A program made the position numbers and the translations under genes. From positions 1 to 40,110 of the IMG/VR virus record IMGVR_UViG_3300037485_000354: a stretch of DNA of 40,110 bases; one strand, written 5' to 3'. The stretch's first letter is position 1. Every line of letters begins with the position of its first letter. Positions 1 through 40,110 of this stretch are shown piece by piece. The stretch comes from a virus. The notes under the pieces are model-generated. The model was given only the letters and a program-made list of their open reading frames with translations, ran no database searches and had not been told where the DNA came from.

Positions 1-51
1 GAGACGGTGTGTATGTAGTATAGCTAGCTGTAAAGCTACCCAAATAAAGAG

Positions 52-144
52 AAGGTAGTTGAATCGTAGGTAAAGAGGGTGAGTGTAGTGTATGCAACCC
101 TTACACACACTACACCACCCTTATTACCTAAAGTAATCAACCTT
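52..144. repeat. Long imperfect inverted repeat (possible large stem-loop)
   Basis: Nested complementary arms can be read by eye: 83-91 (GTGTAGTGT) with 107-115, 76-81 with 116-121 (one bulged base at 82), 67-73 with 124-130, and 59-62 plus 52-55 with 137-144 (three-base bulge). Together they make an interrupted stem around a 15 nt loop at 92-106. The function is unknown. A cruciform, a structured RNA end or a replication or packaging signal are all possible. Confidence 0.5.
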
Positions 145-191
145 AGTGCTGGAGAGAGCCATACAAAGTCCCTGAGACTTTACATACCTTT

Positions 192-229
192 CACATCGAA
201 CCCCAACTTATATATCTTCACACATCGAA
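192..229. repeat. 9 bp direct repeat CACATCGAA, two copies
   Basis: CACATCGAA occurs at 192-200 and again at 221-229, so the copies start 29 bp apart. The second copy lies in the loop of the 207-213/229-235 inverted repeat. Paired short repeats like this can be protein-binding sites, but with two copies chance cannot be excluded. Confidence 0.35.
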
Positions 230-305
230 TATAAGAGTTAGGTCCATACAGACAGTCCCACTATTAGTATTTACAGAGCCTTCTTGCTTCTTGTTCTTTC
301 CATCC

Positions 306-375
306 TTGTAGGCCAAACTCACAGTTATGCATGAATATACAGTGGAGCCCTAGGAAGCCATTAGACGGCCTACAA
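306..375. repeat. 9 bp perfect inverted repeat spanning 70 bp
   Basis: TTGTAGGCC at 306-314 is the exact reverse complement of GGCCTACAA at 367-375. The space between the arms contains ATGCAT and CCTAGG palindromes. It lies just beyond the end-of-operon hairpin on the transcribed strand. No function can be read from sequence alone. Confidence 0.4.
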
Positions 376-394
376 CCTAGACCCCTGCCGTACC

Positions 395-425
395 CCCCGC
401 CAGAGTGTGTCAGACTCTGGCGGGG
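395..425 (-). terminator. Hairpin at the end of the late operon
   Basis: A perfect 12 bp stem (395-406 with 414-425) closes a 7 nt loop, starting 12 nt after the stop codon of the giant gene. The stem is very GC-rich (core CCCCGCC/GGCGGGG). On the minus strand it is followed by GGTACGGCAGG rather than a U-tract, so it is not a textbook intrinsic terminator. It may pause or end phage RNA polymerase, or protect the 3' end of the message. Confidence 0.6.
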
Positions 426-437
426 TATAGGCTTAGC

Positions 438-3400
438 TTAGAAGGCCTCCCGTAGGGTATCAATAGCCCAGACGGTACCTCTCCTGGCGCGGTCACCGGA
501 GTTATTGATTGGGGAATCAAGTGGGCCAGGGACGTGGAACTGTTCCTTGAAGGTATCTTCACCAGTTACGGCTTCGTAGCTGGCGTAGGCCCCTTGTCTC
601 ATGGCGGCACTTAGCCACTGGTATGAGCCCATTAGGGGCATTGATGTGGATACCTTGGTTATGTATTCAACTGGGTTACGCTCAAGCTCCTCATACGGGT
701 CTTCACCGGCGTAAGCTCTTAGCATGGCGTTAGCTGTTACCTCCATCGCTAGTAGTCCTGCAAAGTGACGGGCGTAGCTAGACTTTGTATATCTACGGTT
801 ACGACCGATCTCTTGGACTGAGTGCGACAATAGGAACTGCATAAAGACGTTCAAGGCTTTACCGAAGGTAGACTGGGCAATACGGAGATCCAACAAGGTT
901 GGCTCTGTGTTGGAATGACGAGTAGTCATCCCAATGTAGCCACCGAGGCGGGTGATAGCTTCCTCACGGATAGCCATTGTATCAGGATTCTCTTGGGCCC
1001 AGATCATGAGCTTGCGGACATCAAGCATACCATCTGTCATGTTCTTTGGATCCTTAGTGGCATCGATTAGAACTTGGATGTACTTGGGGTCTAGCAAGCC
1101 GGCTGAGCTTAGATCTACTGACTCCTTGGCGGTTAGGCCACAGGATCTAGCTAGCTGGGAGAATGTCGCGAGGCTAGCTGATGGATTATCTTGTAAGGCT
1201 GTAGCCAGACGCATGAACTTAGCTGAGTTCTTACTCAGATTGAGTTGGGCGTTGTGGATGTGGAGGGTCGTAGTTACCTTGTTGATAAAGGTAAGTGGAC
1301 CGCCAGCCACTCTGGCTGCCATGCTAACACGGTTCATAGTCCGAGCAAAGCCAGAGGTTTCAAGCTCATTAATACCAGAGATGGCTTCCCATTCATTTGC
1401 CCAGCTGGAGAACCAGCCAGACTGTTTGCCACCGAAGGCTACGTTATTGAATGGGTTGTCTGGCATCAGGCTAGATTTAGCCATGAGATGCTCAGATGCC
1501 ATGTGTCGAATCCAGTGAACTGAAGATGACATCTCGAGAAGTTCGCTTCTCTTGCTGTGCCGAGTAAGCTTGAGTGCTTGGATAATGTTAGGGAACAACT
1601 GTCTTAGCATTCCCTTGTTATGGTCAGAAGCTAGGATAGCTCTGGCCAATTCGGGGACTGAGCTAAGAGCTGCCCGTACACCACCAACAATCATAACTGG
1701 TACACGGCTATTCTCAAGTAGATGGTTAAGGTATGAATCGATTGAGTCTTGGCTTCTAGCCAGCTTACCCGTGTGGGATTCCCATGCGGTCTTCACTCGA
1801 TCATATCCTCGTTGTCTGGTCTTGATTTCTTCAGTGGTAAGCTTTGACTTACCGAGGTACTCTTCACCGGTCTTATTGAGAACCTCAATGAGATCGAGCA
1901 TGGATAGACGGACGTTACCACCAAAGAAGTTGGTGATCTCATTAGTCATTGCTAGATCTTGAAGTTGGTTTCTCATCTGCTGGTTGACAAGACTGAAGAT
2001 GTCTTGGCTAAAGTACTTGGCAAGTTCTGGATTAGTAGCAATCTCATTGTGGGTAAGGATACGTTCTTCTCCGTACTTACGTCCACCGCCAGTAGATTCA
2101 GATCTAGGCTTAGCTGACTTGGAGGACGATAGATCGTCTAGACCAAGGTAGCGGTTACCAGCAATCTCCATCGTGGTATAAAGAGCGGTGACATCATCTG
2201 GACGGGAACCTGCGGCTCTCTTCCAGAGTTCTGTATAGTTCTTACTCGAGATTAAACCATTGTCATGGAGAGCCCGAGTCTCACTATCGAGATCGTTTAA
2301 GATCTCTGAGAACGCCTTCTTTGATTTACTGTTCCATTCCATCTTACCATCAAAGTCTTTGATCTTTGCCTTAAGTGGTTCATAGAGGCGACTGGTGAGA
2401 TCAACATCAACGTGTGTGATCCCGTCTGTGGTTCCGTCTTCTCGACGGAGACTCAACCAGCCGAGAGCTTCAGCCGTAATGACTGACATCTCTCCAGACT
2501 TACTATTGGCCTGTGCAGCTCGTAGAGCTTGGCCGTGTAGTGCCTTAACAAACCCAGCACGATCTTTGTACGCAAGTTTACCAGCTCGACGGATGGTACC
2601 GTAGGCTAGAGGATCTGCGCCACCGTGCATATTGCCACCGGCCACCAACATCTCATTAGCAAGTCCATTGAACTTGTTAGTAGCGTTGATGACTAATAGC
2701 ACAAGGTCATGGTGCTTGATATCCTTAGGCAGGTCCCCAACTCTTGCGAGATAGGACCATGCTGTGTTATTGATTGCGGTCAACTCAGCGTTGTTCTTGG
2801 CCACGCCCTGGACTTTATCCATTGCTTGCATGAGGCCAGACTTAACTAACATGTTGGTAAGCTTTACGTTAACCTTGTCAACGCTCGGCATATCGAACAT
2901 ACCCTTGAGTTCACCGTCTCTAAGATCCATCATTGGATCGTAGATCTTACTAATGAACTGTAGGAAGACGGAGTCTGAGTCTGCTGTGGCGTGGTAATCT
3001 ACCCCACCACCAATCAGTCTACGAACTCTCTTACCTACAACACTAGCTGTAATTGGGGAGAAGATACCCGTCTCTGAATAACGATCACCCATTTGATTCT
3101 GGATCTTCTTTGTAACTACGTCGAGTACGAAGGCCTTGCGGTCATTATCATTGAGGCTACGGTAGTTACCGATTTTAGCCATTGTGTTAAAGACAGGGGC
3201 ATCAGGGTCAACGATCTTACCAATACGATCAAGGATCTTAAATGTTGACGGTTCAGATAGCGGAGCTACTCCCTTGAGGATGTCTTTGATGTAGACGTAG
3301 TCTCTAGGTTCGGTCTCTTCGTGGAGGCCCAGACCTAGGAGATCTCTTCGTCGGGATTCAACTGTTGCCTTGAGGGCTACTAGTTGCTTCTCGAGTCCTA

Positions 3401-6400
3401 GGACATCCTTACCAGCATCGCCTTCGACACTGATTCGTTTGCCCATAGCTTCTTCGGATCGGAGCTGGTTAAAGGTTTCAATCTCCTTATACAATCTACC
3501 CTTAGCCGCCTTCAAATCATTCTGTGCTTTAGTTGCAGCTGACACTGATGCCATCTGATTAAAGCGAACTGATTGTGGGGTACTGGAGAGACGGTTGATT
3601 GCTATTACCTTTCCTGCGGGTGTAACGCGGAAAGGGATACCAGAATTATGGTTGAACATGGTTTCAAGTACCTCAACAGATTCTAGACCACGGTAACCCC
3701 AATTGAAACTGCCATCTGAGTTGGCTTCAGTAAACGCAGTAAATAGTTTTGTTAGTAAGGAGGTCTCAAGGCTCTGCCCAAGTACCTTACCATCTAGAGC
3801 GTCTGAAGTTACGTCAGTTAGTGCCTCCACTAGGTTAACAAACACTGACTCTTCCTTTGGTCCCCGGGATTTTATGTTGGCAAGCTCACGCACTACGAGA
3901 GGGCTGGTTAGCCCCATCGAGATAAATTCCTGAATAGAAGAAAGCGCGTACTCCATATTAAACTTCTTAAGGTCACCATCATCTATCACAAAGGCCCAGC
4001 TATCGCCAATTGTTTTACGCTGATGGGACGTTAGAGGGTTGTTCTTAATGAACTCAAGATACGACTGAGCAATTCTAGTAAGCCCGATTTGAAACCCAGT
4101 CTGATCATCAGCAATGTACTTCATTACATCTAAGTACTGCTTGCCTTTAAGGTCAACGGCCTCATCAAGTCCCAGGATCCTTGTTGCATAGCCTATGGCC
4201 AGCTGCATGTTATTGAAAACAAGTGCGTGTAAACTCTCATGAAGAACAGTTTCTATCGCTTGCTTATTGGTCAATTGAACGCTAATGTTAATAAGTGATT
4301 CCGAAGGAGCGAATTCCCCCCTCGGGCCATCCCTACTAGTAATCACAAAGATGGGCACATCTTGAGCCCCGTCCGTGTGAGCCAGCAAGTGCTTAGCAAA
4401 TTTAGCGCTAGGGCCGCCATCTTTGGCAATCCAAATAAGAGCCTCATAGACGGATTTAACCTCACCGGTTGCTAGTGCATATACGAACGGATTGGCTTTA
4501 ATATCCTTAAAGGCCTTCGGAGAAATTATTGGGTTTAATCCTTTTGAAGAATCCCAACTAGGACCGTAGGACTCGAGCACGTTCGCCTCTAACTCCCTAA
4601 GGGTACGGTCACTCATCTGAGTTAACATCGTAGAATTCTCACCAGCGCGGTTTACACCGAGCCGAGTATCTCTGGCGTTCTCAGCAATATCACTGAGACC
4701 GTTAGCATCAAACTGTTTAGCAAGCATGTCAATACGTGCGTCTAACTTGTTGTCTAAGGTGATAGCACTATCTGGTGTTAGCGGCTTAAACGGAGTACCC
4801 GGCGCGTGTCTCAAGCTGAGAGCCGCATTGAGGTTATCAATGTATGTACCCATGCCATTACCGCTTTGTCCCCAGATTGCTCTACGGGCCGAAAGGTAAG
4901 TAGCGAGTTCAGTATCTCCGGTCTCAACGAGTAGCTTATAAAGCTCACCGGCAAGTAGATCTAAGGTTACACGGTGAGCCAGGAACTTCTCTAGCTCCGC
5001 ATCCGCTACCTTAGCTGCCATACCTTGAGCTTGTTTACCAGCGTCGAACTCAACAGCATCGCTGCCTTGTTCGCCGCGAGTCATGGATACGGTAGTAGTC
5101 TTTCTGTCTTTAGCTCCGCCCTTAGATCGGTCGGACTCTAAAAACCTCATCTCTCTCTTTCTATTTTTATTTATAGCTCCATAGTAAGCATCAACAGCGT
5201 CAACATTTAGCGGCTTACCTTGGAAGTCTGTCTCACCCCTAGCCCATGCAATGTATGCAGCTCTCTTATCGACAAGCGGCATATCATCTGCTAGGCCGAG
5301 GCGTTTAGCTACGTCTTCGATCTTATCTACGTCTTCAATGGCTTTCATAAAGAACTGAATACCGAACAGACCGTCAACACCGGGCCGCGCTAACGCAGCA
5401 TTAAGATGTGTTAAATCATTTAGGACCTTTGGTGTCATTACCTCAGGCCCGTCTTCGAGGGTGCTGAGTTTCTCTTTGAACCTCTCGTTCATAGAGTAGA
5501 TGTGATCAAGGAGCGACATCTCAGATGGCGCTTCCTTCAAGTTCATAGTCCGTTCTGTAATCGTTCGTCTCTCTCGGTTTAACACCAACGTGCTAAGTTC
5601 AGTAAAGAGAAACGGGTTGGCTTCAATCTGTTGTCTAGTAGCTGGGGCGTGTGAAAATCTCTCACCTTGGGCACCACCAAGCATCCATCCAAGAAGACGG
5701 GCTACTTTCATCTGTGGCAAGGTCGAGCCCGGTTCTAGGAATGAGAAATCAAATACCTTGTTAAGGAATACCTCATGATAGGCCTCACTAATACCAAGTG
5801 ACTTGGCTGCCTTAGCTGCCTTTTCCTTGGTGATTCCAGTAGGGGCCGTAGGTTCAAACAACGGTTTAATTTCCGCTGTTGGCTTTGGCACCGAACCGGC
5901 CTCTGGAATATTCTGTCCCAGAACGCCAGCGCGAACTACAGACGCATGGCTCTCGTAGATACCGATTGACTTTTGAGCGCTAGATATATCGTCTCTCGAT
6001 TGTGGTATCGTTTTATGTAACTCAATTAACGCGAGGTTTGACTCATACTTGGTTCTGTTTACTACATTATTGACGAAGGCCTGAGACACGCGGTGTGCTG
6101 CAACGGTGTTAGCGTTAGCCATTAGCGTTAGGCCTCTAAAGTATGTAGTAAGTCTTACTGACACTCCATTACCGCCAAACTCTTTCTCTACCTTTGCAAT
6201 TAGTTCTGGCTTAGTTGGATCCTGCTGAAATAGATCCAGTAGGTTCCACTGATCACCAGTAAACTTGTTAGCATTTTCCTTTATCTTTTTCTTCATATCA
6301 ATGAACGTTCTGAGTTCTGCCTCATCCATTCCAACGAGATCGTCAAGAGCTCTGGTAGTAATGAGGTGTCGAACTTGCGCTTCAAAGTATTCTGAACTGA

Positions 6401-9400
6401 TATTTTTCTCTTTGCCACTTGTGACGAGATCAATGATCTCCTGCATACGGGTCGGATTGTCAAGGATAATCGTAGCTAGTGCATCTAGTCTGCTTCTTTC
6501 CTTAGGACTCACTCGCGTTTCCACTTTGTTCTTAGCGGATAAAGCTCTCCTACCCGCAGCGGAAACATCTTCAAGTACTTCTTCACCAACTTCCTCAACC
6601 TTAGCTTCAACATTAACGGTGGATCGTCTCGGCATTGCATCGGGGGGAGTAGTGAATGCCTTTACGGCTTCCTCCAGAGTTCCCTTAGAAGCAACGCTAA
6701 CAACCTCCGCTGAGTGAGCTTGCATAGCTGACGCATTGTCTGCATCTGACTGTCTTGCAACAGCCGCGATAGCAAGGTTAGTGTCTAGTACTACTTCAAC
6801 TCCGTCTGCGCTTACGAACTTCTTATCTACTAGTGCTACCTCTCTAGCAGCTAACCACACCTTAAATGGGATGGTGTAAGCAAGTGGGGGCCTATTAAAG
6901 TCTTCATTCATCCACTCTAGCTCTAGAGCATACATCTTCCTATTTGCCTCATGTTTCACCATAAATTCAGCAAGATTTTCATTTAGCTGTTTTTGTTTTA
7001 ACATAAATGCTTCAAATTCTTTGTACTCAGCAGTATCTAGAAATTTAGTTAATCTATCCATGGCAGCATCTAAGTCTCGCGAAGAGACACTAACTGATTT
7101 AACCCCTGCTGCTTTAGTAACCTGCTCTATCTTACTGGATACTACTTCTATTTCTTGTTTCATCTGAGCAATCTCAGCTTCAGCTTTAACCATAGTGTCA
7201 AGAAGAACCTGACGGTTTGGGTCCATAGTACGAGGGCCTTCTTCTACCACCATTGCCGTTGGCTTTGCCTTACGGCGAGCAACTACTACGGCGGAGGTGG
7301 GCACTTCTACCCGATCAACCACTGCGGTTACATCTGCTTTGATATCAGCTGCTGCTTTAATGATGGCGGTGTTAACTACTACTGGAGTAATTACCGTTTC
7401 CAACGTTTCTAGTTTTACATCGATGTCACCTGGTGTATCGAGTGCAGCAATGATAGCCTTGAGTTCTGGAGCGTCACGGAGAACAAGATCTGCTTCCGCT
7501 ACAGCTACTGCCTCAGCCGTTGCTTTTGTAGGGATGCCGGCCTCTGTGAGGATAGCAGCCTTTGTCTCAACAACAATAGCCTTAGTGGCAATCTTCGTTA
7601 CAACTGCGGGAGCGTCAGCAGGAACAGCAGCAATCTTTGCTTTAGCTTCCTTACGGATCGCTGCTGCCGCCTTCTTTACGTTATTAGTTCTTCTGACGTG
7701 CTCTCTAATGATATTCGCTGCACTCAATTCCATGAACGAGTGGGCAAGATACAGTCGGCCATCAGATAGACCCACGTCATCAACGCGAGTGATTACATTT
7801 GCTATCATGTCTGGATTCTTGACGGCCTCTGCGGCAAGCCGAGTAAGCGTCACGGAATCAATTGACTTCATTCGGGATGGATTTACAACTACCTTAATAT
7901 GTCCAGCAGTATCAGTAAGCGTTCGCTTACCGGCTGCTAGAGCCTCAGCCTCAGTGACGAGGTCTGTTAGACGGGATGTAACTTCAGCTTCTGTCATTGT
8001 CGGATTTGACTTAAGCCATTCCCGAACTCTTCGTCTCGAAATAGAAGAGTTTGTAGCTGCTTCAATCTTTAGTGTAATCTCTTCAGCCTTAAGAACCTTG
8101 ATTGTTAATGCCTCGACTAGAGGATCAGTAACAGTTTTTGCAGCTGAAAGACGTTTATCAAGTGAAGCCTTATAGTTATTCCAGCGCATCTCTCCGAGGA
8201 TTGATACGCCAAGCTCTTCTCTAACATCCTTATCTAGATTCTTCCATAGCTTCTGATATGCAACATCAAATAGGTCAGAGATTTTATCGTTGGATCGGTT
8301 GAGCAACATGTCAAAGACACGGTCTGCTGCTGGCGAAAGCTCAAAGCCCTTTTCAAGGTGGCCTTGTGATTTGAATCCAGCGCCAACTTCACCAATGTTA
8401 TCTCCAAGCTTGTGGAACAATCTCTGAATCGAGGTGAGTGGTCCGGTAGAGGTTGCCTTACCCTGTAACGCTTTCTGGATATAGACAGACCAACCGTTAG
8501 CGATCTTCTCGCGAACAGCTACAGAGGCGGTATGGATATCCTTACCCTTCTCTACTCCTGCCCAATCCTTAAACGCATCAAACATCTCATCAGAGATACC
8601 GATAGCGTGACGCTTGCTGCGCCCAGAGTCACCCATAAAGAGTGCATCGTTAAAGTGGCCCATCTCATGGATACATGTACCCATGTCGCTGGCTGTTGTA
8701 GCGCGGATGAGAGCATTAACTCCCAGCAAGTCATTAGTGTTAAGCTCGATCTGGCCTACTGCTCCTTTTGTGAAGCCGTTAACGCCAGAGACAGCCCGTG
8801 CAAGTTCAATGCTCGAGTTTACATCATCAAGCCCAAGGGCTTTCATGATCACAAGAGAAGCCACAGCTTGAACCTTATCCATATCAAATACGCTCTGTAA
8901 GGTATCAACTCTGACTGGCTTATTAGCCTTGATGGCATCTGCAATTGCTTTAATCTTTGTCTTTTCTTTAGGATCTTTTGCCTCTTTGAGTTTCTTCTCA
9001 AGGAGTTTGATCTCTCTGTTTGTGTACTCTTCAGCGAAGAGGGCGCGTACTTTAGTCTCAGCTTCAGTTAGCTTCCCATTAAGAGTGTCAGCTCGAATGA
9101 TGTTCTCACCCGTAAAGTCTGCCTTACTTGCTAAGTCAAGTTCAATCTTGATTTCACCGGTCGCTGGATCAGTTACAAGCTTACGATCAGATCCCGTGAC
9201 TGTACCATCTTTGAGATTTACTTCAACGATGTAGTTAGGATCTTCTGAGTCGGTAATGTAAAACTTATCTTTATTGCCTGATACCTGCGTCATGATCCTA
9301 TCATGAACAACTTGAGGCATCGGGACGTGACCCTCAGCCGCTCTCTTAGGGACTAGGCCCATGACTTCTTTCATGGCGGCCTGTACACCCGTTTCAAGTT

Positions 9401-11399
9401 CAAGGCCTCGTTGTGCTGCTCCGATGTTATAGACGGAACGGAAGTCAGTGGTGTTACCCAGATCCATTACACGTCCAGCGTGGCCTTCAGCAACGGCTAG
9501 TACACCAGAGAAATTAAGACCGTTCTTACGGAATTTAGTATCCAAGCCAGCAACAGCAAGGAGTCGTTCCACTCTAATGGCATGATCCCGATATTCAACA
9601 CGGTTCGGACTAGCTTTATCCTTAAGGCTTTCACCGAGGAATAACTCTTCTGCCGATGCTCGTTGTTGTGGACCATGCTCACCATACCTCTTAAGAAGTA
9701 GTTTGACATCGTCATAATCAAGATCCATTCGTTCTAGATTGCCCTTGTCCAACATTGCGCCAAAGAGTGCTTTGGCTTCGTGGCCGGCAGCCCCGGTCAT
9801 AGCGGCTTCACCGGCAATGCCAGTAGCCTTCTCGAACTCGATGGACACCTTAGAGGCTGCTTCCATATCGTAGTTCATCTTACTTACTGTCAGTGGATCG
9901 AAGTGTCCCCATAGACGGGAACCATTCATCATTACTTTTGTAAAGTCGCGCTTGTCACCAAACTTACGTAGGTGATTGTCAACTAAATCCATAAACGCGA
10001 TACCTCGGCCCATACCAAGCTGATCACCGTAAATTATATTACCGTCCGCTGTGGTAGCCCAATTATCAAACGTGTTTGCAACGTTCTTTGTCCAAGACTG
10101 TAGGTTGTCTCCAAAGTTCTTCGGGGAATACTTAGCCTTGAATGAGGCTGGGGCGAATGAGGCGGTAGCGGCGATACGTGTGGCATCGATACCGAGCCGC
10201 ATTACACTCATCATGCCAGTTGATAGGAGGCCGGCACCAATACTATTGGTAACGGCTCCGCCATAGTCGTACTCGAAATGCTTCTTATCGTTAAAGACCA
10301 AGCTCTTCCAGTCGTAGTCATCCTTTTGAGATGCAAGGGAGGAGACATAGCCAACTGTAGCACCTTCTGCAAATAGGCCAAGGGCTCTACTTGCAATTGG
10401 TCGTGCGGTATTGCCGAGACCACTAAAGATAGTACCCGAGGCAGCTCTGAAAGTCGCGCCTTCAACGAGACCGGTCATCGGTCCGGTTAACAACATACCT
10501 TGGGTGGCTACTGTCTTCGCCGCAAGGGCAGCTCTGCCGCCCATTACACCGAATCGTGCAGCAGCAAACCCAAGACCGCCAAGACCAGCTGTAGCGATGG
10601 TTGTAACAATAGTGTCACGCATGAAGCCAGGATCTTGTAGACCTTCTCCAATGTTCTCTCTAGCTGAGAGGGCCCACTCACTGTACCAGTGTGGGGTGAT
10701 CTCGTTATATACTTTATTGCGGGTAGAGAGTTGTGCCATGCGGGTAGCTTCTTTAACGGCTGCTTGAAACTGGAAAGGATTGGTTGAGTTCAACGCAATG
10801 TCTTCGATTCCGAACCCGTTAGCTGCGGCATATCGAACAAGATCAGGATTTGAGTCCTTCATTTGCTTTACGGCGGCAAGCTTTCGAGTTACATCCCAAG
10901 TGTCATCCTGTGTTGCTAAATCCTTTAGTAGTTGGGTGTACTCTGGGGTATCTCTGTCTGCCCAGACCTTAAACATATTACCAGTATTACTCCAATACTC
11001 TCCTGCGCCTTCCCATGAGGCTGTTGATTCCTCTTTAGCGCTTTTGCTAAGGGAGCCATAGTCGGTACCTCTAGCAAGGGCGATGCGGTCATTCTGTACG
11101 CTTAGGGATTGCTCCCCGTAGCCTACAGGTCCGCTTTCCATTCTCTCTTCAACACCGGCAGAGGCAATCTCTACTCGGGTTGATGTATCCTTAACAAGTG
11201 TCATCAGCCCATCTTTATCGAAGTGTGGTCGGATTTTTCCTGTGCGGAGATCCTCATCATACTGCGCGGCATCGTATGCCTGTTGGGTTGTTTGACCTTC
11301 TTTGAGTGGTTGCAGAAAGAAACTTGAATCAATTCGCGGCAACTGAGCCTTCGGACTTGAGTCGAAGGGGGATGCCGTCTCTGGTTTTGGTGTTTCCAT
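438..11399 (-). CDS. Giant internal virion (ejection) protein, gp16-like position, two HExxH motifs
   Basis: This 3653-residue protein is the last gene of the ejection block, where T7 has gp16 (about 1318 residues). I therefore infer that it is packed in the head and injected with the DNA. Visible parts are: a Gly/Ala-rich hydrophobic stretch at about 261-357 with more to about 415, a zincin-type HEMGH at 911-915, an Ala/Val/Lys-rich low-complexity linker at about 1250-1400, then coiled-coil-like sequence, a second zincin-type HESLH at 2387-2391, and a long helical C-terminus. I found neither the gp16 transglycosylase signature nor T7-type RNA polymerase motifs. The layout resembles phage large polyvalent proteins. 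The start ATG has AGGA 4 nt upstream, just after a strong hairpin. The frame is open throughout, with no sign of decay. The ejection role is inferred from position and size. Confidence 0.75.
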   Translation of the reverse strand: METPKPETASPFDSSPKAQLPRIDSSFFLQPLKEGQTTQQAYDAAQYDEDLRTGKIRPHFDKDGLMTLVKDTSTRVEIASAGVEERMESGPVGYGEQSLSVQNDRIALARGTDYGSLSKSAKEESTASWEGAGEYWSNTGNMFKVWADRDTPEYTQLLKDLATQDDTWDVTRKLAAVKQMKDSNPDLVRYAAANGFGIEDIALNSTNPFQFQAAVKEATRMAQLSTRNKVYNEITPHWYSEWALSARENIGEGLQDPGFMRDTIVTTIATAGLGGLGFAAARFGVMGGRAALAAKTVATQGMLLTGPMTGLVEGATFRAASGTIFSGLGNTARPIASRALGLFAEGATVGYVSSLASQKDDYDWKSLVFNDKKHFEYDYGGAVTNSIGAGLLSTGMMSVMRLGIDATRIAATASFAPASFKAKYSPKNFGDNLQSWTKNVANTFDNWATTADGNIIYGDQLGMGRGIAFMDLVDNHLRKFGDKRDFTKVMMNGSRLWGHFDPLTVSKMNYDMEAASKVSIEFEKATGIAGEAAMTGAAGHEAKALFGAMLDKGNLERMDLDYDDVKLLLKRYGEHGPQQRASAEELFLGESLKDKASPNRVEYRDHAIRVERLLAVAGLDTKFRKNGLNFSGVLAVAEGHAGRVMDLGNTTDFRSVYNIGAAQRGLELETGVQAAMKEVMGLVPKRAAEGHVPMPQVVHDRIMTQVSGNKDKFYITDSEDPNYIVEVNLKDGTVTGSDRKLVTDPATGEIKIELDLASKADFTGENIIRADTLNGKLTEAETKVRALFAEEYTNREIKLLEKKLKEAKDPKEKTKIKAIADAIKANKPVRVDTLQSVFDMDKVQAVASLVIMKALGLDDVNSSIELARAVSGVNGFTKGAVGQIELNTNDLLGVNALIRATTASDMGTCIHEMGHFNDALFMGDSGRSKRHAIGISDEMFDAFKDWAGVEKGKDIHTASVAVREKIANGWSVYIQKALQGKATSTGPLTSIQRLFHKLGDNIGEVGAGFKSQGHLEKGFELSPAADRVFDMLLNRSNDKISDLFDVAYQKLWKNLDKDVREELGVSILGEMRWNNYKASLDKRLSAAKTVTDPLVEALTIKVLKAEEITLKIEAATNSSISRRRVREWLKSNPTMTEAEVTSRLTDLVTEAEALAAGKRTLTDTAGHIKVVVNPSRMKSIDSVTLTRLAAEAVKNPDMIANVITRVDDVGLSDGRLYLAHSFMELSAANIIREHVRRTNNVKKAAAAIRKEAKAKIAAVPADAPAVVTKIATKAIVVETKAAILTEAGIPTKATAEAVAVAEADLVLRDAPELKAIIAALDTPGDIDVKLETLETVITPVVVNTAIIKAAADIKADVTAVVDRVEVPTSAVVVARRKAKPTAMVVEEGPRTMDPNRQVLLDTMVKAEAEIAQMKQEIEVVSSKIEQVTKAAGVKSVSVSSRDLDAAMDRLTKFLDTAEYKEFEAFMLKQKQLNENLAEFMVKHEANRKMYALELEWMNEDFNRPPLAYTIPFKVWLAAREVALVDKKFVSADGVEVVLDTNLAIAAVARQSDADNASAMQAHSAEVVSVASKGTLEEAVKAFTTPPDAMPRRSTVNVEAKVEEVGEEVLEDVSAAGRRALSAKNKVETRVSPKERSRLDALATIILDNPTRMQEIIDLVTSGKEKNISSEYFEAQVRHLITTRALDDLVGMDEAELRTFIDMKKKIKENANKFTGDQWNLLDLFQQDPTKPELIAKVEKEFGGNGVSVRLTTYFRGLTLMANANTVAAHRVSQAFVNNVVNRTKYESNLALIELHKTIPQSRDDISSAQKSIGIYESHASVVRAGVLGQNIPEAGSVPKPTAEIKPLFEPTAPTGITKEKAAKAAKSLGISEAYHEVFLNKVFDFSFLEPGSTLPQMKVARLLGWMLGGAQGERFSHAPATRQQIEANPFLFTELSTLVLNRERRTITERTMNLKEAPSEMSLLDHIYSMNERFKEKLSTLEDGPEVMTPKVLNDLTHLNAALARPGVDGLFGIQFFMKAIEDVDKIEDVAKRLGLADDMPLVDKRAAYIAWARGETDFQGKPLNVDAVDAYYGAINKNRKREMRFLESDRSKGGAKDRKTTTVSMTRGEQGSDAVEFDAGKQAQGMAAKVADAELEKFLAHRVTLDLLAGELYKLLVETGDTELATYLSARRAIWGQSGNGMGTYIDNLNAALSLRHAPGTPFKPLTPDSAITLDNKLDARIDMLAKQFDANGLSDIAENARDTRLGVNRAGENSTMLTQMSDRTLRELEANVLESYGPSWDSSKGLNPIISPKAFKDIKANPFVYALATGEVKSVYEALIWIAKDGGPSAKFAKHLLAHTDGAQDVPIFVITSRDGPRGEFAPSESLINISVQLTNKQAIETVLHESLHALVFNNMQLAIGYATRILGLDEAVDLKGKQYLDVMKYIADDQTGFQIGLTRIAQSYLEFIKNNPLTSHQRKTIGDSWAFVIDDGDLKKFNMEYALSSIQEFISMGLTSPLVVRELANIKSRGPKEESVFVNLVEALTDVTSDALDGKVLGQSLETSLLTKLFTAFTEANSDGSFNWGYRGLESVEVLETMFNHNSGIPFRVTPAGKVIAINRLSSTPQSVRFNQMASVSAATKAQNDLKAAKGRLYKEIETFNQLRSEEAMGKRISVEGDAGKDVLGLEKQLVALKATVESRRRDLLGLGLHEETEPRDYVYIKDILKGVAPLSEPSTFKILDRIGKIVDPDAPVFNTMAKIGNYRSLNDNDRKAFVLDVVTKKIQNQMGDRYSETGIFSPITASVVGKRVRRLIGGGVDYHATADSDSVFLQFISKIYDPMMDLRDGELKGMFDMPSVDKVNVKLTNMLVKSGLMQAMDKVQGVAKNNAELTAINNTAWSYLARVGDLPKDIKHHDLVLLVINATNKFNGLANEMLVAGGNMHGGADPLAYGTIRRAGKLAYKDRAGFVKALHGQALRAAQANSKSGEMSVITAEALGWLSLRREDGTTDGITHVDVDLTSRLYEPLKAKIKDFDGKMEWNSKSKKAFSEILNDLDSETRALHDNGLISSKNYTELWKRAAGSRPDDVTALYTTMEIAGNRYLGLDDLSSSKSAKPRSESTGGGRKYGEERILTHNEIATNPELAKYFSQDIFSLVNQQMRNQLQDLAMTNEITNFFGGNVRLSMLDLIEVLNKTGEEYLGKSKLTTEEIKTRQRGYDRVKTAWESHTGKLARSQDSIDSYLNHLLENSRVPVMIVGGVRAALSSVPELARAILASDHNKGMLRQLFPNIIQALKLTRHSKRSELLEMSSSVHWIRHMASEHLMAKSSLMPDNPFNNVAFGGKQSGWFSSWANEWEAISGINELETSGFARTMNRVSMAARVAGGPLTFINKVTTTLHIHNAQLNLSKNSAKFMRLATALQDNPSASLATFSQLARSCGLTAKESVDLSSAGLLDPKYIQVLIDATKDPKNMTDGMLDVRKLMIWAQENPDTMAIREEAITRLGGYIGMTTRHSNTEPTLLDLRIAQSTFGKALNVFMQFLLSHSVQEIGRNRRYTKSSYARHFAGLLAMEVTANAMLRAYAGEDPYEELERNPVEYITKVSTSMPLMGSYQWLSAAMRQGAYASYEAVTGEDTFKEQFHVPGPLDSPINNSGDRARRGTVWAIDTLREAF

Positions 11400-11412
11400 G
11401 TTATCCTAAAAT

Positions 11413-11440
11413 GGGGGGGAAGCCTTCACGGCCTCCCCCC
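11413..11440 (-). terminator. GC-rich hairpin between the two giant ejection genes
   Basis: G-runs at 11414-11419 pair with C-runs at 11435-11440. An A-T pair, one mismatch and three more pairs follow inward to a 5 nt loop at 11425-11429. On the minus strand the stem is followed by ATTTTAGGATAAC and the ATG of the giant gene. It has a short U-run like an attenuator, but it also sits directly upstream of a ribosome binding site. It probably lowers or separates expression of the giant protein from the gene before it. Confidence 0.6.
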
Positions 11441-11479
11441 TAATGGTTGTTTAGAAGCTTAGCTCATAGTTGAGCTGGC

Positions 11480-14400
11480 TTAGTGTGTGCGGGGTCCAAA
11501 GTAATCCTTAGGATATAGCTTACCGTAAGCCTTTAGCTCACGGAGCTGATCCTCAGATAGGTCTTTGAAGTACTCTGCAATAAAGCGTGGGATCGTAGCG
11601 TTTGTATCCGGTGGGGGTACGCTTTCCCATACAGGCTCAGGACGAGGAGAGGTATCCATGCGTGGTTTAGATGCACCATAACTCAACTCAATCGGTTTAC
11701 TTTGAGAGCCTCTAGCAATCTGTCGGTTTCGGTAGTTTGCCAACTCTGTTAGCTGAGCATCTGTTGGCCTTGGTTCACGAAGAACCTGAAGGATATGCAA
11801 AGGCAAAGTAACATTGGATGGTTGTAGAAGACCATTAAGAGTTGAAGCTGCGATCTTTTGGAAGTTCAGATACTCTTCAGGTGCCGGTGTTCTTAGTGGG
11901 CCAACCCCTCCTAGAAAGCTATTTACTGCTGAGTCCATAACGTCATTGTTGAAATCGGAGGCCCGATCTATAACGTACTTCTGGGCATTTGCTACTGCGT
12001 TAATCTTGCCGCTCATATCATTGATTATGTCGGCGGAGACGGCTCTAGCTGCGTTTCGCATTTGAGTATCAAAGATAGCGCCATCGTTTGGCCCCGGTGG
12101 GGGCAGACCAAGGCCTGGATCTTTGACCTCATATGCATCTAGTCTGTCCACGCCACCAATTGGCGGCGGAGCCATTTGACTATTGAAATTAGAGGGATCA
12201 GATAGCCAGCGTGGATCCGTTGGATACCGTAGCTTTCCGTCCGTTAGTTCTCTATCGATAGCATCAGTTGGCCAGTTGGCCATCTGTCTATCGAAGTCCG
12301 CTTGTGAATTAGTATTGTCATACACCCGGTCTGTGGCTACGCCGTTGATGGGTGGTGCTTGTAGCGGACTATTAAAATTGGGTCCACCAAACTTTTGAAA
12401 CTCATCGATGTACTTCTGAACATCTGGAGGTAGCTCATCGAATGAGGTCTCTGCTTCTTCGCGGGTAGGGTAGGTTGATGTCGGTCCCTCTAGTGGATCA
12501 GTAAAGATACTAGGACCGCTCATGGCCTTTACGTTGGGGGAAGGATAGAAGGTAGGCTTTGCTTCCGAAAGAATTCCAAGAACTGGAAATTTAGTTTTCT
12601 TGTTCCTAAACTTAAGGTGATCATAGAACATAGAGTTCTCTGGTGTGTGTGTTACATCCAGCACAACTTCCTGGTTGTAGTTGTCGTGATCAACGCCACG
12701 CTTATAGGTGTGGGTTGTTTCTCCGCGCCATGTTTCAGCAACGAATCCACGTCCCATCCACTCTGGAAGGTCTAGGGAGAATACCGGAGCTTTGCCTTTA
12801 CGGCGAAGGCTAACAGTATCCTTATCTGGGTTGTCTGCAAACCACTGGATGATTACAGCATCGTTTCCGTTGCGTTCATCATTATAAGGAATACCAGCGG
12901 ACACCATTTCCTTGGTGTCTCTTCTCATGGCCTCCTGTAACCACCCTTCCGACTCACCTTTAAGATTAACCTTTGCTTGATCGTTAATTGTTTTAGGCCC
13001 GACCTGCATTCTTGCAAGCGGCTTACCGTCAAGACTAAGAACTACTAAGGTCTGTTTGTTTACTTCACCTGCGTTTCCAGGTTCCATTCTATATTCGACA
13101 AAGTATTCTCTAGATTTACCATTAAAGGCCTTCTTAATTTCACGGCTCATGGCCGTTAATCCTTGCTGTGACTGCTCAATAGTTTCACCTGGGGTAAACT
13201 TATAAGCGTTCAACGCAGCAATGCCGGCGATAATAGATCCGTTATCCGTACCCGATCCTTTAGCTGCATCGAATAGGACACCTAGGTCAGCCCTACGATC
13301 ACTGGTGTCTTGTAGCCCATCATCCCCATACTTGGGAATTTTACTTACTGCAACCTGTGCTGCCATTGCTGTGTGGTGTGGAGCTGCTTTGAAGGCAGCC
13401 TTAGTCGATAGCTTAAGATCATCCCACGTAGCCTTGGTACCAAATTGTAGATAGAGCTGATAGTTATCACCATCATTCTGTGTGAGGGCTGTTGACATTG
13501 AGTCGGACTTAGCAATGAGTTGAGTTTCCTTACCTCTTACTTTAAGACCGGCTTGTGCTCCTGTGAAAACACTTGCGTCGAGTTCAATTGTGGAGAATTG
13601 ATCGGGGGAGTCAGGAATGTAAGCAACAAGTTGCGGTCCAGTCTGTCCCCTAATAATGGAGTACTTCTTTTCTATTGACCTCTGCATGACACCACGGACC
13701 TTGTCCCAGCCTTCTTGGCTAGATAGGATGTCTTGCGGTGTTTGAGCGGTGTCACTAAAGGTAGTGACAGTAGTCACAGCTTTCATAAACTCACCATAGA
13801 GTGTTTCCTTTAGTGCTGCCTGATTTGGGTTTTCTATCTCGTCTGCTGTTAAAGGCTCTAAAGCATTAGTGAAGTTAAGCTTGGTAAAAATGTCATCCAT
13901 AGCTGGTTTAAGCTTTGCAAACATTTCTGCTGCGGCTTTAACCTCAGCTCCAGCAGTGGTGTTTACCTTTGATGGATCATCGCTTTGCTTACCTCGATCT
14001 AGTGCGTTCTGCATATTACGAAGCTGCTGCATATCATCAGCGCTTACTGATTTAACGGTTTTCATATGTGCCATAGTATCGGCACCGGCCACAAATGTTT
14101 CACTGGAGATAGCTAGAGCATCAACATTATTCTTATAGATCGGATTGTCGTACATCTTAGAGCTCTTAAGCGCAAGGATAAGTTCAGCCCGTTCTTGTGG
14201 ACTGTGCGCTAAAATGATGGTACCTAGGTACGATACATCTAAGGCTGCTCCATTTTCAGCGCCTTCCTCTAAGACTTTTACAAGTGCGTTAGAGGTTTCT
14301 TTTGCAACGTGTGTAGTAACTGACGAAGCGCGGTTACTGTGAGAGTCACCGGGCTGAGACGTAAGACCAGCAACTAATGATCTGCTCTCTTCTTTTGCTG

Positions 14401-16384
14401 CCATAAATTCTGGGTCACCAGTTAACTTTGCAAAGTCAACAATCTCTGGATATAAAGCCATGAGATCCCGAGTAGGGATCTTCTGTGCTTGTGGGTCTTT
14501 TCTTTGTCTTTCCTTTAGAGAGGAAATAAAGTCATTCGGAGTCATGCCGTGTTGATAGCCATAGTTTAGCGTGGCATTATAGGCCACTACCTCACCGGTT
14601 CTTTCGGCTGAAACAGACTGCTTTCCTCCACTCATCTCACCGGTAGACCACGCGATATATTCGCTACTTAGTTCAGCTTCTTTAGCAGCTTGAGCTTTGC
14701 TAGCGGAACTCGTCCCCTCAGGGAACGCTTTCCGTTGCGCTTCGTTATAGAGTTCGTAGGCTTGGGCAAAGGCAGCTGCCGCATAGTTCGGCTGCTTAAG
14801 GCCGCGCGAATCAAACTGAGCCGTTGCGTTAACAAACGCATCCAACTCAAGACCGGGAATATCAGAGCCACGCTGTAGAAGTTCACGTATCCGTCCTCCT
14901 GCCTGTTGAGGGATTCTGGGATCGGGGGAAGTTAGTCTACTTCTCTCTTGAGACGCTGCTTTCCACTCTGGGTTGAGGTACTCAAACTCCTTCATGATGT
15001 TCTGCTCAAGATTAGCTAGAGTGGCTAGTCGGGCGCGGTTCTTATCAAACTCGGGGGCTGTAGAGGAGTTAATAGCGCTGATAGCGGTGTCGTAACTTAC
15101 CCTTAGTAATTTGACGTTAGTCTCTCTTTGCTTATATTCTTTTGCAATAAGGGAATCCATAGTACGGGCCTCACGGCTAAGCACTCCGGTTTTTCCGGCA
15201 TCAATCATTGCTGTCATATTGCCCAGCTTAGTAATAATTTCCTTACCATCCTCGCCCATAGCCCGAGTTAGGAAGGGTATAACCTCGAGGTAATTAAAAT
15301 TACCATCATCAGTAATAAACTCTTTTGGGTTAGTAACTCCAGCCTGTGTTAATAGACGCTGAATAGTTCCATTAACCGTGTTCTGCATTTGATAAATGTT
15401 ACTTAGGGTTTTAGCCCGAAGCTTCAAATACTCATCGTTGGCTATGTTGCCGCCCTCATTAGCCTTCTGTGCCAGTAGCGTTTCCAGTTCAGAGATCTGT
15501 TTCGTAACGCCCTGACCGACTTGTTCTGAGCCGCTTAGTGTAGCATAGATGTCAAAAAGGCTTGCCTTCTTTAGTTTCTCCTGATACTCGGCCTCAGCCT
15601 TTGAATCAGAAGCAAGGTGCTTTGTCCTTGCGTCTTGTGATGTAAGAAGTAAATCCTGTAGCTTAAGAATGCGATCCCTCTCAACAGCTGATCTACCTGT
15701 TAGACTTTCGGCTGTAATGTCTGGATTATTAAGCGCAACCATCAGCATACCACCATATACTTGGGATTTATCCGTGTTTACGCTGCTCGTATAACCAAGG
15801 CGCACAAGCTCCTGTCTGCTGAATCGCTCCATCTCATCGGTTAATCTATCACGCTCTGCAATAGTCTTAGCATTGGCAATATCGCTTTTCATTCGATTAG
15901 TATATGCAACAATGGCAGTGTTCTCTACTATGTCTTTCTCTTGCAAAGAGCCAACAGCAACTTTAGCGTTGTAGGAAGCACTCATGCTCAGGGCCATAGA
16001 CCCTAGGCGGCTAGATGCTTTTTCATTTGGGTCGTACCCAAGAATTTCTTTAACTCGCGCCTGATGTGCAGGTTTCTCCGCTTCAGCGGACTTCCAATCG
16101 TTCTTGATTGTATAGATGTCAAGACGATCACTCATGTCTTGAGCCTCCTTTTTGAGGAGGGCTTCTTTTTCAGCTACTTGGTTTTCCTTATAGCCGGCGT
16201 AGAGTTCAGATCCAACCTGCAAGGCGGACTGAGCTACTGCTGTCATGTTAATACCACTGTAGCCAACACCAATCTTGGTGTCAGGGAGGATTGTCTTCCC
16301 CTCCTGATACACTTGTACATCTAGTGCCTCAATGCCTTGCGGGCCTTGGGGGCTAAGTCTTTGATTATTCTGGAATTGACTCAT
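11480..16384 (-). CDS. Large internal virion protein, gp15-like position (1634 aa)
   Basis: This is a long, mostly helical, charged protein in the place where T7 has gp15 (747 residues), so it is about twice the usual size. Residues about 45-190 look helical with coiled-coil character (heptad-like runs around EKEALLKKEAQDMSDRLD). The middle is helical and Ala-rich. The last 350 residues are Pro-rich with repeated PPI(N/G)GV-type segments (for example at codons near 12350 and 12160). I see no signal peptide and no enzymatic motif. It starts at ATG with GGAGGATC 6 nt upstream, and it overlaps the previous gene's stop by ATGA. It is inferred to be part of the ejectosome that lets DNA cross the cell envelope. 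The assignment rests on order and on its helical character, because sequence resemblance to gp15 by eye is weak. Confidence 0.65.
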   Translation of the reverse strand: MSQFQNNQRLSPQGPQGIEALDVQVYQEGKTILPDTKIGVGYSGINMTAVAQSALQVGSELYAGYKENQVAEKEALLKKEAQDMSDRLDIYTIKNDWKSAEAEKPAHQARVKEILGYDPNEKASSRLGSMALSMSASYNAKVAVGSLQEKDIVENTAIVAYTNRMKSDIANAKTIAERDRLTDEMERFSRQELVRLGYTSSVNTDKSQVYGGMLMVALNNPDITAESLTGRSAVERDRILKLQDLLLTSQDARTKHLASDSKAEAEYQEKLKKASLFDIYATLSGSEQVGQGVTKQISELETLLAQKANEGGNIANDEYLKLRAKTLSNIYQMQNTVNGTIQRLLTQAGVTNPKEFITDDGNFNYLEVIPFLTRAMGEDGKEIITKLGNMTAMIDAGKTGVLSREARTMDSLIAKEYKQRETNVKLLRVSYDTAISAINSSTAPEFDKNRARLATLANLEQNIMKEFEYLNPEWKAASQERSRLTSPDPRIPQQAGGRIRELLQRGSDIPGLELDAFVNATAQFDSRGLKQPNYAAAAFAQAYELYNEAQRKAFPEGTSSASKAQAAKEAELSSEYIAWSTGEMSGGKQSVSAERTGEVVAYNATLNYGYQHGMTPNDFISSLKERQRKDPQAQKIPTRDLMALYPEIVDFAKLTGDPEFMAAKEESRSLVAGLTSQPGDSHSNRASSVTTHVAKETSNALVKVLEEGAENGAALDVSYLGTIILAHSPQERAELILALKSSKMYDNPIYKNNVDALAISSETFVAGADTMAHMKTVKSVSADDMQQLRNMQNALDRGKQSDDPSKVNTTAGAEVKAAAEMFAKLKPAMDDIFTKLNFTNALEPLTADEIENPNQAALKETLYGEFMKAVTTVTTFSDTAQTPQDILSSQEGWDKVRGVMQRSIEKKYSIIRGQTGPQLVAYIPDSPDQFSTIELDASVFTGAQAGLKVRGKETQLIAKSDSMSTALTQNDGDNYQLYLQFGTKATWDDLKLSTKAAFKAAPHHTAMAAQVAVSKIPKYGDDGLQDTSDRRADLGVLFDAAKGSGTDNGSIIAGIAALNAYKFTPGETIEQSQQGLTAMSREIKKAFNGKSREYFVEYRMEPGNAGEVNKQTLVVLSLDGKPLARMQVGPKTINDQAKVNLKGESEGWLQEAMRRDTKEMVSAGIPYNDERNGNDAVIIQWFADNPDKDTVSLRRKGKAPVFSLDLPEWMGRGFVAETWRGETTHTYKRGVDHDNYNQEVVLDVTHTPENSMFYDHLKFRNKKTKFPVLGILSEAKPTFYPSPNVKAMSGPSIFTDPLEGPTSTYPTREEAETSFDELPPDVQKYIDEFQKFGGPNFNSPLQAPPINGVATDRVYDNTNSQADFDRQMANWPTDAIDRELTDGKLRYPTDPRWLSDPSNFNSQMAPPPIGGVDRLDAYEVKDPGLGLPPPGPNDGAIFDTQMRNAARAVSADIINDMSGKINAVANAQKYVIDRASDFNNDVMDSAVNSFLGGVGPLRTPAPEEYLNFQKIAASTLNGLLQPSNVTLPLHILQVLREPRPTDAQLTELANYRNRQIARGSQSKPIELSYGASKPRMDTSPRPEPVWESVPPPDTNATIPRFIAEYFKDLSEDQLRELKAYGKLYPKDYFGPRTH

Positions 16385-17379
16385 TCAGATCCTCCATATA
16401 GGTCTGTAATTTTCATAGCGTCTAGCATCATCTGATCCTCCGTTTGAGGGCCAAGTTTTGCTCTACCAGCGATACCTCGATTGATGGCACCGCTGGTTCC
16501 GTCGTTCATAAGTGACATTGCACCGCCCCACTCTTCAATTGGCATACCTTCATCAAGCATACCCATTGCAGCTCCGGCGACTGCCCTGTTGTCCTGTGAC
16601 TGCTTAGCCTGTCCAGCCTTGAGGGCCAGACCAATAGCTTCCTTTGCAATCTTAGGTACGATACTGTAGATCATCTCCATCTCAAGGCTATTAGGACTAG
16701 CCTCAGAGACTCCTTCTGTGTCCTCGATTGAGTACACTGGTCTAACTGCACCAGACTCATCTGCCACGGCAAATCTGCCGTTGACAATCTGAGCCATATC
16801 AGTAAGACCGAGAAGCTCCAACTTAATGAGCTCATCGATGTGTACTTCAGAGGCTACGTCTGGATCTAGTTGTCCTAGGTTCATCTTAGCGAGTGTTGAC
16901 TTAAGGGTCATCTCGTACATCTTCTTTACCTTGACTGAGTTCTGGTTGGCGTTCACGTTAGCGACACCGGCCAGCTTTGGACTCATCTCGTTGACGAGCC
17001 AGTCAGGGCTTTGTGACATCTCATTGCGTAGGTTAGACTCTGCAATTGATGGGTCCTTTTGATCGAGTGGCTTGTTAGCCTGTGAGCGAAGATATTCCTT
17101 GGCTCGATCTGGGCTAGTGGGGTGGGTAGATTCAGCGATGTCCCACACCTCGTTGGCATTATCCGACGAGATATCTTTCTTGCTGTCCTCATACCAGCGT
17201 ACCCAAGCTTCGTGTGGATCTTGATAGAGTCCACTATATTTAGCTCGTTCGCCCCTGATCTTCTCTGTGTTTCTCTTAGCAGTGATCTGCTTCAGAGACA
17301 TAACCTTTTCTTTAATCTCTTCCTGTCCCCTGCCTGTAGCAAGACGGTATAGTGATTCTAGTTTCTTAGGGTTTAGCAT
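16381..17379 (-). CDS. Internal virion-associated protein of unknown function (332 aa)
   Basis: This soluble, acidic, helical protein lies between the gp14-like and gp15-like genes. It is coupled to both (TAATG at its start, ATGA at its end), so its product is probably needed in similar amounts and may belong to the same ejection complex. GGGAG sits 5 nt upstream of the ATG. The N-terminal 60 residues are rich in Lys/Arg/Glu. Around residues 255-290 there is a Gly/Ala/Met-rich stretch (AVAGAAMGMLDEGMP) but no clear membrane span. T7 has no gene at this position. I do not recognise the family. Confidence 0.7.
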   Translation of the reverse strand: MLNPKKLESLYRLATGRGQEEIKEKVMSLKQITAKRNTEKIRGERAKYSGLYQDPHEAWVRWYEDSKKDISSDNANEVWDIAESTHPTSPDRAKEYLRSQANKPLDQKDPSIAESNLRNEMSQSPDWLVNEMSPKLAGVANVNANQNSVKVKKMYEMTLKSTLAKMNLGQLDPDVASEVHIDELIKLELLGLTDMAQIVNGRFAVADESGAVRPVYSIEDTEGVSEASPNSLEMEMIYSIVPKIAKEAIGLALKAGQAKQSQDNRAVAGAAMGMLDEGMPIEEWGGAMSLMNDGTSGAINRGIAGRAKLGPQTEDQMMLDAMKITDLYGGSE

Positions 17380-18017
17380 TAGACTCCCGCCCTTACATCC
17401 GCCCGGTGGGCACCATAACCAGCTGACGCAGCACCGAAGGCGCTAGTAGCAATTCCGGTCATAAGTACCGACGAAGATGAATCAACGATACCACCGGTTG
17501 ATGGCATGAATGATGCCTGTTCTGGATTACCTAGATTCATCTTAGATAGCATGTTCTGATACCCTGTACCGATGTCTCTCTGCTGATTGTTGTAAGAGAC
17601 GCGAACCGCCTCTGAGTTAATCTTAGCTTCGTTGGCTACTTGTCGTAGCACGGATCTTGCCGAAGCTGAGTCTAGGCTCATGCCCCGCTGTGACACAGCG
17701 GCTAGGAAGCCGTCAGTTGTCTGTCGGGTTTGCTTTGACATCATTGATGTCTGGTTCTGATATTCTTTCTTACTGTAGATCTGTTGAGTAACAAAGGCCT
17801 TATTAGCCCCCTTCTCAATCTGAATGTTTGCTTGTTGTTGTGCTTGCCACTGTCGTAGCAAGTTTCTATTACTGGCTTCGTTCTGCCACTTGTTCTGAAA
17901 GTTCTGGTTTCGCTGCTGCATCTCAGCTGCCATTGCAGCTGCCTTTGCTTCGCCTGAGCCACCAATGGCTCCCATTACTCCAGACATAAGTGCCATACCG
18001 CCCATGATGAAAGGCAT
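17379..18017 (-). CDS. Internal virion protein, gp14-like (212 aa)
   Basis: The size and layout match T7 gp14 (196 residues): a short hydrophobic Gly/Ala/Met N-terminus (FIMGGMALMSGVMGAIGG), then a long Gln/Asn/Ala-rich amphipathic helix region (about 25-160), then a Gly/Ala/Ser-rich hydrophobic C-terminus (about 180-205). In T7, gp14 is ejected first and forms the outer-membrane part of the DNA-translocation channel. The same role is inferred here. ATG is preceded by GGAGGA, with 8-9 nt spacing, 3 nt after the terminase stop. Its stop overlaps the next start. This is the best-supported member of the ejection block. Confidence 0.8.
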   Translation of the reverse strand: MPFIMGGMALMSGVMGAIGGSGEAKAAAMAAEMQQRNQNFQNKWQNEASNRNLLRQWQAQQQANIQIEKGANKAFVTQQIYSKKEYQNQTSMMSKQTRQTTDGFLAAVSQRGMSLDSASARSVLRQVANEAKINSEAVRVSYNNQQRDIGTGYQNMLSKMNLGNPEQASFMPSTGGIVDSSSSVLMTGIATSAFGAASAGYGAHRADVRAGV

Positions 18018-18020
18018 GTG

Positions 18021-19715
18021 TTAAGTCCTCCGGAAGAAGTCTACTATTGACCTCTGTGTTGTTGGTTGTTGATCGTGATACCGTAATGCACCACTGAGGC
18101 GCTCTGAGAAAAGACCTTCGACTCGTTTGTTTCCGAGCCACATCTTAATCATATCCTTGTGAGCATTCTTTTCGTTGCGTTCAATGAGTGCTTCAGGGTT
18201 GATGACCATCTCCTTAGACCAGTTATGGACTGCGGATGACAGTACGTCAACTCTATCGTCATGCTTTAAGCATCCTCGTTTATCTTGGATGCGGGTGATT
18301 TGATTCTGAGTTTCTTTATCGCGGATCGCGTTGGTCGAAAAGATCAATCGATGCTGTGCCATTACCGGCTCGAGGGTATCGATGATTCTCTTCTCTTTGC
18401 TTCCCGTAACTCTGAACTCCTCGACTGCCATACGCCCACAGATCTTAGAGACAATAGGTCTTAGTAGATTTGTGAACATACCGTCTCCGTAGTTAGACTC
18501 AACTAAGACTCTATCCGCCTTATAGCGGTACGCAATCTTAGCAATCTTTGCTAGTGTCACCTCATCGTATCCGCCATCTAATCCTTCTAGGGTATGGATA
18601 ACAATGTACCCATTCACAAAGGAGGCAACGCATACGGCTGTCTCATCTGCGCCTCGACCTGAGGGATCGACGAAGACAACTGTTTCGAGGTACTTGATGA
18701 AGGTGGTAGATACCCACTGCGGCTTAAAGAGGAAGTCCCCGTTAAGTCCGTGACACGGAATCTGGTGTTGAGTTACTTTGCCCCACACTACCTTATCTGG
18801 AAATACATCCACTGGGACATCCATCACAATTAGATCATCGAGTCTTAGGGGATGCTTTGCAGCGTCAGCAAGACTTGGATCTAGCATGTAGTGGAGTGCA
18901 AACTGTCGTGGACCAATCTTAGCGAGGCGCTGGTCAAGGACATCTTGAGGAAAACGGATTGGGTCTACAGTTTCTCCAGCCTCAATCTCTAGATCGAGGA
19001 TGTACGGAGAGACGTGTAGACACTGATCGTCTAGCCCTCTGTCTGGCATGATGGCTGGGAACTTAATAATGGTGTACGGCAGTCTAAGGTAGATGCTGTC
19101 TGTTGATTGATATGTTCCAAGCAGAATGATACGACCGTCTACAACCGGGTTGCGAATTTGCTCAAGTTCTGTGAGCTTCTCTAGTAGTTTACTTCTCTGT
19201 GCCGGTGTCTCACTATTGCTTTGGATCTCAACGTCATCACATAGGACAAAGTCCGAGTGACTACCAGTGAGCTGACCAGTGATACCTTTAGCGGTACAGG
19301 AGAGATCCTGTCCGGCTCTCTCTCTTGTCTCAACATTGAATCCAAATGCGCTATCCTTAGTGGATGGGCCTGGAATCAGATGAGCCATGTACGGTACAAG
19401 CGTAAGCGTGTTACGCACCTGAGAGATGAACTTGATTGCTTTGTCTTGTGTTGCTGATAGAACTAGGATGGTGCAGTTAGGATCCTTAAGAAGGAGCCAC
19501 GATGCGTACATAGCCACCAGCGTTGATTTGCCAGCTCCACGTCCAGCTTGTAGCTGGAAGTCACGTGGGCCGGTCTGTAGTGTCTCTGCGATGGCGTACT
19601 GTAGCGGGGTTGGTTCCCCGAGTCCGAGGTACTTCATACAGAAGAACACGTGGTTTCTAAAATCTTCTAAAACTTCAATGGGTGCTTCGATGTTGCACCT
19701 CCTTTCAAAGACCAA
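18021..19715 (-). CDS. Terminase large subunit (DNA maturase B, gp19-like)
   Basis: This is the packaging motor ATPase and nuclease that pumps DNA through the portal and cuts concatemers. Counting from the upstream TTG, Walker A is QAGRGAGKST (56-65) and Walker B is FVLCDD (156-161) with Glu163. The RuvC-like nuclease residues are Asp350 in VVFVDPSG, Glu406 in VLVESNYGDG and the DDRVD cluster at 486-490. The length fits T7 gp19 (586). The start is uncertain. The only conventional upstream start is TTG at 19715, which lies inside a hairpin stem without a good ribosome site. AAAGGAGGTG (19705-19696) sits inside the reading frame, 6 nt before an ATC codon at 19691, which would give a 556-residue protein. 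Small terminase lies just upstream, beyond a structured leader. Confidence 0.95.
   Translation of the reverse strand: MVFERRCNIEAPIEVLEDFRNHVFFCMKYLGLGEPTPLQYAIAETLQTGPRDFQLQAGRGAGKSTLVAMYASWLLLKDPNCTILVLSATQDKAIKFISQVRNTLTLVPYMAHLIPGPSTKDSAFGFNVETRERAGQDLSCTAKGITGQLTGSHSDFVLCDDVEIQSNSETPAQRSKLLEKLTELEQIRNPVVDGRIILLGTYQSTDSIYLRLPYTIIKFPAIMPDRGLDDQCLHVSPYILDLEIEAGETVDPIRFPQDVLDQRLAKIGPRQFALHYMLDPSLADAAKHPLRLDDLIVMDVPVDVFPDKVVWGKVTQHQIPCHGLNGDFLFKPQWVSTTFIKYLETVVFVDPSGRGADETAVCVASFVNGYIVIHTLEGLDGGYDEVTLAKIAKIAYRYKADRVLVESNYGDGMFTNLLRPIVSKICGRMAVEEFRVTGSKEKRIIDTLEPVMAQHRLIFSTNAIRDKETQNQITRIQDKRGCLKHDDRVDVLSSAVHNWSKEMVINPEALIERNEKNAHKDMIKMWLGNKRVEGLFSERLSGALRYHDQQPTTQRSIVDFFRRT
19696..19705 (-). 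promoter_or_regulatory. Strong Shine-Dalgarno sequence placed for an ATC start of large terminase
   Basis: AAAGGAGGTG on the minus strand is close to a perfect anti-16S match. The AGGAGG core ends 6 nt before an in-frame ATC (19691-19689). No ATG, GTG or TTG occurs at a usable distance, and the next in-frame ATG is about 19 codons downstream. A T7 gp19-like N-terminus would begin about here. Confidence 0.6.
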
Positions 19716-19736
19716 GTCCCCCGATCAAGGGGACTT
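19714..19736 (-). other. 8 bp hairpin just upstream of the terminase ribosome site
   Basis: AAGTCCCC at 19714-19721 pairs perfectly with GGGGACTT at 19729-19736 around a 7 nt loop. The TTG codon at 19715-19713 is partly in the 3' arm of this stem as read on the minus strand. The stem ends 8 nt before AAAGGAGGTG, so the Shine-Dalgarno sequence stays free. It may be a processing site, a weak terminator or a spacer that sets the terminase start. Confidence 0.55.
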
Positions 19737-19914
19737 AGCCTAGTAGCGAAACTCCTGTGCGCGATGCGCCCAGTGGGCCATGTGAATAGATCACATGGTT
19801 GGGTGGCGACCGATGTTGATATGCCCGTCAAGGCATACCCGGCTGCAATAGCGTAATCGCATCCGTCTCCTCTTTGTCAGAGAGAAGTCTATGTCGGATG
19901 GATCGCAAAATAGA
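19716..19914 (-). other. Structured, non-coding leader between small and large terminase
   Basis: About 200 nt without a credible gene, unusual in an operon with almost no gaps. Besides the hairpin at 19714-19736 it contains a perfect 8 bp stem (19778-19785 with 19791-19798, loop ATAGA), a 6 bp stem (19820-19825 with 19832-19837), and an outer pair of CATCCG (19860-19865) with CGGATG (19895-19900) enclosing an inner 4 bp stem at 19870-19882. A GCCC/GGGC stem (19768-19778) would compete with the 8 bp one. It may be a regulatory RNA leader, an RNase III-type processing region or a packaging site. Confidence 0.5.
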
Positions 19915-20115
19915 TTAAGCTTTCTTAAGTTTGAATGGTACGATGTTGTCAAGTGACTCCATTCGCGGTGGCTGCATACCACTGAGGCGTTCCTTGTTGT
20001 CGTTGACAACACGGGCAGCTACTCCGTAGAGCGCTGGCGAACGTCTCTCTTCGTTAAGAAGATCTTCGATGAGACAGTCAACAAGAATTTCGTGTAGCTT
20101 CTCATGCTTATCCAT
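19915..20115 (-). CDS. Terminase small subunit (DNA maturase A, gp18-like)
   Basis: This short protein (66 aa) recognises DNA for packaging together with the large subunit. The central part, LLNEERRSPALYGVAARVV, resembles what I remember of T7 gp18 (a DDERRTPQLYN-type segment followed by a helix and KLQP). Here the matching end is GMQPPR. I chose ATG at 20115 because it overlaps the previous stop (TAATG) and has GGAAG 5 nt upstream. A GTG at 20127 would add four residues. T7 gp18 has 89 residues, so this is a short version that ends soon after the conserved part. It is followed by the structured leader of large terminase. Confidence 0.8.
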   Translation of the reverse strand: MDKHEKLHEILVDCLIEDLLNEERRSPALYGVAARVVNDNKERLSGMQPPRMESLDNIVPFKLKKA

Positions 20116-20378
20116 TAGCACTTCCACTTCTTAAGTGATAAAGCTTTACGGGTAGGCTTACCATTCTTATCTTTCATTGGTCCGGGCATTCCGCCCATAC
20201 GGGCGCAGAAGGATTTCTGCCTTGCTCCGCCCTCAGGTTGGGGTGCTTTTAGTCCAGGTTTCCCTGGGTTAGCGGCATTGTAAGACGCGCGGCCCTTAGC
20301 GTTTAGACCGCCAGTAGGACTCTGTCCTTCTTTGCGGGTCCAAGCCGGAGTCTTATTCGTCGGCTTCTTGCCAGCCAT
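20115..20378 (-). CDS. Small basic phage protein, DUF6321-like (87 aa)
   Basis: The protein begins MAGKKPTNKTPAWTRKEGQ and is rich in Gly, Pro and Lys. It includes GGLNAKGRASYNAANPGKPG and a C-terminal SFCARMGGMPGPMKD segment ending in LKKWKC. I recognise this pattern from a small conserved family (DUF6321) common in environmental phages, often near the terminase. Its function is unknown. The basic composition and the Cys in SFCARM and at the very end suggest nucleic acid or metal binding, which is a guess. A longer upstream frame exists, but ATG at 20378 overlaps the previous stop as TAATG and begins the conserved part. Confidence 0.75.
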   Translation of the reverse strand: MAGKKPTNKTPAWTRKEGQSPTGGLNAKGRASYNAANPGKPGLKAPQPEGGARQKSFCARMGGMPGPMKDKNGKPTRKALSLKKWKC

Positions 20379-20470
20379 TACTTCTTCTTGCCCTTCATAA
20401 GCCAAGGTGGAAGTTTCTTCTCTTCCTTCTTTGGAGCTGCCTTCTTTGCGGTTGGTTTCTTGCTGGCCAT
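20378..20470 (-). CDS. Tiny lysine-rich protein (30 aa)
   Basis: This frame encodes MASKKPTAKKAAPKKEEKK followed by LPPWLMKGKKK and stop. Start and stop both use the TAATG overlap with the neighbouring genes, which is the main reason to believe it is translated. About 40 percent of residues are Lys. It resembles short histone-tail-like or DNA-binding peptides, and its first residues resemble those of the next gene (MAGKKPTNK), hinting at a duplication. No function can be assigned. Confidence 0.6.
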   Translation of the reverse strand: MASKKPTAKKAAPKKEEKKLPPWLMKGKKK

Positions 20471-20601
20471 TACTTAGCCTTCTTTCCGAGGTTGATGAGG
20501 AAGTTGATATTGAAGATGTGGGCTGCAATGTAGCCAACCATAAAGGCGGCTCCAGCAAACCAGAGTGATCCGAGTAGAGATTCCATAGATGCAATAATCA
20601 T
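20470..20601 (-). CDS. Small single-span membrane protein (43 aa)
   Basis: The protein has one hydrophobic segment (about residues 10-37, including LWFAGAAFMVGYIAAHIF) and a short Lys-rich C-terminal tail (GKKAK). It starts at ATG with AAAGGA 7 nt upstream and its stop overlaps the next start. It is the first gene after the hairpin terminator at 20628-20649, so it may begin a transcription unit with the terminase genes. One possible role is a pinholin-like or holin-like lysis protein, as T7 gp17.5 (67 residues, one span) lies just before gp18. The position supports that idea, but the sequence alone does not prove it. Confidence 0.65.
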   Translation of the reverse strand: MIIASMESLLGSLWFAGAAFMVGYIAAHIFNINFLINLGKKAK

Positions 20602-20719
20602 GTGTTTGTCCTTTGTAAGGTGTGTCTAAAATACGGACTTTTTCCGTATGGGGGAATAAGTATTGTTTTGTTTTTCTTTGTTTTGTTGTGTGTTACAACT
20701 TTGCTTGAAGGGCTATGGC
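20602..20719 (-). other. Gap before the terminase gene cluster
   Basis: This 118 nt gap contains the hairpin terminator at 20628-20649 and, before it in the direction of transcription, an A-rich stretch (AACAAAACAAAGAAAAACAAAAC on the complement, about 20663-20690). No gene is visible. A promoter for the terminase and ejection genes could lie here, but I could not recognise one. Confidence 0.5.
20628..20649 (-). terminator. Intrinsic-type terminator after the 951-residue adhesin gene
   Basis: ATACGGA (20631-20637) pairs with TCCGTAT (20643-20649) around a 5 nt loop. On the minus strand the stem is directly followed by TTT, giving TTTT with the last stem base. The stem is modest, so termination is probably partial. 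Confidence 0.6.
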
Positions 20720-23575
20720 TTACCAGAATTTAAGAGTACGCCACATTTCAGCACCAGAATGCCGCATTATATAAATGTATTGCAAGCCATCAGCTGTCTT
20801 AATTACTTCCATTCTATTTCCTTGTTGGGTACTACCTTGAGCGTATGGAGTAATTCCACAGGGATTAATTTGGAATGTATCCATGTTTAGTTCGTACAAT
20901 CTTCCCGTAGCATCTCTTGTAATAATAATATCGTCTTTTCCATCATAGCTATGCATTGAACCAGTAGTAAAAGCTTCGCTGTTTACTGCAAAGAATGGAG
21001 CAAGATCCCATGTATTTGAAGGAATATCATATATATCATGTTGGTTGGTTGCTGATCCACGAGAAGAGAACAGCCATCTTCCCTTACGGGTTGTGTCAGT
21101 AAGTCCATATAACCACACAAGGGAAATTCCTCCGTTTCTTAAAGGAGAATCAAGGATTACATACATTGTACTTAGATCGGTTGTTGTTGTAGTAGTTAAG
21201 GTAATGACCGTAGCCGTATTAGATTGAATAATTAACTCAGTTCCCATACCAGTTCCAGCTATAATTCGTAATCTTTTTCCTGCTAAGATATTTGTTGTCC
21301 AATTCTTGTTGGAATCTGTAATTGTAGTCGAAACTCCACTAGTAGTAACCACTCCAAAAGAATCCATGATTTCATATTTAGATGTTGCATCTGGAGTAGC
21401 ATTAGCCCATGATGCAACGGTAAGAGAGGTTGCTGAATTACCAGTGATTACTGATTCATTACCAATACCAGTTCCACACACCACCCGAACACGACAGTTT
21501 AGCCACTGATTGTTATTCCAATTCTTAGTTGAATCTACCAAGGTTGTTGCAGTTCCTGATGTAGCCCAACCAGATCTTCCTTTGACTACTATTTTATTAG
21601 TTCGCATTGCTCCAAATCCACTTGGTTCCGCAATCACATAACGGGATGTTCCATTTGTTGCCGATGTTATACTACCAAAAAGACTTAAAGTTGTTGCTGT
21701 ATTAGCAGAGATTCTACGAGATTGGGTTGTTGTTACAGTACCTGCTGTGTGGATGTAACACAGTTTTCCAACGTGTTCGTTAGTTATCCATGCTTTTGAT
21801 GAGTCCACCAAAAGTCCTGTGTTTTGCGAACTTGCTGCTGTTGGTGAGGCTGTTGATCCAGTAGCATTAATAGAGAATTGTGTTAGATAAACATATCCAA
21901 TTGGGGTATGGTTTGTATTAAACCATGTATCAGTAGCACAACCTGCTATGGTAATTGTGTCACCAGTCTTAAAGTCGTGATTTAGTGCAGTGGTTACTCG
22001 TGCGGTAGTTCCTACTGTAAGTGTAATAGTTAACCCAGTTCCTGTACCACTTGATGTTGCAGAAGATCCCGCAACATAGTTTTGACCACTGTCAGCAAGT
22101 TCAAGTGATGTTACGCCACCTGTAGCATTAACGGCTGTGACCCAAACTTGTCCAGAAGTTCCTGATGTCATACAATTGACTAGATCACCAACAACATAAT
22201 TAGCTCCTGCTGCATTTACAGCAACTGTAAGAATACCGTTTACATTACGGACAATAGATGAGACTCCAAAGCCAGTATGGGGTGCTTCATATCCTGCTCC
22301 TGAGGTAGGGGTTGCTGATATATTACGAGCCATGCCTGTATCAGAGATATGAGAAGTTGACCAGATATCACTTTCTACGGAATACTTTAGAAATGTACTA
22401 ATATTAAGTCCTCCAGTAAACCAAATAGCATCAGTATCTCCGTAAATGGCATATTCTGAGGTTGCATCAGGAGTAATTCCCCAACTTCTTTCTACATAAA
22501 AAGTAGTAGCGGTATTCCCAACGATTCTACGTTTTTGTCCAATCCCAGTTCCAGCGGTTATGCGAATCTGGTAGTTTGCATAACGATCTACTTCATATGT
22601 TGCTCCACTATGTACCAGTGTACGAGACGTTGCTGATGATGCTGTGACACCAGAAACAAATGCTGACCCGATTTCTCCAATTCTTTCTAGTGCCATATCC
22701 TGAGTAAGGGAAGTAGTAACCAAATTTCCCATATTAGTCTTTGCGATCCAAGTATCTGTTAGAATATCATAAAAGTTAAAAGAACAGTTTGGGGATAAAT
22801 TACTTAGTACCCATAGTCCTCCACCTATAATTTGATATACAGAAGTATTATCAGGTGTTACAGTCCATGTCGGCACGGTTAAAACACACGATTCAATAAC
22901 ATAGTGAGATTGTGATCCAGCGGTACTTACTGGTGAGGTATAAGGAGACGTGTTACTGAAGCCCTGATTATTAAACGGATCAATAGGTTGATAATTATTA
23001 TCAGTAAAGGCAAGTGAAGTGGCATCGTTATATTGAATCTTACGAACTTGGGTTACACCAGAACCAAATACAACTCTACAAGAATAATTATCCCATTGAT
23101 TTATTCTCCATTTTTTGGTAGTATCAGAAATAATAGAAGCACTAGCAGTAGTAGCAATACCAAAATCTGCAATGACTGCATCTGCTACAGAACTAATAGT
23201 TCTTTCTTGTCCCGCTCCAGTTCCTGCTATAATACGAATAGTTTTTCCAACCATACCTGCACGACTTAATCCTGCAATAGTTATTGTTGTAGATGTTGCA
23301 GCAATAGCGTCTCCTCGAAAACCACCCACTGTTTTAGTGTACTTCATTGCTACTGGACCAGCTATAGAAGCGGGGCAAGAAGCCAAGGTTTGCCAAGAAT
23401 CAGAATAAGTATCATAAGAATATAATGATGTATTACTACAATAGTACATAAACCTACCTGTGGTATCATCTCCTGCTGCAAGTACAGCACCAAATGAACT
23501 CGCTAGTGGTGCAAAGCGCATCCACTCAAATACTGGTTGATCAACTTGAACTTTTAATAAATTTGTTACTGCCAT
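20720..23575 (-). CDS. Large tail adhesin with Kelch-like ends and tandem ~65-residue modules (951 aa)
   Basis: Both ends contain Kelch-like strands: YSYDTYSDSWQTL near residue 52, YDILTDTWI near 269, KYSVESDIWS near 397 and YDIPSNTWDL near 849. This suggests a beta-propeller. Between them is a repeated module with the pattern (T)xIxDSxKNWxxNxxxGxxxRIxxGTGxG...NTAT...PDxTSxYxI at about 94-140, 141-197, 306-378, 586-650, 671-737 and 742-808. A different glycine-rich module, YVVGDLV...GxVTSLELADSGxNY, lies at about 447-521. There is no catalytic motif. It is most likely an extracellular receptor-binding appendage of the tail. It starts at ATG with AAGGA 8 nt upstream and is followed by a terminator. 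The gene is AT-rich (about one third GC in sampled lines) compared with neighbours near one half, suggesting separate ancestry. Confidence 0.75.
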   Translation of the reverse strand: MAVTNLLKVQVDQPVFEWMRFAPLASSFGAVLAAGDDTTGRFMYYCSNTSLYSYDTYSDSWQTLASCPASIAGPVAMKYTKTVGGFRGDAIAATSTTITIAGLSRAGMVGKTIRIIAGTGAGQERTISSVADAVIADFGIATTASASIISDTTKKWRINQWDNYSCRVVFGSGVTQVRKIQYNDATSLAFTDNNYQPIDPFNNQGFSNTSPYTSPVSTAGSQSHYVIESCVLTVPTWTVTPDNTSVYQIIGGGLWVLSNLSPNCSFNFYDILTDTWIAKTNMGNLVTTSLTQDMALERIGEIGSAFVSGVTASSATSRTLVHSGATYEVDRYANYQIRITAGTGIGQKRRIVGNTATTFYVERSWGITPDATSEYAIYGDTDAIWFTGGLNISTFLKYSVESDIWSTSHISDTGMARNISATPTSGAGYEAPHTGFGVSSIVRNVNGILTVAVNAAGANYVVGDLVNCMTSGTSGQVWVTAVNATGGVTSLELADSGQNYVAGSSATSSGTGTGLTITLTVGTTARVTTALNHDFKTGDTITIAGCATDTWFNTNHTPIGYVYLTQFSINATGSTASPTAASSQNTGLLVDSSKAWITNEHVGKLCYIHTAGTVTTTQSRRISANTATTLSLFGSITSATNGTSRYVIAEPSGFGAMRTNKIVVKGRSGWATSGTATTLVDSTKNWNNNQWLNCRVRVVCGTGIGNESVITGNSATSLTVASWANATPDATSKYEIMDSFGVVTTSGVSTTITDSNKNWTTNILAGKRLRIIAGTGMGTELIIQSNTATVITLTTTTTTDLSTMYVILDSPLRNGGISLVWLYGLTDTTRKGRWLFSSRGSATNQHDIYDIPSNTWDLAPFFAVNSEAFTTGSMHSYDGKDDIIITRDATGRLYELNMDTFQINPCGITPYAQGSTQQGNRMEVIKTADGLQYIYIMRHSGAEMWRTLKFW

Positions 23576-23584
23576 AATATTTCC

Positions 23585-24232
23585 TTATGAGAAGGTTAAT
23601 TTTGATCTGATTGCAGACGCATAGCAATTCTGTGCATCGTTGGCTACACGCCATAATTGGTGAACGGGACCTTCCATAACTAAACCAATTGCGTTCACAC
23701 TATTAAGACCATATGGAAATCCTGGTCCATTTTGTGTCAACTGTGCATTGGTTAAATTTCCCGTCAAAGCAACAAGTGACGCATTAACATTAAGCGTACT
23801 ACCGATTGAAACAGGAATAGCTGCATTAACTTCAGTTGAGTTGGATGAATTATTTGTTCCAATTGCTTCAATAGTTACTCGTTGTCGAAACTTGCTGTCA
23901 ACCACTGCATTGCTTTCTAACAACTTATTCATCCTTCTCAATAGATCATGAAGAGTCTCCTCATAGGATGGGAGATCCACATAAATCTGCAACTTATCGG
24001 TTGATGCCATTGCAGAAGTATTATAGTCTAATGTAAGGATGTTATTATTAAAACTTACAGCCCCCGTTGTTGGGTCTGCAAAGTTATAGATTATTGTGTT
24101 GGCTGTAGTGTTAGTTATCAGAAGAAAATTCTGAAGTGCTATAGCCTGAACAAGACCACTAAATGTAATAGTGTTTGATGCTGGAGTAAAAACATAACTC
24201 CCTACTGCATCTGTTCCTAGTAATTTTTTCAT
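23585..24232 (-). CDS. Probable virion structural protein of the adhesin region (215 aa)
   Basis: The N-terminal half is beta-rich (for example YVFTPASNTITFSGL and NTIIYNFADP). A helical segment follows at about 89-110 (YEETLHDLLRRMNKLLES), then another beta and Asn/Ser/Thr-rich part, and a C-terminus containing QLWRVANDAQNCYASAIR. I recall similar proteins beginning MKKLLGTD in phage tail gene clusters, but I do not know a proven role. ATG is preceded by AAAGGA with 5 nt spacing. It is only 9 nt from the 951-residue gene and shares its AT-rich composition, so the two probably travel together, perhaps as adhesin plus chaperone or connector. Confidence 0.65.
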   Translation of the reverse strand: MKKLLGTDAVGSYVFTPASNTITFSGLVQAIALQNFLLITNTTANTIIYNFADPTTGAVSFNNNILTLDYNTSAMASTDKLQIYVDLPSYEETLHDLLRRMNKLLESNAVVDSKFRQRVTIEAIGTNNSSNSTEVNAAIPVSIGSTLNVNASLVALTGNLTNAQLTQNGPGFPYGLNSVNAIGLVMEGPVHQLWRVANDAQNCYASAIRSKLTFS

Positions 24233-24244
24233 TGTTTCCTTTGT

Positions 24245-25317
<1,073 letters not shown>

Positions 25318-25318
<1 letters not shown>

Positions 25319-26217
25319 TAAGGTGTACCTCCGTTAATAATTTCAATGTTGGTGTAGGTGTCGCTGGCAAATCCTCCGTCAACTATTGCCGTTCCAACAC
25401 TAGTGTCGCCAGTGTCGCCCTTGATGCCCTGAGCACCCGTAGCACCAGTCGCTCCCGCCGCACCAGTGTTGCCAGTGTCGCCCTTGATGCCTGTCGCGCC
25501 CGTAGCACCAGTTGCACCTTGGATGCCTTGTGCACCAGTAGCACCTGTTGGTCCAACAGAGCTATCAGAGATTGTAGTCTTCACATAGGACGTGTCGGCC
25601 CCCTCATACGAGGTAATAACATTAAAGTTGGTTGGACCACTAACCCTAGCGGCATAAAGCTTAAAGACCAATCTGTCTGTTGTTAGTAGGGAGAAAGCTG
25701 TTGGGTATGAGGCAGTCCACGAAAGTTCTTGCTTTGTAGTATTAGAGAAATTCTCAGAGTATCCATCTCGCAGTAAAGTTTCTGTTCCCGATAGATCTCT
25801 TTTTAGCAGTTTGAGATTCAGTCTTGCAACGCAAGAATTATTTCCGTCTTGATATGCGTGAACGAGCCGCTCAGCAATACCAGAAGGAAGAGAAGTTACT
25901 CCAGGTTCTCCTGAATCGGTTACAAAGGACGCAATTAGAATGTCACTAGTCCCCGTAACGGCAGTAGTAATACTGTTAACTAGATTAGCTGATACGTCTC
26001 TAGACGCAATTTTGTATCCCGCAACATTAGCGGATGCGCTTGCCCAAAGATAGTAAATTCTGGCGGAACCTACACCGCCGGGAGGGGGGCCACCATTGAT
26101 GACACCTCCTCCCGCTGTCCTGAGGATTAGATCTCCATTGATAAAGTCGGCAGACACAATGCTGTATCCGTTCGGTTTATCTGCATTATTTGGATTGTTC
26201 CGTCTGTTTAACGGCAT
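25318..26217 (-). CDS. Virion protein with beta domain and collagen-like tail (299 aa)
   Basis: Numbered from the chosen start, the first 30 residues are basic and Asn/Arg-rich ([19 protein letters not shown]). A beta-rich domain of about 170 residues follows, and then roughly 60 residues of Gly-X-Y repeats ([20 protein letters not shown]). The end is a short non-collagen tip ([11 protein letters not shown]). I chose ATG at 26217 because AAGGAAA lies about 5 nt upstream, whereas the longer frame from 26244 has no ribosome site. The gene overlaps the end of the lysis gene before it by 32 nt. With the next collagen gene it may form a composite or branched fibre, which is inference from adjacency and shared repeat type. 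Confidence 0.7.
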
Positions 26218-26743
26218 GTGATTTCCTTTTCTTAAAGGCAGCATTGAGCTCTGGATCCTTAGCCCTCATAACTGCAACAGCCTCACGAACCGTTACGGGA
26301 TCGTTAGAGTCTAGTGCATTAGAGAGCATCTCAGCTTCAGCTTTCTTTGCTGCTGGTACGTATCCAATTAGTTTTCTAACTAGAACCCCTAGGCCTAGAT
26401 ACCAAAGACCAAACACAACGCCGACGATTCCAATAGAGATCGCAATAATCTCCATAGTGTTAGCCCACCAAGGTGTGACATCTTTCACGCCCGCCGTGGC
26501 TTCGATGATCGTTTGGGTTTCCTCAATGATCTGGGCCTGTTCTTGAATCCCTTGATGGGATCTTTCTTCGGCTTCGGTAAGTCTGGGGGGTTCGGCTGTG
26601 ACTGCGTCATTAATTTTCTCAAAGTTTTCTTTGGAGGAATGGGCGAGTGTTGATACGGAGTTGCTTGATTTCTGAATGACGGCCACTTTAGAGCAACCGT
26701 TAACCAGTAAAACCATCAAAATCGCTAGACTGATCTTTAGCAT
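26186..26743 (-). CDS. Lipoprotein with internal membrane span; spanin-like lysis protein (185 aa)
   Basis: The protein begins with a signal sequence and a lipobox-like LLVNGC, so Cys17 would be lipid-modified. A periplasmic stretch of about 75 residues follows, then one membrane span at about 98-122 ([20 protein letters not shown]), then a charged tail of about 60 residues. A lipid anchor plus a membrane span in one chain is the layout of unimolecular spanins, which fuse inner and outer membranes at lysis. The long tail after the span is unusual for that class, so a holin or other membrane role is possible. ATG has AAAGGAAG 6 nt upstream. It overlaps the previous membrane gene by 44 nt, a common arrangement for lysis genes. 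Confidence 0.6.
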
Positions 26744-26996
26744 TGAAGCTTCCTTTCACTACGGCAAGGGTTAAGGCTTGTACCGTATTACGAAGTTCGT
26801 GAATATGTGTCTCTAGTTTCTCAATGCGAGAAAGGAGAGCAAACTGTTCGGCGTTCTTAATCATATGAAGTGATTCAATCTTAGCCTCAAGTCTGGCAAT
26901 CCTAAATACGACCCAGGATACTCCGACGATGCCGGGTACTAACATGGCCGTAATAACTAATAGTAATTGTTCGATAGACATGGAAGGATTAGGCAT
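26700..26996 (-). CDS. Membrane-anchored coiled-coil protein, probable lysis gene (98 aa)
   Basis: One N-terminal membrane span (about residues 9-32, LLLVITAMLVPGIVGVSWVV) is followed by a coiled-coil region (about 34-80, RIARLEAKIESL and LLSRIEKLETHIHEL) and a short polar end. This is the layout of an inner-membrane spanin (Rz type), and a holin-like protein is the alternative. The start overlaps or abuts the fibre gene's stop (TAATCATG) without a clear Shine-Dalgarno sequence, so translation is probably coupled. The next gene is a lipoprotein and overlaps it by 44 nt, which fits a two-gene lysis cassette. No endolysin is visible in this window. Confidence 0.6.
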   Translation of the reverse strand: MPNPSMSIEQLLLVITAMLVPGIVGVSWVVFRIARLEAKIESLHMIKNAEQFALLSRIEKLETHIHELRNTVQALTLAVVKGSFNAKDQSSDFDGFTG

Positions 26997-26998
26997 GA

Positions 26999-28477
26999 TT
27001 AGGCCAGTGTAAATGTGATTGTAACTGGTCCGGCTTCCGCTGCATTATCTACCTCAAATGAGGTTACAGAGTTACCAAGTAAGGTGTTAACGCTTGGGGT
27101 TCCATTATAGCCTGAGGTTCCATTTTTTCCGGGAAGAAGGTAAAAGGTGGTACCCGCAGCCATCGTGATAAATCTCTCTGTGTAAGAAGTTGTTCCTGGG
27201 GTAGCATTAACAGTTCTCTGTTGCTCGTTTCTATAGTAGAATGATATTGGAGTAGTTCCGGTGTTGTCTACCTGACAAAAGCTATTACTCCGTGGGCTCC
27301 CTACCTCATCAAAGACAAAATTTAATGGGCCTAAGGTTGTAGGAGCAGTTGTCAATAGTGGAGCAACTCCGGAGGTAGCCCTTAAACACCCCTTTGAAAC
27401 AGTTCTAGAACTGGTAGCGCCAAAGATTGTGCCTGTAACGCTTAGAGACCCATCGATGTAAGTATTCCCATCAACGTGTAATCTACCGTTTCCAGTTGTA
27501 TTCCGTGGCCTCAACGTAATACCGGCAGTTCCTACTCCATCTCCTGAGGACATTTTAGCCATTTTAATGCTACGAGTCGAGTCATGGCTGTTGGCCTTTA
27601 TTACAAGGTCTGAGCTAGAGTCAGTACCAGTATTAGAACTGTCCGTGTACATCAAGGAAGTACCGGATGCACCATTAAAGTTAATCTGATTGTTGAATGT
27701 GGAGATACCGCTAAAGGTCTTAGCTCCAGCAATAGTCTGCGCTGTTGACATGTTAACAAGAACTGTAGAGACGTTAGCGCCAATAGTATCAAAGTCAACA
27801 GCGTTACCAGATGCAAAGGTAGACGTAGTTGACGTTAGCGTGAGGGCCGTAACCCAGGCATTGTTAGCAGCGGTCGGCTTAAGCACAATACTCTTAGACG
27901 TGCCAGAACCAGCAATAAAAGCATCACTGCTAAGCAACACGTTGGATGAGAAGGTCTTACTACCTGAAATAACTTGAGAGGTGGTTAGAGTTACCCCTGT
28001 TCCGATTACATCCCATGTGCTACCGTTGTAAACAGCAAGTTCGCTAGTGTCTGTGTCTACCCACAGAACGCCAGTATGGTCTGCTGTTAAGCTAGGCTGT
28101 GAGGCCTGTCGGTAGATTACGCTGGGTCCGGTGAGGACACCAGACTTGTTGAATGAGTTGACCGTAGTGCCTGAGCTGTTAATTAGGTTGAAGAGGGTGT
28201 TGGTAGTAATACCCTTGATACTTAGCGTACCAGTAGTCACGTCATGCTTAAAGTTTACTGCTGGAGTAAGTTGATTCTGTGTGCCGACTCTGATAAGCTT
28301 TACCATAGTATCACCGAGGGCTGTGTTACCGTTATCAACGCCGGGATCGGCGGTAGTAATTACGGTCCAGCTGTTATCAGCTGAAGAAAATCTCCACGTT
28401 ACTTGATTGTTTGAGTATTCGGCAAGATCTGCGGGAGGGTTTAACCCGTCATTACCTGGAAAATTGATTGCTGGCAT
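26999..28477 (-). CDS. Tail fibre protein (492 aa)
   Basis: The protein is rich in Ser, Thr, Asn and Gly with many short beta repeats. It holds two copies of the fibre motif T(S/A)QxI(S/A)GxKTFS (TTSQVISGSKTFSSNVLLS near 164 and STAQTIAGAKTFSGISTF near 248). It also has a YNGSTWDVIGTG segment near 150 of the kind found in phage fibre modules, and HVDGNTYIDGSLSVTG near 331. The C-terminal 130 residues are distinct and may be the receptor-binding tip. ATG has AAGGA about 8 nt upstream. It follows the gp17-type adaptor and probably attaches through it. Confidence 0.75.
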   Translation of the reverse strand: MPAINFPGNDGLNPPADLAEYSNNQVTWRFSSADNSWTVITTADPGVDNGNTALGDTMVKLIRVGTQNQLTPAVNFKHDVTTGTLSIKGITTNTLFNLINSSGTTVNSFNKSGVLTGPSVIYRQASQPSLTADHTGVLWVDTDTSELAVYNGSTWDVIGTGVTLTTSQVISGSKTFSSNVLLSSDAFIAGSGTSKSIVLKPTAANNAWVTALTLTSTTSTFASGNAVDFDTIGANVSTVLVNMSTAQTIAGAKTFSGISTFNNQINFNGASGTSLMYTDSSNTGTDSSSDLVIKANSHDSTRSIKMAKMSSGDGVGTAGITLRPRNTTGNGRLHVDGNTYIDGSLSVTGTIFGATSSRTVSKGCLRATSGVAPLLTTAPTTLGPLNFVFDEVGSPRSNSFCQVDNTGTTPISFYYRNEQQRTVNATPGTTSYTERFITMAAGTTFYLLPGKNGTSGYNGTPSVNTLLGNSVTSFEVDNAAEAGPVTITFTLA

Positions 28478-28486
28478 ATGTATTCC

Positions 28487-29404
28487 TTAAATAATTGGTG
28501 AAGATGTATCGACCCAGTAACCGATGTCGCCGTTAGTGTTGAGCGGATACTCAATTCCAACGTTGGAATAGTAATCGTCTCTAACGTAGAGGTAGACTCT
28601 ACCGTTGCTTGTATTGAACCACATTGTTCCCGGAGCAAACAGACCGTCTGCGCCCAAAGATCTAATCGGACGTGTGGAGCGCTGAAAGAAGAGTCCGCCA
28701 AGTAGACCAACAGAGGCTGGCCGCTGAGCTGCTTTTAAGAGTGCATCGTCATCTAAGGTAGCAATTCCTTTAAGGTTCCCAAGCTTATTAGTAACGTTAG
28801 TCGCCATTAATCCGTCTACATATGCTTTATTAGCTGCGTCTCCTGATGAGATTGGTGCGGCTAGAGAGGTAATCCTAAACCCACCCATGCTTAGATTAGT
28901 TGTTGCGGGGTTGTTGAAGAGATCTGGATCACTACGAGAAACAAACTCATTAAAGCTTTCTCGTAACTCTTGGATGAGACCAAGAAGCTGCTCAGTATTG
29001 TTGTTTAACTGTTCAGCCGTGACTCGAGCGCCAGTAGTCCATGTGACATACGGGTCTGCATATACCAATCTACGCTGAACCACTAACGGCTCAGCTGCTA
29101 CCATTACTGGAATTGTAACTGTGGTTTGATTTGTGCGTAGACCAGTAGTCCCCGGTGGGATCGTGATTGCTGTGATTGTTTTGTTCTGTCGATCTAACGT
29201 AAGGTAAGATCCCGGGATCTGGCCTAGTCTCTTGTATTCATCGATGTCTAAAGTGAGACCGAGAATTGTATCGATGTTTTCTCTAAATAGAAGCAACTGC
29301 TCACTATCATCAATGCCTGTGAGCATGGTTAGCCCGGCATACGAGATAGGTAAGGCGTATGTTGAGTCTACCTGTGTAGTTACTCTTGTTTGATTAGTGG
29401 ACAT
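28487..29404 (-). CDS. Tail fibre attachment protein, T7 gp17-like N-terminus (305 aa)
   Basis: The first 145 residues look like the tail-attachment domain of T7 gp17: YVTWTTGARVTAEQLNNNTEQLL near 130 is the hallmark. The next 55 residues include NLSMGGFRITSLAAPISSGD-type sequence followed by ANKAYVD, common at the start of fibre shafts. The chain then ends in a small domain (MWFNTSNGRVYLYV) instead of a long fibre. T7 gp17 has 553 residues, so this is a short adaptor, and the distal fibres are probably separate proteins encoded next. ATG is preceded by AAGGT with 5-6 nt spacing. Confidence 0.85.
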   Translation of the reverse strand: MSTNQTRVTTQVDSTYALPISYAGLTMLTGIDDSEQLLLFRENIDTILGLTLDIDEYKRLGQIPGSYLTLDRQNKTITAITIPPGTTGLRTNQTTVTIPVMVAAEPLVVQRRLVYADPYVTWTTGARVTAEQLNNNTEQLLGLIQELRESFNEFVSRSDPDLFNNPATTNLSMGGFRITSLAAPISSGDAANKAYVDGLMATNVTNKLGNLKGIATLDDDALLKAAQRPASVGLLGGLFFQRSTRPIRSLGADGLFAPGTMWFNTSNGRVYLYVRDDYYSNVGIEYPLNTNGDIGYWVDTSSPII

Positions 29405-29407
29405 TCA

Positions 29408-32077
29408 TTACCTTAGTGTTGAATTTTTCTTACTGAAGATCCCACGGAACTCCATCTGAGTGATGTTGGTCGGGGACGGGGTATTGTTGGAAATCTCGAT
29501 TCGAGTGTGATCCGCAAACCCGTATACCTTAGAGAGGAAGCCACCGTTCTCTTGAACGAAGGTTGTGTTCTCTAGGTTAGTGGCAGAGAAGGTACTAATG
29601 AGCGGCTCTGTGCGGCCACGGCGGAACGACTTGACGGTATAGGTACCGGTCTTGGCGTGTCGTAGAGTCAGAGTCTTTAGATTAAGTACCCCGTCAATGA
29701 TGTTGTTGTCCTGTCCGCGCTGATATTGCGTTGACAGCACTACCTTCATGTTGTAGTTGTTACCAAGGTACACCGTCTTACCGATGTCAGCCTCTAGATC
29801 TACGCCAGTGATTACAATCAAAGACGAGTTACCTGTAACGGTGATGGTTGCTGGGTAGACTGAGTTAGCGTCAGCTCCAAACTCTGATCCGAGTACTACT
29901 ACACAGTCTGTCATAGACAGTGCGTATGGTACCGAGAACTGGGTGGTGATGCCAACAGCTGTAGTATTAGTACCATCAATTACAAGGGCGTGTCGATAGT
30001 CAATTCGAGGAAGATCAGTACTCTCTGCCTCTAGGCTTGACCGCATTAGATACCACCCGCTTGATCCTTCTTGGCTTCGCTTAGATGCGGTGTATAGGTA
30101 TTCATCCCATACGTTAATGCCATAGATGGAATCAATGTCAGCTAACTGGTATCGCCAAAAGGCTGACTGAACTACTTGATCGCCCGAGAACCGGTTGCAG
30201 TAGATGTAGATATCCGATTGGTTATCTTCATCGACGGCCACAACGTAGCTTTGTGCATTAGCTGTACAGGTAGCTCCGATGTTTCGTGGGAGGTAGCCCT
30301 GAACAGTAGCTGACACTTCGATGGCTGTATTTAGCTTTCTACTGTCACTGTTGAGATAGATGTATAGTCGGCCAGCATCCCAGAAGTAAATCTGTGAGCC
30401 GAGAGTCTGTGGATCTACTAAGTCTACCGTAGAGTAGAAGGTGGTACTTGAGATTTCAGCTGTGAGTGGGGAGATCAAACCATTGTCTCCCTTAAGTTCA
30501 AACTGTACACTGCTCTTGGTATTTAAGAACAGAAACTTATCGAATGGAAGCATTGCCGTGATTTCAGCGTAGACGTTACTAGCTGCTCTAACATCGATGG
30601 GATCCGCAACAGTGATATTGGATGGATCCTTGATCCAGAGATCTTCTAGTGAGCCGAGCTGAGATGAGAACACAACGTCACCCGCAGAGAAGAAGAGTCT
30701 ATCGCGGAAATTACATAGTGATGTAATGTTAACGTGTCGGGCTTCCTTATCTAGATTCATGAACGGTGATGGCCCGGGATTGGTATCCCTGTCGCCTACC
30801 GTTCGATGACCCCACTCAATTGGTTCGATGGCGAACTTGGTGCCATCGAATGTGAGTCTCTGTGGCATACGGTACTTGTCAAGCACTGAACAGTAGTCAG
30901 GTGTTCTGACTTTCTGTGTGAATGGTTTACCAGTGCCGATGATTCCACTAAGGCCTGATGCCTCTGCTGTGGTAAAGTTGACGATGCGGTAGTAACCGGC
31001 ATCTAGTGCTAGGTACGGAGCATCACAGTAGTAGATCTTTCCTCGACCATTAACAAGACTAGCTCCAGCAGAGTTTGCAAAGGCTGTCTTTGGGTCGTAT
31101 AGAATCGTAAGCATGTCCCTAGCTGACACATCATCTGGGGCTGCCAGTATGTCTGAGTTGTTTACGTAAAAGTCATTCTTATCAGGCGGGAACCTGATCT
31201 CGCTGAAGTTATTTACAGACTGTCCCATCCAAGGTAGTTCAAACGAACCGTAAACAAAGTCTTCAACTGGTATGTACTGAGCTAGCCAAGTCGTGTCTAA
31301 TATGTCTCCCGGTGGAGGCGTGACACCGTCTCGATACATACGTCCGTCTGTTGTCTTTACAATTTTAGTAGAGGTGTAGTAAGTAACCTTACCACCAATA
31401 GTATCAGTAGTTAGTGTCTCATATCCGTTTAGACCCACCGTCTTACCGTTAGTTCCGCTGGTAAAGCCAGCAAAGACTTCCGTATTGAGGTAGAGAATGT
31501 TGGTACCAAACTGTACCGTCTTAAGAACTTTTCTAGCGTCACCCTGACCGTAGATCATGTAGGCCCTAGAGTTTAGGTCTACTGTTCCAAGGGCCAGAAG
31601 AGCGTTGTAGCGAGAACTAACGGTTCCACCTGTACCGTAGAGAGCTAACTGATAGATAGGGTCTCTTTGATCATTAGCAGAAATAGGATCAGTACCGTTC
31701 CACACTAAAGTTGAATCGGCTGCATCCCACTGGTATGCTGGGGTAGCATTAGTCCAAGAGTCTCCATCGATCTTCATTACATAGAAGAGAGTTGAAGCGG
31801 CTCCAGTAGCATTACGATCTACGATGATGAGATAACGATTCTCTCGATCTAGCGTGAACCACACAAAGTGTGGGATTACCGTAAGCGGTAGGAAGCTGAG
31901 GTTGTACTGGCCTACCCCACTCAGGATTGAAAACCCAGGTCTCTTCTCAACGGATCTCTCTAGTGAGATGAGACAGTTATCTAGGTCTTGCGCCATGAAC
32001 GGTGAACGCTTGGTGTCTGGCTGTCTACCTACGCCACCACTCAAGGTGTAGATTGGGATCGTGGTAGGGCTTGCCAT
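29408..32077 (-). CDS. Tail tubular protein B (nozzle, gp12-like)
   Basis: The length of 889 residues is near T7 gp12 (794), and it is the gene directly after tail tube A, as in T7. The N-terminus TIPIYTLSGGVGRQPDTKRSP and LDNCLISLERSVEKRPG is typical: these proteins begin by matching a ring of phage tail proteins to rows of constants. Later parts are beta-rich, as expected for the propeller-like nozzle. The product forms the lower tail through which DNA leaves. The start overlaps the tail tube A stop (TAATG). Confidence 0.9.
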   Translation of the reverse strand: MASPTTIPIYTLSGGVGRQPDTKRSPFMAQDLDNCLISLERSVEKRPGFSILSGVGQYNLSFLPLTVIPHFVWFTLDRENRYLIIVDRNATGAASTLFYVMKIDGDSWTNATPAYQWDAADSTLVWNGTDPISANDQRDPIYQLALYGTGGTVSSRYNALLALGTVDLNSRAYMIYGQGDARKVLKTVQFGTNILYLNTEVFAGFTSGTNGKTVGLNGYETLTTDTIGGKVTYYTSTKIVKTTDGRMYRDGVTPPPGDILDTTWLAQYIPVEDFVYGSFELPWMGQSVNNFSEIRFPPDKNDFYVNNSDILAAPDDVSARDMLTILYDPKTAFANSAGASLVNGRGKIYYCDAPYLALDAGYYRIVNFTTAEASGLSGIIGTGKPFTQKVRTPDYCSVLDKYRMPQRLTFDGTKFAIEPIEWGHRTVGDRDTNPGPSPFMNLDKEARHVNITSLCNFRDRLFFSAGDVVFSSQLGSLEDLWIKDPSNITVADPIDVRAASNVYAEITAMLPFDKFLFLNTKSSVQFELKGDNGLISPLTAEISSTTFYSTVDLVDPQTLGSQIYFWDAGRLYIYLNSDSRKLNTAIEVSATVQGYLPRNIGATCTANAQSYVVAVDEDNQSDIYIYCNRFSGDQVVQSAFWRYQLADIDSIYGINVWDEYLYTASKRSQEGSSGWYLMRSSLEAESTDLPRIDYRHALVIDGTNTTAVGITTQFSVPYALSMTDCVVVLGSEFGADANSVYPATITVTGNSSLIVITGVDLEADIGKTVYLGNNYNMKVVLSTQYQRGQDNNIIDGVLNLKTLTLRHAKTGTYTVKSFRRGRTEPLISTFSATNLENTTFVQENGGFLSKVYGFADHTRIEISNNTPSPTNITQMEFRGIFSKKNSTLR

Positions 32078-32733
32078 TACATGCCACCATTCCAGTAGCG
32101 TGGATTAGTGTACATGTTTCGGTACACCGCTTCTCTTGCGGTCGGGTTAGACCACAGGATGTTCCACTGGCTATCGTTTACATTGTCTGCCTTTGATTTG
32201 ATCTTTGCAATAGCTTGATCTTCTGCAAGCAGACGGTCGGTGTACTGGTCACCTTGTGTCATCATCTGATACTTTCGCATTGCTTCCGAAAGGATAGCCC
32301 GTTGTGATGATGTATCGAGATTCTCCCAATTCAAGAGGGCAATGATTTCTACATAGTAGTCACCAGCAGCCCACTGATTTGTTTGATCTGTCATGTTGTA
32401 GAGTTCTGGGGGATTAGCCTCAGTGACTCTGGATTGAATAGAACAGTTAAGTACGGTGCTAAGTACTGGAACAACCAGCGATGCACTTAGTACTCCTTCG
32501 TAATCAGCATTCGGATAACCGAGCTGGATAGTTCCAGTCTCAGTTAGTGTAATCTTCTTTACGATTTTGTTGTCAAACTGGCCACGTAGTTGGTGGCTCA
32601 TACTGACTTGACCTAACAAGAACTCAGCGATTCCGGTATCGATACCGGATGCCTCGTTCAGATCTGCGACGAGGCTTTCACCTGATGCAAGAAGCATCAT
32701 GTTAACCGCGTTCAACTTTGATAAATATCCCAT
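32077..32733 (-). CDS. Tail tubular protein A (adaptor, gp11-like)
   Basis: This 218-residue protein lies between capsid and tail tube B and matches T7 gp11 in size (196). The N-terminus LNAVNMMLLASGESLVADL and the later motif YNMTDQTNQW, then ETSQRAILSE-like helices (SQRAILSEAMRKYQ), fit the family. It forms the ring joining the portal to the nozzle. ATG is preceded by AAAGGA with 8 nt spacing, after a long gap with a terminator-like hairpin, so it may begin its own unit. Confidence 0.9.
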   Translation of the reverse strand: MGYLSKLNAVNMMLLASGESLVADLNEASGIDTGIAEFLLGQVSMSHQLRGQFDNKIVKKITLTETGTIQLGYPNADYEGVLSASLVVPVLSTVLNCSIQSRVTEANPPELYNMTDQTNQWAAGDYYVEIIALLNWENLDTSSQRAILSEAMRKYQMMTQGDQYTDRLLAEDQAIAKIKSKADNVNDSQWNILWSNPTAREAVYRNMYTNPRYWNGGM

Positions 32734-32898
32734 GTGTGTGTCCTTTCTGAACGGAGGGAAATTGGAAAACCACCCTCCCCCTTTCGGGGGAAGATGGCAT
32801 ACGACAGCGTAGGTAACGCTGAAGAGAAAAAGATCACCGTATCTTTCTTGTCTAGAGGAAAACCTAGAGAGAGAAAATAGCGATAACAGAATCTAGTA
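32734..32898 (-). other. Intergenic region after the capsid gene, several stem-loops
   Basis: 165 nt without a credible gene. Besides the terminator hairpin (32774-32793) it has a 6 bp stem at 32805-32821 (CAGCGT/ACGCTG) and a further 6 bp A/T-rich stem (AAAGAT/ATCTTT) at about 32829-32846. A phage terminator and RNA processing sites at this place would match T7, where T-phi follows gene 10. Confidence 0.5.
32766..32793 (-). terminator. Terminator-like hairpin after the major capsid gene
   Basis: CCCCC (32777-32781) pairs with GGGGG (32786-32790) across a GAAA tetraloop on the minus strand. The stem extends by three more pairs to 32774/32793 with one G-U pair. TTTT follows after 4 nt (32769-32766). 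It matches the position of the T7 T-phi terminator, so capsid would be made in excess over the tail proteins. Confidence 0.7.
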
Positions 32899-34194
32899 TT
32901 AAGTATTGAGGTAAGGGAACGCACCTGAAGTAGTTGCGCCGTATTCTGAGGTAACTACGGCTAGTGCGCGGAGGTATCCACGGGCAACAGCAGATTCTGT
33001 ACCGCCAAGGTGAGCAGTGTCAACAGCAACGTTGAGAGAGGCTCCGCCAGAGACGAAGAGCATCGGTGAGCCAGCCGTACCTGAATTCTGGGCAGTTGCT
33101 CCAATGAGGAGAGCGGCACACTCTGGACGGAGTACGCCGGTGCCGTTCAGGCAGCTAGCAACGGTGAAGGTGGTGTTGCGACGAACGTCATCAACAGTGT
33201 CAACCTTCATGCCTTGGAGCTTGAGGGAAGCAACGCAACCCTTTTGGAAAATCATACCAACAATTCCGGCTTCGTCTCCCTTGAAGTTATACCGTGCTTC
33301 ACCAATGTTATTAGCGGCAGTAGTAACAGTATTGGAGATTGGGAGGTGATTGCTCTTCATGATGGTAACGCCCATGTACTGAAGAGTATCTTGAAGGTTG
33401 TTAAGACCTTGTGAGAGCGGAGCACCGAGGCCACCAGCTGCCGCAACCCCACCGAACATTGGCTGCATACTAACTGACGTAAGGTTAGTAACCGCAGTAA
33501 CGCCAAGCGCACGAATGTCTTGGAACGCTCGTGGAGTCACCGCAAGATAAACGCCATCAGTTGGTACGTTGTTCTGTTGTAAGAATACAACGTAATCTTC
33601 GCAAACTTTGAGCGCGGCAAGTGCAGCTGTGGCTCTATCGGATGCGGGCGCGGCAGCGTTAATGGTTGCTCCAAGATTCTTGAAGGTGGGATCAGCGAAT
33701 ACCGGGCCGGTAACCATACCGCGCGGATCTGAGCTAATAGCATCTTCCATACCAGCACGTGCAATATAAGCAGCAATCTGCTTGTCACGGGCATTAGCAA
33801 GAGTCTGGCCAGCTTGACGGGCAAGTTCAGATCGGAACTCCCACTGAGCTTGCATAAGATCGATGTTGTCAATTTCAAAGTGAGCCGCAATCGGACGCTT
33901 GTCAAGCTTCACTGCGATGGTGCTTGAGCTTGATGTGCCACTATTGAGTTCAACACCAGCGTTCCACGCTGCGGTGAGGGCGATTGTGCCAGTTACTGGG
34001 AATTCATAAGCAACGCCACCGGATAAGGTCTTGTGTTCAACAAGCCCCTCAAATACGTTGTATTGGTCGTAAGCGTTGATTGTTTCACCGCTCCAGACGG
34101 AGAGCCAGAGCTTGTTTGCTCCAGCTACTGGGCCGGATACGCCAACGGTCATGCTTGTACGGAGTGCTGTTGCTGTGAGATCAGGATAAGCCAT
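32899..34194 (-). CDS. Major capsid protein (gp10-like)
   Basis: The protein has 431 residues, compared with 345 for T7 gp10A. It starts after the scaffold gene and before tail tube A, as in T7. The segment KLDKRPIAAHFEIDNIDLMQ, with WEFRSELARQAGQTLANARD after it, resembles the HK97-fold spine helix and the preceding loop of T7-like capsids. The last third has extra beta-rich sequence (LLIGATAQNSGTAG to YGATTSGAF), possibly an added domain or decoration loop. The ATG has no good Shine-Dalgarno sequence (only GAAAG about 13 nt upstream), odd for the most abundant protein. There are 19 nt between the scaffold stop and this start. Confidence 0.92.
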   Translation of the reverse strand: MAYPDLTATALRTSMTVGVSGPVAGANKLWLSVWSGETINAYDQYNVFEGLVEHKTLSGGVAYEFPVTGTIALTAAWNAGVELNSGTSSSSTIAVKLDKRPIAAHFEIDNIDLMQAQWEFRSELARQAGQTLANARDKQIAAYIARAGMEDAISSDPRGMVTGPVFADPTFKNLGATINAAAPASDRATAALAALKVCEDYVVFLQQNNVPTDGVYLAVTPRAFQDIRALGVTAVTNLTSVSMQPMFGGVAAAGGLGAPLSQGLNNLQDTLQYMGVTIMKSNHLPISNTVTTAANNIGEARYNFKGDEAGIVGMIFQKGCVASLKLQGMKVDTVDDVRRNTTFTVASCLNGTGVLRPECAALLIGATAQNSGTAGSPMLFVSGGASLNVAVDTAHLGGTESAVARGYLRALAVVTSEYGATTSGAFPYLNT

Positions 34195-34213
34195 TGTAGT
34201 GTTCTACTTTCGA

Positions 34214-35080
34214 TTAAAGTGTGTTAAAGTTTGTCTTAGACATACGCAGCTCAACTGCTAGTCTAAATTTATCGTCCCGCGAAAAGCGTGGATCGTTTCG
34301 TTCTGATGAGAACTCAGCCTTATTAGTATAAGGGCCATTGTTAATAACAGCTTGGGATTGACCCACTACCTTATTACTTGACTGAGTTGGCTCATTGGCG
34401 GTACGCTTTGGGGCGGCCATTTCATATTTGGCCTTGAGTCCCAGTAGCGATACCTCCCAAGAAGGTGACGCAAGCGATGCGTTGATGTTAGCTTGTTCTG
34501 TCACGGAGAGGTTCTTACTAGCCCAGTCAAAGACCTTAGCTAGTACGTCCTTTCCTCCGATCTTAGATGCTGCTTCACCGTATGCTTGTTGAAGACGGGC
34601 CTTCTGACCCTGAAGGAAGTCATTAATCACGAAGTCTGGAAGGTTGGTCTTCTTCTTGATTTCGGTTAGCGTAGTCTCTGATAGAGAGTTACTAACAGCG
34701 AACTCAGTTGAGTACCGTGTCCATTCTTCTTGAGTTAATTGCTGTGCTTCTGCCTTCGTCTCTGGCGGTGGCTCAATCGGTTTGTTTGGAATCCGCAGTT
34801 CCTCTGGAATCACGGGAGTTGCCTCCGGTGGTTGCTCCTGAGCTACAGGCTCTGGCACTTGCTTCTTGAGCTGAGAGATTTCTTGACGGGCTTGGGTGTA
34901 CGCACCCTGAGCCGATTTGAGGGCATTGAACCACGCTCCAACTGATTCAAAGTTTTCTGGAACTTGAATGTTGTTAGCTGAAACGTGCTTTTCAAATGCT
35001 TGTGTTTCCCGTGCGATGACGGGATCTACAACCTGTGATTGTTCCACCGCTGGTGGAGTCGTTGGTGTTTGGTCTGACAT
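34214..35080 (-). CDS. Capsid assembly scaffolding protein (gp9-like)
   Basis: This 288-residue protein lies directly before the capsid gene, as T7 gp9 does (307). It is acidic and rich in Gln, Glu, Pro and Ala, with a Pro-rich linker (about 82-115) and helical parts. The stretch AYGEAASKIGGKDVLAKVFD then WASKNLSVTEQ is a signature I associate with T7-like scaffolds. The C-terminus is basic and helical (FRLAVELRMSKTNFNTL), as needed to bind the capsid shell. ATG has AAGGA 5 nt upstream. Confidence 0.88.
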   Translation of the reverse strand: MSDQTPTTPPAVEQSQVVDPVIARETQAFEKHVSANNIQVPENFESVGAWFNALKSAQGAYTQARQEISQLKKQVPEPVAQEQPPEATPVIPEELRIPNKPIEPPPETKAEAQQLTQEEWTRYSTEFAVSNSLSETTLTEIKKKTNLPDFVINDFLQGQKARLQQAYGEAASKIGGKDVLAKVFDWASKNLSVTEQANINASLASPSWEVSLLGLKAKYEMAAPKRTANEPTQSSNKVVGQSQAVINNGPYTNKAEFSSERNDPRFSRDDKFRLAVELRMSKTNFNTL

Positions 35081-35088
35081 GGTAGTCC

Positions 35089-36432
35089 TTATGGGGCTGG
35101 GTTAGTGTAAGTCATGGTGAAAGTTGAAGCAGCACTACCAGATGTGGTATTATTGTAGGTAACTGTGGTTACTTTAGGTACACCAATTGCGGTGTAGCCC
35201 GTGCTGTTACATTTAAGCTGTACGTATGAGACACCAGCGGGAAGAATAATCTGCGTCTGTGAGGGAACTAAAATAAACCCATCATCTTGTGGAGAAAGGG
35301 TAAGGTTGTCTGGTGGGTTGCTCACAGTTACCGCCTTATAGTACAGCTGTACATCATTGTTGTTTTGGGAGAATTTGTAGGAGATGGGTACATCTTGACC
35401 GCTTACAATTTCTTGAGTGGGTATGGAGTAAAGCGGTGTCTGCGGTGTGGCCACAATGTCGCTAATGCTATACGCTACGTCACTGTAATTATTGTTCTGG
35501 GGATTGTCTGGGGCTAGCAGTATCATGTTACTAACATTTAAGACCGCCGCTACAGCGTTACCCGGCGCGTTAGTATCTCTAATAGCCGCTCCGCACCACA
35601 TCCCAACTTGCCAATCAGGATCGGGTAGACCGACATGGGTGTAAATTAGTACGTTATCAATGTAAAAAAACGCCTTGGTATTGGCTTCATTTGTCTCGAT
35701 GTGAAAATCGTGAGCAGTGTTGTGAGTAATGCCAGTATCAACGTAAGCTAAATTTTCATACACTGTGGTAGCAAGCTCATCATATGCTTGAGTAACGTTA
35801 ATGTACCACTTACCCCCAGTGCTAAAATCTGCGAGGAAGCACATGCTCATCTCAATGACTCTATTGTTAACATCGTAGATACCATAAGTTTGAGAGTGTG
35901 TACGATAAAAGCCAAGAATGTGGAGCGCCTTTACCCCTAGAACCTCTACGTAAGCCCTCGCTGAGTAATAGTGTTTACCCAGATTAGAGTACATACGAAA
36001 TGGCGGGGAACTCGGAGTACGGTTATTACCGCTATCCCGGATTTCGGCTCTACTATTTGCTGTCCCCGGATGAGTCATTAACCTTGCTCCGGTATTGGAG
36101 TAGGTTATGCTGCCCGTGTTTGCGGTAGGAACACCTAATGGCCACTCTCCGGCAGCACTGCTCCAGCTGTTTTTGCCTGTTCCGTTCATAGCCATAGAGT
36201 AAGCACTAGTAGCATTAACAATAGGCATAGCTGCCAATGTTCTTTTAAGGGTGGAGTGCTTGGACTTAATGGCACTAACAACTTGCTGCGCTTCCTGTAG
36301 ACCGTTAAACGTACCGACATACTTAGTTTGGTTAAGCGTGACGGCAATACGTCTATCTGAGGTCATGGAGTACTTAACTGAATGAAGGAATGGTATGTTA
36401 ATACCACATGCAATACTTTCTAATGAACTCAT
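35089..36432 (-). CDS. Concanavalin A/LamG-like virion protein inserted between portal and scaffold (447 aa)
   Basis: T7 has no gene here. Residues about 85-305 look like a beta-sandwich of the concanavalin A or LamG type, with strands such as KHYYSARAYVEVLGVKAL, EMSMCFLADF, HDFHIETNEAN and FFYIDNVLIYTHVG. Residues about 340-447 look like an Ig-like C-terminal domain. Its expression with the head genes (ATGA overlap with portal, 8 nt to the scaffold start) suggests a head decoration or glycan-binding protein. There is no signal peptide. It could also be a tail part moved upstream. I do not recognise a named family. Confidence 0.7.
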   Translation of the reverse strand: MSSLESIACGINIPFLHSVKYSMTSDRRIAVTLNQTKYVGTFNGLQEAQQVVSAIKSKHSTLKRTLAAMPIVNATSAYSMAMNGTGKNSWSSAAGEWPLGVPTANTGSITYSNTGARLMTHPGTANSRAEIRDSGNNRTPSSPPFRMYSNLGKHYYSARAYVEVLGVKALHILGFYRTHSQTYGIYDVNNRVIEMSMCFLADFSTGGKWYINVTQAYDELATTVYENLAYVDTGITHNTAHDFHIETNEANTKAFFYIDNVLIYTHVGLPDPDWQVGMWCGAAIRDTNAPGNAVAAVLNVSNMILLAPDNPQNNNYSDVAYSISDIVATPQTPLYSIPTQEIVSGQDVPISYKFSQNNNDVQLYYKAVTVSNPPDNLTLSPQDDGFILVPSQTQIILPAGVSYVQLKCNSTGYTAIGVPKVTTVTYNNTTSGSAASTFTMTYTNPAP

Positions 36433-38009
36433 TGTGGCATTCCTTGCTGCATCATCTGCATTGCTTGCTCCTGTACGGCAGGATCTTGTAGGGCATTTGA
36501 TGCCATACTTCCAGCTGCCTGTCCGGCGGCATTAGCTGCGGCATTGCCCATAGCTCCCTTAGTCTGCATCTGCATTTGCTGCTGTTGCATTTCTGCTTGC
36601 TCCTGCTTAATGACTTCTGGATCTTTAACCCACATGCGTGGATCAAATCCGAGTGAAGAGATTAGCTGTGAAGCGTAGGCATCCCACTTAAAGGTTGCGA
36701 TAGCTTCGGGTGGTAGGTTACGAACCATGTCGCCCATTTGCATGAGCTTTTGTAGATCGGTATCACGACTGAGGGCTTGTAGGCCTGTGATGATATCGAC
36801 GCTAAGTGTTGAGTCTTCATCGAAGAACTGTTCTCCAAGTGTTGGATCCAGTAAACCGTTATCAAGCATCTGCACTAGGCAACGCTTTACGAGCGGCTCC
36901 ATAAGAGTCCGAGCAATCGAAGAGAACGCGCCACCAAGGATGGTCTCCAACTCAGAGCCAATCATTCGGACGGCTGTTGCCGTTACACGATCACCTGATG
37001 GAATGGCTTGACCAGTACTTAGGAAGGCCTGTCCAACCTCACGTCTCATAGCTTCGACAGCATTACTTGCTGCTTGTACCTGTGAGACCATAGTGGCGGC
37101 TGGCGAGATGGTAAAGACATCCGGCTGACGGGCGGATACAAATGATCCGTTACGTCGAGATGCAATATCATCTACCTCAGTTACACCGGAGGGGTCGATG
37201 CCGATCCAGAATGTGGATGCAGCAGCAAGACCTTCGATCTGTGCCTTGGTAAAGGCTTCAAGAGAAAGGATATCACCGAGGATGTCTTCACAGTGTGATC
37301 GACCATAGTTCTCTCCCGTCATGCCGGTCCAGCGAAGGACGGCAAACGGACAGACTAGGTATTGACCAGTTGATTCAACTTCACCTTTGGAATCTTCCTT
37401 TGAGTAGTGCCAGACGTTATGCTCTTTGTTATAAAGATACTGACATACGAGAGTACGGAAGCCGTCTCTGTATTCAATGTCTCCACCCTGGAATCGAATA
37501 TCGTCTGGATCGATTGATTCGTACTCAAGGTGTAGGACTTCCATGACTTCCCCCATCACATCACGCTGAACAACGTATTGATCAAGGCGATATGTGGTGA
37601 AGAAGTAGTCTGTGTCCATGATGATGAGACTGTCACCAACTACAATCAATGACTGTAGTGCTTGGTAAACGGTCTCTCTTAGATTTGTTGAGATTAGTTT
37701 GCGGTATACCTGATAGCTTAAGGTCTCGAGGTAAGCGTCAACTTCATGCGGTGCCTCAGATCCATCGACCATTCCGAACTGAAAGAACGGAGCGTCATTG
37801 AGGGGAATCAATGCTGATAGGATTCGAGAGCTGAGTGAAGTTACTCCACGGCTTGACACCGAAGAGTACGGTTGTGGTAAAGCTCTGTGGTCATCCCATC
37901 CTTCTGGTGGAAGGATCATAGGGATAGTGAGAGCTGAACACGAACGTGAGCGATACATCTTACCTGAGCGGTTGCCATCTAGGGTTTGAAACCTAGTTAG
38001 TAAGTTCAC
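36429..38009 (-). CDS. Portal protein (head-tail connector, gp8-like)
   Basis: This 526-residue protein is close in length to T7 gp8 (536). The N-terminus has a CSALTIPMILPPEG segment followed by YSSVSSRGVTSLSSRILSAL, which corresponds to the conserved ARGLNNLASKL-type segment of T7-like portals. The C-terminus is Gln/Met-rich (EQAEMQQQQMQMQ) and Ala-rich, as in many portals. It forms the 12-subunit ring through which DNA is packed and ejected. The start is GTG, overlapping the previous stop as GTGA. Confidence 0.92.
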   Translation of the reverse strand: MNLLTRFQTLDGNRSGKMYRSRSCSALTIPMILPPEGWDDHRALPQPYSSVSSRGVTSLSSRILSALIPLNDAPFFQFGMVDGSEAPHEVDAYLETLSYQVYRKLISTNLRETVYQALQSLIVVGDSLIIMDTDYFFTTYRLDQYVVQRDVMGEVMEVLHLEYESIDPDDIRFQGGDIEYRDGFRTLVCQYLYNKEHNVWHYSKEDSKGEVESTGQYLVCPFAVLRWTGMTGENYGRSHCEDILGDILSLEAFTKAQIEGLAAASTFWIGIDPSGVTEVDDIASRRNGSFVSARQPDVFTISPAATMVSQVQAASNAVEAMRREVGQAFLSTGQAIPSGDRVTATAVRMIGSELETILGGAFSSIARTLMEPLVKRCLVQMLDNGLLDPTLGEQFFDEDSTLSVDIITGLQALSRDTDLQKLMQMGDMVRNLPPEAIATFKWDAYASQLISSLGFDPRMWVKDPEVIKQEQAEMQQQQMQMQTKGAMGNAAANAAGQAAGSMASNALQDPAVQEQAMQMMQQGMPQ

Positions 38010-38359
38010 TTAGGCTTGGTATCCTTATAAGGTGCTGCTGGTTTGGTCGAGGTGACTCCCTTATCGAGAGCAGTAAAGAAATCTAGGTTACGGATTTTAT
38101 CCTTTTTCTTATCTTTCTCTGCTGCATCGCCTTCATCAATGACGGCTTGCTCTGCTAGGTTAGCTTCAGCAATTAGAAGCTCTTCCTCACGCGCAAGACG
38201 ATCACGTTCGGCTTCGGCTCTTGCCTCCCGATCCTTTTCATCTTGAATAGCCGCTGTTCGACGGCGATCTTCTTCTTCCCGCTGGAACTTTCTTTCTTCT
38301 GAGAGTAGTTTCTCGTGTTCGTCGGCGGTCATTCCGCCGTCAATTTTAGGTGCGCCCAT
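38006..38359 (-). CDS. Highly charged coiled-coil protein (117 aa)
   Basis: Nearly the whole chain is a predicted long helix with heptad-like runs of Glu, Arg, Lys and Ala (about residues 12-90, for example EERKFQREEEDRRR and REARAEAERDRLAREEE). A Pro/Lys-rich end follows. It is coupled on both sides (TAATG start, GTGA end) directly upstream of the portal. Similar charged helical proteins often precede portals in T7-like phages from water. Its role may be virion assembly, but this is not established. I do not recognise it as a named family. Confidence 0.75.
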   Translation of the reverse strand: MGAPKIDGGMTADEHEKLLSEERKFQREEEDRRRTAAIQDEKDREARAEAERDRLAREEELLIAEANLAEQAVIDEGDAAEKDKKKDKIRNLDFFTALDKGVTSTKPAAPYKDTKPK

Positions 38360-39000
38360 TAGAGTGGCCTTTCTGTATGTGTTTGACCCATGTATATGGT
38401 ACCACTTTGCATGGCCCCCGCTAGGGTTGCTTGGTGAATGGCGTTAAATCTAGCTTCGGCATCAATGCGATGCCTAGCTGCTTCAGTTTCTTGATACTGG
38501 CGTTGCTCTTTGGAGGTAATGACGTACTCGTTGTGAGATTTTTCAGCTCCGAGCCAGTCATATGCGGCCTGTCTCATCTGATGTCCGATAGGAACAGCTT
38601 CGCCTTCCTTGAACTTTCTTCCCTTACGATATCCCTTGACCATTTTGTCCATTGAAATAGCGTTACCATTTGCATCAAAGAACGAACTCATGTCGAGTGC
38701 GTCTTTGTAGTTGGGGTCATTGCGGTTCTGTGGGTTATTCTTCCTACGTCTTTGACTGTAGGTATTGAGTAGCCCCTCAACCGCTTGCTGATTGCTAGCC
38801 ATTATGGCTTGCTGCTCTTCTGCCTGTCTTCTATAGGAGTCAGCTGTCCCTCTATAGTAGTCTTCCATAGCGGAGGACTGATGTACATAGGTAGCATTAC
38901 GCATCTTGCTAGTTGCTTCACGCATCTGGCCGATGGTAGCACTACCTTGGTTGTACCGAACGAGCATGTTCTGATACTCGTTGATTGGGTCATACGCCAC
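38359..39000 (-). CDS. Helical protein upstream of portal, unknown function (213 aa)
   Basis: This soluble protein is rich in Gln, Arg, Ala and Met with helical segments (about 45-85 and 150-195) and a Lys/Arg-rich middle (SQRRRKNNPQNRN; YRKGRKFKEG). It starts at GTG, with AAGGAG 7 nt upstream. The ATG two codons on lacks that spacing. It overlaps the previous gene by 11 nt and the next by TAATG. Its place before the portal recalls T7 gp7.3, a virion and tail-assembly protein, but that is position only. Confidence 0.75.
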   Translation of the reverse strand: MAYDPINEYQNMLVRYNQGSATIGQMREATSKMRNATYVHQSSAMEDYYRGTADSYRRQAEEQQAIMASNQQAVEGLLNTYSQRRRKNNPQNRNDPNYKDALDMSSFFDANGNAISMDKMVKGYRKGRKFKEGEAVPIGHQMRQAAYDWLGAEKSHNEYVITSKEQRQYQETEAARHRIDAEARFNAIHQATLAGAMQSGTIYMGQTHTERPL

Positions 39001-39190
39001 GACTTTGCTCCTTCTCTTGGAGCTTTACGATGGTCTCTAGCTTAGCTAGGATTTCCATCTTTCCCGCTTGGAAGGCTAGGCTTCGTGCCAGCTCCTCGTT
39101 TGACTGAGTCGGGTTGTACTGAAGTGGGGCTAGCCACTCCTTTGTTATCTTGATCCATTCCGGATCTAGATAAGGATACTTTGATTTCAT
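38990..39190 (-). CDS. Small helical protein, overlapping gene (66 aa)
   Basis: The chain begins MKSKYPYLDPEWIKITKEW and continues with a helical segment (about 30-62, ELARSLAFQAGKMEILAKLE). ATG has AAGGAAG upstream with about 4-5 nt spacing. It overlaps the previous gene by 149 nt in another frame and the next by 11 nt. The clean amphipathic helix and the good ribosome site argue that it is real. No family is recognised. Confidence 0.65.
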   Translation of the reverse strand: MKSKYPYLDPEWIKITKEWLAPLQYNPTQSNEELARSLAFQAGKMEILAKLETIVKLQEKEQSRGV

Positions 39191-39305
39191 TTACTTCCTT
39201 CTGTAGAGCCAGAATGGCGTTTGTTAGGTCTCTCGATAGTCTTCCAAATTCAGGGCCGCTAATAGGTAGCCCCTGATTTACTTTATATAGGATTGTAGGA
39301 TCCAT
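39042..39305 (-). CDS. Small protein with coiled-coil N-terminus, overlapping gene (87 aa)
   Basis: The first 50 residues contain a leucine-spaced helix (SRDLTNAILALQKEVNEIKV). The rest is polar, Gly/Ser/Pro-rich and probably disordered. ATG at 39305 is preceded by AAGGA with 5 nt spacing, 8 nt after the ribonucleotide reductase stop, so I prefer it to a longer frame that begins inside that gene. The second half shares its DNA with the following 66-residue gene, which would explain the low-complexity composition. No function is known. Confidence 0.6.
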   Translation of the reverse strand: MDPTILYKVNQGLPISGPEFGRLSRDLTNAILALQKEVNEIKVSLSRSGMDQDNKGVASPTSVQPDSVKRGAGTKPSLPSGKDGNPS

Positions 39306-39313
39306 GATGTTCC

Positions 39314-40110
39314 TTACTTTAACTCGCAACCGCCAGCGGTGCAAGCCATCGTGTGTGATGATGTGGTTGTATCGGTCCTCTCGTACTCAGGCAACAGTGT
39401 AAAGTCAATCTGTACATTATTGAAAGCCTTGTACTCTTCTTCTGTGATTTGCTCGAATGGAGCTTGCTCATAGGTGTGCTCAGTCTTAGGTAAGAATGAG
39501 ATACCAGAGATGGAATCGAAGTTGGCGTAGACCATTGACCCAAGAGTTAGGTACTCTTCGTCAGTGTAGTTGATTGTAACGCTCGGCTTATGCATACAGT
39601 AGTAGTCTGCATAGATGCGCCAGAGGATTAGGTGTTGTTCTGCTGTGAGATCCTGAGTAGTGAGAGCGCCGGTTGGGGCTTTCATTGCAAAGGAGAACAC
39701 GGCGGTGGATTCTGGGTTCATTACACAGTCTTCCACCTGTACACCAAGGTCTGACATTAGGTTATAGAGCGGATCTTTCTTGTCGATACGCACTCTACGG
39801 AGGTAGAATGGAGCGTACTGAGGGTGGAGACCGGACGATGACCCAGCGAGGCAGCTTGTTGTGCCTTCTGGCTTGATGCACGTGATGGCCTTGGATGGCG
39901 TGGTGCCAATCTTCTCGGCCCAGTGCTTATTTACTTCGATAGTTAAAGTCTTAAGTTCACCAAGGAACTTAATAAGCTGGTACATTGACACCTGACCGCT
40001 CATAAATAGGTTGTCAAAGATGCCTGTCATTGAAACGCCAAGAAGTCTCTCGTCTTCGCTGTTATCTTTCCAAGACTTGGAGAGATATGGGAAGTAAGTG
40101 AACTTAGATT
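39314..40110 (-). CDS. nrdJ: Class II (adenosylcobalamin-dependent) ribonucleotide reductase, C-terminal part
   Basis: The gene runs off the right edge: the frame stays open to base 40110, and about 264 codons are visible. The enzyme turns ribonucleotides into deoxyribonucleotides using coenzyme B12, supplying the phage with DNA precursors without oxygen or a small subunit. Visible signatures are ERLLGVSMTGI near the window edge, KPEGTTSCLAGSSSGLHP with YAPFYLRRVR after it (the phosphate-binding loop and barrel end of the monomeric triphosphate-reductase type), and the C-terminal CTAGGC (CX4C) redox pair just before the stop. The intact C-terminal Cys pair suggests an active enzyme. An internal ATG at 40030 is not the start. 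Its position next to the structural genes means it is expressed at the border of the DNA-metabolism and late regions. Confidence 0.92.
   Translation of the reverse strand, partial: SKFTYFPYLSKSWKDNSEDERLLGVSMTGIFDNLFMSGQVSMYQLIKFLGELKTLTIEVNKHWAEKIGTTPSKAITCIKPEGTTSCLAGSSSGLHPQYAPFYLRRVRIDKKDPLYNLMSDLGVQVEDCVMNPESTAVFSFAMKAPTGALTTQDLTAEQHLILWRIYADYYCMHKPSVTINYTDEEYLTLGSMVYANFDSISGISFLPKTEHTYEQAPFEQITEEEYKAFNNVQIDFTLLPEYERTDTTTSSHTMACTAGGCELK

Follow-up and report, generated by a model that had tools for sequence, protein, structure and literature searches.

A giant, probable ejection protein of the polyvalent type with a predicted zinc peptidase domain in a T7-type podovirus

The stretch of DNA analyzed here (40,110 nucleotides; hereafter the window) is a linear IMG/VR contig from environmental DNA in which every assigned gene lies on the minus strand. 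It carries a T7-type structural set comprising a connector, scaffold, major head protein, tail tube proteins, fibers, and terminase. The fourth gene after the terminase, preceded by genes of 212, 332, and 1,634 residues, encodes a protein of 3,653 residues (the giant). Two genes with collagen-like GxT/GPT repeats (24245-25318 and 25318-26244) are found amid the fiber genes, and the C-terminal part of a ribonucleotide reductase gene (39314-40108; phrog_367, E 3e-61) is cut by the end of the record. The record is probably incomplete, and related records span up to 58-67 kb; because of this incompleteness, the description of the genome as compact, given in an earlier note on this DNA, is not borne out. 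The features considered here are as follows.

18021-19715, minus strand: terminase large subunit (TerL), T7 type (phrog_38, E 9e-98; PF22530, E 5e-34)
17379-18017, minus strand: 212-residue gene, gp14-sized (sub-threshold match to T7_gp14, PF24072, E 0.5)
16381-17379, minus strand: 332-residue gene of the presumed ejection module, without significant family match (Pfam, PHROG)
11480-16384, minus strand: 1,634-residue gene, gp16-sized, for a probable ejection protein, without family match
438-11399, minus strand: giant protein, 3,653 residues, unbroken frame from ATG
9540-11267, minus strand: conserved N-terminal module, residues 45-620 (33-35% identity to three relatives)
8220-8789, minus strand: predicted zincin domain 1 (Z1), residues 871-1060 (profile homology and 25-sequence alignment)
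8655-8669, minus strand: HEMGH, predicted zinc-binding motif of Z1, residues 911-915, read codon by codon from 8669 to 8655 (H911, E912, and H915 invariant in 25 sequences)
8508-8510, minus strand: E964, proposed third zinc ligand of Z1, in an ExxA helix (invariant in 25 sequences)
5850-7862, minus strand: poorly conserved middle, residues 1180-1850 (gappy in the four-relative alignment)
3480-4952, minus strand: probable zincin domain 2 (Z2), residues 2150-2640 (about 21% identity to three relatives)
4227-4241, minus strand: HESLH, residues 2387-2391, read codon by codon from 4241 to 4227 (H, E, and H invariant in four sequences)
3927-3929, minus strand: E2491, candidate third ligand of Z2, in an EFIS/EFIA/EFVA context (invariant in four sequences)
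480-3332, minus strand: conserved C-terminal module, residues 2690-3640 (about 44% identity to three relatives)

The frame of the giant is uninterrupted from ATG to stop (11399 to 438). Codon-wise reading thus confirms the intact frame of about 11 kb that had been reported and places it on the minus strand, which the earlier note did not give; the plus strand across 438-11399 is crowded with stops. No whole-protein family for the giant was found in Pfam, PHROGs, NCBIfam, or PADLOC, and residues 655-3653 had no tblastn match among 50,697 phage records. With the whole giant as query, viral contigs and phage records returned nothing, and relatives were reached via TerL alone, through which 66 related loci were gathered. 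In all 14 of the TerL-family records with enough downstream sequence (a set that includes two near-duplicate pairs), a giant frame of 3,176-5,331 residues is present at the same place, where it closes the module that begins at TerL. The 1,634-residue gene likewise has a counterpart at the same place in the relatives (1,143-1,817 residues).

The giant had previously been compared with T7 gp16, which is 1,318 residues long (PMC8954989). The two share a T7-type podovirus background and an ejection-type gene cluster, and the length ratio given earlier is right (the giant is 2.8 times as long); its place differs from that suggested, being fourth after the terminase and behind the 212-, 332-, and 1,634-residue genes. 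Unlike gp16, the giant has no transglycosylase recognizable by family models, and it has no detectable sequence similarity to that protein. The reported absence of a gp16-type transglycosylase extends to all 11 records searched with family models, none of which has an SLT domain. Membership of the giant in the T7 gp16 family was rejected on the missing SLT domain and the lack of a Pfam or PHROG match, and the 1,634-residue neighbor is the better gp16 candidate.

Three distinct relatives (L083, L084, and L085) align with the giant over its full length at about 34% identity, and the best-aligned parts are the N-terminal third and the last 950 residues. The C-terminal module is also common to the more distant giants G011, G012, and G024 (hhalign 96%, E 1.6e-9), in which the middle differs. 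Against solved structures, the N-terminal module has no convincing relative (a chance-level profile match only), and the C-terminal module profile has no match. Two giants of the clade, G012 and G024, contain no HExxH motif, and the peptidase is therefore dispensable for some giants. In giants of other branches (4.0-5.3 thousand residues; L089, L090, L091, L096, L097, and L099), a zincin-like region occurs in which HExxH is followed by a conserved EF-type Glu. Of 14 giants or fragments of giants that were scanned, one matched SprT-like and two matched RNase_H_2.

The two HExxH motifs described in the earlier note, HEMGH at residues 911-915 and HESLH at residues 2387-2391, were verified and are the only ones in the protein. 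Such motifs do arise by chance in long proteins, and protein databases contain HExxH at only about twice the expected frequency (PMC3650047). Among 5,000 shuffles of the giant with the same composition, however, the mean expectation was 0.063 motifs per protein, and only 0.12% of shuffles held two or more. The catalytic His and Glu residues of both motifs, whose loss in relatives had been named as evidence against the reading, are invariant in L083, L084, and L085 at about 34% identity, and chance is therefore no explanation. A search downstream of each motif for a third zinc ligand found E964 for the first and the candidate E2491 for the second, each likewise invariant in those three relatives. 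Additionally, the first motif is homologous to a zincin-type family. That both motifs are chance products of a long protein is thus very improbable: judged by these comparisons, a chance origin is excluded for the first and unlikely for the second.

A zincin assignment for the first motif is well supported by sequence homology. The search with the Z1 domain drew in large phage proteins that are elsewhere unrelated (L107-L110, then L119-L147), and hhalign of Z1 against the L107-L110 family gave 98% probability (E 1.8e-13). Seven residues are invariant in the 25-sequence alignment (T908, H911, E912, M913, H915, E964, and F995). Among these, E964 is the sole Glu downstream of HEMGH; it belongs to an ExxA pattern some 50 residues past the motif, close to where a predicted helix starts, and this is the position expected of the third zinc ligand. 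In the zincins of polyvalent proteins, the second helix supplies a Glu as third ligand (PMC5512222). The structure prediction that had been suggested around residue 911 gave a model of moderate confidence (pLDDT 71, pTM 0.50) in which helices and two strands are followed by the HExxH helix (model residues 87-102) and then by the E964 helix (141-159). This predicted order would agree with polyvalent-protein zincins as described (PMC5512222), yet a Foldseek search of the PDB with the model retrieved no solved zincin (best E 1.2). Matches to a viral structure library were weak (best E 0.025), one of them being an ART-PolyVal-like phage protein. With the Z1 profile, solved structures yielded only a weak match to Spartan (SprT; E 0.09), and weak matches to zinc peptidase families were recurrent among members of the Z1 family.

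Homologs of Z1 occur in named phages, including Bbp10 of Bordetella phage BPP-1 (hhalign 89%, E 2.2e-6, at Bbp10 residues ∼774-939) and gp16 of Pseudomonas phage AF. The gene for the latter protein (2,213 residues) directly follows those whose annotations read internal virion protein A, internal virion protein B, and structural lysozyme. Residues 700-1000 of Bbp10 served as one of the seeds for CLCA_X, a family of predicted zincins (PMC3650047), and Z1 is homologous to this seed region, with the same HExxH and downstream ExxA helix. Z1 departs from CLCA_X in that the family consensus is HExxHxxxD (PMC3650047), whereas Z1 reads HEMGHFNDA and its relatives HEMSHYLQV; the carriers differ in size as well (3,653 residues in the window against ∼2,050 for Bbp10). 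In L108 and L109, the Z1-type domain shares its chain with ART-PolyVal and with either LPD23 or LPD22, the ART match of L108 falling below the curated cut-off. Genome contigs searched with the Z1 family yielded no locus that could be confirmed, and papers on phages AF/Ab31 and UFJF_PfDIW6 contain no virion proteomics for a Z1-bearing protein.

For the second motif, H2387, E2388, H2391, and E2491 are invariant across four sequences, and H2387 and H2391 alone are conserved among the seven His residues of the Z2 region. The AlphaFold2 model of Z2 (pLDDT 45) is unusable, its profile has no match among solved structures, and further relatives of Z2 were sought with none found beyond those already known. 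Profile comparison of Z2 with Z1 and with the zincin-like region of other giants was insignificant (hhalign 8% and 3%), and Z2 was therefore kept unmerged with the latter. Z2 is somewhat more probably an active zincin than not. The zincin reading of the earlier note thus stands well for the first motif, with its homology to predicted zincins and its invariant HExxH and Glu, and is suggested for the second by four sequences.

Polyvalent proteins of phages and conjugative elements (Iyer et al. 2017, PMC5512222) offer the closest frame of reference; they are multi-domain proteins that phages deliver to the host early in infection, and the zincin is their commonest domain (PMC5512222). Like them, the giant combines great length, zincin-like domains along the chain, and a late/virion gene context (PMC5512222); this context, adjoining virion genes, is consistent with injection. 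By sequence, Z1 is predicted to have the polyvalent-type arrangement, in which the conserved helix that comes after HExxH bears the third-ligand Glu; for Z2 this is only suggested. Furthermore, cassettes of ART-PolyVal, an ADP-ribosyltransferase domain of polyvalent proteins, occur in close relatives of the window's giant, as they do in polyvalent proteins (PMC5512222). Such cassettes are present in five of the 14 records, always inside the giant frame and at differing places: in L085, which has both HExxH motifs, the cassette (E 9e-18) lies between the second motif and the C-terminal module, and in G011 and G024 it is found near residues 1,300-1,575. In G006 (L084), the ART match is only partial and scores under the curated cut-off, and no ART domain was found when sought in the window's giant and in L083. 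Unlike known polyvalent proteins, the window's giant has none of their named Pfam domains, and its N- and C-terminal modules match no family; beyond its two zincin-type domains, no second kind of enzyme was recognized (Pfam, PHROG, NCBIfam, PADLOC). The giant is probably an unannotated member of the known polyvalent-protein class. By the sequence collections and literature examined, the family itself, its size range, and the exchange of cassettes in proteins that end T7-type ejection modules are new.

Another large ejected protein, the virion RNA polymerase (vRNAP, gp50) of phage N4, has ∼3,500 residues and an HExxH-bearing C1 domain (PMC12633501; PMC5512222). The giant resembles gp50 (PMC12633501) in length, in its place in an ejection module, in having an HExxH domain, and in its large C-terminal part without known relatives, but the RNA polymerase domain is absent. 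RNA polymerase matches over the cut-off occur in eight of 11 related records, all in separate frames of 598-820 residues; the remaining three, including the window, are short and may lack the polymerase region. Because the relatives have separate T7-type RNA polymerases and no polymerase family matches the giant, an N4-type virion polymerase was rejected as its identity and is extremely improbable. In three of the records, a T7-type RNA polymerase frame of ∼815 residues is accompanied by a second, more divergent T7-type frame of 598-708 residues (G013:C1:14350-15303, G014:C1:36608-37528, and G021:C1:29689-30573).

We consider it likely that the giant is ejected by a T7-type podovirus as a protein of the polyvalent kind and that its Z1 is an active zinc peptidase, with cutting of its own chain as the likeliest activity. 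Gene order and kinship with polyvalent proteins both favor the earlier proposal of an ejected protein, and it is from these two that we infer ejection itself; we likewise infer packaging, zinc binding, peptidase activity, and the substrate. The giant would be packed in the head and ejected with or before the DNA via a tube of the smaller ejection proteins, to refold inside the host cell. Packaging, ejection, and anchoring are the probable tasks of its N- and C-terminal modules, and the middle would carry exchangeable enzyme cassettes; those recognizable here are two putative zinc peptidase domains (Z1 with good support, Z2 as a probable one), to which relatives add an ADP-ribosyltransferase. 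In Z1, H911, H915, and E964 would be the zinc ligands and E912 the general base, and the domain would most likely cleave the giant chain, in the head or on arrival, freeing working pieces.

Two roles have been proposed for the zincins of polyvalent proteins: they may process the protein that carries them, be it before packaging, inside the head, or within the host, or they may attack host proteins (PMC5512222). Carrier processing is ranked first, with the processed DdrB of phage P1 as the clue (PMC5512222), and self-processing is the role that we favor for the giant, at slightly better than even. The targets named in the earlier note, the host envelope and defense proteins, are one option, placed second by the published reading. 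Injected zincins that cut host envelope, transcription, or defense proteins on entry, rather than the giant chain, are named as possible effectors in the same paper (PMC5512222), and the neighboring cassette in relatives, ART, is a protein-modifying enzyme; given the published preference for carrier processing, we regard this alternative as possible but rather unlikely. A purely structural role, with the giant as an outsized gp16-like protein of the tube or inner membrane and its HExxH domains as scaffolding, may have a precedent in phage N4: DdrB is cut before packaging (PMC5512222), but N4 vRNAP is packaged uncut though its HExxH region is needed for packaging (PMC12633501; PMC5512222). The N- and C-terminal modules are also the best conserved parts of the giant. 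Nevertheless, the catalytic residues and third-ligand Glu of Z1 are invariant across 25 diverse proteins, kept catalysis is therefore favored, and the gp16-sized 1,634-residue gene already adjoins the giant, so scaffolding without catalysis is unlikely and ranks third, behind self-processing and host targets. A more elaborate form of self-processing can be put forward tentatively, as a doubtful proposal: a chain of 3.2-5.3 thousand residues would pass through a T7-type tube as an injected polyprotein, its own zincins would cut it after refolding into separate effectors, and its middle cassettes would be swapped among relatives.

These observations add a family of giant polyvalent proteins (3.2-5.3 thousand residues), missed by current family models, in T7-type phages with their own RNA polymerase, and extend the occurrence of giants in ejection modules beyond N4-type phages. 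Swapped cassettes (zincin, ADP-ribosyltransferase) lie between constant ends, and such a system makes it testable what peptidases do in phage proteins that are injected. Within the family, the N-terminal part of the 5,331-residue giant of G014 resembles a separate 894-residue gene upstream of the G018 giant (E 1e-9), which in turn is similar to a 1,199-residue gene of G025 (L090:2024-18016; L097:2943-5624; L099:2032-5628), and these similarities suggest gene fusion or fission.
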